From: Maritimibacter sp.
GTDB lineage: Bacteria; Pseudomonadota; Alphaproteobacteria; Rhodobacterales; Rhodobacteraceae
Assembly: GCA_002695005.1 (NCBI GenBank)
Contig: NZNT01000021.1
Span: forward strand, 1 to 64,000
Reading direction: 5' to 3'
Length of the DNA stretch: 64,000 nucleotides
Positions 1 through 64,000 of this stretch are shown one piece after another. The translations under genes were made by a program, and so were the position numbers. Under the pieces are notes generated by a model, which worked only from the letters and a program-made list of their open reading frames with translations, was not told where the DNA came from and searched no databases. The stretch's first letter is position 1; every line of letters begins with the position of its first letter.

Positions 1-327
1 GAATCCGCGGAATCGCGCGGATTCAGCGCCGGAAATGGAGAATTCCCTGTTAATTCCCTGTTAACCGCCAAATCCAGCCAAAACCGAACCCGCGAAAATG
101 GCGAACTGAGACACAGACCGGAAATGGGCCGTGAATGGTGGGAAAGGTGCGTCTCAGGTAAAGCGGGACGCAGGCAAGCCGCCGAAAACGCGGGGGAAAA
201 CGGCGCCAAACGTCGTGCAGGGCATGAGACCGGGGTCGGTGGCGGAGGGAACGGGACCCGGATCCAACGTTCTCCACCTTTAACACAAAGTTTTCAGATG
301 GTTGGCATTCACTTGAGCCCGCTAGCC
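1..327. repeat. Gene-free left edge with short repeats
   Basis: I see no credible gene here. At the extreme left, 1-9 and 16-24 form a perfect 9-base inverted repeat (GAATCCGCG / CGCGGATTC). The 11-mer AATTCCCTGTT then occurs twice in direct tandem at 41-51 and 52-62. I have the impression that this kind of repeated motif accompanies mobile DNA in related genomes, which would fit the transposase remnant just downstream, but that is memory and not a search result. Open frames on both strands look like chance frames in GC-rich DNA. Confidence 0.5.
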
Positions 328-440
328 GCCTGCCATAGGTAGTGCCGCTCACCGTTGATCTTGATGAACACCTCGTTGAGGTGCCACATCTAGCGACTGG
401 AGCGCATACCTTCGATCCGGCGTTTCCTACAGGCCCGCTC
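325..440 (-). pseudogene. IS6-family transposase remnant
   Basis: On the minus strand this stretch translates to a piece of an IS6-type DDE transposase: a basic segment ending RRIEGMRSSR, an in-frame stop, then MWHLNEVFIKINGERHYLW. The WHLxEVFxKINGExHYLWxAV signature belongs to the core around the first catalytic aspartate. Here that residue reads N (WHLN, usually WHLD), and the frame is interrupted by TAG. No N- or C-terminal parts or terminal repeats are recognisable, so this is a decayed scrap and not an active element. Confidence 0.75.
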
Positions 441-517
441 TGACAGTTCCTCCCGATGTTGAACCGACCTGCCAGACAGGTCCGCCGCCCCTCAAAAAAA
501 GCTCTTCGATCAAGAGG

Positions 518-1708
518 TCAGACAGTGAAAGGCACCTGCACCATCATCTCAACGGGTTGGGGCATCGCCTCAGTGGCCAGTTTCTTGCTGGCGTCGAAGA
601 AGGGACGCTCCACGACGGTCGCAGTGGATTCGCCAGAGTGTGTCAGGACCTGCAACTCCGCGCCCAGATCGGCAGCCTCTAGCGAAACCATCGCCAAGGC
701 GATGTTCTTCTTCAACCGCGGCGAATAAACGGCCGACGTCACTTTACCCATGGATTCACCGCCCAGATTGATATTCCAGAAAGCGGTGTTCGGGCGGGAC
801 ATGGGTTCACCGTCAATGATCAGGCCCACCTGCTTTCGCGTGATCCCGTTGTCGCGGATGCGCTGCAGGGCGAACTTCCCGATGAATTCGGCCTCCATGT
901 CCAAGTTTACCAAACGATCCAGGCCCAACGCGAAAGGGTTCGTGTGGATATCGGCATCGGCGTGATATGACAGCATGCCGCCCTCGATCCGGCGAATGGT
1001 CGAGGTGTGTCCGGGCTTGAGTCCCATGGGCATGCCCACAGCCATGATCCGCTCCCACAGGGCATCACCGTAGATTGAGTCGCGCAGGTAGATTTCATAA
1101 CCCAGCTCGCTGGACCAACCGGTCCGCGACACGATCAGCGGGATGCCGTCCAGTTCGGCCTCCATGAACCAGTAATAGCGCAGATCGCGGATTGCATCGC
1201 CAAACAGCGCCTGCATGATTTCGCCGGATTTCGGGCCCTGCAGTTGCAGCGGCGAGACGTCCGGCTCGGCGATGGAAACCTGCAGACCCGAATGCACGGC
1301 CACGCCCTGAGCCCAGAGAAGAACGTCACTATCGGCCAGCGACAGCCAGAAGTGGTCTTCCCCCAGTTTGAGGAGGATCGGATCGTTCAGGATCCCTCCG
1401 TTCGCATTGGTAATCAGGACGTACTTGCACTGCCCAACCGACATCGCCGACAGATCGCGCGGCGTGAGCATCTGTACGAATTGTGCCGCGTCAGGGCCAG
1501 TGATCTCGACCTGGCGCTCAACGCCGACGTCGCACAGGATCGCATCGTTCAGCAGGTTCCAAAAGTTCTGTTCCGGGTCGCCGAAATCGCGCGGGATGTA
1601 CATGTGGTTATACACTGAAAACCCCTGCGCGCCCCAGCGCACCGTTGCATCGAAATACGGTGACTTGCGGATTTGAGTGCCAAAACCAAATTCCTGAAAC
1701 TGCGTCAT
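518..1708 (-). CDS. GcvT-family methyl/aminomethyltransferase, DmdA-like
   Basis: A 396-residue protein of the GcvT/DmdA fold, expected to be a cytoplasmic tetrahydrofolate-dependent enzyme that accepts a methyl or one-carbon unit. Segments such as VYNHMYIP, ERQVEITGPDA, WLSLADSD, AEPDVSPLQLQGPKSG, RTGWSSELGYEIYL and RRIEGGMLSYHAD closely parallel what I recall of DMSP demethylase DmdA (about 370 residues). The C-terminus is longer, and I cannot place it in the true DmdA clade rather than among O- or N-demethylases of the family. The Lrp/AsnC regulator gene lies upstream on the same strand, with a palindrome in the 160-base gap. The ATG has a weak AGGGTG ribosome-binding site. Confidence 0.8.
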   Translation of the reverse strand: MTQFQEFGFGTQIRKSPYFDATVRWGAQGFSVYNHMYIPRDFGDPEQNFWNLLNDAILCDVGVERQVEITGPDAAQFVQMLTPRDLSAMSVGQCKYVLITNANGGILNDPILLKLGEDHFWLSLADSDVLLWAQGVAVHSGLQVSIAEPDVSPLQLQGPKSGEIMQALFGDAIRDLRYYWFMEAELDGIPLIVSRTGWSSELGYEIYLRDSIYGDALWERIMAVGMPMGLKPGHTSTIRRIEGGMLSYHADADIHTNPFALGLDRLVNLDMEAEFIGKFALQRIRDNGITRKQVGLIIDGEPMSRPNTAFWNINLGGESMGKVTSAVYSPRLKKNIALAMVSLEAADLGAELQVLTHSGESTATVVERPFFDASKKLATEAMPQPVEMMVQVPFTV

Positions 1709-1847
1709 TTTCTACACCCTATCTGTGCCTTTGGCGCTGGCCGTCGGCGCGTTGTCTTCTAACAAGGATGTAGCGCTTTCGGCTCGAAAACATGGCCTGA
1801 AGTTAGGGCGTTTCGAAGTCTGCTTGGGCTTGGATTTAGCGCTTAAT

Positions 1848-1861
1848 GGACCAATTGGTCC
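1848..1861. promoter_or_regulatory. 14-base perfect palindrome, candidate operator
   Basis: GGACCAATTGGTCC is a perfect 14-base palindrome, 7 bases beyond the Lrp/AsnC stop codon and about 140 bases upstream of the DmdA-like start. Its position suits an operator controlling the downstream gene, perhaps bound by the regulator encoded just upstream. It does not match a known Lrp consensus well, so the assignment is by position only. Confidence 0.35.
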
Positions 1862-1868
1862 TGTTGGC

Positions 1869-2363
1869 TCAGCGCTTGCTCTGGGTGACCAGTTTCGCAA
1901 GGTTCGGTTGCTCGGCCTTGATAAGACGCGTCGCGAAATAGGTCATGTACCGGTCGATTGACAAATCCGCCGAAAGCAGGTCATCCATCAAGTTCTGAAA
2001 AGCAGAAAAGCTGGGTGCCACCACCGTCATCACATAATCGATACCACCACCGGTCGCGACGCAGTTGATAACCTCATCTATCGACCTAATGTGGGTCTCG
2101 AACTTACAGAAGTCGGCCCTGCGGTGGTGCGACAAAGAAACGGTAACCACCACACGGGTCGCGTCGATCACCCGCTCCAGCACGATATCAGCATGGTAGC
2201 CACGGATGTATCCGGCCGACCGCAGGCGCGTCAGCCGCGCCCAGGCAGGGGTAGGAGAAAGATTGACGATCTCCGCCAGCTTGGTCTTGCTGAGTTGGCC
2301 ATGCTTTTGGACGGCGCTGAGAATGCGAATGTCCGTCTGATCCAGCCCTTCACGTTCTCGCAT
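1869..2363 (-). CDS. Lrp/AsnC-family transcriptional regulator
   Basis: A 164-residue regulator with an N-terminal AsnC-type helix-turn-helix (LDQTDIRILSAVQKHGQLSK, then LAEIVNLSPTPAWARLTRL) and a C-terminal RAM ligand-binding domain. The frame stays open to 2423, but I chose the ATG at 2363. It places the conserved LDxxDxxIL helix right at the N-terminus and has GGAAGG about 10 bases upstream. It lies directly upstream of the DmdA-like gene on the same strand, so control of that gene in response to an amino acid or methylated substrate is likely but not shown. Confidence 0.85.
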   Translation of the reverse strand: MREREGLDQTDIRILSAVQKHGQLSKTKLAEIVNLSPTPAWARLTRLRSAGYIRGYHADIVLERVIDATRVVVTVSLSHHRRADFCKFETHIRSIDEVINCVATGGGIDYVMTVVAPSFSAFQNLMDDLLSADLSIDRYMTYFATRLIKAEQPNLAKLVTQSKR

Positions 2364-2619
2364 TTGCTGAAGCCTTCCGTCCCTATCGATGTCCGGCCCT
2401 TCTAGAAGGAGCCAACTGCTCACTGACGCAATCTTATGTGACGAGGTGGACCAAGAACGGGTAAATTTGCGACGTGTGAAGATAGTAGAGCGTCACTTTG
2501 GTCCGGACTCAATCAGGCCACTTCCGATTGACTTCGAATTGCACCAAGCCAAAGGCCAGTTTTTCGGGGAGTTTGACCGTGCGCAAACAGGGCGGGAGGA
2601 AACGGGCCATTGGCACCAG

Positions 2620-2727
2620 GGCCAGCCGATCAAAGTTGGGCGTTTCGAGATGCGGGTGGCCGTACCACCCAAGATGATCCTACCGGAGTTGATCGAACAT
2701 GACGAACAGTATGTTCTTGGCTTTCAT
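2620..2727 (-). pseudogene. Decayed 5' end of a sulfatase gene
   Basis: A strong ribosome-binding site (GGGAGGA) and ATG at 2727 begin MKAKNILFVMFDQLR. An amber stop follows at codon 16, and the frame then resumes as DHLGWYGHPHLETPNFDRLA. This is the canonical start of a type I sulfatase / alkaline-phosphatase superfamily enzyme (N-I-L-F-x-x-x-D-Q-x-R, then H-L-x-T-P-N-x-D-R-L-A), including the first metal-binding aspartate. Similarity stops after about 36 codons. The nucleophile Cys/Ser motif and the rest of the roughly 500-residue protein are missing. The intact start signals suggest recent loss, perhaps of the last gene of the importer operon. Confidence 0.7.
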
Positions 2728-2852
2728 GAATCCTCCCTTCGCGTCGCAGAGCGGGCCGAGTTCATCGAATAATAACGCTCCACAGGTCGGCTGAAATCAC
2801 GGTAAGTCTTCTGTCCACGGTGTGGACAAACCCGGCGCGCCCGTAGCTGCAC

Positions 2853-4466
2853 TCATATGCCGCGCAGTTTGCGAGGTCCGATGAAGGCCCAAGGAGAAGG
2901 GAATTCTCCGACGGGAACCTCGATCAGGCCGGGGCCACCGGCAGCGTGACCTTCTTTGAGGCATGCGGTCAGCTCGTCTGGCGTTTCGGCCCGCGCGCCT
3001 CGGATGCCGAACGCTTGGGCAAGCTCGACAAAGTCGGGATTATCGAGGTCCGATGCGATGGGCCGGTTGCCATATTTGTGGATCTGGAACCGCTGGACGT
3101 TGGCAAAGCAGTTGTCGTTGAAAATGATCGTCTGCGCCGGAATGTCGTGCTGCTTGGCGGTCGCGAGTTCCTGGATGGTGAACATGCCGCCGCCATCGCC
3201 CGCGATGGTCACGACCTTGCGGTCACGGCAGGCATCCGCGGCACCCAGCCCGGTCGCGACGCTCCACCCGAGCGTGCCTTGGTAGCCAGGTGACAGGTAG
3301 CCGCGTGGACGCTCGACGGGATACATCGCTTCGGCCACATAGCCGACCTGCGTCAGGTCGCTGACTAGAATGCCCTCGGGTCCGAGATAGCGCACTATCA
3401 CGTCGAGCCACGCTTTTTGCGGCGCAAGGGTTTTGGCCAGTTCGGCTTGGACCGCCGCGCGCATGATCGCGACCTGTCCTTGCCAGTCGGGGCGGTTGTT
3501 CGTCTCCGCGCGGGCCGTCAGGTCCGGCAAGGCATCCGCGAGGTCCGCCAGCACCTGAACGTCGGCGCTCTGCCCGCGCAAGAATTCTGGCGGATCGACG
3601 TCGATATGGATCGACGCGAGATCGCCATCCACGCCCCATTGCGCGAGCTTTGCACCGAGACGTGTGCCGAGACCGATCACAAGGTCGATCTCAGGCCAGA
3701 GACGTCGTGCCACGGGCGGTAGCAGCGAAGCGGGATCGGAGGCAGGAACCACGCCGCGCCCTGTCCGGTTCGCAGCCACGGGCGCACCGATCTTTGCCGC
3801 GAGCGCCTGCACAGCGCCGCTATGATCCAGCGCCCCGGAGCCTACGACGATCATCGGACGTTTCGCCACCCGGATCAGTTCGGCCGCGCGTTTCAGGTCA
3901 TCGGCGTCGATGGTGGGTTTCGCCGTCGCAGGCACCGCCCCCGGCGCGCAGTCCTGTGTCCAGACGTCGACCGGGACTTCGATGCCGACCGGACGCGGTC
4001 GCCCCGACACCAGCGCCTTCATCGCCTTGTCGATGACCTCGCCCCCGGTCTCGCCTTCGTCCAGACGTCCCGCGCTCTTGGTCAGTTGCGACAGGATCGA
4101 CAGCTGATCGGGTATTTCGTGCAGCTCGCCCAGTTCCTTGCCGTACCCCCAGGCCGAGGTCTGGCCGACGAGCATGAACACAGGCGCATTCACCGCCCAT
4201 GCAGTGGAAAGTGCTGCGGTGGCGTTCAGAAACCCCGGCCCCGGCACGATGCAGCAGACCTGCGGTTTGCCCGTCGCCATCGCCGCACCAAGCGCCATGT
4301 AGGCCGCGCCCTGTTCGTGACGCGTGTGGATAGGGACGAGTTTCTCCTGCTCATCGTACAAAACGTCGAAGAAATCGTCATTCTGGACGCCCGGCAAGCA
4401 ATAAATGCGCGAGAACCCCTCTTCGATCAGGCGGCCGACCATGCGTTTGGCGACAGTTTCGGTCAT
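2853..4466 (-). CDS. ThDP-dependent enzyme, acetolactate-synthase-like
   Basis: A 537-residue enzyme with the three-domain layout of the acetolactate synthase / benzoylformate decarboxylase superfamily. The N-terminal Pyr domain carries the activating glutamate in HTRHEQGAAYMA. A central nucleotide-fold domain contains VGSGALDHSG. The C-terminal PP domain carries the diphosphate/metal motif GDGGGMFTIQELATAK ending in IIFNDN. It starts 27 bases after the ABC ATPase gene with AAGGAGA upstream, so it looks like the last intact gene of the importer operon. It probably decarboxylates or ligates a 2-keto acid derived from the imported compound. The substrate is unknown, and the family is too broad for a firmer name. 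Confidence 0.85.
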   Translation of the reverse strand: MTETVAKRMVGRLIEEGFSRIYCLPGVQNDDFFDVLYDEQEKLVPIHTRHEQGAAYMALGAAMATGKPQVCCIVPGPGFLNATAALSTAWAVNAPVFMLVGQTSAWGYGKELGELHEIPDQLSILSQLTKSAGRLDEGETGGEVIDKAMKALVSGRPRPVGIEVPVDVWTQDCAPGAVPATAKPTIDADDLKRAAELIRVAKRPMIVVGSGALDHSGAVQALAAKIGAPVAANRTGRGVVPASDPASLLPPVARRLWPEIDLVIGLGTRLGAKLAQWGVDGDLASIHIDVDPPEFLRGQSADVQVLADLADALPDLTARAETNNRPDWQGQVAIMRAAVQAELAKTLAPQKAWLDVIVRYLGPEGILVSDLTQVGYVAEAMYPVERPRGYLSPGYQGTLGWSVATGLGAADACRDRKVVTIAGDGGGMFTIQELATAKQHDIPAQTIIFNDNCFANVQRFQIHKYGNRPIASDLDNPDFVELAQAFGIRGARAETPDELTACLKEGHAAGGPGLIEVPVGEFPSPWAFIGPRKLRGI

Positions 4467-4493
4467 CTATGTCTCCTTGGAAGCGGCGGCGCG

Positions 4494-5447
4494 TCAGGCT
4501 GCCGCGTAATGGCAGGCCACGGTGACGTTTCCGAACTGCTGGGGCGCGGGGGCCTCGGCATTGCAAAGGTCCGTTGCGTGGCGGCATCGGGTGCGGAAGG
4601 CGCAACCGGATGGGATGTTGGCAGGATCTGGTGTGATCGCGTTGCCCAGCTCGGCGGGCGGCAGCTCCGCGCCCGGATCAGGGGTGAGCGACGAACGCCA
4701 GAGCATCCGCGTATAGGGGTGGCGTGGGGTCGCCAGCACTTCGGTGGTCGGGCCGGTCTCGACCACCTCACCTAGATACATGACTACCACACGCTCGCAC
4801 ATCCGTTCGAGGACGATGAGATCATGGGTGATGAAGACCAGCGAAATGCCCGTTTCGGGCCGCATAGCGAGGAGGAGATTGAGAATCTGGGCCTGTACCG
4901 AGGTATCCAAGGCCGAGGTCGGCTCGTCGCAGACCAGCACACGCGGCTGGGGCGTAAGGGCGCGCGCAATAGCGACGCGCTGCGCCTGCCCGCCGGATAA
5001 CTGGCTGGGATAGGTGTGGCGGTAGCGCTCCGGTAGTCCGACCTTGGACATGAGATCGAGGGCACGTGCTGCGCGCTCCTTTGGTGTGCCGATCCGCATG
5101 GCGTCCAGCGGCAGGCGCACGTTCTGCTCGACCGTCCGGCGCGGGTTGAGTGAGCCGAGCGGATCCTGAAAGATCGGCTGGACCTCACGCGCGAAGGCAC
5201 GTGTGCTGCCGCCGGTCAGGACCGCGCCGTCCATCCGCACCTCGCCCGAGGTCGGCGTGTCGAGGCCGAGCATGATCTTGGCGAGCGTGGACTTGCCACA
5301 GCCCGACTCCCCCGCGATTCCGACGCTTTCGTTGGCACCGACGGCCAGCGTCACGCCGCGCAAGGCCTGTACCTGTTTGGGTTTTCCATCCTGTCCCCGG
5401 ACCGCGAAAGACCGGGTGACGTTTTCGACTTCGAGCACTGAATTCAT
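4494..5447 (-). CDS. Dipeptide/oligopeptide-type ABC importer ATPase (DppF-like)
   Basis: A 317-residue ABC ATPase: Walker A GESGCGKST, signature LSGGQAQRVAIARAL, Walker B LVCDEPTSALD. A C-terminal oligopeptide/dipeptide extension contains GCAFRTRCRHATDLC, whose cysteines typify the Opp/Dpp branch. I start it at MNSVLEVENV (5447), where ATGA overlaps the stop of the preceding ATPase gene. Longer upstream frames run through that gene and are not credible. With the other ATPase it forms the motor pair for the two permeases. Confidence 0.92.
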   Translation of the reverse strand: MNSVLEVENVTRSFAVRGQDGKPKQVQALRGVTLAVGANESVGIAGESGCGKSTLAKIMLGLDTPTSGEVRMDGAVLTGGSTRAFAREVQPIFQDPLGSLNPRRTVEQNVRLPLDAMRIGTPKERAARALDLMSKVGLPERYRHTYPSQLSGGQAQRVAIARALTPQPRVLVCDEPTSALDTSVQAQILNLLLAMRPETGISLVFITHDLIVLERMCERVVVMYLGEVVETGPTTEVLATPRHPYTRMLWRSSLTPDPGAELPPAELGNAITPDPANIPSGCAFRTRCRHATDLCNAEAPAPQQFGNVTVACHYAAA

Positions 5448-6451
5448 CCTTCGGCCTCGAGCGCCGCACTCGCCGGGGTCGGCGCGGCCTGCGCGGTTTT
5501 TCGGTCCATGACGCAGCGCCAACGGCGCGCGCCCTCTTCGCGGATCGGCGGTTCGCGGTGGCAATCGGCATGGGCCGAGGGGCAGCGGCTACGGAAATCG
5601 CAGCCGACCGGGGTCGCGGTGAGCGCAGGCACCTCACCGGGGATCGACAGAAAGCCGCCGTTAGACGCATGGGCCGGGGCGCAATCGACGAGACCGCGGG
5701 TGTAGGGGTGGATGGGATGCGCGAAAATCTCTTCGCAGGTCCCCTCCTCCACCACGCGGCCCGCGTACATGACGACCACTCGGTCAGCCATGCGCGACAC
5801 GACGCCGAGGTCGTGGGTGATGAGCAAGAGCCCGATGCCGGTGTCGCGGGCGAGATCCTTGAGCAGCCGCAGGGTCTGCGCCTGCATGGTGACGTCGAGC
5901 GCGGTCGTCGGCTCGTCCCCGATCACCAGCGCCGGTTCGCACATGAAGGCGAGCGCGATCATCACCCGCTGCCGCAAGCCGCCGGACAACTGGTGGGGAA
6001 ACTGCCTCATCCGATCCGCAGCCGCGGACACGCCGACCCGTTCGAGAAGGTCAATGGCGCGCACCTCCGCCTCTGCCCGACTGCCGCGTTTGTGCGTGAG
6101 GTAGGCCTCGCACAATTGCTCGCCGATGGTCAGTACCGGATTAAGCGAGGACATGGGGTTTTGAAACACGATCGAAACGCGGTCGCCGAGCAGGGCACCG
6201 AAGGCCTTGTCAGTGATATCGCGCGTTTCGGTGCCGTCGATCACCACCGACCTACTGCGCATCCCAGCCACGCGCGGCAGCAACCGCACGGCGGCGAGCG
6301 CGGTGATCGTCTTGCCCGACCCGCTTTCACCCACGAGGCACACGATCTCGCCCGCGCCGACCGACAGGTCCACGTCGCGCACCACGGCAACACGGCCTCC
6401 GGTAAGTTTCAGGTCGATGCTGACCCCGGACATTCTCAGCGGCTGGCTCAT
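5444..6451 (-). CDS. Dipeptide/oligopeptide-type ABC importer ATPase (DppD-like)
   Basis: A 335-residue ABC ATPase with Walker A GESGSGKT, signature LSGGLRQRVMIALA, Walker B LVIGDEPTTALD and the Opp/Dpp C-terminal cysteine segment GCDFRSRCPSAHADC. The start overlaps the permease stop by 4 bases (ATGA), and its own stop overlaps the next ATPase start in the same way, so the transporter genes are translationally coupled. It acts at the cytoplasmic face as partner of the DppF-like ATPase. Confidence 0.92.
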   Translation of the reverse strand: MSQPLRMSGVSIDLKLTGGRVAVVRDVDLSVGAGEIVCLVGESGSGKTITALAAVRLLPRVAGMRSRSVVIDGTETRDITDKAFGALLGDRVSIVFQNPMSSLNPVLTIGEQLCEAYLTHKRGSRAEAEVRAIDLLERVGVSAAADRMRQFPHQLSGGLRQRVMIALAFMCEPALVIGDEPTTALDVTMQAQTLRLLKDLARDTGIGLLLITHDLGVVSRMADRVVVMYAGRVVEEGTCEEIFAHPIHPYTRGLVDCAPAHASNGGFLSIPGEVPALTATPVGCDFRSRCPSAHADCHREPPIREEGARRWRCVMDRKTAQAAPTPASAALEAEG

Positions 6452-7341
6452 CTGCGGTCCTCCGGTGCGGCAATGTCGCGAAACCCATCACCAAGCACAT
6501 TGATCGCAATAACGAGGCCGAGGATTGCGACACCCGGCGCGATGACCAGATGCGGACGGAAGAACATGTATTGCCGCCCCTCGGAGATCATCAAACCCCA
6601 GGAAGGGTTCGGGGGGCGCACGCCCAGTCCGAGGAAACTCAGCGCCGCTTCGATTACGATGGCGAGCGCCATTTCCAACGTCAGCACAACGATCACCGCA
6701 TTCATCAGGTTCGGCAGCAGCTCGCGAAAGAGGATGCGAGCGGTCGAGGCCCCTGCGGCCCGCGCGGCCAGCACGAAATCCTGGTTGCGAAACTGCTGCG
6801 AGAGCGTGCGCACGACGATTGCATAGCGGTCCCAGAACAGAAGCGACAGGATGATAACGAGCGTGACGAACGAGCTGCCGAAGGCAGACACCAACGCGAG
6901 CGCCACGAGCAGCCCCGGCATCGCGAGTTTCACGTTGACGATATACATTACCACGGCATCAACGCGGCCACCGAAGTAACCGCCTAGGAGGCCGATGCTG
7001 GTCCCAACGATGGCCGACACGAGGGCTGCGAAGAACCCGATCATGATTGAGATGCGCGCGCCGAAGATCAGCCGGGACAGGTAATCGCGGCCAACGGAGT
7101 CCGTGCCGAGCGGATGTTGCCAGCTTCCCCCGTCCTGCCACACCGGCGGCGCGAGCTTGGCCAGCAGGTTCTGATCCAGCGGGTCGAAGGGTGCGATCAG
7201 CGGTGCGGCGACTGCCATGAAGACGTAAAGCGCGGTGACAAAAGCGCCGATGATGAAGCCCCTGTGGCCCACAGCGCGCATTACCATAAGCTGACGCGGG
7301 CTGAGCGTCGGGTTCCCGGCGCGGTCGGAAGGGTTGGCCAT
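6448..7341 (-). CDS. Dipeptide-type ABC permease (DppC-like)
   Basis: A 297-residue inner-membrane permease. It has an N-terminal membrane segment followed by a periplasmic stretch with LIAPFDPLDQN, which typifies DppC/OppC, then about five further membrane helices. The ATPase-contacting EAA loop is RAAGASTARILFRELLPN. I chose the ATG at 7341, two bases after the stop of the other permease gene and preceded by GGGGGTGA. The in-frame alternative at 7371 lies inside the upstream gene. It pairs with the DppB-like protein to form the channel. Confidence 0.9.
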   Translation of the reverse strand: MANPSDRAGNPTLSPRQLMVMRAVGHRGFIIGAFVTALYVFMAVAAPLIAPFDPLDQNLLAKLAPPVWQDGGSWQHPLGTDSVGRDYLSRLIFGARISIMIGFFAALVSAIVGTSIGLLGGYFGGRVDAVVMYIVNVKLAMPGLLVALALVSAFGSSFVTLVIILSLLFWDRYAIVVRTLSQQFRNQDFVLAARAAGASTARILFRELLPNLMNAVIVVLTLEMALAIVIEAALSFLGLGVRPPNPSWGLMISEGRQYMFFRPHLVIAPGVAILGLVIAINVLGDGFRDIAAPEDRR

Positions 7342-7343
7342 GG

Positions 7344-8258
7344 TCACCCCCTGAGCCTCGGGTCGATCCATGCGTTCACCGCGTCCGACAGGAGCGTTAG
7401 GAATACGTAGACGATCGAAACGATGACCACGATCGCCTGCACGACCGGGAAGTCATTGGAGAGGATCGAGGAATAGGCGAGAAGCCCCAAACCGTTGATC
7501 GAGAACACGCTTTCCACGATCACCGATCCACCGAGTAGAAAGCCGAGCGTCACCGCTGAGAGCGACACGACCGGCAGGATCGCATTCCGCAGAGCATGGC
7601 GCATGTACAGGCGGCGGGTAGGGATGCCTTTGGAGCGGGCGGTGCGGATGTAGTCCGCGCCCATGGCGTCGAGCACCCCGGACCGGGTCACGCGCACGAA
7701 TTGCGGCATGATCGAAAGCGCGAGCGTAATGACCGGTAGGACGAAATGCGCAGCAGTGTCGTCACCAGCGACTGGCAGCCATTTGAGTTTGACCGCGAAG
7801 ATCACCAGCATAACGAGACCGAACCAGAAATTCGGCACCGCCTGACCGAAGACCGCGACCACGGCGATCAACCGGTCGGTAAACGTATTGGGGTTGGCGG
7901 CTGCCAACACGCCGAGCGGCACACCAATGGCGACGGCGACAACAAGTGAGGCGAGCGCGAGGATAATTGTCGGTCCGGCGCGCGTAGCGATTAGCGAAGA
8001 AACGGCTTCGCCAGTGAACAGCGAGGTTCCGAAGTCACCGCGCAGCAGATCCCAAAGCCAGTTGAGGTATTGTATCGGCAGAGGCTTGTCCAAACCATAG
8101 GCGCGGGCCACTTCGGCCAGTTGTTCAGGGCCAGCCGTATCGCCTGCTAGTTCGCGCACTAGATCGCCGGACAGGCGCAGGAGCGCGAAGCCTAGGATCG
8201 AGACCGTCAGGGCCACGAGCAAAGCCATCGGGATACGGCGGAGTATCACACGGATCAT
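7344..8258 (-). CDS. Dipeptide-type ABC permease (DppB-like)
   Basis: A 304-residue permease beginning MIRVILRRIPMALLVALTVSI, the usual DppB/OppB N-terminal membrane anchor. The EAA loop is RTARSKGIPTRRLYMRHALR, and several hydrophobic helices follow. It is second in the transport part of the operon, after the binding-protein gene, with an RNA hairpin in the 65-base gap between them. Length and layout are normal for the family. Confidence 0.9.
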   Translation of the reverse strand: MIRVILRRIPMALLVALTVSILGFALLRLSGDLVRELAGDTAGPEQLAEVARAYGLDKPLPIQYLNWLWDLLRGDFGTSLFTGEAVSSLIATRAGPTIILALASLVVAVAIGVPLGVLAAANPNTFTDRLIAVVAVFGQAVPNFWFGLVMLVIFAVKLKWLPVAGDDTAAHFVLPVITLALSIMPQFVRVTRSGVLDAMGADYIRTARSKGIPTRRLYMRHALRNAILPVVSLSAVTLGFLLGGSVIVESVFSINGLGLLAYSSILSNDFPVVQAIVVIVSIVYVFLTLLSDAVNAWIDPRLRG

Positions 8259-8278
8259 TGTCTGGTTCCAATTGGTGG

Positions 8279-8305
8279 GATGCCCGGCCCCGATGGCCGA
8301 GCATC
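8279..8305 (-). promoter_or_regulatory. Intergenic hairpin between binding-protein and permease genes
   Basis: Two 11-base arms (8279-8289 GATGCCCGGCC and 8295-8305 GGCCGAGCATC) pair with one mismatch around a 5-base loop. No T-run follows on the minus strand, so it is not a classical terminator. Hairpins at this place in ABC-importer operons often protect the upstream binding-protein message or partly block read-through. That would favour excess binding protein over permease. Confidence 0.5.
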
Positions 8306-8323
8306 ATGTCTGCCTGAACCAGC

Positions 8324-9856
8324 TTATTCTGCCCAGGTGAAATCGTTGAGATAGACAGTATAGGGCAGCATTCGGTTCCCGTTCATCTCGAGCTCCGCCT
8401 TATGCAGGAAGACGATCGGGATTCCGGACATCGGGATCATGTAGCCTTGCCCAACCGATGCATCGAGGACTTGTGCCACCATACTGGCCCGCTCCTCGCC
8501 CGTGTTCATGCTGGAAATCGCCTTGTTGATTTCGGTCACTTCTGGATCGTTGAGCAAATCGCGCGCGTCCGAATTAAAGAACGGCTGGAACGCGAGCATC
8601 GAGTCCGGCCCCTTACCGCCGTTCCACGCGGCGAGCAGGATTTGGAACTCTTCATCCGCTTGGCTCTTGCGGAAGGCCGCGAAGGTCTGGCCGATGATCT
8701 CGACGTCCACACCTACCTGCGACAAGTAGCCGCCCACGACCTCGGCGAAATCCTTGACCGAGTTGAAAGTATGGATCGTGACAGAGAAGCCGTCACCATA
8801 TCCTGCTTCTTCCAACAACGCCTTGGCACCTTCGGGATCGTAGGCCGGAATCGGCGTGTTGTAGGCGCAGTCAATCTGGAAATCCCAGCACAGGTGATCG
8901 ACCGTGCGCGACGGCTCCTGGCCGCCGGTGCGCGAGGTCTGGACCGCGTTGCGGTCCACGGCCTTGATGAGTGCCTGACGCACGCGGGGATCGGCGAGCG
9001 CCTCCTGCCCCGACTGCCCGTCGGTGTCCAACATCATGTAGATGTAGGCGATCGACTGCGACAGCGTCACCTCGTAATCGGGAGAGGACGCGATGGCCTG
9101 CGCCTCCTCGAAGCGCGCGTTACGAACGAAGTCGAGGTCGCCGGACATGAGCGCCGCTGTCTGCGCACCGATGTCGGGCACGGCGCGGATCTGGACTGTG
9201 CCGATGCTGGGGGCGGGCCAGTAGTCCGACGCCATGGCGTAATCCTCGTTCTCGGAGAGCGTCAGCTGGCCGTCACTGGTCAGCTCCGTCACCTCGTACA
9301 TGCCGGTCCCGACAAGGTTGTTGCGGAACTCGGCCTTGTCTTCGAGCGGGCCGTGGATGTGTTCGGGCAGGATGTGACCCCCGGACGACAGGAGCGACAG
9401 GATATTCGCGGTCAGCCCATTGGTTTTTAGTTCGACCGTATGATCGTCGACCATCACCGCCTCGGCCAGCCAGCTCATCTCGCTTTTTTGGCGGACCTGA
9501 GTTTCAGGCGCGATGATCCAGTTGAGCGTGTAGACGATGTCGTCCGCAGTGAATGGCTCGCCGTCGTGCCACGACACGTCTTCACGCAGGTTAAAGCGCC
9601 AAGTCGTCTCGTTCACCTGCTCCCACGAGGTAGCCAGCATCGGCTTGTACTCTCCCGACTCCTCTTCAAAGGCCACCAGCCGGTCGAAGACCATCTGCGA
9701 CAACATCTCGATCTCGGGCTTGTAGTCGGCATAGGCATCGACCGTGGAGATGGGGTATTCGAACGCCATCCGCAGAGTGTCGTCATCCTTCCCCGCGAAG
9801 GCGGGCACCATGCCGACTGCGAGCGCTATAGCTGCTACGGCTAACTTCGTTTTCAT
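8324..9856 (-). CDS. Periplasmic solute-binding protein, SBP_bac_5 family
   Basis: A 510-residue binding protein for the dipeptide-type importer. It starts MKTKLAVAAIALAVGMVPAF followed by A, a clear Sec signal peptide cleaved before GKDDDTLRM. Family landmarks include FEEESGEYKPMLATSWEQ, WRFNLREDVSWHDGEPFTAD and DIVYTLNWI. I prefer the ATG at 9856 (8 bases from GGGAGGA) to the one 6 bases upstream, which lies too close to that site. It starts 22 bases after the MarR gene. The same family binds peptides, nickel, opines and glycosides, so the ligand cannot be read from sequence. Confidence 0.92.
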   Translation of the reverse strand: MKTKLAVAAIALAVGMVPAFAGKDDDTLRMAFEYPISTVDAYADYKPEIEMLSQMVFDRLVAFEEESGEYKPMLATSWEQVNETTWRFNLREDVSWHDGEPFTADDIVYTLNWIIAPETQVRQKSEMSWLAEAVMVDDHTVELKTNGLTANILSLLSSGGHILPEHIHGPLEDKAEFRNNLVGTGMYEVTELTSDGQLTLSENEDYAMASDYWPAPSIGTVQIRAVPDIGAQTAALMSGDLDFVRNARFEEAQAIASSPDYEVTLSQSIAYIYMMLDTDGQSGQEALADPRVRQALIKAVDRNAVQTSRTGGQEPSRTVDHLCWDFQIDCAYNTPIPAYDPEGAKALLEEAGYGDGFSVTIHTFNSVKDFAEVVGGYLSQVGVDVEIIGQTFAAFRKSQADEEFQILLAAWNGGKGPDSMLAFQPFFNSDARDLLNDPEVTEINKAISSMNTGEERASMVAQVLDASVGQGYMIPMSGIPIVFLHKAELEMNGNRMLPYTVYLNDFTWAE

Positions 9857-9878
9857 GTTCATTCCTCCCTGAAAAAAC

Positions 9879-10424
9879 TCAAGTGTTCGTGGTTTCACGG
9901 ACTGATTTGGTCAGCCTTCTGGTCAGCGCGTCTGCGTCTGGAGCTTCCTCCATCCGGGCGCGCAGTTTTGCGACAAGTCTGTAAATCTCGGAGCGCTCCC
10001 CGGGTTCGAGCCCGTCCAGAAGCCACAGGTTGCGGGACAGCATGATCGGCTTCACTCGGTCGAAAAGTTCTTGCCCCGCCTTGGTCACGAAAGGGGCGCC
10101 AAAGCCACGCTTCTGGCTCCCCGCCGGCCATGAAATCAGCCCTTCATCACGCAGGCGGCGCAACGCCCGGCTGATCTGCGCCGCGCTTTCGGCGGTGCGG
10201 TCGGACAGGTCGGACCCGTTCATTGGCCCGCGCACGCACAGGGTCGCAAGACAACGCCACTCCACCGGAGTGAGTCCGAAAGGCAGTTCGAGCAGCGCGC
10301 GGGTCTGGCGCTCCAACTCGTTGTTGAGCCAGTCGATCCTCACGGCGAGAGAGTCGGCGAGCGCATAGTCACCATCACTCAGATGACGCGGCACCTGCCC
10401 CTCTTCTTCACGCATTTTTGCCAT
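9879..10424 (-). CDS. MarR-family transcriptional regulator
   Basis: A 181-residue MarR-type winged helix-turn-helix protein: WRCLATLCVRGPMNGSDLSD leads the DNA-binding region, the recognition region is AAQISRALRRLRDEG, and a wing (SQKRGFGAPFVTKAG) follows. The ATG at 10424 has GAGAGG five bases upstream; the next in-frame start is a TTG. It is first in the importer operon and diverges from the oxygenase operon. It most likely represses both through the repeats at 10477-10514 and is relieved by the substrate, as is common for MarR regulators of aromatic catabolism. Confidence 0.9.
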   Translation of the reverse strand: MAKMREEEGQVPRHLSDGDYALADSLAVRIDWLNNELERQTRALLELPFGLTPVEWRCLATLCVRGPMNGSDLSDRTAESAAQISRALRRLRDEGLISWPAGSQKRGFGAPFVTKAGQELFDRVKPIMLSRNLWLLDGLEPGERSEIYRLVAKLRARMEEAPDADALTRRLTKSVRETTNT

Positions 10425-10476
10425 CAAAACCTCTCCCCGTGCCGATTAATTTAACATGTGAATTTCTTCTTGCAAC

Positions 10477-10514
10477 AACAAATTTCATCTGAAATAACAA
10501 ATTGCAGACGAAAT
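10477..10514. promoter_or_regulatory. Tandem 19-base repeats in divergent promoter region
   Basis: The AT-rich gap between the MarR gene and the reductase gene holds two directly adjacent 19-base repeats, aacaaatttcatctgaaat (10477-10495) and aacaaattgcagacgaaat (10496-10514), identical at 15 positions. The first contains a perfect palindrome, ATTTCATCTGAAAT (10482-10495). Two head-to-tail sites of this size between divergent operons are what a MarR dimer would use as an operator. Binding is inferred. Confidence 0.6.
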
Positions 10515-10534
10515 TAGAGGCTTTGGCCGTACAC

Positions 10535-11467
10535 ATGAGTGACCTGATAAACGTGCGCGTAAAGACGATGACGTGGGAAGCCGAGGGCATCATGCGAGTC
10601 CTATTGGCGCCGGTCACAGGCCGGCTGCCGCCTGCTGAGCCCGGCGCTCACGTCGACCTACATCTGCCGGGTGGCGCTGTACGGCAGTATTCGCTCACGG
10701 CCGGATCGACACCGGACGGATACGTGCTTGGCGTCCTGCGCGAAAAAGCGTCGCGCGGCGGCTCGAAGGTCGTTCACGAGGCGCTCAGACCGGGTCAGGT
10801 GGTCGAAATGTCGCCGCCCCGGAATACATTCGCGCTCGACGACAGCACAGCGCCGGTGCTGCTGATTTCCGGTGGCATCGGTGTCACCCCGATCCTCGCG
10901 ATGGCGGACATGCTTGCCGGGACGGATCGCGACTGGTCCATGACCGCTTGCGCCCGCGAGCGTGACGTTCTGGCCTTTTCTGACGAATTGGCCGCGCTTG
11001 GCGCGCGCACCCGGTTCGACGACGAAGACGGACCGCCCGACCTGTCGGCGATGATCGCCGGCGCCACGCGCGAGACACACCTCTATTGCTGCGGCCCGAC
11101 CCCGATGCTCGACGCCTTCGAGGAGGCCGCGCTGTCGGCAGGCTTTCCGACGGACCAGATCCATCTCGAACGCTTCGCCCCGGCGAAGCCCAAGGCGGGC
11201 GCTGGGGAGTTCATCGTGGAGCTCGCCCGCAGCGGCGAGTCCATCGTCGTTCCGCCGGACAAGTCCATCCTTGATGTTATCGAGGACGCGGGGATCGAAG
11301 CCAACAATTCGTGTCGGGTCGGCGTCTGCGGAACCTGCGAGACGCAGGTGCTTGAGGGCGAAGCCGACCATCAGGACATGATATTGACAGAAGAAGAACG
11401 CGCGGAGGGGCGGATGTTAATCTGTTGCTCACGCGCAAAGACCGGAACGCTTGTTCTGGATTTATAG
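10535..11467 (+). CDS. VanB-type oxidoreductase (FNR-like plus 2Fe-2S ferredoxin)
   Basis: A 310-residue electron-transfer reductase for the adjoining Rieske oxygenase. The N-terminal ferredoxin-reductase barrel has the flavin-binding RQYSLT, the nucleotide domain has LLISGGIGVTPILAMAD and CCGPTPMLDAFE, and the C-terminal plant-type ferredoxin has CRVGVCGTCET plus a late cysteine pair near the end (MLICCSR). This order is that of VanB and phthalate dioxygenase reductases. I start it at MSDLINVRV (10535), preceded by GAGGC; the open frame begins 33 bases earlier. The oxygenase gene follows after 14 bases. Confidence 0.92.
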   Translation: MSDLINVRVKTMTWEAEGIMRVLLAPVTGRLPPAEPGAHVDLHLPGGAVRQYSLTAGSTPDGYVLGVLREKASRGGSKVVHEALRPGQVVEMSPPRNTFALDDSTAPVLLISGGIGVTPILAMADMLAGTDRDWSMTACARERDVLAFSDELAALGARTRFDDEDGPPDLSAMIAGATRETHLYCCGPTPMLDAFEEAALSAGFPTDQIHLERFAPAKPKAGAGEFIVELARSGESIVVPPDKSILDVIEDAGIEANNSCRVGVCGTCETQVLEGEADHQDMILTEEERAEGRMLICCSRAKTGTLVLDL

Positions 11468-11481
11468 GAGGAGGAAAGACC

Positions 11482-12663
11482 ATGACCCTTCAGACCGCAT
11501 ACGATCTGAGCGAACCCAAACACGACGCTGCCCTGACCGAGGTCGAAAAGGGCACCCCGATGGGCGAGCTTCTGCGCCGCTACTGGCACCCCGTGGGGCT
11601 GAGCGAGGATGCCACCGCAACCCCCAAGCTTATCCGCGCTCTGAGCGAAGATCTGATCCTCTTTCGCGATGGCCAGGGCCGCCCCGGTGTCGTCCATCCA
11701 CGCTGTGCGCACCGCGGCTCGTCACTCTATTACGGCAAGGTCGAGGATCGCGGTATCCGGTGCTGCTACCACGGCTGGCTGTTCGACGTCGAAGGCAATT
11801 GCGTCGAACAGCCCTGTGAGCCGAATCTGGGCGAACGCAACCGTGGAAACGTGCGCCAGCCTTGGTATCCCTGCGAGGAACGCTATGGCCTGATCTGGGT
11901 TTACATGGGCCCGGCGGAAAAAAAGCCGCTACTGCCCCGCTACGAGTTGCTAGAAAACCTCGATGAGGGCGAGTTCCTCGAAGCCGATGACAACGGGATC
12001 GGGATCGGTGGGCCGAAGGTCGCGGATTTCAACTGGTTCCAGCACTTCGAAAACGTGCTCGACCCGTTCCATGTAGTCGTGCTGCACGCTACGTTCTCGG
12101 GCACGCAGTTCGTGCCGGAGATGGCGGCGATGCCGGATGTGAAATTCACCAATGAAGATCTCGGCGTGCGCTGCACCTCGTTCCGCGACCTGCCGGACGG
12201 CGGCAAACTGCACAGAATTTCCGAGGTCATCTTGCCCACCTTGCGCGTCGTGCCGAGCCCGCGTCTGACTGCCGGTCGCTGCACCATCCTCGGCTGGGTT
12301 CTGCCCATCGACAACACGCATTTCACCGTCTACTCGGCGGGCCGCGTCAAGGCCGAAGGTGATCTGCGCCGTATCCGGTCGAAGATGAACGACAAGTACT
12401 GGGACGAACTGACCGAAGACGAGCATCAAGTCTATCCCGGCGATTACGAGGCCCAGAAGAGCCAGGGAGATATCACATCGCACAACCATGAACAGCTCGG
12501 CACAACGGATCAGGGCATCGTTATGCTTAGGCGTTTCATCAAACGTCAGGTCAAGATCGTGGAAGACGGTGGCGATCCGGTCGGCGTGGCCTTCGAGGAC
12601 GGAAAGGAGTGGCTTGAGACGCCGGCGGGAAACTGGTTTTCCAAGGCTGCGGGCGCCGATTGA
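11482..12663 (+). CDS. Rieske non-haem iron oxygenase, alpha subunit
   Basis: A 393-residue aromatic-ring or O/N-demethylating oxygenase. The Rieske cluster ligands are C-A-H in HPRCAHRGS and C-Y-H in IRCCYHGW. The mononuclear iron site is in NWFQHFENVLDPFHVVVLH, with the bridging aspartate and two histidines. The ATG at 11482 follows a near-perfect AGGAGGAAAGACC. Its length suits phthalate- or vanillate-type single-component oxygenases. It draws electrons from the reductase encoded 14 bases upstream. The substrate is unknown and would be the compound imported by the divergent ABC system if the locus is one pathway. Confidence 0.92.
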   Translation: MTLQTAYDLSEPKHDAALTEVEKGTPMGELLRRYWHPVGLSEDATATPKLIRALSEDLILFRDGQGRPGVVHPRCAHRGSSLYYGKVEDRGIRCCYHGWLFDVEGNCVEQPCEPNLGERNRGNVRQPWYPCEERYGLIWVYMGPAEKKPLLPRYELLENLDEGEFLEADDNGIGIGGPKVADFNWFQHFENVLDPFHVVVLHATFSGTQFVPEMAAMPDVKFTNEDLGVRCTSFRDLPDGGKLHRISEVILPTLRVVPSPRLTAGRCTILGWVLPIDNTHFTVYSAGRVKAEGDLRRIRSKMNDKYWDELTEDEHQVYPGDYEAQKSQGDITSHNHEQLGTTDQGIVMLRRFIKRQVKIVEDGGDPVGVAFEDGKEWLETPAGNWFSKAAGAD

Positions 12664-12751
12664 GGGCTTTATTGTTCTGGCTCGGTTCGACGACTTCAAT
12701 TTGGTCGCGAAGCTATAGCGACAGTCACGCATGGTGCCAGGAGGAACCGAC

Positions 12752-14464
12752 ATGGACGACCAGACAGAGGACGCGACCTCGATCGCGGCAGGGGCGGCGA
12801 TCTTCGGAAAGCTCAAGGCGCTCGGCGTCGATCATGTGTTCGCCAATTCCGGCACCGATTTTCCGCCCGTCATCGAGGGCCTGATTGCCGCCGAGCGGCA
12901 GGGCATGGACCTGCCGGTCCCGATCACCTGCCCTCATGAAAGCGTCGCCGTGGGCATGGCGCACGGCTACTACCAGATGTCGGGGCGCGCGCAGGCGGTG
13001 ATGCTGCATACGAATGTGGGCCTCGGCAACGCCGTCACCGGCCTTATCAACGCGTGGTGCGACCAGATCCCCATGTTCGTCATTTCGGGACGCACGCCGG
13101 TCATGGAACAGGACCGCTTTGGCGCCCGCTCGACCCCGATCAACTGGGGGCAGGAGATGTTCGATCAGGCGGGGCTCGTGCGCGAAGTCACCAAATGGGA
13201 CTATGAACTGCGCTTCCCCGAGCAGGTGCCCGACCTCCTCGACCGGGGCTACGCGATTGCCAATTCGACGCCCAAGGGTCCGGTCTACCTCAGCCTCCCG
13301 CGCGAAGTGCTGTGCGAGCAGACGCCGCTGGCCGGGATCGACGCGCCCGCGCGCCTGACGCCCGCCATCGTGTCTGCGGAGCCGGACGCGCTCGCCCACG
13401 CCGGCGAACTGCTGGCCGGGGCGAAGAACCCGCTCATCATCGCGCAGCGCGGCACGGGTAGTCAGGCCGCGTTTGACGCCTTCGCCGGTTTCGTCGACGC
13501 ACGCGCCCTGCCGGTCTGCCAGTACTGGCCCAACACCATCGCGCTCGCGACGGACCACCCGATGTATGTTGGCTTTAGCCCCGACGCCTTCCTCGAAGAG
13601 GCGGACGTCGTGCTCGTCCTCGACGCGCTCGCGCCGTGGTGGCCGGACAGGGTGAAGCTGCGCCCGGACCTTCGGGTGATCCAGCTTGGCCCCGATCCCC
13701 TGTTCAGCCGCACCCCCGTGCGCAGCTATCCGGCCGACGTGACACTCGCGGGTGAGACCGGGCCGACGCTCTTGGCTCTAATCGACGCGGTCTTGGCGCT
13801 CCCCGCCGATGAAATCGCGCTCACCGCCCGCAGGGAACGGATCGCGCAACACGCCGGGCAACAGCGCGCGGCCGCAGCGGAGGTTGCGCAGAAGGGCTGC
13901 GCCAGCCCGATGACGAAGGCATGGGTGGCGCACTGCCTGAGCGAGGCGATAGCTGGCCGCGATACCGCCGTTTTCCACGAACTCGGCTGTCCCTTCCCCC
14001 ATCTCACCCTCAAAAACCACAAGAGCTACTTTCAGGAGCCGCATTCCGGCGGCCTCGGCTGGGGACTGCCGGCGGCCCTCGGCGCGCAGCTTGCCGCACC
14101 GGACAAGCTGGTCTTCGCCACGATGGGCGACGGCAGCTACATGTTCGCCAACCCCACGGTCTGCCATCAGGTCGCCGAAGCCTATGACCTGCCCGTGATC
14201 GTGCTCGTCCTCAACAACGGCGAATGGGGCGCGGTGCGCCACGGGGTGAAGGGGCTCTACCCGGAGGGCGAAGCGGCGAAGGCCAACGCGGTGCCGCTCA
14301 CCGCGCTCTCCCCCAGCCCCGACTTCGCCCGCACGGCCGAGGCGAGCCGCGCCCACGCCGAAACCATCGAGGACGGACATGGCCTGCCCGCCGCCATTGC
14401 CCGCGCGATCGAGGTCGCGACGACGGAGCGGCGGCAGGTTCTGCTCAACATCCGCATCGCGTGA
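12752..14464 (+). CDS. ThDP-dependent enzyme, benzoylformate-decarboxylase-like
   Basis: A 570-residue enzyme of the acetolactate synthase / benzoylformate decarboxylase superfamily. The Pyr-domain glutamate lies in CPHESVAVGMAHGYY, and the PP-domain motif is GDGSYMFANPTVCHQVAEAY ending in VLNNGEWG. The ATG at 12752 follows CAGGAGGAACCGAC. It sits 88 bases after the oxygenase gene on the same strand. It is a clear relative, but not a near copy, of the enzyme at 2853-4466, so the two may handle successive 2-keto acids or different substrates of the locus. Confidence 0.85.
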   Translation: MDDQTEDATSIAAGAAIFGKLKALGVDHVFANSGTDFPPVIEGLIAAERQGMDLPVPITCPHESVAVGMAHGYYQMSGRAQAVMLHTNVGLGNAVTGLINAWCDQIPMFVISGRTPVMEQDRFGARSTPINWGQEMFDQAGLVREVTKWDYELRFPEQVPDLLDRGYAIANSTPKGPVYLSLPREVLCEQTPLAGIDAPARLTPAIVSAEPDALAHAGELLAGAKNPLIIAQRGTGSQAAFDAFAGFVDARALPVCQYWPNTIALATDHPMYVGFSPDAFLEEADVVLVLDALAPWWPDRVKLRPDLRVIQLGPDPLFSRTPVRSYPADVTLAGETGPTLLALIDAVLALPADEIALTARRERIAQHAGQQRAAAAEVAQKGCASPMTKAWVAHCLSEAIAGRDTAVFHELGCPFPHLTLKNHKSYFQEPHSGGLGWGLPAALGAQLAAPDKLVFATMGDGSYMFANPTVCHQVAEAYDLPVIVLVLNNGEWGAVRHGVKGLYPEGEAAKANAVPLTALSPSPDFARTAEASRAHAETIEDGHGLPAAIARAIEVATTERRQVLLNIRIA

Positions 14465-14760
14465 CCGCTACCGCCGGTTCTCTCACGTGTTCGCACACAT
14501 CCCGCCAGCGGACATCTACTCGCGCGGGCTTGCGCGCGACGAAGGTGAAAGCCGCGGAGTGCTCTCTGGCAGCTGGTCGCGGATCTCGGCGCGGTCGGGT
14601 TGGTGACTAGGTGTTTGATCCCACGGTTTGATGTTGCGATCCTATCTCAGGAATCGGCGTAAGGGTGCCGCTTGCGTTTCGACCTTTCTGATCTCCATCT
14701 TGTCGAAGCCCAGCAGGCTGCAAATCTTAGCTAACGCCAATGCCCGAATTTCAGGGTAGC
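14465..14760. other. Gap with a possible coding fragment
   Basis: No intact gene. On the minus strand, immediately beyond the peroxiredoxin stop, an open stretch of about 36 codons reads EIRALALAKICSLLGFDKME and further, then ends at a TAG. It resembles the end of a protein, but I do not recognise it. The rest shows no motif. Confidence 0.35.
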
Positions 14761-15510
14761 TCAGTTATTCGAAGGCCAGAGCGGTGCGATACTCGATCTC
14801 CTGAAGCCATCGACGATCCGCAGGTATGACAGCAAATGCTTGGACGTCGTTCCGAACACCCGGATCACATCCTCTTCCGACCGGTAGTCAGGCAGGATCA
14901 GCGGATCGCCCTGGTTCCAGTCCGCCGGCGTCGCGGCACGCGTTTCCTCGCAGACCTGCAAGGCCTCGAAGACCCTGAGGATCTCTTCTACGTTTCGTCC
15001 AATCTGCATTGGGTATTCGATGATCATGCGGATACGCATCTGTGGGTCGAGAACGAACGATTTCCGGATTGGGAAAGCTTCCGCTTCGTGCGCATGGCAG
15101 GCCCCGAAGAGGTCCAGCAGCTGACCACTTGCGTCCTGGCCGGTCGGAAACCACACATCATGACCGTAAAGGTCCATGACTTCCCTGTGCCAGAGCTGTT
15201 GCTCCGCGATGCTGGACCCCGAGAGACCAAGCGCATTGACGCCCAGTGCAGCGAAGTCTTCGCCGTTCGCCGCGATGGACCCAAGCTCGGTCGTGCATAC
15301 CGGCGTCCGAGCGGCCGGGTGGGAGAAGAGATAGGTCCAGCTCCCCTCGGCCCAATCCCAGAATTCGATCGGGCCGTGCGTCGACTCGAGATGGAAATTC
15401 GGGAAGATGTCGCCAATTTCGGGAAGCCAGCGGACCTTCTTCCTGTATGCGTTTGGCAACCTCATGATGCTGCCATCCCAGCAACGTGGAGCGAAGAACT
15501 GAATCGTCAT
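14761..15510 (-). CDS. Peroxiredoxin, Prx6/1-Cys-like
   Basis: A 249-residue thioredoxin-fold peroxidase. The peroxidatic cysteine is Cys72 in PAARTPVCTTELG, which has the P-x3-T-x2-C signature. The C-terminal dimerisation region (DWNQGDPLILPDYRSEEDV) is like that of Prx6 enzymes. It should reduce peroxides in the cytoplasm. About 28 residues precede the usual family start; MRLPNAYRKK at residue 16 is a possible alternative start. It stands alone between the oxygenase locus and the phage-like element. Confidence 0.88.
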   Translation of the reverse strand: MTIQFFAPRCWDGSIMRLPNAYRKKVRWLPEIGDIFPNFHLESTHGPIEFWDWAEGSWTYLFSHPAARTPVCTTELGSIAANGEDFAALGVNALGLSGSSIAEQQLWHREVMDLYGHDVWFPTGQDASGQLLDLFGACHAHEAEAFPIRKSFVLDPQMRIRMIIEYPMQIGRNVEEILRVFEALQVCEETRAATPADWNQGDPLILPDYRSEEDVIRVFGTTSKHLLSYLRIVDGFRRSSIAPLWPSNN

Positions 15511-15752
15511 TTATTGCAACCTCTGTCCTGCTAGAAGCAATCCGGCACGTCTTGGTCGATGCCGTCCCCTTGCCTTCGATCTATGCAACTAATTGGGGTA
15601 AGAGTTTGGCAATACTTTTCCTTCAGTTGTTGAAAACCTCAGGAATCTTGCAGAGTATGGCAAAAACATGGCGCCCAAGGTTCAATTTAACGATTACTTA
15701 CAAACTTGTGGCGCGGGCGCATCAAACGAGATCGAAACACATTGGGTGCAAT
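15511..15752. other. AT-rich gap before the phage-like element
   Basis: About 240 bases of visibly lower GC than the neighbourhood, with no gene I can support. The shift in composition next to phage-type genes fits a transferred DNA boundary, but no attachment-site repeat could be found by eye. Confidence 0.5.
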
Positions 15753-15947
15753 TCATGTGTCGTATCGCACCATAGGTTGCATCAAAATTAGTGCGCCCGC
15801 GAGCGTCGAACACGTGACCTGCCCATAGGGTTGCCATCCCATTTGGATATGGTCATTCACCTGCTGGGCCAGCCGATTATGCAACTCATCAGCGTCCATT
15901 TCCCTGTAGAAGGCAGAAACGACTGTGTATTCAGTGATTTTGGACAT
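15753..15947 (-). CDS. Small DUF1737-like protein
   Basis: A 64-residue protein starting MSKITEYTVVSAFYREM and containing LAQQVNDHIQMGWQPYG. This is the pattern I recall for DUF1737 (short proteins with a VN..I..GWQPYG core, often in phages and mobile elements; function unknown). The ATG at 15947 has a strong GGAGGAG upstream. It precedes a phage tail remnant on the same strand, so it probably belongs to the same element. Confidence 0.7.
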   Translation of the reverse strand: MSKITEYTVVSAFYREMDADELHNRLAQQVNDHIQMGWQPYGQVTCSTLAGALILMQPMVRYDT

Positions 15948-16048
15948 TACGCCTCCTCCAAAGCTCGGTTCGGCGACAGCGTAGGGAAAACCGGAAAGCA
16001 AAGAAACCTTCGCTTCCTCCAAAATTGCTCTATCGGATCTTCGGGTCG

Positions 16049-16285
16049 TCACTCCACCCGTCGGATCGTGAACGGAATCGGCTCGCTCTGGGACTGCAGC
16101 GGTGGCTTCCCCTCGACCCAGCCCGGACAGTGAGTGTACCTCGCGCTGAAGGTAAAGCTGGCGCCCGGCTGCAGTCCGGTCAGAGTGCGGGCCGTGACAT
16201 AGGTGTCTTCATAGGGCAGCCAGGCGTTGTGGCCAGCTGGGAAACCGAGCCGCTCTGCATGAGCGGAAATCTCGGCGCCTGCAGA
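16049..16285 (-). pseudogene. C-terminal scrap of a phage tail/host-specificity protein
   Basis: A 78-codon open stretch, closed upstream by TAG, reads GFPAGHNAWLPYEDTYVTAR, then TLTGLQPGASFTFSARYTH and ends EPIPFTIRRVE. The T-x-T-x-L-x-P-G-x-x-Y/F-x-F-x-A-R pattern is that of fibronectin-III-like ends of phage tail-tip or host-specificity proteins. There is no start codon or ribosome-binding site, so only the last part of a much larger gene remains. It marks where a deletion removed the structural genes between here and the terminase gene. Confidence 0.6.
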
Positions 16286-16461
16286 CTAGTTCGAACCAGT
16301 CCCAGCTAGGGCAACTTCACTGTCCCTTATTCCGCGCAGAGGCCGTGCCGCTCGGTCAGGGCGGCAGCACGGTTGGCTTGGAAAGAGCGCTGCCAAAAAG
16401 TCTTGGTTCCCAGTCAGAGCCGTTCGAGTATGGCGTCCGGAGCGACAAAGCCATTTTGCCT

Positions 16462-17160
16462 TCAATCCGATGTCGCGGACAGCCTTTCCAATAGGCCACG
16501 TACGCTGGACACATGCCAACGCCCACCTCGGCGCGCGAGAACGCCCCGCGCGTTCAATTCCTGCGCAACGGCCCGCAGGGTCGTATGCCCAGCCAGCCGG
16601 ATCTCTTCGACAACCGGCGCCAGCGCCTCGGCAAAGTCATCCGCATTGGCAGAAACGGTTTCGCGGAGCGCCGCACCTCCCTTCCCCGCACGTCTCAGAG
16701 CAGACGCGCCATTCGGATTGCCCAGCTTCACGCCCCGCGCCTTTGCTGCTGCCAAAGCCTCCTTGGTGCGTTTCGAGATGGCCTCCCGCTCCTGCTGGGC
16801 GACCAGCGCCATGATCCCGACCGTGAGATCGTTGGCTTCGGGCATGTCGACCGCGATGAACCGCACGCCGCTGTCGCGCAGGGTCAGGAGGAACGCTGCA
16901 TTGCGAGACAGGCGGTCGAGCTTGGCGATAAGGAGCGTTGACCCGGTAATCTTCGCGAGATGAAGCGCCTGCTGCAGTTCTGGTCGGTCTGCTTTTCGGC
17001 CACTTTCCACCTCGGTAAACCGGGCCACCAGCCTGGCGCCCTTTGACGCCGCAAAGTCATCGATCGACTTTCGCTGCGCTTCGAGCCCCAATCCCGACTT
17101 CCCCTGCCTTGCGGTCGAGACCCGCTCGTAGGCGACGAACTTCGGGGCGACATCGGCCAT
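16462..17160 (-). CDS. Small serine recombinase (resolvase/invertase type)
   Basis: A 232-residue recombinase. The catalytic serine is in YERVSTARQGKSGLGLEAQR. The conserved IAKLDRLSR and EREAISKRTKEAL segments follow, and a C-terminal helix-turn-helix lies near ATTLRAVAQELNARGV in general pattern (GHTTLRAVAQELNARGVLAR). I use the ATG at 17160; the open frame extends two codons to a TTG. It sits between the tail scrap and the small terminase gene, where a prophage would carry large terminase and head genes. It may have entered with, or driven, the deletion. Confidence 0.88.
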   Translation of the reverse strand: MADVAPKFVAYERVSTARQGKSGLGLEAQRKSIDDFAASKGARLVARFTEVESGRKADRPELQQALHLAKITGSTLLIAKLDRLSRNAAFLLTLRDSGVRFIAVDMPEANDLTVGIMALVAQQEREAISKRTKEALAAAKARGVKLGNPNGASALRRAGKGGAALRETVSANADDFAEALAPVVEEIRLAGHTTLRAVAQELNARGVLARRGGRWHVSSVRGLLERLSATSD

Positions 17161-17235
17161 GTACAAACCTGCGCAACGTTGGTTTGGCAGGGTTGTACGA
17201 TACGAGGCGGCGTTAGTGTAGACGCTTGAAGACCT

Positions 17236-17733
17236 TCACAGCCGGGCGGCATCCTCGTCGATCCGAATGACACCCGGCTCACGGGCGTCATCCTCCTTGT
17301 TGTCAGGATAGACCGTGACGATTTCGATCTTCGTGATCGGATCGGCATTCGGGGCAGTGTCCAGACCGAGGCGCGACCGGGCCGCTGGGGTCAGTCCCAG
17401 CTCCGCCATGAATCGGCCCATCAGTTCCATCTGCTTGTTGGCAACCGCGAGCCAGGGCGATTGCTGGACATAGCCGCTGGGCGTCTTGAGAAGCGCCGGG
17501 GTTTCCGCGAGCTTTTCCTCCGCCTCCACCCATCGGGCATAGGCCTGGCAGTACGCGGCCAGCACCGACCGGTCAGCAAGCGTCAGGATGCCTGCAGTGT
17601 GGAGCGGCGTGGCCAGGCGCCGCCATTCTTTGTGGGCCACCTCGTTCAGGTGGGACGGACAGCGCGGCAGTGCCTTGAGCGAGGATGTCGCGAGGCTGCC
17701 GGATTGTGCATAGGGTTTCCGGCCGCGTCTCAT
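17236..17733 (-). CDS. Phage terminase small subunit, P27 family
   Basis: A 165-residue protein with the P27/Terminase_4 pattern: a basic glycine-rich start (MRRGRKPYAQSG), CPSHLNEVAHKEWRRLA, a long helix with DRSVLAAYCQAYARWVEAEE, and a C-terminal TPAARSRLG. Small terminases recognise phage DNA for packaging. It overlaps the upstream gene by 4 bases (ATGA). The large-subunit gene that nearly always follows is absent, which leaves this gene without its partner in this element. Confidence 0.85.
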   Translation of the reverse strand: MRRGRKPYAQSGSLATSSLKALPRCPSHLNEVAHKEWRRLATPLHTAGILTLADRSVLAAYCQAYARWVEAEEKLAETPALLKTPSGYVQQSPWLAVANKQMELMGRFMAELGLTPAARSRLGLDTAPNADPITKIEIVTVYPDNKEDDAREPGVIRIDEDAARL

Positions 17734-18176
17734 GTCTGATCCAACTCTTCGCGTGGTTCCGGCCTGGCTTCGATCTGCGCAATCTCCCTCTCAGGAACAC
17801 CTACGCGTTGACCGCGCCGAGCGACGTCATCGAGCAAGAGGCTCAACCGATCCCGGGCGCCGGTGTGATCTTTTGGCGAAGCCGTCTGAGCGGGCGGCTG
17901 ATCCCGCCAGCCTGCCTGCGTCTTGAGATAGAAGATCGCGGAGGTCGTGTCCCCTGCCCGGGCCTTCTGGAGCAGCCCGTTGGCGACGTGCGCGATGGCT
18001 TTGGCCTTCCCCTTTTTGTAGCGCGCAAGAACCTCCTCGTCGCGGTCGCAGATCGCGCGGAACGTGTTGCGTGCAATGCCGAAGTAGTCGGCGATCTGGT
18101 CCTGGTTCAGGAGCGCCGCGAGGGTCTCCACCTCGCGACATTGGTCCTCCGTCAGAACTATGCGCGGACGGGCCAT
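17730..18176 (-). CDS. Phage helix-turn-helix protein
   Basis: A 148-residue protein starting MARPRIVLTEDQCREVETLA. A helix-turn-helix (LLNQDQIADYFGIARNTFRA) is followed by a charged region and FYLKTQAGWRDQPP. In related prophages such proteins stand just before the small terminase and may help DNA recognition or late regulation. The frame runs further upstream, but the ATG at 18176 overlaps the stop of a 42-residue gene as TGATG, which fixes the start. Confidence 0.75.
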   Translation of the reverse strand: MARPRIVLTEDQCREVETLAALLNQDQIADYFGIARNTFRAICDRDEEVLARYKKGKAKAIAHVANGLLQKARAGDTTSAIFYLKTQAGWRDQPPAQTASPKDHTGARDRLSLLLDDVARRGQRVGVPEREIAQIEARPEPREELDQT

Positions 18177-18304
18177 CAGAGCACCAAACCTTGCCTGCCA
18201 CCGACGAGCAGCGGCAGTCCGGCAAACGGAACGCCCAAGACGAGGCACAGGGCACTGGAGAACAAAGCAGCGAGAACCCGGACAGTGTGGGGAAAGCGGT
18301 GCAT
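18176..18304 (-). CDS. 42-residue hydrophobic phage protein
   Basis: A short frame exactly fills the space between the methyltransferase and helix-turn-helix genes. Its ATG (18304) overlaps the methyltransferase stop as TGATG, and its own stop overlaps the next ATG in the same way. The product begins MHRFPHTVRVLAALFSSALC and continues LVLGVPFAGLPLLVGG, one hydrophobic helix with a basic N-terminus, like a small membrane peptide. No family is recognised. The precise double coupling argues that it is translated. Confidence 0.55.
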   Translation of the reverse strand: MHRFPHTVRVLAALFSSALCLVLGVPFAGLPLLVGGRQGLVL

Positions 18305-19539
18305 CAGCCCTCTCCCCGTTCGACTGCGACCATCTCGAATGACTGGCCAGTTTCTGCAAGCTGCGCGGCCTGTCCGGTGTAGGCTTGCCAGCGCAAGACG
18401 CAGACATCCACGTAGGCCGGATCCAGCTCGACGGCCAGGCACATGCGCTTCGTGCTCTCGGCCGCAATGATGGAGGTTCCGGATCCCGCGAAGGGCTCGT
18501 AAACCGCCTGCCCCACGCTCGAATTGTTCAGCATTGGCCGGCGCATGCACTCGACAGGCTTTTGGGTCCCGTGAACGGTTTGGGCATCCTGGTCCCGGCT
18601 GGGGATGGACCACAGCGTGGATTGCTTGCGGTCGCCGCTCCAGTGGCCCTTGCCGCGCACCGCATACCAGCAGGGCTCGTGCTGCCAGTGGTAGTGCCCT
18701 CGGCTCAGCACATGCCGGTCCTTGGCCCAGATGATCTGGGACCTTATATCGAAGCCAGCGGCTGTCAGGCTTTCCGCCACCGTCGTCGCATGCAGTGCCC
18801 CGTGCCAGACGTAGGCCACGTCCCCCGGAAACAGCGCCCATGCCGCCCGCCAGTCGGCGCGGTCGTCGTTGAGCACCTTGCCGGTCCGTTTGGTCTTGGA
18901 GGCGCCCGCGTCGTTGCGCCAGGCCGGGTCATACTCGACGCCGTATGGCGGATCGCTCACCATGAGATGCGGCTGCACGCCGTCAAGCAGCCTGTCCACG
19001 GTCGCCTTGTCCGTCGCGTCACCGCAGATGATCCGATGGTTGCCGAGCAGCCAGACATCACCAGGGCGCGAGATCGGCTCGGCCGGCACCTCCGGGATGT
19101 CCTCTTCCTTCGGGTCGACCTCGCCGAGGTTCAGGAGGTCATCGAGTTCAGCGCCGTCGAAGCCGATCGCTTCCAGATCTACTCCGAGCTCAGACAGGTC
19201 GCCAAGTTCCAGCGACAAGAGCTCCTTGTCCCACCCGGCACGCTCGGCCAGCCGATTGTCCGCAAGAATGTAGGCGCGCTTCTGCGCCTCCGTGAGATGC
19301 CCAAGCTCTATGACCGGGACAGTGGACAGGCCCAGTTTGTTCGCCGCGAGCAGGCGGCCATGCCCTGCGATGACGCCATTCTGCCCATCGACCAGCACCG
19401 GATTGTTGAACCCGAACTCCCGGATCGATCCGGCGATCAGCGCCACCTGGTCAGCCGAATGCGTGCGCGCGTTGTTGGCGAACGGAATGAGCGCCGCGAC
19501 CGGCCGGTGTTCGATCTGTTCTGCGCCTTGAACTGCCAT
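18304..19539 (-). CDS. ParB-domain DNA methyltransferase (phage type)
   Basis: A 411-residue adenine- or cytosine-N4 methyltransferase. An N-terminal ParB/sulfiredoxin-like domain (about 10-100) has VIAGHGRLLAA. The catalytic DPPY lies at 196-199 and the SAM-binding FAGSGT at 350-355, so the motif order is that of the beta class. Such ParB-methyltransferase fusions are common phage genes that protect phage DNA from host restriction. It is first in the leftward operon that also carries the small terminase gene. The intergenic region upstream, shared with the rightward module, holds a long inverted repeat. Confidence 0.9.
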   Translation of the reverse strand: MAVQGAEQIEHRPVAALIPFANNARTHSADQVALIAGSIREFGFNNPVLVDGQNGVIAGHGRLLAANKLGLSTVPVIELGHLTEAQKRAYILADNRLAERAGWDKELLSLELGDLSELGVDLEAIGFDGAELDDLLNLGEVDPKEEDIPEVPAEPISRPGDVWLLGNHRIICGDATDKATVDRLLDGVQPHLMVSDPPYGVEYDPAWRNDAGASKTKRTGKVLNDDRADWRAAWALFPGDVAYVWHGALHATTVAESLTAAGFDIRSQIIWAKDRHVLSRGHYHWQHEPCWYAVRGKGHWSGDRKQSTLWSIPSRDQDAQTVHGTQKPVECMRRPMLNNSSVGQAVYEPFAGSGTSIIAAESTKRMCLAVELDPAYVDVCVLRWQAYTGQAAQLAETGQSFEMVAVERGEG

Positions 19540-19866
19540 TCAGGCCCCCGTCGGAAAAATGCTGCCTCTCCCCTTACTCTATCACAAATCATAACCCATT
19601 GTAATATCGACATTAATTGAAATATGGCGACACAGACCGCCATCCGTCGTCACGAGGTTGGACGTCTTAACGCATGCAACCCGGCCTTAGGCCGCAGGGC
19701 CCGGGACAGATGGGACAGAAGAAAACCATTTCTTCCTCACGCGCGCGCACGGGGAAAAAACGGTTTCTATCCGTCCCATCTGTCCCACATCCGGTTCACC
19801 GGGGATCAGGCGCATTGACAGCGGCGCACGGAATGGTTGAATCCCAGTGGGGAGGAAGACAGGGCG
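19540..19866. promoter_or_regulatory. Divergent control region with long imperfect inverted repeat
   Basis: This gap separates the leftward phage operon from the rightward QueC-like module. Arms at 19703-19727 and 19762-19786 (25 bases each) pair at 21 positions around a 34-base spacer. Each arm begins or ends with GGGACAGATGGGAC or its complement, so the unit GGGACRGA occurs four times in mirrored pairs. It could be a repressor operator or replication-protein binding cluster of the element. There is no gene. Confidence 0.5.
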
Positions 19867-20643
19867 ATGGGCCACGTTCATCTCGGTGTCCTGCCACGGA
19901 CACGCAAATGGAAAGATGTCGTCGAGTCCCTGAGTTCCGGCGCTGCGGATGAGGTCGTCGTAGCCACCAGTGCAAAAGCAGCCGAACGAGATCTGTTGTC
20001 CGCCACGGACAGCCCGGTATTCGTCGAGGCTGTCCGGCTGCTTCTTGCCATCCCTAACGCTGCGCGAGCGGACGACTTTGGAGATGCCCTCAGGGCCCTT
20101 GGCCTCGAGGTTGGCAACAGACCTGAACTCCTGGACATAACCATGGCCGTTGATAGGCGTCTGGACGTTGTCCGTCGCATGGCCGGCGGAGCGAACGACC
20201 TTGGCGAGATCGCGGCACGAGCGCTGATCACAACATTCTCCGAAACAGTGGGCGATCAGTTGCCGGGCCTGTTCGAGGCTACACCGGAGGATGTTCAGGC
20301 AGCGTCCAAGAAGCTTTCCTGGTCGCGCGGAATTGCTGGGTTGTCCCGCGCCTTCTATTCGCGATTGCTCTCACAATCGCTTTCATACTGGCTGGACCGG
20401 ACCCTCGCCCAGCAGGTGGGGCCCGGGGATCGTTTCTCGGGCGCCACCGCGAGAGGGGCGTTCGACGTCGCCCTTAACCACTACGCCCATGAATCGACGC
20501 GCATCATCCAAGAATTCTCTGGCGGGTGGTATGGCAAGACCATTCACGACAAGGGAGGCATTTCCTCCCATGACGCGGCCGTGTTCGGGGCGGTTGCGCT
20601 GAAGAAGATCGTCTCGGAATTGCAGGTGAGGCGTAGCCAGTGA
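19867..20643 (+). CDS. Unknown protein coupled to QueC-like enzyme
   Basis: A 258-residue protein of unknown family, first of a two-gene operon. I start it at MGHVHLGVLPRTRKWKDVVE (19867) with GGGGAGGAAG upstream; an ATG 30 bases earlier is less well placed. It is mainly helical and soluble, with no membrane segment. A middle region around LSRAFYSRLLSQSLSYWLDR and a late GGWYGKTIHDKGG stand out. Its stop overlaps the next start by 4 bases (GTGA). In the Qat defence system a QueC-like protein also works with a partner of this size (QatB), so a similar partnership is possible. Homology to QatB is not established. Confidence 0.6.
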   Translation: MGHVHLGVLPRTRKWKDVVESLSSGAADEVVVATSAKAAERDLLSATDSPVFVEAVRLLLAIPNAARADDFGDALRALGLEVGNRPELLDITMAVDRRLDVVRRMAGGANDLGEIAARALITTFSETVGDQLPGLFEATPEDVQAASKKLSWSRGIAGLSRAFYSRLLSQSLSYWLDRTLAQQVGPGDRFSGATARGAFDVALNHYAHESTRIIQEFSGGWYGKTIHDKGGISSHDAAVFGAVALKKIVSELQVRRSQ

Positions 20644-22514
20644 CCGACGCGCTCGTAAAATTCGATCCGGAGAAGCCCCCGATCAACGTGCGGTTTCGTG
20701 GCAGATTTCCAAACTTCTTCCTTGATGCTGACAAGCTCAGAGCCAAGGCCTTGTCCGAGATCGATCCCCTGTGCGACGACTTTCTGGAAATCGCATCGAC
20801 TGTTTTCGTGGCCGACAGCACCGTCAGCCGGGGCGGCGACAAACGTTCGGGGATGGGGCAAGACTGGCGTCGCGAGTTTTCTTTCAAGATTCCAGTTCGG
20901 CAGCCGGAGTTCTGGCAAAGACCGGATGTGACCGAAGCTTTGACAGATGCCGTGTCTTTCCTGACCGAGGACACAGTCCACTTCGCGTTCAAGGAAGGGG
21001 ACTTTTCCCAACCGAAAGAACCCTTCCTCGAGTTCGACCCGGCTGGGCCGCGGTTCGAAGCAAGCGAGGTCATCTTGTTCTCCGGCGGGCTCGACTCCTT
21101 TGCTGGCGCGCTTGAGACGCTGGCAACGACCAGCGACAAGGTCCTCCTGGTCAGCCACCAGTCCGCACAGAAGGTCATCTCGCGACAGGATGAACTGGGC
21201 GCGTATTTGGCAGAACGGTTCCCGGGTCGCGTCCAACATCTTCAGGTTAAGGCTCGACGCCGTGGTGCGGAGGGAAAAGAGACGACCCAACGGTCGCGCT
21301 CCTTGCTCTTCACGGCCCTCGGGTGGGCCGCCGCCAAGGCCCTGAGAATTCCTCGCCTGAGCTTCTACGAGAACGGAACGATCAGCCACAATCTTCCCAT
21401 CAGCCCCCAGGTTGTCGGGACGATGGCCACGCGGACGACGCATCCTCTGTCGTTGAAGAAACTGAATGATCTCTTGGAGCTACTCGGTCCCGGCCAGACC
21501 CGCATCGAGAATCGTTACGAATGGCTGACCAAGACGGACGTCGTTCGTAGGATCGAACAGAATGGCGGGACAGAGAAGATTGCGCGCGCGGTGAGCTGCA
21601 CGAGTGTCCGTGAACAGGACACTCTTCGCACGCATTGCGGTGCGTGTTCTCAATGTTTGGACCGACGTTTCGCAATTCTCGCGGCAGGTTTGGAAAAATA
21701 CGACCCTGCGGAGTGCTACGCCACCGACGTACTCTTCGGCGAGCGAGAGCGGGATCGGTCGGTCACGCTGGCGCTTGAATGGACGCGCCATGCACTCCGC
21801 TTTCGCGACATGGATGATCGCGATTTCCTGTCCACTTTCGGCCATGAACTCATGCGCATCCTGCGGGGACACGACGATCTGGAGCGAGCCGATGCCTTGC
21901 GCAGGGTCCGTGATCTCCATGTTCGCCACTCCGAAGCGGTCGCGCACGTTCTGGAAGGAGCATTGAAGGATAGGGCTGCCGACATCATAGCGCGACGGCT
22001 CCCGGAGTCGTCTCTTGTTGCGATGCACCTCGGGCAGCCGCGCGAGGGGGATCCCGGCCTGGCTCAAGACCCGCGCGCAGGTTCAGCGACTGTGCTTGAA
22101 ACCAACGACATCGTCGAGGAAGACCTCGTTCCGGACCAAAACAAGCCGTTGAAGGTGGCTTTTTTCGAAGAAGAAGGGAAACCGGTCGTCGCGGTCCAAG
22201 GTCTTGGCCGCATCGCAGGCGCCCCGGCGCAGATTCCGCACGCCTTGAAGCCTCGTTTCGATGAGGCCAGGGCAAACGGTTTGTTGCAGGATGACCACCC
22301 GTTTCATCCCCTCCCAACGTTAAGCGCGTTGCGGGACATGGATCCGAAAACCATCCGAAAGAACGTCCAACGCTGTCGGGCGCAACTGAAAGAGTTCTAT
22401 CTGGACGTCCACGGTGTCGAACCGGATTGCGTCCTGCTGATCGAGAGCAAGCCGCCGAAGGGTCACCGCCTCGATCCGGGCCTACAGGTGACACCGCGCG
22501 AACGAATCAACTGA
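20640..22514 (+). CDS. QueC-like PP-loop ATPase with N- and C-terminal extensions
   Basis: A 624-residue protein with a GTG start coupled to the upstream gene. After about 140 residues of unknown type comes a QueC-like core: PP-loop SGGLDS at 148-153, TQRSRSLLF (206-214), YENG (233-236) and four zinc-ligand cysteines, Cys320 and Cys333/336/339 (THCGACSQC). These are the features of 7-cyano-7-deazaguanine synthase. The roughly 250 C-terminal residues are extra and end in a possible winged helix (RKNVQRCRAQLKEFY). A housekeeping queuosine role is unlikely: QueC has about 230 residues, and no queD, queE or queF is near. QueC-like enzymes also occur in the Qat and type IV CBASS defence systems. 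Confidence 0.75.
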   Translation: MTDALVKFDPEKPPINVRFRGRFPNFFLDADKLRAKALSEIDPLCDDFLEIASTVFVADSTVSRGGDKRSGMGQDWRREFSFKIPVRQPEFWQRPDVTEALTDAVSFLTEDTVHFAFKEGDFSQPKEPFLEFDPAGPRFEASEVILFSGGLDSFAGALETLATTSDKVLLVSHQSAQKVISRQDELGAYLAERFPGRVQHLQVKARRRGAEGKETTQRSRSLLFTALGWAAAKALRIPRLSFYENGTISHNLPISPQVVGTMATRTTHPLSLKKLNDLLELLGPGQTRIENRYEWLTKTDVVRRIEQNGGTEKIARAVSCTSVREQDTLRTHCGACSQCLDRRFAILAAGLEKYDPAECYATDVLFGERERDRSVTLALEWTRHALRFRDMDDRDFLSTFGHELMRILRGHDDLERADALRRVRDLHVRHSEAVAHVLEGALKDRAADIIARRLPESSLVAMHLGQPREGDPGLAQDPRAGSATVLETNDIVEEDLVPDQNKPLKVAFFEEEGKPVVAVQGLGRIAGAPAQIPHALKPRFDEARANGLLQDDHPFHPLPTLSALRDMDPKTIRKNVQRCRAQLKEFYLDVHGVEPDCVLLIESKPPKGHRLDPGLQVTPRERIN

Positions 22515-22574
22515 CCCCATTTGGCTGCGAGCAACCTACTCTGCGTAGCTCGATTGAGCGCCGAAAAACTGTGT

Positions 22575-22680
22575 GTCACGCCAAAAAGCCCCGAATGTCA
22601 CGCCATCGCGCTTGACAGCCCTAATACACAGGCCTTTCAACCGTAGTTTTGTCACACCTACCGCCATCGAGCGTCACGGC
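22575..22680 (+). repeat. Four GTCAC iteron-like repeats before the primase operon
   Basis: GTCACGCC or near copies occur at 22575-22582, 22597-22604, 22651-22658 (GTCACACC) and 22673-22680 (GTCACGGC). The members of each pair start exactly 22 bases apart, about two helical turns, and the pairs start 76 bases apart. An AT-rich stretch (22692-22730) follows. Evenly phased repeats beside AT-rich DNA directly upstream of a primase-helicase gene look like a replication origin for the element. A repressor operator is the alternative. Confidence 0.5.
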
Positions 22681-22750
22681 GCCAAACGGGACTAAATACC
22701 TGATTAGTAATAATATTTCTGGGACATCCACACGAGACCCGGAGGTATTC

Positions 22751-22978
22751 ATGACGACAGACCAACCGTCCAGAACCTGGGGCGCGGGCGATCTTCGCTC
22801 GGTCGCTTCCGAACGCGCGTTGGCCGAGCGCTGGAACAAATCTCTACGTACCCTGCAGAGGTGGCGGAGCGAAGGCTATGGCCCGGCGTACATCCGCATC
22901 GGCGGCACTGTTCATTATCGCTTCGAGGACGTTCTCGCTTTCGAGGATCGTCAGCGCCGCGGCGGGGAGGAAGACTGA
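22751..22978 (+). CDS. Small helix-turn-helix protein (excisionase/AlpA-like)
   Basis: A 75-residue protein with a winged-helix pattern of the MerR/AlpA type: ALAERWNKSLRTLQRWRSEG followed by GPAYIRIGGTVHYRFEDVLA. The ATG at 22751 has CCGGAGG upstream. Its stop overlaps the primase start (TGATG). Proteins of this kind activate or excise integrated elements and commonly precede P4-type primases in alphaproteobacterial prophages. Confidence 0.8.
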   Translation: MTTDQPSRTWGAGDLRSVASERALAERWNKSLRTLQRWRSEGYGPAYIRIGGTVHYRFEDVLAFEDRQRRGGEED

Positions 22979-25293
22979 TGCCTCTCTCCACCGCAAATCC
23001 CAAGCAACAAGTCGATCCCGGCATGATCGACAGTTTCGTCCAGATCGTCTTCGGGTACCTCGACGGTCAAGTCCCGGTCCGGTTGCTCGCCGAAAAGGGC
23101 ACGCCTGCCCAGAAACCAAAGGCTTTCACGCTCCCCTGCTCCGGCCTGTCCGAAGCCTTGGTCGCACCAGCTCAAGGCGCGGTCCGGAGTGCTCGCGCCG
23201 TCTACGTGGTCCCCGGCACGGTCGCCACAGGCAGCTCTGGAAAGGCCAAGGACGTCAAGAGCACGGGTGTGGTCCTCGTCGATCTCGACGACGGAGACAT
23301 CATGAAGAAGCGGGAGCATCTGGAGCACGCCCTCGGGCCTGCGTCCATGGTGGTTGCATCGGGCGGACGGACCAAGGACGGCCAGGAAAAGATCCATCTG
23401 TACTGGCGCCTGACAAAAGCAGCTGAGGGGGCCGAAATGGAACGGGTCCGCTCTGTACGAGAACGGATCGCGGCCCGGGTGGCTGGAGATCCGTCCTTCA
23501 AGAGCCTCCACCAGCCGATCCGAGTTGCTGGCACGATCCACGGGAAGCACGGACGGTTTTCGCTTACGCGGATCGTGTCGATCAGCTCCGTAGAATACGA
23601 ACTTGGCGACCTCGAGGACCGTGTAGCGGCCATGCCTCAACTCGCCGCTTCTTCGGGGCATTCGATGAAAGTCGATGCTGCCCGCGATGGCCCTGGCGCG
23701 CACGATCTCATGACGCGCACGATCCGCGAAGGCGCGGTCGACGAGGTCACGCGGTTCGAAGCGCTCTCGAAGGTCATCGGCCATTGGGTAAGAACCGCGC
23801 GGTTGGGCCGCTGCAGCATCGACGAAGCATGGAGAGCGGTCGTCGACCACAATGCTGCGTCGATCTCACCGCCCTGGGACGAAGCGCGGCTTCGGCGCGA
23901 ATTCGATGCTTTGCTGGAGCGGGACACTGGAAACCACTCACACCCGAACCGGGCATACGATCCGAACAGCAGACTAACCACAAACTTCAGCGACGACACA
24001 CTCGCTGCACTGTTCGTCGATCGCGAGGGTTCCGACTGGCGGTATGTCGCAGCTTGGAAGGCCTGGTTGATCTGGACTGGCGCATGTTGGCAGCGCGACG
24101 AAACCAGCCGCGTTCGCGAGCAGGTGCGCCAAGCATGTCGAGCCGCGGCACTAACATGCGAAAAGCCGAACGACGTACATCGAATTTGCAGCGACAAGAC
24201 TATCTCGGCCGTGGTCCGGATAGCCGCGAGTGACCCTTCGATTGCCATTCGGACGTCGGACCTCGACGCCTTTCCGATGCTCCTGAACACGCCGGCCGGT
24301 GTAATCAATCTGGAGACGGGCGAAGTACGGGATCATGACCGGGACCTTTTGCTGACGCAGACAACCGCAGCCGCGCCGGGCCGCGGCTGTCCGCGCTGGA
24401 TCCGGTTTCTCGGGGAGATCACAAACGGGGACGCGGATCTACAAGCGTACCTGAAAAGGCTAGCCGGTTACCTCCTGTCTGGAACCACCTCCGAGCAGAT
24501 GTTCGCGTTCTTTCACGGTGCCGGGGCAAACGGCAAATCCGTGTTCATCCAGACGCTGGCCTCTGTACTCGGCGACTATGCTGCAACCGCGACGCTGGAC
24601 ACGTTCATGGCGTCCGCCACCAGCAAGCACCTGACCGAGCTGGCAGGACTACGCGGGGCCCGCATGGTCATCGTGCCCGAAACCGATCCGGGCCGAGCTT
24701 GGGCCGAAGGGCGCATCAAGAGTGTAACGGGCGGTGAGACAATCCGCGCGAACTTCATGCACCGGGATCATTTCGAGTTCGTTCCCCAGTTCAAACTCAT
24801 TGTCGCCGGCAACCATCGACCATCGTTGACCGGCACAGGCGAAGCGATGCAGCGCCGACTGCACCTCGTTCCCTTCGAGGTCACAATCCCGGCCGAGCGG
24901 CGCGACGTGCACCTTCTGGCGAAGCTTCAGGAAGAACGCGACGGCATCCTCGGATGGATGCTCGAAGGTTGCGCCGAATGGCGCGAACAAGGCCTTTCGC
25001 CTCCGTCTGGCATCCTCGACGCAGCCTCAAGCTATTTTGCTGAGGAAGATCTGGTCGGCCAATGGATCGAGGAAAACTGCGAAACTGGTTCTCAATGCAA
25101 GGCAACCGCTCAGGCATTGTTCATGAACTGGTCCCATTGGGCCGAGGCGGCCGGCCACCCGAAAGGCACTAAGAAGAGCCTGGGCGAGGCCTTGAGACAG
25201 AGGGGTTTCAAGAGCGGCAAGGTCATGCGCACGAGGGGTTGGTTCGGACTGCGGCCCTCCGGAAAGGCACCGGAGTGCCGGGAGGGTCAGTAA
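22978..25293 (+). CDS. Phage/plasmid primase-helicase, P4 family
   Basis: A 771-residue replication protein. The N-terminal half resembles a primase/RepB-like module (VVLVDLDDGDIMKKREHLEH, then SGGRTKDGQEKIHLYWRL). A D5-type region and a superfamily 3 helicase follow, with Walker A GAGANGKS at about 514-521, VIVPETD as Walker B and the sensor stretch KLIVAGNHRPSL. It initiates replication of the element and unwinds its DNA. The ATG at 22978 is coupled to the helix-turn-helix gene. The next small gene starts inside its stop codon (TAATG), so the operon is tightly packed. Confidence 0.92.
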   Translation: MPLSTANPKQQVDPGMIDSFVQIVFGYLDGQVPVRLLAEKGTPAQKPKAFTLPCSGLSEALVAPAQGAVRSARAVYVVPGTVATGSSGKAKDVKSTGVVLVDLDDGDIMKKREHLEHALGPASMVVASGGRTKDGQEKIHLYWRLTKAAEGAEMERVRSVRERIAARVAGDPSFKSLHQPIRVAGTIHGKHGRFSLTRIVSISSVEYELGDLEDRVAAMPQLAASSGHSMKVDAARDGPGAHDLMTRTIREGAVDEVTRFEALSKVIGHWVRTARLGRCSIDEAWRAVVDHNAASISPPWDEARLRREFDALLERDTGNHSHPNRAYDPNSRLTTNFSDDTLAALFVDREGSDWRYVAAWKAWLIWTGACWQRDETSRVREQVRQACRAAALTCEKPNDVHRICSDKTISAVVRIAASDPSIAIRTSDLDAFPMLLNTPAGVINLETGEVRDHDRDLLLTQTTAAAPGRGCPRWIRFLGEITNGDADLQAYLKRLAGYLLSGTTSEQMFAFFHGAGANGKSVFIQTLASVLGDYAATATLDTFMASATSKHLTELAGLRGARMVIVPETDPGRAWAEGRIKSVTGGETIRANFMHRDHFEFVPQFKLIVAGNHRPSLTGTGEAMQRRLHLVPFEVTIPAERRDVHLLAKLQEERDGILGWMLEGCAEWREQGLSPPSGILDAASSYFAEEDLVGQWIEENCETGSQCKATAQALFMNWSHWAEAAGHPKGTKKSLGEALRQRGFKSGKVMRTRGWFGLRPSGKAPECREGQ

Positions 25294-25487
25294 TGAACCC
25301 GCTTGCCCCCGGCCGAATGACCCCACAGGAACGCCGCGCTGCTCTCTGCAAGCTCCTGGCCCTCGGGTTGGTCCGTTTGCGCATGCGAGACAGCGGCCGA
25401 GTTCCCGCCGAAACCGGAGACATTTCCCTACACTCTCCGCCCGACCAATGCCGTCATGCAACTCCAACTCATGAGGAGACCACATGA
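25293..25487 (+). CDS. Small conserved-position protein, unknown
   Basis: A 64-residue protein starting MNPLAPGRMTPQERRAALCK, then LLALGLVRLRMRD. Its ATG overlaps the primase stop (TAATG), and its end overlaps the DUF2924 gene start. It is basic, with one amphipathic helix and no recognised family. It is carried in a fully coupled operon, which supports real translation. In similar elements a short basic gene often occupies this place. Confidence 0.6.
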   Translation: MNPLAPGRMTPQERRAALCKLLALGLVRLRMRDSGRVPAETGDISLHSPPDQCRHATPTHEETT

Positions 25488-25930
25488 TGCCTGACCCGAT
25501 CCCTGCCCGTCTGGCCGCGTTGAAGACGACCTCCACACCAGACCTGAAGTCCCAGTGGCGCGACCTCTTCGACAGCGAGCCGCCTCCGTTCAACCGGCGA
25601 TATCTGGAAAGCCGGCTGGCCTACCGCATCCAGGAACTGGCTTACGGTGGGCTCAAGCCCGAAACCGTCAAACGGCTGGAGAGGCTGGGCGAGGAACTCG
25701 ATGGCGGCGACCGCAAGAAGAGCCGCATCCGCGCGGACCTAAGGCCTGTCGCGGGCACCCGTCTGATCCGCGTATGGCAGGGCGTCGAGCACGTCGTCAC
25801 CGTCACCACGGACGGCTTCGAATGGCAGGGTCGTCCCTACAAATCCCTGTCCGCCATCGCGCGCGCCATCACCGGCACGCGATGGAACGGATGGGTCTTC
25901 TTCGGGCTCAAGAACAGGAGAAAGTTATGA
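25484..25930 (+). CDS. DUF2924 protein (recombinase companion)
   Basis: A 148-residue basic protein with the DUF2924 pattern: LAALKTTSTPDLKSQWRDLF, NRRYLESRLAYRIQELAYGG, and a C-terminal RVWQGVEHVVTVTTDGFEW, then LSAIARAITGTRWNGWVFFG. The family almost always neighbours a large serine recombinase in alphaproteobacterial elements, and its job is probably in integration or excision. It overlaps the recombinase start by 4 bases (ATGA). Confidence 0.9.
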   Translation: MMPDPIPARLAALKTTSTPDLKSQWRDLFDSEPPPFNRRYLESRLAYRIQELAYGGLKPETVKRLERLGEELDGGDRKKSRIRADLRPVAGTRLIRVWQGVEHVVTVTTDGFEWQGRPYKSLSAIARAITGTRWNGWVFFGLKNRRKL

Positions 25931-27237
25931 CCGACAAGATCACCCGAAAGCTGCGCTGTGCGATCTACACGCGCAAATCGACCGAGGAAGGTCTGGAACA
26001 GGAGTTCAACTCGCTCCACGCCCAGCGGGACTCCTGCGAGGCGTTCATCGCCAGCCAACGCTCCGAGGGCTGGGTGCTGGTTCGTGATCAATACGACGAC
26101 GGTGGCATCTCGGGCGGTACACTAGACCGCCCTGCCCTGCAGCGCCTGCTGGAGGACATCGAAGATGGGCTCGTGGATGTGGTGGTGGTCTACAAGATCG
26201 ACCGCCTCAGCCGATCGCTCGCCGACTTCGCCAAGCTGGTCGAGGTGTTCGACCGCAACGGCGTGACCTTCGTCTCCGTCACCCAGTCGTTCAACACGAC
26301 CACATCCATGGGGCGGCTTACGCTGAACATCCTGCTGTCCTTCGCCCAGTTCGAACGGGAGGTCACCGCCGAGCGCATCCGCGACAAGGTCGCGGCGAGC
26401 CGCAAGAAGGGCATCTGGATGGGGGGCGTACCGCCTTACGGATACCGTGTGGAAAGCCGGAAGCTGGTTGTGAACTACGCACGCGCCGAGAATGTCCGGT
26501 GGATATTCGCGCGCTTCCTCGAAGTCGGGTCAGCCACGATCTTGGCACGCGAACTCGACGCGCGCGGCATTCGCACGCCCATGGGCAATCGGATCGACAA
26601 GAAGTACCTGTACCGCATGCTGAACAACCCCGCCTATATCGGCGAAGCGGTCCACAAAGGCGACAGCTACCCCGGTGAGCACGACGCGATCATCGACCGC
26701 GAGACGTGGGACCGGGTTCACAACATCCTGCAGGAAAGCGCGCGAAAGCGCGCCGCACGGACCCGCGCAGACACGCCTGCACTGCTGAAGGGGCTCCTCT
26801 TCGGGCCTGATGGCGCTGCCTTTTCGCCCACACATACTAGGAAGGGCGACCGGCTCTACCGCTACTATGTCAGCCAGACGGTGCTGAAGCACGGCGCCGG
26901 ATCCTGCCCGGTCGGCCGGGTGCCGGCGGGCGAGATCGAGATGGCCGTCATCGACCAGCTGCGGGCGGTGTTCCGCCAGCCGGAGATCGTCGCGGGCACA
27001 TGGAAGGCGGCGCGCAAGCATGCCGACGACATCACTGAGGCGGACGCGCGGGAAGCCCTTCAGCAGCTCGACCCGCTGTGGGACGAATTCTTCCCCGCCG
27101 AGCAGGCGCGGATCGTTGGGCTGCTGGTCGAGCGCGTCGACATCGGCACGGACGGGCTCAACGTGCGTCTCCGCGTCGACGGGCTCAGCGGTCTGGCCCG
27201 CGAGATGCTGGCAGGCGACATCGGAGAAGCTGCATGA
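25927..27237 (+). CDS. Large serine recombinase (site-specific integrase)
   Basis: A 436-residue recombinase. The N-terminal catalytic domain has the nucleophilic serine in AIYTRKSTEEGLEQEFNSL, then YDDGGISGGTLDRPALQRLL, KIDRLSRSLADF and FAQFEREVTAERIRDK. A recombinase domain (GGVPPYGY and YLYRMLNNPAYIGEA) follows, with a short zinc-ribbon-like region near the end. It is expected to integrate and excise the element. Its start overlaps DUF2924 and its end overlaps the next helix-turn-helix gene, forming the well-known three-gene cassette. Confidence 0.93.
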   Translation: MTDKITRKLRCAIYTRKSTEEGLEQEFNSLHAQRDSCEAFIASQRSEGWVLVRDQYDDGGISGGTLDRPALQRLLEDIEDGLVDVVVVYKIDRLSRSLADFAKLVEVFDRNGVTFVSVTQSFNTTTSMGRLTLNILLSFAQFEREVTAERIRDKVAASRKKGIWMGGVPPYGYRVESRKLVVNYARAENVRWIFARFLEVGSATILARELDARGIRTPMGNRIDKKYLYRMLNNPAYIGEAVHKGDSYPGEHDAIIDRETWDRVHNILQESARKRAARTRADTPALLKGLLFGPDGAAFSPTHTRKGDRLYRYYVSQTVLKHGAGSCPVGRVPAGEIEMAVIDQLRAVFRQPEIVAGTWKAARKHADDITEADAREALQQLDPLWDEFFPAEQARIVGLLVERVDIGTDGLNVRLRVDGLSGLAREMLAGDIGEAA

Positions 27238-27617
27238 CCCGCGGGGCTCCGATCCCGGAGACGATCACGCTCCACGTCGCGTTCCGCGTCGTAAAGCGTG
27301 GCGGCCGGAAGGAGATGCACATGCCCGAGGCCGCCACGCAACCGCGCCGGACCGACAGCACACTGGTCAAGGCGCTAGCTCGCGCCTTTCGGTGGAAGCG
27401 CATGCTGGAGTCGGGTGAATTCGCCAACGTCGCTGAACTGGCCGAGCGCGAGGGGATCGCGCCCTCATACATGACACGCGTTCTCCGAGTCACGCTCCTC
27501 GCACCCGACATCGTCGAAGCCATCCTGGACCGGAAGCAGGGGCCGGAGGTGACGCTGGCGCGGCTCCAGGAGCCCTTTCCGCTGATTTGGGCAGAGCAAC
27601 GCGGCCGCTTCGGCTAA
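27234..27617 (+). CDS. Helix-turn-helix recombinase companion
   Basis: A 127-residue basic protein starting MTRGAPIPETITLHVAFRVV. A central helix-turn-helix (FANVAELAEREGIAPSYMTR) is followed by VTLLAPDIVEAILDRKQGPE. Coupled by ATGA to the recombinase gene, it is the usual third member of the DUF2924-recombinase cassette and probably acts as DNA-binding directionality or regulatory partner. It is the last gene of the phage-like element on this side. Confidence 0.82.
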   Translation: MTRGAPIPETITLHVAFRVVKRGGRKEMHMPEAATQPRRTDSTLVKALARAFRWKRMLESGEFANVAELAEREGIAPSYMTRVLRVTLLAPDIVEAILDRKQGPEVTLARLQEPFPLIWAEQRGRFG

Positions 27618-27956
27618 CGGCCCAAAGCTGCCATCCAATTAAAAGATCGCAACGCTGCCTTTCGTTCACGGCGCAGCAATCCAATGGTTTGAATAACGGC
27701 AACGCGGACGAAGCTGACATCCGGCCCGAGCTCGACAGCGACCGATCCCAGCCCGAAGCGGCGCTGCTCGCGATGACCGTCACAACGTTGCCACTCAGGC
27801 ACGATGAACCGCACCCGGGCAGCCCACCTTTCAGCGATTGGCAAATTCAGCCACACCCCATCAATATCTTGCGTCGGGAGCCCTCATGGATTCAGATAGC
27901 AGTGAGCGGTTCAGACCGGCGCGGCGATCGGTCGACAAGAATTTTGAGGGGGAACC
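27618..27956. other. Gap between recombinase cassette and MazG/UDG operon
   Basis: No gene is supported in these 339 bases. The stretch should contain the right attachment site of the recombinase element and the promoter of the MazG-UDG operon. Neither can be pinned down by eye because serine-integrase core sites are only a few bases long. A good ribosome-binding site (GAGGGGGAACC) ends the gap just before 27957. Confidence 0.5.
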
Positions 27957-29132
27957 ATGGCGGAGGAATTTGTCCCGCTTACGATCCAGCAATACTCGAC
28001 TGACGCGTTGGCAACCGACCGGCGCCGAGATATCACCTCACTAAACTTCCCGCTGCTTGGCCTGTTTGGTGAGATCGGCACGCTGCTCAGCGCGGTCAAA
28101 AAAAAGCAGCGCGATAGCATTGCCTTCAAAGCGTATGCTGGGGCGGTCAACGAGGAACTGGGAGATGCCCTCTGGTATCTCAATCTGGTTGCCTGCAAGG
28201 GTGGCATCTCGCTGGCTGAAATCGTCACCAATATGGGTCATGACGCAGAAGACTGGGTTCTGGCAACGGATGCGGACCTGACCTTCGAAGCGCTGCAGCC
28301 CCCGGTCATCGAATTTAAGACGACACCCACGGCCGAGTTCGAACGCACTCTGACCCGGTTGGCAGCAACCGTCGGTAAACTGATGCACGAGCAGGAGGAA
28401 GAGGAACTCATAAATGATAGGCGACGCCTCGGGCCATGTCTCGTCAGCGTCCTCGACGCGCTCGTCAACGCTGCAACCGAAGCTGGCGTGACCCTTGAGG
28501 CCGCGGCAGTTAAAAACCTGAAAAAGACCAATGACCGCTGGCCCGTGCACCGGCAGTATCCACCCTTCTTCGACGCGGACGCCCCGCAGGAAGAGCAGTT
28601 GCCGCGCGCGCTCGAGATCGAGGTTTTCGAGCGTGAGGTAGGCGGCAAACTCTATGTCTTTCAGCGCTGCAACGGCCTCAACATCGGTGATCGCCTGACC
28701 GACAATGCCATGGCACCGGATGATTACCGCTTCCATGACGTGTTTCACTACGCCTATGTCGCGGTCTTGGGTTGGTCCCCCGTCACGCGCTCGCTATTCA
28801 AACTCAAACGCAAAAGTCTGCCGAAGATCGATGAAGCACAGGACGGGGCACGCGCAGGCCTGATCGAAGAAGGCATTGCCACGTACATCTTCGGGCAGGC
28901 TATCGATCTCAACTTTTTCGCCGATCACAAGCCCGGCGATCTGCCTTTCGATCTTCTGAAGCAGGTCCGGCAATTCGTTGCCGGCTATGAAGCCGAGGAC
29001 TGCCCGCCCTGGCTCTGGGAAGACGCGATTCTGCAGGGTTACGCGGTGTTCCGCTATCTAAAGGAACACCGGCGAGGCAAAGTCATCATCGACGCAGAAA
29101 ACAGAAAACTATCCGTGGAGGCACTATCATGA
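27957..29132 (+). CDS. MazG-like NTP pyrophosphohydrolase with C-terminal extension
   Basis: A 391-residue protein. The N-terminus is a MazG-type all-alpha NTP pyrophosphohydrolase: GLFGEIGTLLSAVKKK (35-50) and NEELGDALWYL (65-75) supply the acidic metal ligands, though the usual ExxE is ExxT here (Glu39, Thr42). A second similar helical pair lies at about 130-200, ending EAGVTLEAAAVKNLKKTNDR. A C-terminal domain (about 220-391) has YRFHDVFHYAYVAVLGWSP with His260 and His264. I think this is the MazG C-terminal domain seen in mobile-element proteins. It probably hydrolyses a modified or ordinary (d)NTP. It is coupled by ATGA to the UDG-like gene. Confidence 0.8.
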   Translation: MAEEFVPLTIQQYSTDALATDRRRDITSLNFPLLGLFGEIGTLLSAVKKKQRDSIAFKAYAGAVNEELGDALWYLNLVACKGGISLAEIVTNMGHDAEDWVLATDADLTFEALQPPVIEFKTTPTAEFERTLTRLAATVGKLMHEQEEEELINDRRRLGPCLVSVLDALVNAATEAGVTLEAAAVKNLKKTNDRWPVHRQYPPFFDADAPQEEQLPRALEIEVFEREVGGKLYVFQRCNGLNIGDRLTDNAMAPDDYRFHDVFHYAYVAVLGWSPVTRSLFKLKRKSLPKIDEAQDGARAGLIEEGIATYIFGQAIDLNFFADHKPGDLPFDLLKQVRQFVAGYEAEDCPPWLWEDAILQGYAVFRYLKEHRRGKVIIDAENRKLSVEALS

Positions 29133-29815
29133 AGACACCCCATAGCTTTGTCGCGGCCCTGAGCGATGTCAGCCTGCCCGATGTCTTCAATCCTTATCGG
29201 GATCAGTGTCCGCTCCATGACCGCCACGACGCCCCCACCCGTCGCCGCCAGAATCTGGAGGCTTGTCTCAGCAGCGCGGTCAGCCTCGGTGCCGATACCA
29301 TCTGGATCGCCCGCGATCTCGGCTATCGCGGGGGGCGCCGGACCGGTCTGCCGCTGACCGACGAAGCGCATCTGTCCAATGCCGCCGACCTCTTCGGCGG
29401 CGTGGCTTTGCAACAAGCTACTAAGGGACCAGCCCTCGCCGAGCGAACCGCGTCCGTTACCTGGGACTTACTGGATCAGATCGGTCGACCGGTCATGCTC
29501 TGGAACGTGTTTCCGTTCCACCCGCATGACGCCGACGAGCCCATGTCCAATCGCTGCCACCGGAAATCCGAGCGGGACGCCACCTGGCCCTTTATGACGG
29601 CCCTGATCACCATGCTCCAGCCACGGACCCTGGTGGCAATCGGTCGTGATGCCGGCCATGCGTTGGCCGATTTGGACTGCCAGGTCGAAACCGTACGACA
29701 CCCCAGCTATGGTGGACAGGCAGAGTTCATTAACGGCATTCGCAAGATTTACGATCTACCAGACACGCGCCGATTGGAAACCACCGCCCCCTTGCCCTTT
29801 GTGGAATTCGCCTAA
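29129..29815 (+). CDS. Uracil-DNA-glycosylase-superfamily protein
   Basis: A 228-residue protein with the UDG fold pattern. DVFNPYRDQCPLHDRHDAP opens the protein, IWIARDLGYRGGRRTGLPLT (58-77) occupies the place of motif A, and VRHPSYGGQ (189-197) is motif B with the HPS loop. The catalytic Asp/Asn position of classical families is not obvious, so base excision is not certain. It may act on a modified base or nucleotide. It is coupled to the MazG-like gene by a 4-base overlap, and its stop overlaps the stop of the convergent thymidylate-synthase-like gene. Confidence 0.75.
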   Translation: MKTPHSFVAALSDVSLPDVFNPYRDQCPLHDRHDAPTRRRQNLEACLSSAVSLGADTIWIARDLGYRGGRRTGLPLTDEAHLSNAADLFGGVALQQATKGPALAERTASVTWDLLDQIGRPVMLWNVFPFHPHDADEPMSNRCHRKSERDATWPFMTALITMLQPRTLVAIGRDAGHALADLDCQVETVRHPSYGGQAEFINGIRKIYDLPDTRRLETTAPLPFVEFA

Positions 29816-30594
29816 GCCGCGACCGCCAGTTCCGCGTCCACCTGATCGAGCAGGCTCGTGATATCGCCGCGGCGCGTAGTGCCGCCGGCGCAGGTCCGCA
29901 TCTGGTCGATCTGCGCGTGGGACGACAGCACCGTCAGCGATCCAACCTCGAGCCCCGTCTCTGCCGCCACAAATGACAACAGCCGACCGAGGCCGATAAG
30001 GTTACCGAGCAGCTTCTCGATATAGTAGTGGTTGCGATACATCGCCGTCAGGTTCACGACGTCCGGGCTGCCAGGCATGGTCTTGAAGCTCAGATAGCTA
30101 AGACATTGTCCGCCATAAGGCGACCGGTTGAGGTCCCGGGCCGGGTCAAACAACGCCAACTCAAACTTGTTCCGAGATGTGACCGCCGGATCGGCCATAC
30201 GCTGCACCAGGTCCCATAGCGGGTTGTTGTGCGGCGCTCCGTCCCAGCTGGTCATGCGCTCGAAATAGTAACCCGACCACTTCTCCTTGTCGCGGACCTT
30301 GGGCAATATCTTCTCGTGAAACTCCGTGAAGAACTCCGGCGCGCCATGCCGGCGGTATAGCGCAGCGGGGAAGATCGTGTTGGCGATGGACTGCAAGGAC
30401 TTGTCATGCTGACGTAAGAAATCGTCGACCGGCTTGATCCCCGGATCGGCAAGCCCGGTCCCGTTGACTGGGTCTGCCACCGACATGATTACGTTGTGAG
30501 CCTCATGGCCGGGTTCGGCATCGACGACCCGGACTGCCTCTCGCCAGGTGGTCAGGCAGGTGGAGTCAGGCCGCAGCGGCACAGTGTGGTACAT
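29812..30594 (-). CDS. Thymidylate-synthase-like protein
   Basis: A 260-residue protein resembling thymidylate synthase and pyrimidine hydroxymethylases in its C-terminal half. SPYGGQCLSYLSFK places Cys164 where the catalytic cysteine sits. Y-R-N-H at 186-189 and Asn198 in the following helix match the nucleotide-phosphate and base-recognition region. TGLEVGSLTVLSSHAQID carries His226. An Asn at the base-recognition position would favour dUMP over dCMP if the alignment holds. A housekeeping ThyA would be better conserved (PPCH). The ATG at 30594 has GGAAGAG upstream and lies 29 bases inside the protease gene. It is last in the leftward operon. Confidence 0.7.
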   Translation of the reverse strand: MYHTVPLRPDSTCLTTWREAVRVVDAEPGHEAHNVIMSVADPVNGTGLADPGIKPVDDFLRQHDKSLQSIANTIFPAALYRRHGAPEFFTEFHEKILPKVRDKEKWSGYYFERMTSWDGAPHNNPLWDLVQRMADPAVTSRNKFELALFDPARDLNRSPYGGQCLSYLSFKTMPGSPDVVNLTAMYRNHYYIEKLLGNLIGLGRLLSFVAAETGLEVGSLTVLSSHAQIDQMRTCAGGTTRRGDITSLLDQVDAELAVAA

Positions 30595-31249
30595 CAGTCT
30601 CTTCCGTCAAAATCGCCATATCAAACAAGTTCTTCTCAACGAATGCCCGGGAAACCCAGGCATAGCCGTCCTGCCCCCAGCTTGATCCCCAGCTGTTGCG
30701 GATCAAAACGACATCCGTCGACCCCGTCGAACCATGTCCCACGGCGATCACTGCGTGCCGGGGCACCGGGAACACATCATCACCATCAACATAGTCGATG
30801 ACCCCCTGAACTGGCGGCTGGAAGAATGCCATCGTGAGTTTCATCAGGGTGATGACCGGTTTTCCGTTATCCAGCGCGCCGGTAATCCTGTCGAAGCCGA
30901 TGCTTTGGCGCCCGCCGTCACGCCCGAATATTTCGCCCACCGACGCCGGTGGCGCGTAACTCGTCAGATCAGGGGGCAGAGTTGCCAGGTATGGCCAAGA
31001 ATATTCAAGGGGTTGTCCATCCAGCCGAAGCGCCTCGAGCATCGGTTCGAGATAGGTTCCCCGGTCTGGCGGTTGCCCGGCACGCTTCTGCGCATGGAAA
31101 AAGGCATATTCGCTCGAGAGCGGCTCCCAGGCCGGTCGGCACGCGGCATGTGCATCACTGGCCGCGAAAGCGAGACAGGTCGGACGATCACCTTGATCCC
31201 GCACCTCGCCGAACTGAGCCCGAAGGTCCACCACCGCCGTGACCATCAT
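30566..31249 (-). CDS. Papain-like cysteine protease (C1 family)
   Basis: A 227-residue papain-fold protease with all active-site residues in order: Gln19 and Cys25 in VRDQGDRPTCLAFAASDAH, His165 in VPRHAVIAVGHG, Asn185 in IRNSWGSSWGQDGYAW. It has neither signal peptide nor inhibitory propeptide, so it should be made as an active enzyme inside the cell. Its start overlaps the metallopeptidase stop (TAATG). The upstream protein carries a chagasin-like domain, the fold that inhibits this protease family, which gives an obvious way to keep it in check. Confidence 0.85.
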   Translation of the reverse strand: MMVTAVVDLRAQFGEVRDQGDRPTCLAFAASDAHAACRPAWEPLSSEYAFFHAQKRAGQPPDRGTYLEPMLEALRLDGQPLEYSWPYLATLPPDLTSYAPPASVGEIFGRDGGRQSIGFDRITGALDNGKPVITLMKLTMAFFQPPVQGVIDYVDGDDVFPVPRHAVIAVGHGSTGSTDVVLIRNSWGSSWGQDGYAWVSRAFVEKNLFDMAILTEETDVPHCAAAA

Positions 31250-32262
31250 TAGGCCGCCTCCAAACGCTGTCGACGTTCTGCACGCGACAGGCCGGCTTGC
31301 TCCGGCCCCGTAAAGTCGAGATCGATCTCAAGCCTATTGCGACGCTGTTCGAAGTCCCAGGGACGTGCTTCATCGATGACCATACGGCCCCGGAACTCGT
31401 CGGGTGGTTGCGCAGTGATGCGGCGGATGCCGGGCTCGCCAACCCTTTCTTCCGCCTGATCCTCCACGGCGTTGCCAACAACTACGAACCCGCTGTCGCG
31501 CAGCTGATCGAGGTTCCATAGATAGCCGCCATTGCTGTGCTCCGTCAGCTTAAGCACGAAAAGATCATTTGCACTGCCATCGATGCGGGCACCAGCATCG
31601 CGCTCCGTCAGCAACCAAACATCACCGCGGTAGTTCTGTGGCCTGAACTCCGCGAGCAAAGCCTCCTTCATCACCCGTGGCCGGGTCTGCAAAAGATCGC
31701 GGGCCTGCTTCTGCGTTATCATTTTGTACCGCACAAAGGTCCAGCATAACGCTTCGTAGCTGGCCCCAAGCCGAAGGCTAAGCTGATAGACCGTACTTGG
31801 CCGATGGAGATCAGCCACCACCCAGCCCTGCAGGCGCATATGCAGCGCCAGGAGCCATTTCGGCATCATGAACCCGACGGCAAACGCGTCCGCTTCGACT
31901 TCCTGGAACGCATGACCCGGCTCGAGATTAACCGGCATCCGCCGCAGTATGCTGTCCTCATCATCAAGGCTTGGCTCATGGTCAAGCATGCAATGCCCAA
32001 GCTCATGGGCGGCAGTGAACCTCTGAATGGAAAGCGGTCGCTCTGTCGTCACCAGAATGCCGCGTGCCGGGATGCTGAGATAGGCCCCCAGCAAGCCCTC
32101 CAGCGGCCGAAGCATCAAGGGTACATTCAGCTGACTGATCAGACCGAAGACGTTCACCGCGCTGCGTTCGACTTCAAGCCTCGCTCGAAGGTCAAGCCGC
32201 TGATGCAGACGAGAGGCCGCCGCCGTTCCCTTTCTGACTGCCTGTGCATAGGGTGAAACCAT
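31249..32262 (-). CDS. ImmA/IrrE metallopeptidase fused to chagasin-like domain
   Basis: A 337-residue two-domain protein. The N-terminal ImmA/IrrE-type zinc peptidase has HELGH at 86-90 and the third-ligand motif EVEADAFAVGF (121-131). Residues about 213-318 resemble a chagasin (I42) cysteine-protease inhibitor: the three inhibitory loops are seen as NGGYLW (254-259), GEPGI (285-289) and RPWDFE (310-315), matching the N-x-T-T-G-Y, G-x-G-G and R-P-W loops. ImmA-type enzymes typically cleave a partner XRE repressor, and one is encoded 3 bases upstream. The protein may both sense a signal and restrain the papain-like protease encoded next. The domain call is by motif only. Confidence 0.75.
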   Translation of the reverse strand: MVSPYAQAVRKGTAAASRLHQRLDLRARLEVERSAVNVFGLISQLNVPLMLRPLEGLLGAYLSIPARGILVTTERPLSIQRFTAAHELGHCMLDHEPSLDDEDSILRRMPVNLEPGHAFQEVEADAFAVGFMMPKWLLALHMRLQGWVVADLHRPSTVYQLSLRLGASYEALCWTFVRYKMITQKQARDLLQTRPRVMKEALLAEFRPQNYRGDVWLLTERDAGARIDGSANDLFVLKLTEHSNGGYLWNLDQLRDSGFVVVGNAVEDQAEERVGEPGIRRITAQPPDEFRGRMVIDEARPWDFEQRRNRLEIDLDFTGPEQAGLSRAERRQRLEAA

Positions 32263-32265
32263 CGA

Positions 32266-32637
32266 TTACTCCGGTTCCGTCTCGGCACGGGTTCTTAGGT
32301 ACTCGGCAAACCGACCAAGTTCGTCGCGATCCTTGCGGGACAGATCAGCGGCCTTCCGTGCTAGGTGAGCGACATCAACCGGATAAGACGACGCCGTCTC
32401 ATCTTCGCCGGTGAAATAGGCAGCCGGCTGACGATATAGCTTGGCCAGTCGGTTGAGTTCCAGGACTTCAACACGCCGCGTGCCGCCTTCGATTTCCGAC
32501 AGGGCCGTGCGCGGTATCTTCAAGTATTGCGCCACCTCATCCTGTTTCAAGCCAAGGTACTTTCTGGCCTCCCGCAGACGTTCCCCCAGCTTTCTCCGGG
32601 CTTCGCGATCCTCGTTATCGTCCTTCCTGCCACTCAT
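32266..32637 (-). CDS. XRE-family regulator
   Basis: A 123-residue protein with one XRE helix-turn-helix: LGERLREARKYLGLKQDEVA then QYLKIPRTALSEIEGGTRRV. A C-terminal region, AAYFTGEDETASSYPVDVAH, resembles repressors paired with ImmA/IrrE peptidases. I start it at MSGRKDDNEDREARR (32637), where the ATG overlaps the preceding stop as TGATG; the longer frame lies inside that gene. It very likely represses its own operon and is the substrate of the metallopeptidase encoded next. Confidence 0.85.
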   Translation of the reverse strand: MSGRKDDNEDREARRKLGERLREARKYLGLKQDEVAQYLKIPRTALSEIEGGTRRVEVLELNRLAKLYRQPAAYFTGEDETASSYPVDVAHLARKAADLSRKDRDELGRFAEYLRTRAETEPE

Positions 32638-32975
32638 CACTTGGTCCCACCCTGCTTTTTCTGCCACTGGTTTTCCAGCCGTGGCAGCAGGTGATCGAGC
32701 GCGTCCTGGACGCTGGCATATCCGCCGGCCCGCACAGTGGCATCCGGCGGCGGAAAGCCCAGCACCGGTTCGACGGAACAAAGGATCCCGACGGCAACCA
32801 GCGAGTCAATCGGTACCGGCGCCGTCACGGCCTGTGCCTGTTGCGTCGGCATCGCGATCCCTAGCATGCTGGCCTCCGTATCAGCCGCCAGCAAAAGTTC
32901 ATCGGTCAGGAGCAGTTCGAGCTCATGAAGCGGGAAGACCATCTGTTCTTTGGTTGGGGCGGATGTACTACTCAT
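32637..32975 (-). CDS. Unknown protein, first gene of protease operon
   Basis: A 112-residue protein starting MSSTSAPTKEQMVFPLHELE. It is acidic in the middle (LLLTDELLLAADTEASMLGI) and ends with VQDALDHLLPRLENQWQKKQ. I recognise no family. There is no signal peptide or membrane helix. Its stop overlaps the XRE start (TGATG), which argues for a real gene and a shared role. The chosen ATG (32975) has only a weak ribosome-binding site. Confidence 0.55.
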   Translation of the reverse strand: MSSTSAPTKEQMVFPLHELELLLTDELLLAADTEASMLGIAMPTQQAQAVTAPVPIDSLVAVGILCSVEPVLGFPPPDATVRAGGYASVQDALDHLLPRLENQWQKKQGGTK

Positions 32976-33327
32976 ATCAATGTGTCTGATGTTCCGGGTC
33001 CACACAGATATATCGTCGGATTTTCCAACATTCAAGTCTTTTCGTTCTGGATAGTCGACGTCGCGGACGCGATCTATCACGAGCTACCATCGTAACTTGG
33101 CTATGGGCATCAGAACCCGCCATCCGTGAACGTACACGTCGTTGCGGAGCCTGTGGCAGCAGATCACTGCATCGAGAAAGGTCAAATGGCCGGTTTGGGC
33201 CGGTCGCGACATGTGACGCGAGCCAACCATTGTGGCTTTGCAAAGACTGGTTCCTGCACAACTCGGTTGTTCGTGAGAGGCGCAGCGAACGACCGCTCTC
33301 CGCCCCAAGTGCTGGGCGGCCCGTTCC
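32976..33327. other. Promoter region of protease operon up to the IS element
   Basis: No gene is supported. The leftward operon promoter must lie near 32980-33080, where the sequence is AT-richer. At 33282-33304 lies a 23-base sequence that recurs at 37517-37539 with two mismatches, a dispersed repeat. The IS1182 element starts 23 bases further on. Confidence 0.5.
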
Positions 33328-34876
33328 GGCCTATTCTGTTGAAAAACTCCGCTTGCATGAAGGGCTGGCCGCTGATTCAATTTGGCTGCGGCAGCTTGAG
33401 GTGAACGGCGATGATGGGGTCCCGACAGGAGGCGCAAGGCGCTCTCTTCTACGAGTTCTCGATCGAAACGCACGTTCCGCCCGACCACATGCTCAGATCG
33501 GTTGATCAATTCGTCGACCTGGCCAGCATCCGGCAGCACCTGGCACCATTCTACAGCTCGACCGGACGACCGTCGGTTGATCCGGAGCTGATGATCCGCA
33601 TGCTTCTGGTGGGTTACATCATGGGCATCCGGTCCGAGCGCCGGCTCTGCGAGGAGGTCCATCTCAACCTTGCCTACCGCTGGTTCTGCCGCCTCGATCT
33701 GACGGTCCCGGTGCCGGATCATTCGACCTTTTCCAAGAACCGCCACGGCCGCTTCCGCGACAGCGACCTGTTGCGCCAACTCTTCGAGTCCGTGGTGGCG
33801 CGCTGCCTTGAGGAGGGCCTCGCCAGCGGCCAGCGCCTCGCCGCGGACGCCAGTATTATCGCGGCTGACGCGAACCGACAGAACTCCACGCCGAAGTCGG
33901 ACTGGCAGCCGGGCAGCATCGACCCCATAGACGCGCCCCGGGCTGTCAGGGAATATCTGGACACACTCGATGATGCCGCCTTTGGCGCAGCGAGCCCGGT
34001 CGAGCCGAAGTTCACCTCCCATTCCGATCCCGCTTCGCAATGGACCGGGGCTCGAGGAGGTCCGGCCTACTTTGCCTATTCTACCAACTACCTGATCGAT
34101 ACCGACAACGGCGTGATCCTTAATGTGGAGGCCACCCGGTCGATCCGCCAGGCTGAGGTTGGATCGGTGCGGACCATGATCGACCGGGTGAACGATACCT
34201 TCGGCATCGCACCGGAACGGCTGATCGCCGACACCGCCTACGGCACCGGCGTCATGCTGGACTGGCTGGATCAGCAGCGCGGCATCGCACCCCATATCCC
34301 GGTGGTCGACAAGTCAGCCCGTAGGGATGGGACATTCGAGCGCGCCGACTTCGCCTATGATGCCGAGAGGGATGCCTACATCTGCCCGGGCGGCAAGGAG
34401 TTGAGGCAAAGCCGCCGGGCCTTCACGAAACCCCGAGAGATGAAACCCGATGACGATGGCATGCTTCGCTACCGCGCCGGCAAGGCCGATTGTGATGCCT
34501 GCGACCTGAAGGCGCGCTGCTGCCCCAAGGAGCCGTCTCGAAAGGTAACCCGATCAATCTTCGAGCCCTCCCGGGATCGGGCGCGTGCGATCGCTCAGAC
34601 GACCGACTACGCGATCTCCTGCAAGCTCCGGAAGAAGGTGGAGATGCTCTTCGCGCATTTGAAGCGAATTCTGGGCCTCAGCCGTCTCCGGTTGCGAGGC
34701 CCGAGCGGCGCACGAGATGAATTCCACCTCGCAGCCACCGCACAGAACCTCCGGAAGCTCGCAAAGCTCCTTCCGACGCCACCGGTCTCCTGTTGAGGTA
34801 GGTTAGGCACAGGCACCGCAAATCATGGGCAAGGGTCAACGCGATCACCGAGCCGGGTTTTTCAACGGAATAGGCC
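33328..34876 (+). mobile_element. IS1182-family insertion sequence with terminal inverted repeats
   Basis: The element spans about 1.55 kb. The left end reads GGCCTATTCTGTTGAAAAAC (33328-33347). The right end, read as complement from 34876, is GGCCTATTCCGTTGAAAAAC, so 19 of 20 end bases match. One full-length transposase gene lies between. The bases just outside the ends (GTTCC and CTTAG) show no target duplication. The insertion may be old, or neighbouring sequence may have been lost or exchanged. Confidence 0.85.
33411..34796 (+). CDS. IS1182-family transposase
   Basis: A 461-residue DDE transposase that appears complete. The N-terminal DUF772-like region has GRPSVDPELMIRMLLVGYIM and ERRLCEEVHLNLAYRWFCRL. 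The catalytic DDE region includes GQRLAADASIIAADANRQ and LIADTAYGTGVMLDWL. A cysteine cluster (CDACDLKARCC) precedes the C-terminal FAHLKRILGLSRLRLRG. The frame is intact, so the enzyme could be active. A large open frame on the opposite strand is a shadow of this gene. Confidence 0.93.
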   Translation: MMGSRQEAQGALFYEFSIETHVPPDHMLRSVDQFVDLASIRQHLAPFYSSTGRPSVDPELMIRMLLVGYIMGIRSERRLCEEVHLNLAYRWFCRLDLTVPVPDHSTFSKNRHGRFRDSDLLRQLFESVVARCLEEGLASGQRLAADASIIAADANRQNSTPKSDWQPGSIDPIDAPRAVREYLDTLDDAAFGAASPVEPKFTSHSDPASQWTGARGGPAYFAYSTNYLIDTDNGVILNVEATRSIRQAEVGSVRTMIDRVNDTFGIAPERLIADTAYGTGVMLDWLDQQRGIAPHIPVVDKSARRDGTFERADFAYDAERDAYICPGGKELRQSRRAFTKPREMKPDDDGMLRYRAGKADCDACDLKARCCPKEPSRKVTRSIFEPSRDRARAIAQTTDYAISCKLRKKVEMLFAHLKRILGLSRLRLRGPSGARDEFHLAATAQNLRKLAKLLPTPPVSC

Positions 34877-35004
34877 CTTAGCGGACGTTCGGTCCAAACC
34901 CGTCCAATGGCTTCTTTATCTCATAACCTATCTAAGGCGTGAAAACCGGCAAGTCGGACGGGGCGCGCCTGCGCCCCGCCCTTCGGCATAGCAGGAAAAT
35001 GCCG

Positions 35005-36204
35005 TTATTGCCCCGAGAGGGCCGCGTAGACCGCGCTCTCGAAATCCATATACCCTGGAAAGGAGACCCCATCTGCGAACGGCAGGATCTGCGTTGCCCA
35101 GTAGCCGCCGATCCCATTCTTTCGATCTATCCAATAGTAGCTGTTCGCCAGCCCGGCCCAGCCGATGGCGCCGGCCGGGCGCCCGGTGGACGCGTCTTCG
35201 GTGTTGACCATGAAGGTGTAGGACCAGTCCTTGGGTATGCCCGGAAAGAACTCTGCATCATTCGAAAGCGAGGGAATGACGCCGGGCAGCATGGTGACTT
35301 TCTGCGGTGGGACAAGTGCGCCCTGCACGGCCCATTCGACGGTTTCGGGTTTCAGGACCCGCCCGTTCGGACCGGCACCGTCGTTCAACCACATGCGGAT
35401 AAACTTCATGTATTCCGGCACAGTCGCGTAGAGCCCGTGGCCGCCCATGTGGACCTCAGGGTCATCAGGTAGTGCGAAGTCGTCCATCGGGGTCAGCCCG
35501 CCATCCTCGCCCCGCGCGTGGATGGTCGCGGTCCGCTCCTTCATGTCGGGCGTCCGGGTAAAGGCGATATCCTGCATGCCGAGCTGGTCGAAGATCCTCT
35601 CTTTCATAACCTCGCCCAGGCGTTTGCCGCGGATGCCTTCGACGACCTGTCCGACCCAGTCGATGTTCGTGCCGTATTCCCACTTCGTGCCCGGATCGAA
35701 TAGCAGCGGGGTTTCGATGCAGGCGCGGCTGCCGGTGACGACAGAGGGCTGGCCCTGCTCTTCGGCGAGGCGCTTATAAGTCTCGTTAAAGAAATCATAG
35801 CCAAAACCGGCCGTGTGCAGCATCAGTTGGCGGGTCGTGACATCACTTTTGGGGGCGCGCAGTCTGGGGGTGCCGTCCGCGTCGAACCCGTCGATCACCT
35901 TCAACTCACCGATGGCCGGGGCGTAGTTTTTCGCAGGCGCATCGAGGTCCAACAAACCCTCCTCGACACATTGCAGGGCTGTGGTGCCAGCGATTGCCTT
36001 GGTGGTCGAGAAGATGGCGAAGACCGTGTCCTCCGTCATTGCGTCGCCGTCCAGCCGCCGCTCTCCGGCCGCGCCGGCGTAGATATCGCCATTGCGGTCT
36101 GTTGCCATCGCGACAACCCCGGGCACACGCGACGGACCGGTGCCCAGTCCGTTCAGAACGGCGTCACACCGGATTTTCAGATCGTTTGGGTTGATGTCCT
36201 TCAT
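35005..36204 (-). CDS. Beta-lactamase-fold serine hydrolase (class C/EstB type)
   Basis: A 399-residue enzyme of the beta-lactamase/D-alanyl-D-alanine-peptidase/esterase fold. The nucleophile motif is S-T-T-K at 66-69 in [27 protein letters not shown] and [16 protein letters not shown] (the tyrosine motif region) follow. It has no signal peptide, so it is probably a cytoplasmic esterase and not an antibiotic resistance enzyme. The ATG at 36204 has GGGAGGA upstream. It lies 96 bases downstream of an AraC regulator gene on the same strand that may control it. Confidence 0.87.
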
Positions 36205-36300
36205 TGATTCCTCCCTTGAAGATGTGAAGAGAAGAATGCGGAACACTGATCGGCCGCGCTGTTCGCAACCGGTATGTTCTGTCCGATTTCGGAAACGAAG

Positions 36301-37383
36301 TCAGTGCGGGCGGACGCGTCGTGCGACCCGACCACGCGTCTGCGACGGCGTTTCTCCGAACCTTTCTCGATACCGGCCGGCCAGAGCGCCGAAGTTCGAA
36401 AAGCCCCAGTCTGCGGCGATCACGGCGACGGTCACATTGGCTGGCAAAGTTTCAAGATCCCGGCGAAAGCCGTCAAGCCGCCGCGCCACGAGGAATGCCC
36501 GAGGCGAAATACCTCGAAACTTCTGAAATCCGCCGGACAGTGTCCTTGCAGAAACGCCGACACGCTTGGCCACATCGCCGATTGAAGGTGCTTCGCGCGC
36601 TTCGGCTTCCATGATCTCCTCGGCCGCGCGAACGTAACCGGGGGCTGCACAGCGGGCCCCGGTCTCAAGGCTCAACCCAGCGGCCGATGCCCACTGTCGC
36701 AGAAGTTCGACGCAAAGCATCTCTTCGATATGCCGCACCAAGACTGCGTCGGATGAGACTTCGCCCGCGCGCGTTAAGGCACGGGTGGCATAATCGAGAA
36801 GCGCGGGCCAGGCTGAGTTGGGGCCGCCGATCTTGACACGGCTCGTCCACAGGCGGTCATCCGGCACGAAACCGAACCACCTCTCGGCCGTATCAACCAT
36901 CGCCTGATGCGGGATCGTGAGGTTCAGCTGCATATGGTCGGGATCACCCTCAAGCCAGTATTCGGCTCGGGAGCAATCTACGACAAAGCTTTCCCCGGCA
37001 GCGGTTGCAATAGAGCCACCATCGGTTTGATGATCCAATGCCCCGCGCAGGGTGTTAAGAACAAGGATGTTTCCGGCATCAGGATCGAAACGGTCAAGGT
37101 GAATGCCGGTGCCGTAGGCAAACCGGGTCATGGTCACACAGCCCGCCTTCGCCGAAATCATGGTCGCATCCGGCAGGGACAAGCGATCCAAAGGCCGCAC
37201 CCGATATCGCATATAGACCGACCGGCAGAAGTCCTCCACTTCGTCCCAATCAGCTGAATGGGTTTTCTGCCGGTGCCTGATCGGCGCCCCTAACGAATCC
37301 AAAACAAGTGCATGTTCCAGCAAAACCCCGCTCCTCCTCGTGGTTCCATTCTCAATGTAACACGATATTGGCGAGGTAGACAT
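36301..37383 (-). CDS. AraC-family transcriptional regulator
   Basis: A 360-residue regulator. An N-terminal effector domain has the AraC-binding-like VYMRYRVRPLDR and VLNTLRGALDHQTDGG. A C-terminal pair of helix-turn-helix motifs follows: APSIGDVAKRVGVSARTLSG, then TVAVIAADWGFSNFGALAGR and YRERFGETPSQTRG. The usual glutamine of the signature (FQKF) is kept as GGFQKFRGISPRAFL. It stands directly upstream of the serine hydrolase gene. The inducer is unknown. Confidence 0.9.
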   Translation of the reverse strand: MSTSPISCYIENGTTRRSGVLLEHALVLDSLGAPIRHRQKTHSADWDEVEDFCRSVYMRYRVRPLDRLSLPDATMISAKAGCVTMTRFAYGTGIHLDRFDPDAGNILVLNTLRGALDHQTDGGSIATAAGESFVVDCSRAEYWLEGDPDHMQLNLTIPHQAMVDTAERWFGFVPDDRLWTSRVKIGGPNSAWPALLDYATRALTRAGEVSSDAVLVRHIEEMLCVELLRQWASAAGLSLETGARCAAPGYVRAAEEIMEAEAREAPSIGDVAKRVGVSARTLSGGFQKFRGISPRAFLVARRLDGFRRDLETLPANVTVAVIAADWGFSNFGALAGRYRERFGETPSQTRGRVARRVRPH

Positions 37384-37866
37384 CGGGCATTGGTCGTAGA
37401 GAAATGAACGTGTTGGTGGGGACGCGCCGACACGGTCGCGATCTGGCGTAGGTTCTGATCGAGCGCGTTGTCCCCCCGGCGTGTGAGGCTCTACAATGCC
37501 GACATTGGTTCAAGCCGCAGCGAATGACCGCTCCCCGCCGTTGGTGCTGTTTTCTGCATCGCGGCAAGTCGCTTAGGTCTCGCCTGAGTAGTTGCCAGAA
37601 CGTGTTTGGATTTCAGGCCCAACAGACAAAGTGAGACCGGCGTCGAAGTGAATTTTCGACCAGCGGAAATCCCTCGGTGGATCAACATCTTACAGGGTCT
37701 GCACTAAATCGGCACAGTCATGAGGTCTGGAGAATATCGGCCCTGAGAGACCACTTCCGGGCCTCCCGGCCCGCGGGCCAGTGCTCAGCCCTTCCCGCAT
37801 AACCCTCGAAAACAACGCAAAAATCCAGCCGCAGCCGGATCGGGAGAACGCTTTCGCGGGGGCAAG
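37384..37866. other. Gap before tRNA-Ser with a dispersed repeat
   Basis: No gene is supported in these roughly 480 bases. At 37517-37539 lies the second copy of the 23-base dispersed repeat also found at 33282-33304 (21 of 23 identical). The remainder shows no domain signature. An open frame across the tRNA on the minus strand is the familiar false frame read through serine tRNAs. Confidence 0.5.
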
Positions 37867-37869
37867 TGG

Positions 37870-37956
37870 CGGAGAGACAGGGATTCGAACCCTGGAGACG
37901 GTTTCCCGCCTACACACTTTCCAGGCGTGCGCCTTCGACCACTCGGCCACCTCTCC
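37870..37956 (-). tRNA. tRNA-Ser (anticodon GGA)
   Basis: The minus strand folds as an 87-base class II tRNA. The acceptor arm is GGAGAGG with TCTCTCC, the D arm has GTGGCCGAGTGGTCGAAGGC, and the anticodon loop CTGGAAAG contains GGA. A long variable arm and the T arm GGGTTCGAATCCC follow. The CCA end is encoded at 37867-37869. It reads UCC and UCU serine codons. Confidence 0.97.
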
Positions 37957-38026
37957 GTGCCGCGCTATGTATCCGCTCCCGCACCCGGCTTGCAAGGGGG
38001 ATTTGGGCAGTTTTTGCGCCTTTCCC

Positions 38027-40564
38027 TTAGTCGCCGTCCGGCGCTTCCCAGGCCTCCGGTTCAGTCCCGTGATCCGGGTCCCGCCGCGGGTCGTCCGGCT
38101 CGGCGTTCCTGACGCCGGTCGCGCCGCTCTCGCGCGCCACAGGGCCGTGCAAGCTTTCGGGGTTTCGGATCCACAGATCGCGCTGCGCGAAGGGAATTTC
38201 GATCCCCTCTTCGGAAAACTTCTTGGCGATGGCGTGGTTTAGTTCATCGCGCACGTTCAAGATGAAGAAGACGTCCGACAGGATTGCGCGGATCTGGAAC
38301 ATGAGCGCGTCGGCGCCGAATTCCATGAACCCCACCTGCGGCTCGGGGTTCACCGTGACCATCGGGTGATCCATGACGATTTCTTTCAGGATCTCGGCGA
38401 CGCGGTGGGTGTCAGAGCCATAGGCCACGCCGATGTCGATCACGAGACGCCCGACCCTGTTGCCGCGCGTATAGTTCGTCACGACGCCGGAGATCAGGTC
38501 GGAATTGGGGATCACCACGTCCGTCCGGTCGAACGTCTCGATCCGGGTCGAGCGCACGGATATGTCCTTCACGATCCCCATCTCGGTGCCCACTGTGATC
38601 CAGTCGCCTTCGGAAATGGGCCGCTCGATCAAGAGGATGATGCCGGAGACGAAGTTCGACACGATGTTCTGAAGGCCGAAGCCGATGCCGACCGAGAGGG
38701 CGCCGAACACGACAGCGAGCGAGGAAAGGTTGATGCCAACCGATGTGATGGCGATCACCGCGGCGAGGAAGATGCCGAGATACCCGATGCCCGAGGTGAT
38801 CGCGTTGCGCCCGCCGATGTCCATTTTGGTCTTGGGAAGGACGGTGGTTTTCAGCATTCCCTGGATGAGGCGCGTGAGCGCGACGCCGATCAGGAAAACG
38901 ATGATCAGAAAGACGATGTCGGTGGGTGAAATCACCGTCTCGCCGAAGGTGACCCCGCGCATGACGGTGCCCCAGATTTCCCAAAGATCGGTTTCCCGCG
39001 CGCCCCAGATCAGGGCGAAAAAGGGCACCGAGAGAATGACCGAGACGAGGCTTGCGAGGACTGGAGTCAAGGCTTCGCGCGCGTCTTGCGTGGTGCCGCC
39101 GCGGATCATGCCCCACAGGTCCACGAAGAAACCATGAAGGACAAGGAGGAACCCGATCATCGCGAAAGAGAGGGCGGTGTTGAACACCACGGTACCGGCA
39201 AGGATGGCATAGCCCAACGCCGCCATGATCGGGCCCACGATCCCGACGATCATCAGCAAACGGCCCGCGAGCGACAGGGTACGGTCGATGAAGTTCGGGC
39301 CCTCGTCTTCGCCTTCGCCTTCTACCGACTCGCGGTGGTTGAGGAGGAGCCGGCCCAGACGGACCATGAGCACGCCGGCGAACACGATCACGGGGAGTTC
39401 GAGAACCGCTGTGGTCGCCTCCGAGTATCCCTCGAAGGCGGCGAGTTCATGGACAAGCTGATAGGCGCCATAGGCGAACCCCAGAAGAGCGGCTTCCAGC
39501 CGCCCCTCAGCCCGGGCGATCTTGCCGAGATTGAGGACCTGCCATTCCGCACCCGGCAGACCGAAGACACGCGACCCGAGCCAGCGCGCAACGATCAGGT
39601 TCACCCCGACGGCGAGGATGAGCTCCGAGATGAGTTGGCCACGCAAGCCCATGAGCCCGGACATGCCAAGTGCCAGAAGCGCGGCAAGCAGCCCCAAAAG
39701 CGGCACGACCATCTGCCCGAGCGAAATGAGAAAGCTCCACACACCCCGCGCCGGCCCATCGCCACGCGACCGTACCCGCACGCCCGCATTGATGACCCAC
39801 GACCGGCCCCGAACGATGAGGACGAAGGCGATGACGAACAGTATGATGACGGGGATAAGGGCACGGCGGAATTGCGTGCGCTGCGAGTCCGTCTCGATCG
39901 AACCGATCGTGCCGCGCCAGGCCTGATTGAACGTGTCGGCGATGTCCGATGCCGCCTCGCTCCAATGCGACGGGTTTACCGGGCTTGGCCCGATCGTGAA
40001 CAACTCTGCTGTCTGGCGACTGCGCAGAAGGTCGTCGATTGCCGAGATGATCGTATCGGCCCGGGCGAAGGCCACTTCAGCGGCGCGCACCGGTGTTTCG
40101 AGTTCGGACAGCTGTTCCTGGAGCTGCGCGCGCTGTGCTGCGAGCGTGTCGCTTTCCGTCTCACCCTCGGCCGGAGCCTCTGGAAGAGCTGCGATCTGAT
40201 TGCGCAGCGCCGCGATGCGCACCTTGTTTTCGTCGCGCGCGGCAGCGAACCGGCTGCGCCACTCGTCGACCTCGGCCCGCAACGCTTCGAGCGCCTGATC
40301 CGACGCCCGCCCGGTTTCAAGCGCATGCTCGGCGCGGGCTGCGACGCGCGCCCATTCTTCATATGCCGGACTATCCGAAGGCGCCGTGATCTGTTCCATC
40401 ATCTGCTCGGCGGCAGATACGTTCGGATCCTCGACAACTGGCGCGGCGATTTCGGGTTCGAGCGCCGGGTCTTCCTGGTTTGTCGTGTCCTGGGCCCAGA
40501 GGACCCCGGCCATCAGGACCAGCAACGTCAGCGCGAGCCCGAGGCTATGAATGCGCAACATCAT
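38027..40564 (-). CDS. Large MscS-family mechanosensitive channel (DUF3772 type)
   Basis: An 845-residue membrane protein. It has an N-terminal signal (MMLRIHSLGLALTLLVLMAG), a periplasmic coiled-coil region (about 50-200, with many Glu/Gln/Leu heptads), roughly ten membrane helices, then the MscS pore and beta domain: VVFGALSVGIGFGLQNIVSN, ERPISEGDWITVGTEMG and VVIPNSDLISGVVTNYTRG. It releases solutes on osmotic downshock. The acidic proline-rich tail is probably cytoplasmic. The start overlaps the cysK stop (ATGA), so it is co-translated with the tellurite/cysteine genes. Confidence 0.92.
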   Translation of the reverse strand: MMLRIHSLGLALTLLVLMAGVLWAQDTTNQEDPALEPEIAAPVVEDPNVSAAEQMMEQITAPSDSPAYEEWARVAARAEHALETGRASDQALEALRAEVDEWRSRFAAARDENKVRIAALRNQIAALPEAPAEGETESDTLAAQRAQLQEQLSELETPVRAAEVAFARADTIISAIDDLLRSRQTAELFTIGPSPVNPSHWSEAASDIADTFNQAWRGTIGSIETDSQRTQFRRALIPVIILFVIAFVLIVRGRSWVINAGVRVRSRGDGPARGVWSFLISLGQMVVPLLGLLAALLALGMSGLMGLRGQLISELILAVGVNLIVARWLGSRVFGLPGAEWQVLNLGKIARAEGRLEAALLGFAYGAYQLVHELAAFEGYSEATTAVLELPVIVFAGVLMVRLGRLLLNHRESVEGEGEDEGPNFIDRTLSLAGRLLMIVGIVGPIMAALGYAILAGTVVFNTALSFAMIGFLLVLHGFFVDLWGMIRGGTTQDAREALTPVLASLVSVILSVPFFALIWGARETDLWEIWGTVMRGVTFGETVISPTDIVFLIIVFLIGVALTRLIQGMLKTTVLPKTKMDIGGRNAITSGIGYLGIFLAAVIAITSVGINLSSLAVVFGALSVGIGFGLQNIVSNFVSGIILLIERPISEGDWITVGTEMGIVKDISVRSTRIETFDRTDVVIPNSDLISGVVTNYTRGNRVGRLVIDIGVAYGSDTHRVAEILKEIVMDHPMVTVNPEPQVGFMEFGADALMFQIRAILSDVFFILNVRDELNHAIAKKFSEEGIEIPFAQRDLWIRNPESLHGPVARESGATGVRNAEPDDPRRDPDHGTEPEAWEAPDGD

Positions 40565-41595
40565 GCGTCTTCGAAAACCGTCGGAATGTCACGCTTGTCC
40601 CGGTCCAGAAACGCTGGCACAGGCAAACCTTTTTCACGCAGGAAATCCGCATTGTAGAGTTTGGCCTGATAGCGGGTGCCATAGTCACACAGGATCGTCA
40701 CGATGGTATGGCCCGGCCCCATTTCGCGCGCCATCTGAACGGCGCCCGCGATGTTGATTGCCGACGAGCCGCCGACGCAGAGCCCCTCGTTCTCGAGCAA
40801 GTCAAAGGCATAGGGCAGCGCTTCGGCATCCGTCGCGCGGTAGACCATATCGGGGGTGATCCCCTCAAGGTTCGCCGTAATGCGCCCCTGCCCGATCCCT
40901 TCGGTGATCGACGAGCCTTCGGAGGCGAATTCGCCGGTGGTGTAATAGCTGTAGAGCGCCGCACCCTCAGGGTCCACGAGCGCCACCTTGACCCCCTTGG
41001 GCTGGAGTGACAGGGCCAGCCCGCCCAGTGTGCCGCCCGACCCCACCGCGCAGACCACGCCGTCGACCTTACCGCCGGTCTGGTCCCAGATCTCGGGCCC
41101 GGTCGTTTCCTCGTGCGCGCGACGGTTTGCGACGTTGTCGAACTGGTTGGCCCAGATCGCGCCCTTGTTGTCCGAGCGCGCGATTTCAGCGGCAAGCCGG
41201 CCGGAGTATTTCACATAGTTGTTCGGGTTCTTGTAGGGGACCGCCGGCACTTCGACGAGCTCGGCGCCCGCGATCCGGATCATGTCTTTCTTTTCCTGGC
41301 TCTGCGTCTCGGGAATCACGATGATCGAACGAAACCCCATCGCGGATGCGACGAGGCCAATGCCGATGCCCGTGTTGCCCGCCGTGCCCTCGACGATCGT
41401 GCCGCCGGGGGCGAGTTCCCCACGCTCGATCGCATCGCAGATGATAAAGAGCGCAGCGCGGTCCTTGACCGACTGCCCGGGATTCATGAATTCGCACTTG
41501 CCGTAGATGTCGCAGCCCGTCTCTTCCGAGGCTTTCTTGAGCTTCACCAAAGGCGTGTTGCCGATCAGATCGATCATATCCTTGCGGGTGTCCAT
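40561..41595 (-). CDS. cysK: Cysteine synthase A-like enzyme
   Basis: A 344-residue PLP enzyme that makes cysteine from O-acetylserine and sulfide. The Schiff-base lysine is Lys44 in NPGQSVKDRAALF. The substrate loop is EGTAGNTGIGIG (the usual T-S-G-N-T reads T-A-G-N-T), and the phosphate loop is VGSGGTLGG. I start it at MDTRKDMIDLIGNTPLVKL (41595); the upstream extension is low-complexity and unlike the family. It follows trgB after 58 bases. The trgAB-cysK grouping is known from Rhodobacter tellurite resistance. Confidence 0.92.
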   Translation of the reverse strand: MDTRKDMIDLIGNTPLVKLKKASEETGCDIYGKCEFMNPGQSVKDRAALFIICDAIERGELAPGGTIVEGTAGNTGIGIGLVASAMGFRSIIVIPETQSQEKKDMIRIAGAELVEVPAVPYKNPNNYVKYSGRLAAEIARSDNKGAIWANQFDNVANRRAHEETTGPEIWDQTGGKVDGVVCAVGSGGTLGGLALSLQPKGVKVALVDPEGAALYSYYTTGEFASEGSSITEGIGQGRITANLEGITPDMVYRATDAEALPYAFDLLENEGLCVGGSSAINIAGAVQMAREMGPGHTIVTILCDYGTRYQAKLYNADFLREKGLPVPAFLDRDKRDIPTVFEDA

Positions 41596-41653
41596 GAGGC
41601 TGCCTCGTCCTTCGCTGCGTCTGTTTTCTTGGTATGTGACCGGCGGGCGGGTA

Positions 41654-42784
41654 TCAAGCGCCCGCGCGCAACCGGTCGCGGTTGAGCGCCAGCCAGAGCA
41701 CCGAGATGACGAGCGGCCCCGAGGCCACCTCACCCGTGCGCACCATCTCGATCAGGCTGTCGAGCGGCACGACGTGAGAGCGGATATCCTCGTTCTCTTC
41801 AGCAGCCCCCGCAACCGTGCCATCCTGGTCGGCAAGATAGGCTTCGGCGACGTAGGAGTAGACATACTCAGCCACCATGCCCGGGCTTGGGTAGTGCCCG
41901 CTGATGAAATGGAGTGTGCCAAGATCAAGCCCGGTCTCTTCTTGTGCCTCCCGCCGTGCGGTCGTCTCGACGCTTTCGTCCGGCTCGACGCGGCCTGCGA
42001 TGGGCTCAAGCACCCAGGGCATCGGATCGCCTCGCAGGTGCGGCCCCACACGAAACTGTTCGATGACAAGAGCGGTGTCGGCGACCGGGTCATAGGGCAG
42101 CACGGTCACTGCATCGCCGCTTACGAATCCCGCGCGGGTCGCGGGGTCGCTCCATGACCCGTCGAACCGGCGAAAGCTCAGGTCTTTTTCAACAACTGTG
42201 AAATAGTTGCCGTAAGGCCTGCTGTGCACAAGAGTCTCCACATCCTCCTGCGACGTGGCCGCGCTGCGCACTGTCGCGGGCAATGGAGCGGCTGCGCGCA
42301 CCCTGCTGGCCGCACGAAGCCAGATCTGGCTCATGCGGGACGCCAGCGTTTCGGCGTCAATCCTGCCGAAGTAGTCCATCGCCTCCTCAGCGGCGGCCAG
42401 CCAGCGCGGGGCATGGCGGGCTTCCCACTCAGCCAGCGACCATGGGCCGCCCGCCTCGGGCGGCGACGAGGGCCGATAGCGAACCGCGTCACGCGGACCT
42501 TCCGCAGTTTCTACATTGGCCGGCACGAGGTCGTAGTCGAACCCACCTTCGAAGAAATCGAGCCGGGCGCGGTGCGTGGGGTCGAGCCCGTCAAGCAGCA
42601 GCCCATTTGAAGACCCGTCCGGGTCATCGATGAGCACAGGGTAATCGGCTCCCGCAACCCAATGTGTCCGGACGCCCGCGAGCGTCGCCGGGATCGCGCG
42701 CACGCCTTCCGGATCGCCAAGCACGATGTCGCGCAGAGGGCGGCAACGTAGTGTCCCGAAGACGAAAAGCGGCGCTTCGTTCAC
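41654..42784 (-). CDS. trgB: TrgB-like GGCT-Nudix fusion, tellurite resistance locus
   Basis: A 376-residue two-domain protein. The N-terminus has a gamma-glutamylcyclotransferase-like fold (LFVFGTLRCRPLRDIVLG, with the catalytic glutamate in LDFFEGGFDYDLV). The C-terminal half is an ADP-ribose-pyrophosphatase-type Nudix hydrolase, with the complete Nudix box from GRVEPDESVE through RREAQEETGLDL. Nudix enzymes of this group hydrolyse ADP-ribose-like compounds. The fused cyclotransferase-like part hints at a link to glutathione and oxidative damage. It overlaps trgA by 4 bases and precedes cysK, matching the known Rhodobacter order. Confidence 0.88.
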   Translation of the reverse strand: MNEAPLFVFGTLRCRPLRDIVLGDPEGVRAIPATLAGVRTHWVAGADYPVLIDDPDGSSNGLLLDGLDPTHRARLDFFEGGFDYDLVPANVETAEGPRDAVRYRPSSPPEAGGPWSLAEWEARHAPRWLAAAEEAMDYFGRIDAETLASRMSQIWLRAASRVRAAAPLPATVRSAATSQEDVETLVHSRPYGNYFTVVEKDLSFRRFDGSWSDPATRAGFVSGDAVTVLPYDPVADTALVIEQFRVGPHLRGDPMPWVLEPIAGRVEPDESVETTARREAQEETGLDLGTLHFISGHYPSPGMVAEYVYSYVAEAYLADQDGTVAGAAEENEDIRSHVVPLDSLIEMVRTGEVASGPLVISVLWLALNRDRLRAGA

Positions 42785-43245
42785 CGCGACCGCCGAGCCA
42801 CCCAGGCTGTGATGGAACCAACGACGACGCCACCCACGAGGATCGCCACCACAACATCCGGCTGCGCCACCTTGAGTCCGTAGTCCAGCATAGCCTCGAA
42901 CACGCCCGCCACCGCTTCCATCACCGTCGCGTAGGAATTCCGCAACGCCCGGTCGAGCATGAGCTCCGACGCGAAGGCAAAAAGCGTCAGGAGCGTCTGC
43001 ACCACGGAGGAGGTCAGCCCGATTGCAATGGGGCTTCCGGTCCCTTTTTGCAGTTTCGGACCAGTGAAGAACCAGCCGACGATCAGCCCCATGAAGGCCG
43101 CGACAGGATGCAGCCAGGTAAGGGGATAACCCTCGTCGAAATAAGCCCGCGTGAGTTCCGAGACGCCCACGCCCAGGACTGCAAGCAGAAGAGCGGCCAC
43201 CAGCCCGGCGAAGGTCGGCATACGTCTCGCATTCAGTCGCGCCAT
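42781..43245 (-). CDS. trgA: TrgA-like membrane protein, tellurite resistance locus
   Basis: A 154-residue inner-membrane protein with four hydrophobic segments (about 11-30, 45-62, 72-96 and 129-150). FAGLVAALLLAVLGVGVSEL and HPVAAFMGLIVGWFFTGPK resemble TrgA family proteins, whose biochemical role is unknown. The ATG at 43245 has AAGGGGA upstream; MPTFAGLV at 43221 is an alternative. It is coupled to trgB (ATGA overlap), and cfa ends 16 bases upstream on the same strand. Confidence 0.85.
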   Translation of the reverse strand: MARLNARRMPTFAGLVAALLLAVLGVGVSELTRAYFDEGYPLTWLHPVAAFMGLIVGWFFTGPKLQKGTGSPIAIGLTSSVVQTLLTLFAFASELMLDRALRNSYATVMEAVAGVFEAMLDYGLKVAQPDVVVAILVGGVVVGSITAWVARRSR

Positions 43246-43261
43246 GTGCGGTCCCCTTGGT

Positions 43262-44470
43262 TTACGCGGGCTTTCCTATCGTGACCTGGACGACATCGCA
43301 ATTCTGCGAATGGAACGCTGCCGCGCAGCCGGCAAGGTAGAAGTTCCACATCCGCCGGAAGCGGTCATCGAAACCAAGGGCCGAAACCTGATCCCATTTG
43401 TCGTTGAACGTTTCGAACCAGCGGCGCAGCGTCTGGCTATAGCTCTCGCCGAAGGCAATCTGGTCGCGCAACGCGAGTCCCGCTTTTTCGATCTCTTCCC
43501 GCAGCACGGTCTTGGAGGGGAGCATACCCCCCGGGAAAATGTATTTCTGGATGAAATCCACGCCCTTGCGATACCGCTCGTAGCGGCGTTCGGTCAGTGT
43601 GATGATCTGGAGCGTCGCACGCTTGCCGGGCTTGAGGCATTTCTTGAGTGTTTCGAAATAGACCGGCCAGTATTTCTGCCCCACTGCTTCGAACATCTCG
43701 ATAGATGCGATGCCATCGTATTGCCCGGTCTCGTTGCGATAATCCTGCAATTTGAAGGTAACCATGTCGGAAAGGCCAGCTTTTTCAATACGCTCCACGG
43801 CGTAGTTGTACTGTTCCTGGCTGATCGTCAGGCAGGTGACGCGCAGCCCCCTTTCCCCTGCCGCATATTCCGCGAAGCCACCCCAGCCGCATCCGATCTC
43901 GAGAACATGATCGCCCGGCTGAGCACCGATCTGATCGACCATGCTCGCGTATTTCTGGGTCTGCGCTTTCTCGAGGCTCTCCTGCCCGGTTCGGAATAGC
44001 GCGGAACTGTAGGTCATCGTTTCATCGAGCCAAAGCGTGTAGAAGTCGTTGCCAAGGTCGTAATGAGCCGAGATGTTCTTTTTCGCCTGCCGTTTGGTGT
44101 TGCGCTGGAGCCAATGGCGGAACCGCTCGTAGGTGCGCACGAGGCCCGCCCCGTTGAAGCCGGCATAGAGCACGTCGTTGCCGTCCTGAATGAAGTCGAG
44201 AAAGGCCTGAAGATCCGGCGTTGACCAGCCGCCCTCGATATAGCTGTCGCAAAAGCCGAGATCGCCCTCACGCACGAGGCGGGCGAAGACGTCGTCGGAA
44301 TGGATATGCACCTCGGCGACCTGCCCGATAGCCTTGCCCTCGGCGCGGAAGACACGCCCGTCGGGCATGACGAAGTCGATGCGACCCTTGCCGATCTTCC
44401 CGGCGATGTGAAAGACCTGCGCGAAGTAGCGGGGCAAGCCGTGCTGCCCCCGTGTCGAGGTGTGGATCAT
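43262..44470 (-). CDS. cfa: Cyclopropane-fatty-acyl-phospholipid synthase
   Basis: A 402-residue SAM-dependent enzyme that methylenates unsaturated phospholipid acyl chains, a membrane-protective step. The N-terminal lipid-binding part has GDLGFCDSYIEGGWSTPDL. The SAM-binding motif is VLEIGCGWGGFAEYAA, and the catalytic region includes NISAHYDLGNDFYTLWLD, MTYSSALF and SIEMFEAVG. Length and order are typical of Cfa. It lies between photolyase and trgA on one strand. In Rhodobacter, cfa- and photolyase-type genes belong to a singlet-oxygen response, so a shared stress role is plausible. Confidence 0.93.
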   Translation of the reverse strand: MIHTSTRGQHGLPRYFAQVFHIAGKIGKGRIDFVMPDGRVFRAEGKAIGQVAEVHIHSDDVFARLVREGDLGFCDSYIEGGWSTPDLQAFLDFIQDGNDVLYAGFNGAGLVRTYERFRHWLQRNTKRQAKKNISAHYDLGNDFYTLWLDETMTYSSALFRTGQESLEKAQTQKYASMVDQIGAQPGDHVLEIGCGWGGFAEYAAGERGLRVTCLTISQEQYNYAVERIEKAGLSDMVTFKLQDYRNETGQYDGIASIEMFEAVGQKYWPVYFETLKKCLKPGKRATLQIITLTERRYERYRKGVDFIQKYIFPGGMLPSKTVLREEIEKAGLALRDQIAFGESYSQTLRRWFETFNDKWDQVSALGFDDRFRRMWNFYLAGCAAAFHSQNCDVVQVTIGKPA

Positions 44471-44530
44471 CCCTTGGTCCCTGTCATTTTGCTCAGGTGA
44501 GCGGATTTTTTGCGTTACGGCAAGGCTTTC

Positions 44531-45958
44531 TTAGCCGTCGTTTGCACCGGATCGGTTCTGGTATGCTTCGAGCGCGGCTTCGCGCCCTTCCTTCAAATCA
44601 ACGACGGGTTCGGCAGGATAGTTTCGGTCCGGTCCCATGTTCCAACGGCGCGGGATCGCGGCGAAGTAGTCGCGTGCAGTGTCCGGCGGGTGCGGTTGCC
44701 CTTCGGCGATCCAACGGCGGATGTAGATCCGGTCCGGGTCGAATTTTTCGGCCTGAGTGGCAGGATTGAAGATGCGAAAATACGGCGCGGCATCCGGGCC
44801 GGATCCCGCCACCCACTGCCAGCCCATCGCATTCGACGCCGGGTCCCAGTCGGTGAGGCAATCGTCAAACCACGCCTGCCCGACGCGCCAGTGAACCATG
44901 CAATGCTTGGTCAGGTAACTCGCCACGATCATCCGCGCGCGGTTGTGCATGTAACCGGTGACATACATCTCGCGCAGCGCAGCGTCCACGAAAGGCTCGC
45001 CGGTGCGCGCCTGTTTCCACGCCTGCACCTCGGCCAGCCGCTCATCCTCGCGCCACGGGAATTCATCCCAGCCCTCGCGCCAGTTGTCAGTGAGGATTTG
45101 CGGATAATGGAACAGCAGATGATAGGCGAACTCGCGCCAGACGACTTCTTTCAGGAAATGTTCGGCCCCAGCCTTTCCGGCGTCCACCGCGCGCAACCCG
45201 GCGGCCCAAAGCTGGCGCGGGGAGATCTCGCCATAGGTGAGATATTCCGACATCCGGCTGGTCGCGTCCTCGGCGGGAAGGTCGCGGTCGGTCTTGTAGC
45301 GTTCGATCTTCTGGCCCGTGAAGGCACCGAGCCGGGCCTGTGCCGCCGCTTCGCCGGGATTGCTGTGTTTGGCGAGGATGGCGGCACCCCGATTCATCGC
45401 CGCCCCCATCTGCCAGTCCTCGAGTAGGTCAGTTTCTGGCCAGGCCTGCGGCGCCGTGATCTCCGGCACGGAAAGCGGCGAAGCGACTTTGCGGTCCTTC
45501 ACGGCCCGCCAGAAAGGCGAATACACCTTGTAGGGGCCGCCGCCCTTTGTCTCCACCGTCCAAGGCTCGAAGATCAGGTGACCTTCGTGGCTCTGCGCCG
45601 TGATCCCGGCGTCTTTCAGCGCTGACTTGACGTCGGTGTCCCGCTCGATCGCTTCGGGGTCGTAGGCGCGACTCCAATGGACTTCTCGCGCACCGGTCTC
45701 CTCAATGACTTCGTTCAGCACGTCCAGCGCGCGGCCCCGGCGCAGGACGAGCCTGAGGCCCCGCGCTTCGAGCGCATCCGCGAACACCCGAAGCCCCTCG
45801 CCCAGCCGCCATTTCGCAGCGGCCCCCAGACTGTCGACCGTGTGGTCGCGGATGAACAGCGGGATGACCGGCCCCGCCTGAGCAGCGGCGGTGAGAGCAG
45901 GATGGTCGGAGAGCCGAAGGTCGCGGCGCAGCCAGAGGATCACGGGTTTGGACATCAT
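44531..45958 (-). CDS. phrB: Deoxyribodipyrimidine photolyase
   Basis: A 475-residue class I CPD photolyase. The N-terminal antenna-binding Rossmann region starts PVILWLRRDLRLSDHPALT. The C-terminal FAD domain has WREFAYHLLFHYPQI, MYVTGYMHNRARMIVASYLT, WLxD replaced by VGQAWFDDCLTDWD, and NAMGWQWVAGSGPDAAPYFR. It repairs UV-induced pyrimidine dimers using blue light. The start is MMSKPVIL (45958); the longer frame adds 16 non-homologous residues. It begins 31 bases after the SRPBCC gene. Confidence 0.95.
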   Translation of the reverse strand: MMSKPVILWLRRDLRLSDHPALTAAAQAGPVIPLFIRDHTVDSLGAAAKWRLGEGLRVFADALEARGLRLVLRRGRALDVLNEVIEETGAREVHWSRAYDPEAIERDTDVKSALKDAGITAQSHEGHLIFEPWTVETKGGGPYKVYSPFWRAVKDRKVASPLSVPEITAPQAWPETDLLEDWQMGAAMNRGAAILAKHSNPGEAAAQARLGAFTGQKIERYKTDRDLPAEDATSRMSEYLTYGEISPRQLWAAGLRAVDAGKAGAEHFLKEVVWREFAYHLLFHYPQILTDNWREGWDEFPWREDERLAEVQAWKQARTGEPFVDAALREMYVTGYMHNRARMIVASYLTKHCMVHWRVGQAWFDDCLTDWDPASNAMGWQWVAGSGPDAAPYFRIFNPATQAEKFDPDRIYIRRWIAEGQPHPPDTARDYFAAIPRRWNMGPDRNYPAEPVVDLKEGREAALEAYQNRSGANDG

Positions 45959-45989
45959 GGGGGCAATACGCGCCAGATCGCGTGCCGGT

Positions 45990-46427
45990 TCACCGCCCTT
46001 CGGCAAATTCCTTGAATGCTTCCATGTTGTTGCGGGTCTGTTTCTTGAACATGCCGGGCGTGACGATTGCCATTACCTTGAGCAGGAAATTCGACGGCTG
46101 GAACTCGCACAACATGGTCCATTCGGTCGCGCCGTCGTCCAGCTCCTCGAAATGGTTCTCATTGCGGTTCCACATGCCATCGGCTTCGTAGACGGCGGTG
46201 AACCGGTCCGGAAGCGCCCGCACTTCCAGCGTTTCGACCATTTCGATGGTGCGGCTGCCCATACGGAACACGAGTTTCGACTGCGATCCCTCCCGCCCGG
46301 GCTCCCCCGACAGATGGGTGAAGGACACGAGCCCCTCCTGCCACTTGGCGAGGTTGTCTGGGTCGTCGAAGAGCGCCACGACAGCGTCGCGGGGGCGGTC
46401 GATCACAATGCGTTCGATGTATTTCAT
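45990..46427 (-). CDS. SRPBCC/START-like domain protein
   Basis: A 145-residue single-domain protein of the SRPBCC (polyketide cyclase/START) fold. MKYIERIVIDRPRDAVVALF, then FDDPDNLAKWQEGLVSF, and a long C-terminal helix (ATEWTMLCEFQPSNFLLKVM and following) are typical. These proteins bind hydrophobic ligands, and no enzyme activity can be read here. The ATG at 46427 has GGAGG upstream. It is transcribed with photolyase and cfa. Confidence 0.82.
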   Translation of the reverse strand: MKYIERIVIDRPRDAVVALFDDPDNLAKWQEGLVSFTHLSGEPGREGSQSKLVFRMGSRTIEMVETLEVRALPDRFTAVYEADGMWNRNENHFEELDDGATEWTMLCEFQPSNFLLKVMAIVTPGMFKKQTRNNMEAFKEFAEGR

Positions 46428-46517
46428 GGGGCCTCCGGCATTGGCTAGTGAGGCGATTTGCGCCCGGACTGTCAAGCGGAGGGTTCCCCCGGCACCCGTG
46501 GGCGCCGGGGGCGAGGA

Positions 46518-48179
46518 TCATTCAGCCGCGAGGGCGTCCTTGACCATTTGGCGTTCCGAGGAAAGCCCCTTCCAGATCGCGAAGCACATGATCAGCAGGA
46601 TGATCGTGAAGGGTAGCCCGGTGGAGATCACCATGGATTGCAGCGAACTCAGGCCCCCGGCCGAGAGCAGGAGCACGATGGCCACCGCGCCCTCGAAGAT
46701 GCACCAGAAGACACGCTGGGGAACTGGCGCATCGACCTTGCCACCCGCAGTAATCGTGTCGATGACCAACGAACCGGAGTCCGAAGATGTCACGAAGAAC
46801 ACGATCACGAGGATGATTCCGACGAGCGAGGTGACCCCTGCGATCGGAAGCACGTCGAGCATCTTGAAGAGCTTGAGCTCGAGCGAGGCGTCCTGAGCGG
46901 CGGTGTAGCCGTCCTGAACAACCTGCTGGATCGCGGTACCACCGAACACGGCCATCCACAGCACGCAGACCATCGACGGAATCAGCAGCACGCAGATAAT
47001 GAACTCGCGCACCGATCGACCGCGCGACACTCGGGCGATGAACATGCCCACGAACGGCGACCAGGAGATCCACCATGCCCAGTAGAAGGATGTCCAGCCC
47101 TGCATGAAGTTGACGTCCTCACGGCCCACCGGGTTCGAAAGTGCCGGCAGATACTGGAAGTAGGCCACGAGATAGTCGACGAAGCCCGTCAGCACGGCCA
47201 CGGTCGGTCCGACGATCAGCACGAAGAGCAGCAGAATAGCTGCAAGGCCCATGTTGATCTCGGACAAGATCTTGACCCCGCCGTCGAGACCCCGAACGAC
47301 CGAAATCAGTGCGACCGCAGTGATGGCCGAAATCAGGATCACTTCCGTCGTGGCCCCCACCGGAACACCGAACAGCTCGTTCAGGCCCGCGTTCGCCTGC
47401 GTTGCACCGAAGCCCAGCGATGTCGCAAGCCCGAAGAGCGTCGCAAAGACCGCCAGTGTATCGATGATGTGACCCCACCAGCCCCAGACGCGCTCACCGA
47501 GGAGCGGGTAGAACGCCGAGCGGATCGTCAGCGGCAGGCCCTTGTTGTAGCTGAACAGCGCGAGCGCCAAAGCCACGACTGCATAGATCGCCCAGGGGTG
47601 CAGACCCCAGTGGAAGATCGTCGCCGCCATGCCGAGCCGGATCGCTTCCGCCTCGTTTCCTTCCGCGCCGCCCAGCGGAGCCCAGTCGGTGCGGACACCA
47701 TCTTCGACAGTGGTGCCTCCGAGGGCCGTCGAGAAGTGCGTCATGGGCTCCGACACGCCGTAGAACATCAGCCCGATGCCCATGCCCGCGGCAAACAGCA
47801 TCGCGAACCAGCCGATGTAGCTGTAATCCGGTCGCGCATCCACGCCACCCAACCGGACGTTGCCCAGAGGCGTAACGATCAGGAGAAGGCAGAAGATGAC
47901 GAAAAGGTTCGCAGCCCCGAGGAAGAACCAGTCGAAACTCTTGGTCACGAACGAGAACATGGCCGAGAAAGCTTCCCCGGCCTGTTCCGGCAGCGCCAGC
48001 GTGTAGAACACGAAAGCGATGATCGCGAGCCCGGAGATGAGAAACACCGGGTTGTGAATGTCGAGCCCGAAAGGCCCGATATTCGTTTCAATATTGTCCT
48101 GACCGATCTCGTATTCGGTCTCGATGATATCGGAATGACCGGATGGTTCCGGTATCCCTTGTCCGTCGGTTTCCGCCAT
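46518..48179 (-). CDS. BCCT-family (betaine/choline/carnitine) transporter
   Basis: A 553-residue transporter with about 12 membrane helices and the BCCT signature WTSFYWAWWISWSPFVGMFI followed by ARVSRGRSVREF. FHWGLHPWAIYAVVALALAL supplies the aromatic box region. It imports quaternary-ammonium or related sulfonium solutes such as glycine betaine, choline or DMSP with sodium or protons. In marine roseobacters this family often carries DMSP. The substrate is undetermined here. The universal stress protein gene lies 27 bases upstream, a frequent pairing. Confidence 0.93.
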   Translation of the reverse strand: MAETDGQGIPEPSGHSDIIETEYEIGQDNIETNIGPFGLDIHNPVFLISGLAIIAFVFYTLALPEQAGEAFSAMFSFVTKSFDWFFLGAANLFVIFCLLLIVTPLGNVRLGGVDARPDYSYIGWFAMLFAAGMGIGLMFYGVSEPMTHFSTALGGTTVEDGVRTDWAPLGGAEGNEAEAIRLGMAATIFHWGLHPWAIYAVVALALALFSYNKGLPLTIRSAFYPLLGERVWGWWGHIIDTLAVFATLFGLATSLGFGATQANAGLNELFGVPVGATTEVILISAITAVALISVVRGLDGGVKILSEINMGLAAILLLFVLIVGPTVAVLTGFVDYLVAYFQYLPALSNPVGREDVNFMQGWTSFYWAWWISWSPFVGMFIARVSRGRSVREFIICVLLIPSMVCVLWMAVFGGTAIQQVVQDGYTAAQDASLELKLFKMLDVLPIAGVTSLVGIILVIVFFVTSSDSGSLVIDTITAGGKVDAPVPQRVFWCIFEGAVAIVLLLSAGGLSSLQSMVISTGLPFTIILLIMCFAIWKGLSSERQMVKDALAAE

Positions 48180-48206
48180 GTGACGTCCTTCCCTGTTCGC
48201 TTTCGT

Positions 48207-48626
48207 TCAGTCGCCGCGCACGACCATGACCGAGCACTTCGCATGTCCTGCGACCTTGCCGCCGTTGGATGGCCAGACGTAGTCCACTAGTCCCGGAACG
48301 TGGCTCTGCATCACGACCAGATCGGCGCCCGTCTCGCCGACCGCCTTGAGCAACGCATCATCCAGTTCTGTCACCGGGTCATGCGACGTCATCGCGTGAT
48401 GTTTCGTCCGGATGCCGTGCATCTCACCCTGCGAGGCTGCGAATTCGCCGAGCTTTTGGGCGAATTCCTCCGGATTGTGGCCAAGCTTGCCCGGCGTGCC
48501 GGTGCCGACCGCGACAAATGTTACGTCGCAGTCGTAAAGCTTGGCCAGGTCGGCTGTGACCGCGAGCGCGTGTTTCAATCCGTCAATATGCGCCAGATCT
48601 ACCGGCGCCATGATGTTTTTGAACAT
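48207..48626 (-). CDS. Universal stress protein, UspA family
   Basis: A 139-residue UspA-fold protein starting MFKNIMAPVDLAHIDGLKHA. A C-terminal VMQSHVPGLVDYVWPSNGGK, then VAGHAKCSVMVVRGD, has the nucleotide-binding G-x2-G-x9-S/T-like arrangement, so it may bind ATP. The ATG at 48626 follows AAAGGGGGACC; the longer frame is unrelated. The gene is transcribed just ahead of the BCCT transporter, and such pairs are thought to regulate transport. Confidence 0.9.
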   Translation of the reverse strand: MFKNIMAPVDLAHIDGLKHALAVTADLAKLYDCDVTFVAVGTGTPGKLGHNPEEFAQKLGEFAASQGEMHGIRTKHHAMTSHDPVTELDDALLKAVGETGADLVVMQSHVPGLVDYVWPSNGGKVAGHAKCSVMVVRGD

Positions 48627-48758
48627 GGTCCCCCTTTCGAGCGGGTCGGAGACCGTTTGCTGGCCAATCGCCCGCCTTTGTTGTCGTGACAGGAGGCACC
48701 CGGCACCCGCTTGGCGCCTCCCAGTGGGGAAAGGGTAGCGCGAATTTGGGGCGAAGCC

Positions 48759-48798
48759 AAAAAGAAAAGCCATTTGCGACATGGGTGTCGCAAATGGC
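48759..48798 (-). terminator. Strong rho-independent terminator after acuI
   Basis: A perfect 13-base inverted repeat (48769-48781 GCCATTTGCGACA and 48786-48798 TGTCGCAAATGGC) closes a 4-base loop. On the minus strand it is followed by TTTTCTTTTT (48768-48759). It lies 24 bases beyond the acuI stop codon and separates acuI from the universal stress protein gene. Confidence 0.93.
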
Positions 48799-48822
48799 CT
48801 CCCAAATGCCGCTCGGGCTGGC

Positions 48823-49818
48823 TCAGGCGTTCACGTCGACGACGACGCGGCCTTTCACCTGTCCCTTCAGGATGTCGGCCCCGAGTTTCGGCAGGTCCGA
48901 CAGCGTGGCCGGGTGAACCATCGATTCGAGCTTGTCCATCGGCAGGTCCTTGGACACGCGCTGCCACGCGCGCTGCCGGTTCTCGAACGGCTGCATCACG
49001 CTGTCTATGCCCAGAAGGTTCACGCTGCGCAGCAGGAACGGCACAACGGTCGCGGGCAATGCCGCCCCGCCGGCCAGACCGACTGCGGCCACACTGGCCC
49101 CGTATTTCATCTGGCCGAGGACGCGCGCGAGCATCTCACCCCCGACGGCGTCGACGCACCCGGCCCAGGTCTCGGTCTCGAGCGGCCGCTTCGTCGTCTC
49201 GTTCAACTCCTCGCGCGGGACGATCCGACTGGCGCCGAGCTCCTTGAGGTAGTCCGCGGTTTCAGGGCGCCCGGTGACGCCCGCAACCTCGTAGCCGCGA
49301 TTGGCAAGAATGGCGGTTGCGACAGAACCGACGCCACCGGCGGCCCCCGTGACCAGAACTTCACCTTTGTCCGGCGTCAGACCATGATCTTCGAGCGCCA
49401 TGACCGCGAGCATGGCGGTGAAGCCGGCCGTGCCGATAGCCATTGTCTGCCATGTGGTGACACCATCGGGCAAAGGCACCAGCCAGTCCGCCTTGACCCG
49501 CGCCTTTTGCGCGTAGCCGCCCCAATGCACCTCACCCACGCGCCAGCCGGTCAGGACAACCTTGTCGCCGGGTTTGTAGCGGTCGTCGTCCGAGCTCTCG
49601 ACCGTGCCGGCAAAGTCGATTCCCGCGACATGCGGATATTGGCGCACGAGACCACCGCCTTTGGGCGACAGGCACAAACCGTCCTTGTAGTTCACTGTGG
49701 AATATTCCACCGCGACGGTGACGTCGCCGCCTGTGGGCAGATCGTCTTCGGACAATTCGGTGATGTTGGCCTCGGCGAGGCCGTCGTCGGTCTGGGTCAG
49801 AAGCAGGGCTTTGAACAT
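48823..49818 (-). CDS. acuI: Acryloyl-CoA reductase (AcuI-type quinone-oxidoreductase family)
   Basis: A 331-residue zinc-free medium-chain reductase. It begins MFKALLLTQTDDGLAEANIT, has EYSTVNYKDGLCLSPKGG, and an NADPH fold with VLVTGAAGGVGSVATAILAN. This is the pattern of the YhdH/AcuI branch, which reduces acryloyl-CoA to propionyl-CoA, removing a toxic intermediate of DMSP breakdown and related pathways. The ATG at 49818 has CAGGAGGACCAA upstream. In some roseobacters acuI neighbours dmdA; here the DmdA-like gene is about 47 kb away. It stands alone between its terminator and the tmRNA gene. Confidence 0.85.
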   Translation of the reverse strand: MFKALLLTQTDDGLAEANITELSEDDLPTGGDVTVAVEYSTVNYKDGLCLSPKGGGLVRQYPHVAGIDFAGTVESSDDDRYKPGDKVVLTGWRVGEVHWGGYAQKARVKADWLVPLPDGVTTWQTMAIGTAGFTAMLAVMALEDHGLTPDKGEVLVTGAAGGVGSVATAILANRGYEVAGVTGRPETADYLKELGASRIVPREELNETTKRPLETETWAGCVDAVGGEMLARVLGQMKYGASVAAVGLAGGAALPATVVPFLLRSVNLLGIDSVMQPFENRQRAWQRVSKDLPMDKLESMVHPATLSDLPKLGADILKGQVKGRVVVDVNA

Positions 49819-50042
49819 TTGGTCCTCCTGTTGGGTTCCGCCCCGGTGTAGGACGGTCGTGCTGGCCATGAAAGGGCAGCGTCCGGAAACCGTGGCGCAT
49901 TCCTTGAACGACAGGCTGCTCGGCAGAGACGAATTGCGGCGGTTTCCCTGAAAGGGGCGCGGCAAATCCACCGACGAATTCGCACTTCCCCCTTCTCAAA
50001 ACGCAGTCCTGCGCCTATATCTTGCTCGTCCCGCAAGGGACT

Positions 50043-50343
50043 ATGGACATAAACGTGCTCATAATAAGCGGATCGGACCCGGGGGCGGTACCCGGCGGCT
50101 CCACCAAACACTCTCGTTGGGGGTTCTTGGGGCCGAAACAGGATCGACGAACGTGTAAAAGAGTGGCTTTGTCCCGGTGAGATACCACCGTTATCGGTTC
50201 ACAATGCATAATTGCCAACGACAATCGTGCTCCGATCGCTCTGGCTGCCTAAGCAGTCCGAAAGATCGAAATCTAAGCCCTTGGGCCTAGCAGCTTAAGG
50301 CGGGGTTCGCAGGCACCTGGCAACAGAAGCCTGCATTTTCATT
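50043..50343 (+). ncRNA. ssrA: Two-piece (permuted) tmRNA
   Basis: This is the circularly permuted tmRNA gene of alphaproteobacteria. The acceptor piece comes first and ends CGGCTCC-ACCA (50096-50106), preceded by a T-arm-like CCGGG...CCCGG. After a short spacer the coding piece begins GGGGCCGAAACAGGATCGAC at 50129. Its first seven bases pair with CGGCTCC to rebuild the tRNA-like stem. The tag frame at 50214-50252 encodes ANDNRAPIALAA then TAA. The end is marked by a hairpin (50309-50314 with 50329-50334) followed by ATTTTC. It rescues stalled ribosomes. The exact 5' end is approximate. Confidence 0.93.
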
Positions 50344-50382
50344 TGTCTTGCGCCCGTTACCCGCCTCTGGCCCAATCACGCC

Positions 50383-51591
50383 ATGCAACCGCCTGCGCTC
50401 GCCCCCCTCACCCGCGCTTTCACACGAATCGGACTGCTGTCCTTCGGCGGCCCCGTCGCCCAGATCGCCGTGATGCACGAAGAACTCGTGGAGCGGCGCG
50501 GCTGGATCGACGAGGCACTGTTCTCTCGCGGTCTCGCCTTCTGCATGGTTCTTCCGGGTCCGGAAGCCATGCAGATGTGCACCTATGCTGGCTGGCGACT
50601 GCGCGGTGTTCCCGGCGGTCTCATCGCGGGCGCATTGTTCGTGCTGCCCGGCGCGGTGTTCATGGCCGTTGTTACACTGGCCTACCTGAGCTGGGGGCAG
50701 ACCCCTTTCGTCGAAGACGCCTTTCTGGGTATCAAGGCCGCGGTCATCGTCGTCGTTGCACGCGCGCTTGCCCGGATGGCGCGCAAGACGCTTGCCGGAG
50801 TGCAGGCTTGGGGCCTCGCCGTGCTCGCCTTTGCTGCCCTTTTGTTCGCGGTACCGTTCCCGGCCGTGGTTCTCGCCGCCGGGCTCTTCGGCTATCTGAC
50901 GGCAAACGGGCGCGGCGGGCTGGAGCCGATCGGTTGGCGGAGCACGCTTGGGACTGCGGCTCTGTGGACCGCGCTCTGGCTCATGCCCCTCGCCATACTC
51001 TACGCCACCGGAACGCAGCCGCTTGCCGATATCACTGCCTTTTTCAGCCGCCTCGCCGCGGTCAGTTTCGGAGGCGCCTATGCCGCTCTCGCGTGGATGG
51101 CGCAGGCACTGGTGGAGACGCAAGGCTGGCTCACACCTGAGCAGATGGTGGACGGGCTGGGGCTTGCCGAGACGACGCCGGGGCCCCTTGTGCTCGTCAC
51201 GCAATTCGCCGGGATGGTGGCTGCGAGTCCCGGTGGAACCGGCGCGGCGCTCATAGCGGGCGGCTTCACGCTCTGGGCAATCTTCATACCCTGTTTCGGC
51301 CTTGTCTTCACGCTTGCCCCCCATCTGGAGGCCATCACGGCCCACCCCCGCCTCGCTGCTGCGCTTAAAGCTGTATCCGCGGCCATTGTCGGCGTCATCG
51401 CAAGCCTCGCGCTTTACTTCGCACGCAATTTCTTTTTCTCTGACGGGAGCTTGTCACCAGATAGCCTGTCGCTGCCCGCCCTTGCTCTGTCCGCAATCGC
51501 GGCCTTGTGCCTTCTCGCCGCTCGCCTGTCCCTGCCCCTGACATTGGCCCTTCTGGCCATAGCCGGCGCGCTCGCCGGCACCCTGTGGTAA
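50383..51591 (+). CDS. chrA: Chromate transporter, CHR family (long form)
   Basis: A 402-residue membrane protein with two tandem CHR halves. Each half starts with the family motif: FTRIGLLSFGGPVAQIAVMH in the first, FFSRLAAVSFGGAYAALAWM in the second. The conserved proline-glycine stretches are LPGPEAMQMCTYAGWRLRG and LAETTPGPLVLVTQFAGM. About ten hydrophobic helices are visible. Characterised members export chromate. Homologues are widespread and may act on other oxyanions. No clear ribosome-binding site precedes the ATG. Confidence 0.9.
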   Translation: MQPPALAPLTRAFTRIGLLSFGGPVAQIAVMHEELVERRGWIDEALFSRGLAFCMVLPGPEAMQMCTYAGWRLRGVPGGLIAGALFVLPGAVFMAVVTLAYLSWGQTPFVEDAFLGIKAAVIVVVARALARMARKTLAGVQAWGLAVLAFAALLFAVPFPAVVLAAGLFGYLTANGRGGLEPIGWRSTLGTAALWTALWLMPLAILYATGTQPLADITAFFSRLAAVSFGGAYAALAWMAQALVETQGWLTPEQMVDGLGLAETTPGPLVLVTQFAGMVAASPGGTGAALIAGGFTLWAIFIPCFGLVFTLAPHLEAITAHPRLAAALKAVSAAIVGVIASLALYFARNFFFSDGSLSPDSLSLPALALSAIAALCLLAARLSLPLTLALLAIAGALAGTLW

Positions 51592-51661
51592 AAGTGACCG
51601 GCCCGCCTTTTCATCGCTTTCGAATCCCGTATGGTGAGGGCATCTGATCCTGGGAAACACC

Positions 51662-52132
51662 ATGTCGCGGTCCATCGATTACGGGAACCTGATGCACGAC
51701 GCCATGCGGAGCCTGATTCGTCAGGTCCTCTCCGATGTGGCCGAGAACGGTCTGCCCGGCGCGCATCATTTCTTCATCACCTTCGACACGATGCATCCCG
51801 AAGTGGAGCTGGCCGACTGGCTGTCGGACCGGTTTCCCGAGGACATGACCGTGGTGATGCAGCACTGGTTCGACGACCTGGACGTGACCGAGGACGGCTT
51901 TGCCGTAACGCTCAACTTCGGCGACTCGCCGGAGCGTATGTACATCCCCTTCGACGCGATCCGCACCTTCGTGGACCCATCTGTTGAATTCGGCCTGCGG
52001 TTCGAGACGCAGGACGACGACGAGGCAGAAGAAAGCATCGCCGGCGCTGGTGACCTCGAAGCAGATGAGGATGACGAGGACGGCACGCCCAAGGATGCCG
52101 AAGTCGTCAGCCTCGACAGTTTCCGCAAGTAA
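51662..52132 (+). CDS. sspB: SspB-type ClpXP adaptor (alphaproteobacterial)
   Basis: A 156-residue adaptor that delivers tmRNA-tagged proteins to ClpXP. The folded part has HHFFITFDTMHPEVELADWL, then MTVVMQHWFDDLDVTEDGFA and GDSPERMYIPFDAIRTFVDP. An acidic flexible linker (about 113-145) follows, and the protein ends VVSLDSFRK, the short ClpX-docking tail. This is the normal SspB layout. It lies about 1.3 kb from the tmRNA gene whose tag it would read. Confidence 0.92.
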   Translation: MSRSIDYGNLMHDAMRSLIRQVLSDVAENGLPGAHHFFITFDTMHPEVELADWLSDRFPEDMTVVMQHWFDDLDVTEDGFAVTLNFGDSPERMYIPFDAIRTFVDPSVEFGLRFETQDDDEAEESIAGAGDLEADEDDEDGTPKDAEVVSLDSFRK

Positions 52133-52239
52133 GGGCTTTTCTGTCCCGGCTTTGCATGCCGTTGCATACTGCAATGTCGTTGAACCTCGCGAAACACTTG
52201 CTATGAAGGCTCCAGATTCCCATCCGGAGGCCTTTTCCA

Positions 52240-53634
52240 ATGTCTGAGACCCGCACCGAAACCGACAGCTTCGGCCCGCTCGAGGTTCCTGCCGACAAAT
52301 ACTGGGGCGCGCAGACCCAGCGTTCGTTGATGAATTTCCCCATCGGGTGGGAGCAACAGCCCGTCGCGATCGTGCGTGCGCTCGGCGTCATCAAGAAGGC
52401 CTGCGCTCAGGCCAACACCAAATCTGGCGCGATGGACGAGACGGTCGGGAATGCGATCATCGAAGCCGCCGGCGAAGTTGTTGCGGGCAAGTTCGACGAC
52501 AATTTTCCGCTCGTCGTGTGGCAAACAGGCTCCGGCACCCAGTCGAACATGAACGCGAACGAGGTCATCGCGAACCGTGCGATCGAAATCCTGGGCGGCA
52601 CCATCGGCACCAAGGACCCGGTCCATCCGAACGACCATTGTAATATGGGCCAGTCCTCCAACGACACCTTCCCGACCGCGATGCATATCGCCACCGCCAT
52701 GTCGGTGCGCGACGTTCTCCTGCCAGGGCTGGAAAAACTCGCCGCCGGACTTGAGGCGAAATCCGAGGAATTCAAGGACATCATCAAGATCGGGCGCACC
52801 CACACACAGGACGCCACACCCCTCACGCTCGGACAGGAGTTCTCGGGTTACGCCCATATGATCCGTCAGGGCATCGCGCGTGTGAAAGCTGCGCTGCCGG
52901 CGATCTACGAGCTTGCGCAAGGCGGGACCGCCGTTGGCACCGGACTCAACACCCGGCCCGGCTGGGGCGAGGAAGTCGCGGCGAACATGGCCGAGATCAC
53001 CGGCCTGCCCTTCGTCACCGCACCTAACAAGTTCGAAGCTCTGTCGGCCCATGATGCGATGGTCTTCATGTCCGGTGCCATCGCGACGGTTGCCGGGTCT
53101 GCCTACAAGATCGCCAACGACATCCGGTTCCTTGGTTCCGGCCCGCGGTCCGGCCTCGGCGAATTGATCCTGCCGGAGAACGAGCCCGGATCCTCGATCA
53201 TGCCGGGCAAAGTGAACCCGACGCAGGCCGAGGCGCTTACGCAGGTGGCCGCGCATGTCATGGGCAACGATGCCGCCATCAAGTTCGCAGGAAGCCAGGG
53301 CCACTTCGAGCTCAACGTCTACAACCCGATGATGAGCTACAACCTGCTCCAGTCGATCCAGCTTCTGGGCGACGCCGCCGACAGCTTTACCGAGCGGATG
53401 CTGAACGGCATCAAGGCCAACGAGGAGCGGATCGAGAAGCTCATGCGCGAGAGCCTGATGCTCGTCACCGCGCTCGCACCCACCATCGGCTACGACAACG
53501 CGACCAAGGTCGCCAAAACCGCGCACAAGAATGGCACGACACTCAAGGAAGAAGCCATTGCGCTTGGCTTCGTCGACGAGAAGACCTTTGACGAGGTCGT
53601 GCGGCCCGAGCAGATGATCGGCCCGAAAGCCTGA
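52240..53634 (+). CDS. fumC: Fumarase class II
   Basis: A 464-residue citric-acid-cycle enzyme that interconverts fumarate and malate. Landmarks are [17 protein letters not shown] near the start, [59 protein letters not shown], and the catalytic loop [17 protein letters not shown] around residue 317. It is a full-length, oxygen-stable homotetrameric type. The ATG follows CCGGAGG, and a terminator stands just downstream. Confidence 0.97.
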
Positions 53635-53657
53635 TCCGCTCCCAATGAAGTTGCGAG

Positions 53658-53688
53658 ACGGCGCGCCAGTGGTGCGCCGTTTCTTTTT
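53658..53688 (+). terminator. Rho-independent terminator after fumC
   Basis: Arms ACGGCGCGCC (53658-53667) and GGTGCGCCGT (53671-53680) pair around a 3-base loop with one G-T pair, followed by TTCTTTTT on the plus strand. It lies 23 bases after the fumC stop. Confidence 0.88.
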
Positions 53689-53749
53689 GGTGCCATCAGC
53701 GCTGCCGCGATGGTAGCAAGCGTGAAACGCACCCTGTTCGGATCGTCCC

Positions 53750-54658
53750 TTGCTCCTCGTCACCATCTGGCCGCTCTTCGCGCTGATCTGTCTGGGCTTC
53801 GCACTCGCCCGCGCGGGGTTCCCGTCAGCAGAGTTCTGGCCGGCGGCTGAGCGGATCAACTACCTTGTGCTCTTTCCTGCCCTTCTGGTGAGCAACCTCG
53901 TCGCCGCGCCCCTCGCCGATCCGGCGATCTGGCGACTGGGCGGCGCGGCGGCGGTGACGATCTGCGGCGCGGCGGCACTCCTTTGGCTGGCCCGGCGGAT
54001 ACGACCGCACCCGGCCGCGCGCTTCGGCCCTTCGCTTCAGGGGATCGTGCGATTCAACACCTACCTCGGCCTCGCCGTGATCGCGAGCCTCGGCGTCTCC
54101 GGCGGGCTGGAGCGCGCGTCAGTCTATCTCGCTGTCGGTGTGCCACTTGTGAACGTGTTGGCGATCATGGGGCTGAGCGAGGGCAGTATCCTGCGCTCCC
54201 CCGGTCTGCTTCTGCGCACGATGGGGCGGAACCCCTTGATCCTTGCTTGTGTCGTAGGGATCGCGCTGGCGCTCTCGGGCTTGGGCCTGCCGTTCGGCAC
54301 CGACCGCCTGCTCTCGCTTCTGGCACAGGCAAGCCTTCCTCTCGGTCTGCTTTGCGTCGGAGCGGCGCTGCGGCCCGAGGCGCTGCGGCGCGACGTGGGA
54401 GCGCTTTTCTGGATCTCGGGGCTGAGGCTGCTCGTGATGCCCGTGTTCGCGTTTGGCGTGGCACAGCTGTTCGGCCTCACCGGGCCGGAGGCCGTCGTGC
54501 TCGTCACCTTCTCGGCCATCCCGACGGCGCCTTCGGCTTACGTCCTCACCCGCCAATTGAACGGAGACGCCTCGCTCATGGCCGGCCTCGTCACGGCGCA
54601 GACGATGGCGGCGGTCCTGACCATCCCGCTCATTCTGATGATGCTCGGTCTTGGCTGA
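53750..54658 (+). CDS. AEC-family permease (auxin efflux carrier type)
   Basis: A 302-residue transporter with about ten helices. It starts LLVTIWPLFALICLGFALAR (TTG start read as Met), and carries NYLVLFPALLVSNLVAAPLA, a central cytoplasmic stretch, and the second-half motif TFSAIPTAPSAYVLTRQLNG, DASLMAGLVTAQTM. Members move malonate, malate or similar anions in bacteria. No ATG is in frame nearby, so a TTG start at 53750 is the best choice. It lies between the fumC terminator and the DUF4169 gene. The substrate is unknown. Confidence 0.83.
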   Translation: MLLVTIWPLFALICLGFALARAGFPSAEFWPAAERINYLVLFPALLVSNLVAAPLADPAIWRLGGAAAVTICGAAALLWLARRIRPHPAARFGPSLQGIVRFNTYLGLAVIASLGVSGGLERASVYLAVGVPLVNVLAIMGLSEGSILRSPGLLLRTMGRNPLILACVVGIALALSGLGLPFGTDRLLSLLAQASLPLGLLCVGAALRPEALRRDVGALFWISGLRLLVMPVFAFGVAQLFGLTGPEAVVLVTFSAIPTAPSAYVLTRQLNGDASLMAGLVTAQTMAAVLTIPLILMMLGLG

Positions 54659-54709
54659 CGGCGCGAAGCGGGGCTTTCCCCCACCCGCGCCTTTCGCCAT
54701 CATGGGGCC

Positions 54710-54886
54710 ATGTCCAAGGTCACCAATCTCAACCAAGCCCGCAAGGCCCGCGACCGCGCGGAGAAGCGGCGCGTGGCGGATAAGAATGCCGTCAAATTCG
54801 GGCGCACCAAAGCCCAGAAGCGTCGCGAGGAAGCTGAAGCCACCAAGGCACGGCGCGAGATCGAAGCGCATCGCAAAGATGACTGA
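54710..54886 (+). CDS. DUF4169-like small basic protein
   Basis: A 58-residue, highly charged protein starting MSKVTNLNQARKARDRAEKR and ending with alternating Arg/Glu/Ala helix. This is the pattern of DUF4169, short alphaproteobacterial proteins of unknown function. The stop codon overlaps the start region of the ribbon-helix-helix gene by 8 bases in another frame, so the two are translationally coupled. Confidence 0.85.
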   Translation: MSKVTNLNQARKARDRAEKRRVADKNAVKFGRTKAQKRREEAEATKARREIEAHRKDD

Positions 54887-55097
54887 CGCCCGCCCACGCA
54901 AGCATTCGGTGACGCTCCGGGGCCACAGAACCTCGGTCTCGCTCGAGGACGACTTCTGGGAGGCATTTCGCGAGATCGCCGAGGCTCAGGGCAAAGGGAT
55001 CAATGAACTCGCCGCCGAGATCGACGAGGCGCGCGGCTTGTCCTCCGGCCTCGGGTCGGCAATCCGCCTTTACGTCCTGCGTCACTACCGCAGCTAA
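54879..55097 (+). CDS. Ribbon-helix-helix protein
   Basis: A 72-residue DNA-binding protein of the RHH type: KHSVTLRGHRTSVSLEDDFW forms the ribbon and first helix, then FREIAEAQGKGINELAAEID and SGLGSAIRLYVLRHYR. Proteins of this branch often pair with DUF4169 in alphaproteobacteria. The start is the ATG at 54879, inside the end of the DUF4169 gene. Its stop overlaps the stop of the convergent patatin gene by 4 bases. Confidence 0.87.
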   Translation: MTDARPRKHSVTLRGHRTSVSLEDDFWEAFREIAEAQGKGINELAAEIDEARGLSSGLGSAIRLYVLRHYRS

Positions 55098-55984
55098 AGA
55101 CGGCAGACTTCGGCGATCCGGTCCGCCCGCGCCTCGACCATCCGGCGGCCCTCGGCGATGGCCTCCTTACCCCGAAAAAGCTCCAGCACCGTAAGGTCGT
55201 CGAAAGCTGCGTCCAGCACGACGTGTGGCGGTTCACCTGCGAAACGGGCCCGGCGGATCTGCTCGGTCATGATGTCGATCGAGGCATTCAGCACGGTGAA
55301 GTAATTCGGCGCAGCACGGCTTTCCGCATCCGCGTCGATATTGAGCGCCTCGGCAATGGCCTCCGGCAGCACCTTGGTCCAGCCTGTTCCGCCCTCGTCC
55401 TCGGTAGGTTGCTCTTCCCACGTCCGGCCCGGTCGCGTGGCATTCGGATTGACCGCAATGATGATCTCGGCCCGTTTGGCAAAGACGGCGGAGACCGGCA
55501 CCGGGTTCACGAGGCCCCCGTCAAGCAGCCACATATCCTCATGCCACGTCGGTGTCATCACGCCCGGGATACCAACCGAGGCGCGTATGGCCGGATAGGT
55601 CGGTCCGCTGTCGAACCAGATTTCGCGGCCCGTCCGCATGTCGGTCGCAACAGCGGTAAACGGGAGGTCGAGATCCTCGAGCCGTTCTGGCACCCCGATG
55701 TCCTCGAGCATCCGCGTGATCTCCTGCGCTTCCACAAGGCCACCCTTGAACCGCGGATCAATGAGGCCGAAGAACCGGCGCGGCGTCAGCTCCAGCACCC
55801 AATCGCGCAATGCGTCGAGCCGACCAGAGGCCCATGCGACCCCGACAAGCGCCCCCATGGAGGTGCCCGCGACCACGCCGGGGCGCACGCCCATCTCATC
55901 GAGCGCTTCCAGCACGCCGATGTGGCACCATCCGCGCGCGCCGCCCGAGCCGAGCGCCAGGCCGATGACAGGGTCTTTTTTCAT
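55094..55984 (-). CDS. Patatin-like phospholipase (RssA-like)
   Basis: A 296-residue patatin-fold lipid acyl hydrolase. The oxyanion loop is GLALGSGGARGWCHIG, the nucleophile elbow is VVAGTSMGALVGVAWASG (G-x-S-x-G), and the catalytic aspartate is in LLDGGLVNPVPVSAVF. It is expected at the inner face of the membrane. The chosen ATG (55984) follows GGGGGA; a TTG four codons earlier also exists. A tryptophan-rich membrane protein gene diverges upstream. Confidence 0.9.
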   Translation of the reverse strand: MKKDPVIGLALGSGGARGWCHIGVLEALDEMGVRPGVVAGTSMGALVGVAWASGRLDALRDWVLELTPRRFFGLIDPRFKGGLVEAQEITRMLEDIGVPERLEDLDLPFTAVATDMRTGREIWFDSGPTYPAIRASVGIPGVMTPTWHEDMWLLDGGLVNPVPVSAVFAKRAEIIIAVNPNATRPGRTWEEQPTEDEGGTGWTKVLPEAIAEALNIDADAESRAAPNYFTVLNASIDIMTEQIRRARFAGEPPHVVLDAAFDDLTVLELFRGKEAIAEGRRMVEARADRIAEVCRL

Positions 55985-56140
55985 GGCATCCCCCAAAATA
56001 TGTGGTTCGAAACGGTCCGCCGGTGGGTCAAAGCCGACACCGGCCTCGCGTCACGTTATCGCGAAATCACAACGGATGCAGGGACGAAACTGAACCGAAT
56101 CCGCCCCTCGCCCGTTTCCATCGAAAGAAAGGACTTCATC

Positions 56141-56869
56141 ATGCGTGCCAAGGCTATCTTGTTGTTCGTCGCCGCCGTGGCCTTTGCTCTCGGGCCGTTC
56201 ATGGTGCCGGGTTTCGGCGGCTTCGATCCGGAACTCTATCCGAATCCCCAGGTAGACCCGCCGGTGCAGCCTGCGGGTTACGCCTTCGCGATCTGGGGAC
56301 CGATCTACATCTGGCTCGTGGCCTCCACCGCATACGGGCTGTTCAAGCGGCACGACGTGGCCGACTGGGATCCGATGCGCCTTCCGCTTCTGATTTCGCT
56401 TGTGATCGGCACCGCTTGGCTGCCCGTCGCCATGATCTCGCCGATCTGGGCGACAATCCTGATTTTCGCGATGCTGATTCCGGCCGCGCTCGCCATGCAC
56501 CGTGCTCCAAAGCGGGACCGCTGGTGGGCCGTCGCGCCGGTGGCTTTCTATACAGGGTGGCTGACAGCAGCGTCCTTCGCCTCGCTGGGCCTGACGGGTG
56601 CAGGATTCGGTCTGGTGCTGGGCGAGGTAGGCTGGGCGCTTGTCTGTATCCCGCTGGCATTGCTTACCGCGTTTCTCATCCATGCAGGACGGCGTGAGGA
56701 ATGGGTCTATTTCCTGAGTGTAATCTGGGCACTTGTCGCCATTGCCGTGAAGAACTGGGGTGACGTGTGGAGCGTGACTGCCGCCGCATCGGTCGGGATC
56801 GCTATCCTGTCGTGGCGCCTCTTCACGGTGATGAGCCGGGGTCGCTCCGGCTCACCGGTCACAGCATGA
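56141..56869 (+). CDS. TspO/MBR-related tryptophan-rich membrane protein
   Basis: A 242-residue inner-membrane protein starting MRAKAILLFVAAVAFALGPF, with about seven hydrophobic segments. PVQPAGYAFAIWGPIYIWLV, many tryptophans and AVAPVAFYTGWLTAASFASL fit the tryptophan-rich sensory/TspO-related family. Possible ligands are porphyrins or similar molecules, unproven here. The reading frame stays open far upstream, but that part lies opposite the patatin gene and is a shadow. The ATG at 56141 follows AAAGGAC. Confidence 0.83.
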   Translation: MRAKAILLFVAAVAFALGPFMVPGFGGFDPELYPNPQVDPPVQPAGYAFAIWGPIYIWLVASTAYGLFKRHDVADWDPMRLPLLISLVIGTAWLPVAMISPIWATILIFAMLIPAALAMHRAPKRDRWWAVAPVAFYTGWLTAASFASLGLTGAGFGLVLGEVGWALVCIPLALLTAFLIHAGRREEWVYFLSVIWALVAIAVKNWGDVWSVTAAASVGIAILSWRLFTVMSRGRSGSPVTA

Positions 56870-57038
56870 TCGGCCACGCGCTGGCGCCATTGCTATCTGG
56901 CACGCGCCGCGCACGCCCTCGCAAGCAGTCCAGAATTATTGGGTTTCAGCGAATCTGAATTCGCCATCGAGGGAAAAAGGCGGACGCAATCCTCTCGCGC
57001 TGTCTTAACACCGAGGCAACCACGCAGATGCCGTGCGC

Positions 57039-57430
57039 CTATCCAGTAGGCGCAATCAGGCGCGCCAATTCGGCGACACCCTCGCTCATCGGGCGCGTGG
57101 CCCGGATCACGTCATCGATCAGAACCCATTCAGCGGCGTCCACGTCATCTGCCGCCCTCGGAGACCCCGACAGATAACGGCAGGCGATCGCGTGGAGCGC
57201 GTAGTGAAATCCCTCTGCGCGCACGTCGATCACGTCGAGCGTTTCCCCCGCTTCCGCCTCAACGCCCGTTTCCTCGCGAAGCTCGCGCAGGGCTGCGGTC
57301 GCCACATCCTCGCCCGCCTCAACCCGGCCACCGGGATAGCCCCAGAGTCCCGCGTCCGGCGGATTGAGCCTGCGCACAAGGAGCACCTGCCCTGCCTCTA
57401 CCACGACTGCGAGCGCGGCGATGGTGGCGG

Positions 57431-57434
<4 letters not shown>
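57039..57434 (-). CDS. Nudix hydrolase (MutT-like)
   Basis: A 131-residue Nudix protein with the complete box [20 protein letters not shown] then ETGVEA. It starts [20 protein letters not shown]. Such enzymes hydrolyse nucleoside diphosphates linked to another group; the substrate is open. The ATG at 57434 overlaps the uvrA stop (ATGA), so it is translated together with the excision-repair ATPase. The longer frame runs inside uvrA and is rejected. Confidence 0.9.
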
Positions 57435-60310
<2,876 letters not shown>

Positions 60311-60474
60311 TACTCACCTCGCGGGGGGACAACCCCATAGATAGGGCAATCAGGCCCGGGCGCAAATGGAAAATGAGAACGAAGTGTGAACATGGGCGTT
60401 CAATTCCATTCTTCGCAAAAGCCCGCCTATGGGCTACGCTTCCCCCAATTCACAAGATCAATTTGGGGACCATC

Positions 60475-62985
60475 ATGCTGCGCGCACTTTTCATCGCTTT
60501 GCTTTTCATGACCACTTCCTTTGCGGCATCAGCACAAGAGCGACCTTCGGCGATTCTCGTTCTCGATGCATCTGGCTCGATGTGGGGCCAGATCGAAGGG
60601 GTGAACAAAATCGTCATCGCGCGCGAAGTGGTGAGCGACCTTCTGGGCACGCTCCCCGAAGAACAGGCACTCGGTCTCGTAGCCTACGGTCACCGGACCA
60701 AGGGAGACTGCGGCGACATCGAACTCCTGTATGAGCCCGGCACGGACCGGCAGGCCATCGCAGACGCGGTGAACGGGCTGAACCCGAAGGGCAAGACGCC
60801 GCTGTCGGACGCAGTGCTTCAGGCGGCCGAGGCGCTCAAATACACCGAGGAAGCGGCCACCGTGATCCTCGTTTCGGACGGGATCGAGACCTGCGACGTG
60901 GACCCCTGCGCGCTCGGGCGGCAATTGGAACAAACCGGCGTAGGCTTCACCGCGCATGTCATCGGCTTCGACGTGACCGAGCCCGAGGCGCAGGCTCAGC
61001 TTCAGTGTCTGGCCGAAGAAACCGGCGGAATGTATCGCAGCGCGTCCAACGCGGGCGAACTGTCCAGCGCGCTGGAAGAGGTGGCGGTCGCGGAACCCGC
61101 ACCAATGCCGGAGCCGGAACCCGAGCCTGCGGTGTTCGATGTTACCTTCCGCGCGACCAACGGCCAGGGCGGTCCCATCATCGCGGACGGCATCGTCTGG
61201 ACGATCAACGCAGGCGATGAGGTGCTGTCAGACAAAGTCGAGGCGTCCATGCCAGTCCATGCCATCACCGAAGGCACCGCGGGCTCCGCGTCGGTCATCC
61301 GCCTGCTGGATGAGGCGACGGGTTCGGCCAGCTTCACAACCGGTGGCGGGAACATGACCGTTACTGTCGCCCTGCCCGAATACGTCCCGCCCCTGCCCGA
61401 CGCCACGGTGGAAGCGCCCGCCACGGCTCCGGCCGGGTCGATGGTGCCCGTAACATTCACCGGCCCTGAGGAAGACAACGACTACATCGCCTCGGCGACC
61501 GCGGACAAGGAAGACGACTATTACGATTCCTACACCTACACCCGCAAAGCGGAGGACGGCGTGGTCATGGTGCGTATGCCCCCGACGACCGGGCCGGCTG
61601 AATTGCGCTACAAGCTTGGCGATGGCGGCGACGTGCTCGCCCGCACGTCCATCGAAGTGACGCCCCTCGACATCCAACTCACCCCGCCGAGCGAGGTCAC
61701 GGTCGGCATGGTGCCGGAGATCGAATGGACCGGGCCCGACTATCAAAGCGACTACATCACCGTCGCTTCGCTCGATCAGGGCGACGGGTATTACGAGACC
61801 TATGCCTATACGAACAAGGGCAATCCCCTGCCCCTTCCGATGCCGACCGAGGCTGGGACCTATGAATTGCGGTATGTGTTGTCGGCGTCCCGCACCGTCG
61901 CGGGCCGCTCGGAGCCGTTCGAAGTAAGCGACACATCCGTGAGCCTTGAGGGCCCCGCTGAAGCCCCGGCAGGATCGGACGTCGAGATCACCTGGACCGG
62001 GCCGGATGCCAAGAACGACTACATCGGGATCGGCCGCGTCGGCCGGGACGAACGCCCCTATCTCACCTATGCCTACACGCGGACGGGCAACCCGGTTACG
62101 GTCAAGGCCCCAATCGAACCGGGCGATTACGAGATCCGGTATTTCCTTGGACAGGACCAATCCGAACTTGCTGCGGTCCCCCTGACGCTCACCGCCGTGG
62201 GCGCATCGATCACTGCGCCGCCGACCGCAGTAGGTGGGACCCAATTGTCCGTCGAGTGGACCGGTCCGGACTACAAGTCGGATTACATCGCGGTGGCCGA
62301 GGCAGGCGCGGCTGACGGGGACTACGTCACATACACCTACACGAATGAAGGTAACCCCCTTGATGTGCAGATGCCGACGGAAGGCGGCGAATACGAAATC
62401 CGCTACATCGCCAGCCAGGGCCAGGAAATGCTTGGCAGTACGCCGATTTCCGTCCAGACGGCGACGGCCAGCCTGTCAGGACCGGACAGCGCTCCTGCCG
62501 GCAGCACGATTTCTCTTTCGTGGGAAGGCCCGGCGACTCACAACGATTACCTCACTGTCGCCGAAGTCGGATCGCCTGCGGGCAAATACCTCAACTACGA
62601 GTATGTTCAGAAGGGCAGCCCGCTCGACATCGACGTGCCATCCGTGCCCGGCACGTACGAACTCCAGTATGTTCAGAACGGTCGGCCGACCAAAGTCTTG
62701 AACACCGCGCCGATCTCTGTGACCGACGTGACCGCGTCTCTCGGCGCGGCGCTCGCGGGTGACAAGATCGAGGTGACGTGGGACGGACCGGGATACCGCC
62801 GAGATCTCGTGGTCATCGCATCTCCGGACTCGGCCATCGGAAAATATGTCGATTATGCCTACGCCCGAGACGGAAGTCCTTCCGTCCTGGATGTGCCAGA
62901 AGCGTCGGGCACATACGAGTTGCGCTACATCCTGACCGGCACGACGAACCGGATCCTCAAGAGTGTCCCCTTCACTGTACCGTGA
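60475..62985 (+). CDS. Secreted VWA protein with six Ig-like repeats
   Basis: An 836-residue exported protein. The signal peptide MLRALFIALLFMTTSFAASA is cleaved before QERPS. A von Willebrand A domain (about 22-200) carries the metal site DASGSMWG (31-38). A proline-glutamate linker (MPEPEPEPA) and one further domain follow. Then come six repeats of about 95 residues, each with a V-x-W-x-G-P core and a later YELRY or YEIRY strand (for example VEITWTGPDAKNDYIGI and GDYEIRYFLG). The repeats are Ig-like beta sandwiches. It probably binds a surface or protein partner in a calcium/magnesium-dependent way. Confidence 0.87.
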   Translation: MLRALFIALLFMTTSFAASAQERPSAILVLDASGSMWGQIEGVNKIVIAREVVSDLLGTLPEEQALGLVAYGHRTKGDCGDIELLYEPGTDRQAIADAVNGLNPKGKTPLSDAVLQAAEALKYTEEAATVILVSDGIETCDVDPCALGRQLEQTGVGFTAHVIGFDVTEPEAQAQLQCLAEETGGMYRSASNAGELSSALEEVAVAEPAPMPEPEPEPAVFDVTFRATNGQGGPIIADGIVWTINAGDEVLSDKVEASMPVHAITEGTAGSASVIRLLDEATGSASFTTGGGNMTVTVALPEYVPPLPDATVEAPATAPAGSMVPVTFTGPEEDNDYIASATADKEDDYYDSYTYTRKAEDGVVMVRMPPTTGPAELRYKLGDGGDVLARTSIEVTPLDIQLTPPSEVTVGMVPEIEWTGPDYQSDYITVASLDQGDGYYETYAYTNKGNPLPLPMPTEAGTYELRYVLSASRTVAGRSEPFEVSDTSVSLEGPAEAPAGSDVEITWTGPDAKNDYIGIGRVGRDERPYLTYAYTRTGNPVTVKAPIEPGDYEIRYFLGQDQSELAAVPLTLTAVGASITAPPTAVGGTQLSVEWTGPDYKSDYIAVAEAGAADGDYVTYTYTNEGNPLDVQMPTEGGEYEIRYIASQGQEMLGSTPISVQTATASLSGPDSAPAGSTISLSWEGPATHNDYLTVAEVGSPAGKYLNYEYVQKGSPLDIDVPSVPGTYELQYVQNGRPTKVLNTAPISVTDVTASLGAALAGDKIEVTWDGPGYRRDLVVIASPDSAIGKYVDYAYARDGSPSVLDVPEASGTYELRYILTGTTNRILKSVPFTVP

Positions 62986-63058
62986 CGGTCTTTCGGCCCC
63001 TTGACGTATTCATTATTTGGAATATATGTTCTCAAACACGAATGAAGGATATGTAAGA

Positions 63059-63421
63059 ATGCTGAAAGCCATGTTCGGAGGGCGCACAATGCCCGGTCTC
63101 TCGCCCAAGGACGCCGTCGAAAAGGCCGCTGCCGGCGAAATCACTCTCGTCGATGTCCGTGACCCCGGTGAGCTTGCCATGTCCGGCAAGGCCGAGGGCG
63201 CGCTCAATATTCCGCTCGCGGTCATCCGGATGCAGGCCGACCCCCGCAGCCCGGATTATCATCCGGACCTCGATACTTCGAAACCAGTCGCGGTCTACTG
63301 CGCGTCCGGCGCACGCTCGTCGATGGCCGCGCAGGTGTTCGAGGGCTTCGGTTTCGACGTCTCGAACATCGGGGGCCTCGGGCACTGGCAGATGGCCGGT
63401 GGCAAAATCACCCGCGGTTGA
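63059..63421 (+). CDS. Rhodanese-like domain protein
   Basis: A 120-residue single rhodanese domain: ITLVDVRDPGELAMSGKAEG near the start, then the active-site loop with the catalytic cysteine in VAVYCASGARSSMAAQVFEG, and the closing GGLGHWQMAGGKI. It transfers sulfane sulfur or senses a thiol signal in the cytoplasm. The ATG at 63059 gives the best family match; an in-frame ATG 36 bases... upstream in the same frame also exists but lacks a better site. A terminator follows the gene. Confidence 0.87.
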   Translation: MLKAMFGGRTMPGLSPKDAVEKAAAGEITLVDVRDPGELAMSGKAEGALNIPLAVIRMQADPRSPDYHPDLDTSKPVAVYCASGARSSMAAQVFEGFGFDVSNIGGLGHWQMAGGKITRG

Positions 63422-63449
63422 AATCGGATCAAATTGAAGCAAATCGAGG

Positions 63450-63480
63450 CGACCCTCCCGAGGGTCGTCTTCCTTTTGTT
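63450..63480 (+). terminator. Rho-independent terminator after rhodanese gene
   Basis: CGACCCT (63450-63456) pairs with AGGGTCG (63461-63467) around CCCG and is followed by a T-rich tail (TCTTCCTTTTGTT). It ends the rhodanese transcript 29 bases after its stop. Confidence 0.85.
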
Positions 63481-63497
63481 AAGGTCTCGCGCAGACC

Positions 63498-64000
63498 ATG
63501 GCAGGCATGAGTTCCCAGTCCGGACAGCCTGCCATGCAACCCATGTCACTCAAATCCTATGCGAACGCCACCGTCGCCGTCTGCATCGTCTGTGCCGTGC
63601 TCTTCGCGGGCGCGACGATCCTGCTCTACAGCCTTGTCGAACGCGTGGACGGTCAGATCAAAGCCTATGAGCGCCAGTCGGACCCGAGCGTGATTGCCCT
63701 AACCGATGTGGTCGGCGACCTCGGGTTCGGAGGGATGATTCATTCCTTCAAGAACTACCTCCTGCGCGGTGGGGACGAAATGCGGGTTTTTGACCGCAAT
63801 ACCGGAGCGATCCTGACCAATCTCGAAAAGCTCGAACGACAGCTCGGCCCGACCTATGGGGGAGAAATCGACGCCATCCGTTCAATGGTGCGGGAGTATG
63901 AGGCGCAAAGCGAAGTGGTGCGCGATATCCGCCAGCTCGATTCGGATATCGAAGGGATCGACGATGTTGTGCGCGTCGATGACACCCAAGCCGCCGTTGC
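63498..64000 (+). CDS. Chemoreceptor-like membrane sensor, N-terminal part (cut by window)
   Basis: The frame is open to the window end, so only the first 167 codons are seen. After a short N-terminus comes a membrane helix (TVAVCIVCAVLFAGATILLY). A periplasmic helical region follows with GFGGMIHSFKNYLLRGGDEM, then FDRNTGAILTNLEKLERQLG, as in the helical-bundle sensor domains of methyl-accepting chemotaxis proteins. HAMP and signalling domains would lie beyond the window. A histidine kinase with the same sensor is the alternative. The start may be any of the in-frame ATGs at 63498, 63507, 63534 or 63543. Confidence 0.65.
   Translation, partial: MAGMSSQSGQPAMQPMSLKSYANATVAVCIVCAVLFAGATILLYSLVERVDGQIKAYERQSDPSVIALTDVVGDLGFGGMIHSFKNYLLRGGDEMRVFDRNTGAILTNLEKLERQLGPTYGGEIDAIRSMVREYEAQSEVVRDIRQLDSDIEGIDDVVRVDDTQAAV

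Follow-up and report, generated by a model that had tools for sequence, protein, structure and literature searches.

The CapH/CapP and DdrO/PprI pairs consist of an XRE-family repressor followed by a HEXXH metallopeptidase with a third ligand, an arrangement that the locus described here shares. The C-terminal domain of PprI is GAF-like (PMC10904395), but the corresponding part of the present peptidase is a chagasin-like I42 domain (positions 213–311), so the ssDNA trigger of PprI is not simply transferable. The locus also differs from CBASS, the setting of CapH/CapP, in that no cyclase is found among its seven gene products. Chagasins carry the loop motifs L2 NPTTG, L4 GXGG and L6 RPW/F, as given in PMC2607524. 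The I42 domain resembles this family in its fold, its L6 RPW motif and the papain-like enzyme encoded next to it, but forms part of a sensor-type metallopeptidase and shares an operon with the enzyme presumed to be its target. A TS-like (thymidylate-synthase-like) enzyme is shared with the 5-hmdU kinase and thymidine hypermodification sets, and relatives of the locus encode the 5-hmdU DNA kinase (PF18723) alongside MazG_C; here, the locus stands apart by its carrier, its XRE-ImmA switch, its C1/I42 pair and a uracil-DNA-glycosylase-like protein (UDG) instead of the kinase. A 5-hmU DNA kinase belongs to a phage thymidine hypermodification gene set (PMC11955845). DefensePredictor lists TS and 5-hydroxymethyluracil kinase as newly validated anti-phage domains and places MazG and MazG-C among its predictions (PMC13092281); the main text of that article does not contain the words acyl carrier, ImmA or papain. 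No paper describing the make-up of this cassette appeared in the literature searches made, and parts of the gene set may be listed in earlier work on base modification and thymidine hypermodification.

The window, meaning the whole 64,000-nucleotide stretch of Maritimibacter sp. DNA analysed, contains a conserved cassette of seven genes in 5.3 kb (27791..33136, no strand assigned). Five genes on the minus strand encode the carrier, the XRE repressor, the ImmA-I42 fusion, the papain-like C1 protein and the TS-like enzyme, and two convergent genes on the plus strand encode the UDG-like protein and MazG-MazG_C. The original prediction described five overlapping genes, all of which were recovered on the minus strand at the positions given below for each, though its five-gene span is too short to be the whole unit, as it omitted the two convergent genes (29129–29815 and 27957–29132). 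The carrier/XRE junction is TGATG, the XRE and ImmA genes are separated by 3 nt, the ImmA-I42/C1 junction is TAATG, and the C1 and TS-like reading frames overlap by 29 nt. Scans found three promoters against 2.0 expected and three terminators against 5.1 expected. By blastn, the cassette forms a single block that is 86% identical between the window and L029 (uncultured Litoreibacter); outside this block, no match of the window to the 16.8-kb L029 stretch was obtained at E 1e-20. The cassette is kept as a unit amid unrelated flanks, and the gene order, which related loci repeat, is far beyond chance. Across 106 such loci, a set selected on TS and M78, the TS, XRE and M78 genes are present in all 106, the carrier in 101 and MazG in 100. 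The reading that we favour, with a probability of roughly 55%, is that a CapH/CapP-like switch governs a cassette that modifies nucleotides or bases, perhaps for defence, and that a papain-like protease is held there by an inhibitor domain fused to the sensor peptidase.

The first gene of the operon (32637..32975, minus strand) encodes a 112-aa protein, formerly listed as unknown, that is very probably an acyl carrier protein. The DS motif is conserved in all relatives of three alignments (15/15, 32/32 and, at E<1e-8, 99/99), with Asn-Ser instead in two distant relatives (L112 and L113). The carrier profile gives 39 PDB matches, nearly all named carrier proteins (best E 0.0025), and a Streptomyces relative matches PF00550 (1.2e-7), whereas no Pfam family matches the window protein. 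In the AF2 model (pLDDT 82), Ser58 starts a helix spanning residues 58–72 and, judging from the motif, this residue is likely the phosphopantetheine site. Foldseek returned about 40 carriers, by title and length, among 50 listed rows, with a non-significant best E of 0.43. A PPTase gene lies beside the carrier gene in L004, L014, L017, L023 and L025 and within the fetched stretch of 12 of the 106 loci; none was found within the window with the profiles used.

The last gene of the operon (29812..30594, minus strand) encodes a 260-aa TS-like enzyme with a catalytic-type Cys164 that matches TIGR03283 (E 1.7e-7) below the cut-off, in keeping with the earlier call of a thymidylate-synthase-like protein. 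An ordinary ThyA was rejected on the NCBIfam equivalog score (30.9 bits, with the cut-off at 174.55). The Cys is invariant in alignment A2 (13 rows) and across 128 rows of TS and TS-like proteins. That a carrier accompanies this enzyme suggests thioester chemistry on nucleotides. The convergent genes encode the UDG-like protein (29129..29815, plus strand; PF03167 3.1e-5), in which Asp63 and His191 are each conserved in 88 of 90 sequences, and a MazG and MazG_C nucleotide enzyme (27957..29132, plus strand; PF18722 1.9e-79, PF03819 6.9e-6). The UDG-like gene is found in 89 loci, all among the 96 with C1, and the 5-hmdU DNA kinase in 15 of the 106, the two never together; the kinase has no profile match within the window. 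This swap hints at the nature of the base chemistry. The TS-like enzyme, the carrier, MazG-MazG_C and either the UDG-like protein or the kinase would form an enzymatic core that probably makes or acts on a modified deoxyuridine or thymidine nucleotide or base, a chemistry that perhaps serves defence against phages or other elements. Some loci have a 5-hmdU DNA kinase, dCTP deaminase, dTMP kinase or second TS as neighbours.

The cassette is mobile and moves horizontally. The form with C1 occurs in some 90 distinct loci, mostly of Alphaproteobacteria, with one Betaproteobacterial and one archaeal plasmid, and the form without C1 also occurs on Streptomyces and cyanobacterial plasmids. Genome relatives were taken as the best 80 of 236. 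Plasmid records are typed conjugative in 13 of 21 and 11 of 18 cases, and chromosomal cassettes such as L063 are also present. A phage origin was rejected, as two TS queries (E 1e-3) found no relative among 50,697 phage records and a further viral scan yielded 0 of 14; two IMG/VR contigs (L109 and L110) were among 66 pattern matches. The conjugative records, together with those nucleotide-enzyme neighbours and the membership of such a kinase in a phage set (PMC11955845), would fit a cassette that marks or protects the DNA of its own mobile element by hypermodification against restriction and is no immune system. We consider this unlikely, as chromosomal copies occur too, the UDG-like protein replaces the kinase in most loci and an amino-acid or amine transferase was not recognised among the seven gene products.

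Defence genes around the cassette were compared with PADLOC at E 1e-10, using 137 of the 190 ORFs called in the flanks of 24 loci and, as a control, 127 of the 229 ORFs called in 19 arbitrary stretches of related genomes (20 requested, one too short). The flanks matched 69 families against 5 in the control, a tally of families and not of members in which 21 of the 25 flank families shown are GajA models with one member each and 44 are unshown; by members, the shown rows amount to about 7 in the flanks, assuming that none is double-counted, and the control has 3 to 5. Plasmid neighbours named as defence, toxin or caspase-like genes, noted without a control, include Shedu (L017), SIR2 (L112), AbiEii (L013) and caspase family proteins (L021, L022, L024 and L025).

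The second gene of the operon (32266..32637, minus strand) encodes a 123-aa CapH-like, XRE-family repressor, as originally called, with matches to PF13560 (1.8e-9) and, in PADLOC, to RmrA (2e-13) and capH (9.1e-13). It lies just upstream of the peptidase gene (31249..32262, minus strand), whose 337-aa product is identified by Pfam, PADLOC (capP, 1.4e-13), PDB profile and Foldseek searches as an ImmA/IrrE metallopeptidase (M78, CapP-like) to which a chagasin-type I42 domain is fused. Residues 65–173 match Peptidase_M78 (E 1.4e-7), and the HEXXH motif with Glu121 (His86, Glu87, His90 and Glu121) is conserved in all 101 sequences aligned at E<1e-25, which bears out the HELGH metallopeptidase of the original prediction. 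CapP and PprI/IrrE are among the PDB profile matches of this part, and PprI and IrrE among its Foldseek matches.

The I42 domain covers residues ~212–316 (31315..31629, minus strand) and was delimited by profile, Foldseek and motifs. Residues 231–312 match Inhibitor_I42 with E 6.9e-6 and 26.7 bits, slightly under the Pfam cut-off of 27.2; in the genome-wide search the match reached 29.8 bits, above the cut-off, and was the sole PF09394 match in the genome. Positions 213–311 of profile A3 match amoebiasin-2 (E 1.7e-11) in the PDB profile search, and the comparison of the predicted structure (AF2; pLDDT 88.8, pTM 0.87) with chagasin, run as had been proposed, gave an agreeing fold: Foldseek found EhICP2 (3m86_B; E 1.4e-7, TMt 0.79) and chagasin (2oul_B; TMt 0.78). 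On this model, the C-terminal part has the chagasin fold, as first suspected. Among 97 aligned I42 domains, which include one separate gene (L019), the L6 motif is RPW in 90, RAW in 3 and neither in 4. The chagasin L2 and L4 motifs are partly kept: the NPTTG of L2 is lost, only G-[YF]-x-W being general (97/97), and one Gly is general in the L4 GXGG region. The domain might instead be an Ig-like structural part of an ImmA subfamily that does not inhibit its neighbour, given that the ten ImmA proteins from loci without C1 also have a tail of 102–130 aa after M78. By hhalign, the Streptomyces-type homology reaches the first part of the I42 region, and the tails alone gave 37% for the Streptomyces type, 65% for all ten together and 1.7% for the cyanobacterial type. 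By eye, however, G-Y-x-W and RPW, which are general in I42 domains, are absent from these ten tails, and the best PDB match is the chagasin family, which makes a purely structural role improbable.

The gene following the fusion (30566..31249, minus strand) encodes a 227-aa papain-like C1 peptidase (PF00112 E 9.4e-13) whose profile matches Blo t 1 and cathepsins (best 3e-21). With the catalytic Cys already at position 25, an N-terminal propeptide is absent, and the catalytic residues are conserved among 98 aligned proteins, two of which lie outside the cassette (Gln 99%, Cys 99%, His 100%, Asn 100%), so the description of a complete protease without propeptide holds. Since the carrier and a PPTase occur in the same neighbourhood, the propeptide is absent and papain-clan folds are capable of acyl transfer, the C1 thiol could instead move an acyl or amide group from the carrier to a modified base, with I42 as a docking module. 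This is less probable still than a structural I42: the Gln-Cys-His-Asn residues and the I42 RPW are kept, and C1 is dispensable for the TS/carrier chemistry because TS persists without C1 in 10 of the 106 loci, at least eight of them with the carrier gene.

Of the 106 loci, 96 have both C1 and I42, 10 have neither and none has just one of them, a pattern that counts as one event because there is one split on the tree. C1 is the sole PF00112 match in the genome and adjoins the sole I42. The fusion adjoins 16 of 18 C1 relatives in plasmid records, the other two being distant (26–27% identity). C1 matches of any strength occur in 20 of 398 genomes sampled from the phylum of the host; two of these surpass E 1e-90, both belonging to cassettes, and the next best is 5e-24. 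In these searches, the expected co-occurrence in gene neighbourhoods was observed, with the same order recurring, and C1 was not usual in relatives lacking the fusion. A separate I42 gene lies beside C1 in L019 (3e-9) and, weakly, in L160 (8e-4). In L154 (a plasmid of Sphingomonas C8-2), the I42 part and C1 are both broken, in a single copy where a sequencing error is possible, and the carrier, XRE, TS and UDG are annotated as genes. The protease/inhibitor switch first put forward thus stands as to fold, adjacency and conserved residues, but the pair is an accessory of a carrier/TS/MazG_C cassette, some copies of which lack protease and inhibitor alike.

Close to that proposal is the view that C1 is a killing effector, an abortive-infection or toxin-inhibitor pair riding in the cassette with TS and the carrier as regulators or passengers. 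The inhibitor precedes the protease with TAATG coupling, the two are present, absent and, in L154, broken jointly, and, although numbers are small, ORFs are broken in 1 of 100 for each of C1 and I42 (both in L063) against 5 of 111 for TS, two of these five (L096 and L097) sharing one piece. The near-constant presence of the other genes, in a set selected on TS and M78, and the core without C1 in ten loci nevertheless leave this view about as unlikely as the marking of an element's own DNA. The alternatives considered are not all mutually exclusive.

Returning to the switch-governed cassette, we infer from homology to CapH/CapP and DdrO/PprI that the XRE protein represses the operon and that, on a signal, the ImmA domain would cut it. 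The branch with C1 adds a propeptide-less papain-like protease and, on the ImmA protein, a chagasin-type inhibitor domain, and the TAATG junction would allow the two to be made together. I42 may plug the C1 active site, and a change in the ImmA protein, or its being outnumbered, may free the protease, which might then cleave a target, perhaps one from the cassette itself, the cell or a phage. A fuller version is put forward only tentatively: a carrier-dependent nucleotide- or base-modifying immune cassette with a two-protease cascade, in which the repressor-cutting ImmA carries a chagasin brake and sensing both opens the operon and arms C1. If this is true, nucleotide chemistry, a carrier and a protease switch with a fused inhibitor would together make up a new kind of system. 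The pairing of a protease with an inhibitor inside the neighbouring regulator looks new, and a single operon that encodes both a papain-like protease and a chagasin domain joined to a sensor-type peptidase offers a test case for the role of such inhibitors in bacteria.

The cassette comprises five genes on the minus strand, found at the positions given in the original prediction, and two convergent genes on the plus strand, with gene junctions that overlap or leave a gap of 3 nt. The fusion gene (31249–32262, minus strand) encodes M78 and I42 domains identified by Pfam, and the best PADLOC match of its product is capP (1.4e-13). The best PADLOC matches of the XRE protein are RmrA (2e-13) and capH (9.1e-13). 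The next gene after the fusion (30566–31249, minus strand) encodes a Pfam Peptidase_C1 protein, C1, and the last gene of the minus-strand set (29812–30594) encodes a thymidylate synthase (TS)-like protein whose NCBIfam thymidylate-synthase match falls far under the cut-off. One of the convergent genes has a Pfam match to the UDG superfamily and the other encodes MazG and MazG_C. The predicted gene set with an I42 fusion and C1 is confirmed.

The AF2 model of the fusion, built on 34 proteins from the window, genome contigs and viral contigs, has a pLDDT of 88.8 and a pTM of 0.87. In the Foldseek table for this model, which is without residue ranges, rows 1–5 are EhICP2 (four rows) and chagasin, row 6 is PprI and rows 11–12 are IrrE. 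A profile of 15 fusions searched against the PDB matched amoebiasin-2 across residues 213–311 (1.7e-11), as well as CapP (2.2e-6), IrrE (7.2e-6) and chagasin (about 6e-3). The motif G-[YF]-x-W is present in 97/97 I42 domains and RPW in 90 of the 97. PMC2607524 gives the conserved loops of the chagasin family as L2 NPTTG, L4 GXGG and L6 RPW/F; compared with these, the I42 domain here retains L6, but L2 and L4 in part only. The C1 profile matches mite allergens and cathepsins, the active-site residues are nearly invariant across 98 sequences, and the protein begins at the mature domain. The I42 domain is the sole PF09394 match, and C1 the sole PF00112 match, in the 4.27-Mb, 99.8% complete genome.

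Related loci were gathered from plasmids, where the ImmA-I42 query returned 21 records (15 of them covered at least 80%) and the C1 query 18, and from genome contigs, where a scan with a TS alignment yielded 315 pattern matches and 236 relatives; only the 80 best relatives were retained, so that near relatives are over-represented in the counts. The count set holds 106 loci with TS and M78, the window itself not among them; L097, whose stretch is without M78, and the short or repeat stretches L001–L004, L116–L119, L152 and L153 were left out, and two pairs of contigs of equal length (L030/L150 and L033/L148) look like the same places found twice. XRE is present in 106 loci, ACP in 101, MazG in 100, C1 and I42 in 96 each, UDG in 89, 5-hmdU kinase in 15 and PPTase in 12. 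UDG and 5-hmdU kinase occur together in 0/106 loci, and L050 and L106 encode neither. Among the 102 loci whose TS stretch reaches at least 200 aa, 85 encode all of C1, I42, UDG and MazG. The archaeal plasmid of Haloarcula marina (L014) carries the carrier, I42 fusion and C1 within a five-gene part (4227–10416), and genes for dTMP kinase, 5-hmdU kinase and PPTase lie close by; neither UDG nor MazG was found within the stretch. L022, L025, L096 and L098 have a fragmented TS gene alongside uninterrupted C1 and I42 ORFs.

Both C1 and I42 are encoded by 96 of the 106 loci, neither by ten (L027, L028, L110–L115, L146, L147), and one alone by none. In a TS tree of 52 sequences (pairwise identity under 80%, with the window added), a single branch (support 100/96) separates the C1-less rows from all others, and the pairing is therefore read as one event retained without exception, not many events; deep placement on this tree is unsure because of long branches (L014, L015, L146, L149). 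Plasmid C8-2 (L154), one copy outside the 106, has both I42 and C1 broken. On a Priestia megaterium plasmid (L019:5914–7108) the I42 inhibitor is a gene of its own, immediately after the C1 peptidase gene, and in G491 (L160) a separate I42 gene, weakly matched, adjoins C1. The C1-less ImmAs have a tail of 102–130 aa after M78, and for the Streptomyces type the alignment extends to cover the beginning of the I42 region. The inhibitor loops may have been gained on, or lost from, an older Ig-like tail, though the tail-only alignment probabilities (1.7%, 37% and 65%) are too low to claim this.

The 112-aa product of 32637–32975 is read as a carrier protein from its relatives, since a Pfam search of the window's protein gave no family match and PPTase profiles found nothing in the window. 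In a Streptomyces relative the PP-binding match reaches 32.3 bits, over the cut-off of 20.8; a PPTase gene adjoins the carrier gene in L004, L014, L017, L023 and L025, and a profile scan of the loci placed further PPTases near it in others. The DS motif is present in 15/15, 32/32 and 99/99 sequences of three alignments; the L112 and L113 carriers have NS. The model contains helices at 16–38, 46–50, 58–72 and 89–107, with Ser58 at the start of the third. Nearly every PDB match of the protein's profile is a named carrier protein (best E 0.0025), and the Foldseek rows are mostly carrier proteins, none reaching significance. Five loci have no ACP profile match; three of these have a small gene with Ser at that place, and one, L146, stops at a contig edge. 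Caspase-family genes lie 1–2.5 kb upstream of the carrier gene on three rhizobial plasmids (L021:3317–5239, L022:3299–5224, L025:2633–3826).

A TS-profile match was found in 30 of 398 genomes sampled from the phylum, and clear cassette members in four, including the window's own (G000, G455, G228, G425). A near full-length fusion is present in 4/147 relatives, own genome counted (G000, G003, G005, G090). Within the genus, the fusion is present in G003 and G005 and has no match in G001, G002, G004, G006 and G007, the pattern of a patchy, mobile trait. The window and L029 share a single 86% identical block (27791–33136), and an IS1182-family transposase (33411–34796, plus strand) lies just upstream of the cassette, beyond the block's end at 33136. 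A serine beta-lactamase-fold protein (PF00144; 35005–36246, minus strand) adjoins an AraC-type regulator. A DNA methyltransferase (18304–19539, minus strand; PADLOC type II model, 8.5e-106), a D5-type primase/helicase (22861–25293, plus strand) and a large serine recombinase (25555–27237, plus strand) make the region look like an integrative element. A QatC/QueC-like gene (20640–22514, plus strand; PADLOC QatC 2.3e-57, PF06508 2.3e-5) lies 5–7 kb from the cassette and may be a nearby Qat-like defence gene; the ORF just before it (19837–20643) has no match in Pfam or PADLOC. When 137 ORFs around the module in 24 loci were scanned with PADLOC at E 1e-10, the 25 families listed of the 69 matched point to about 7 ORFs with a defence match, if none is counted twice, compared with 3 to 5 among 127 ORFs from 19 arbitrary stretches of related genomes.

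Chemistry on uracil/thymine nucleotides or bases is indicated by TS, 5-hmdU kinase, MazG_C and UDG, and the exchange of kinase for UDG suggests two modes of action on the same modified base. In PMC13092281, TS and 5-hydroxymethyluracil kinase are among the domains newly validated as anti-phage, and MazG and MazG-C among those predicted. The CapH/CapP-like pair suggests signal-dependent induction; PprI is activated by ssDNA, as is CapH cleavage by CapP, according to PMC10904395. The I42 domain here occupies the place of the GAF-like domain of PprI. In the simplest model, the ImmA-I42:C1 complex would be made in the resting state, and ImmA activation would both cut XRE and loosen the brake, with the carrier and XRE within reach of C1 as candidate targets. 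The proposal of a protease/inhibitor switch is supported in part, and some of the explanations scored are compatible with each other. Since defining features tested were not found in it, the cassette is assigned neither to CBASS nor to the phage hypermodification systems; it is classed as a new variant of nucleotide-modification cassettes under CapH/CapP-like control, with a protease that is presumably braked.
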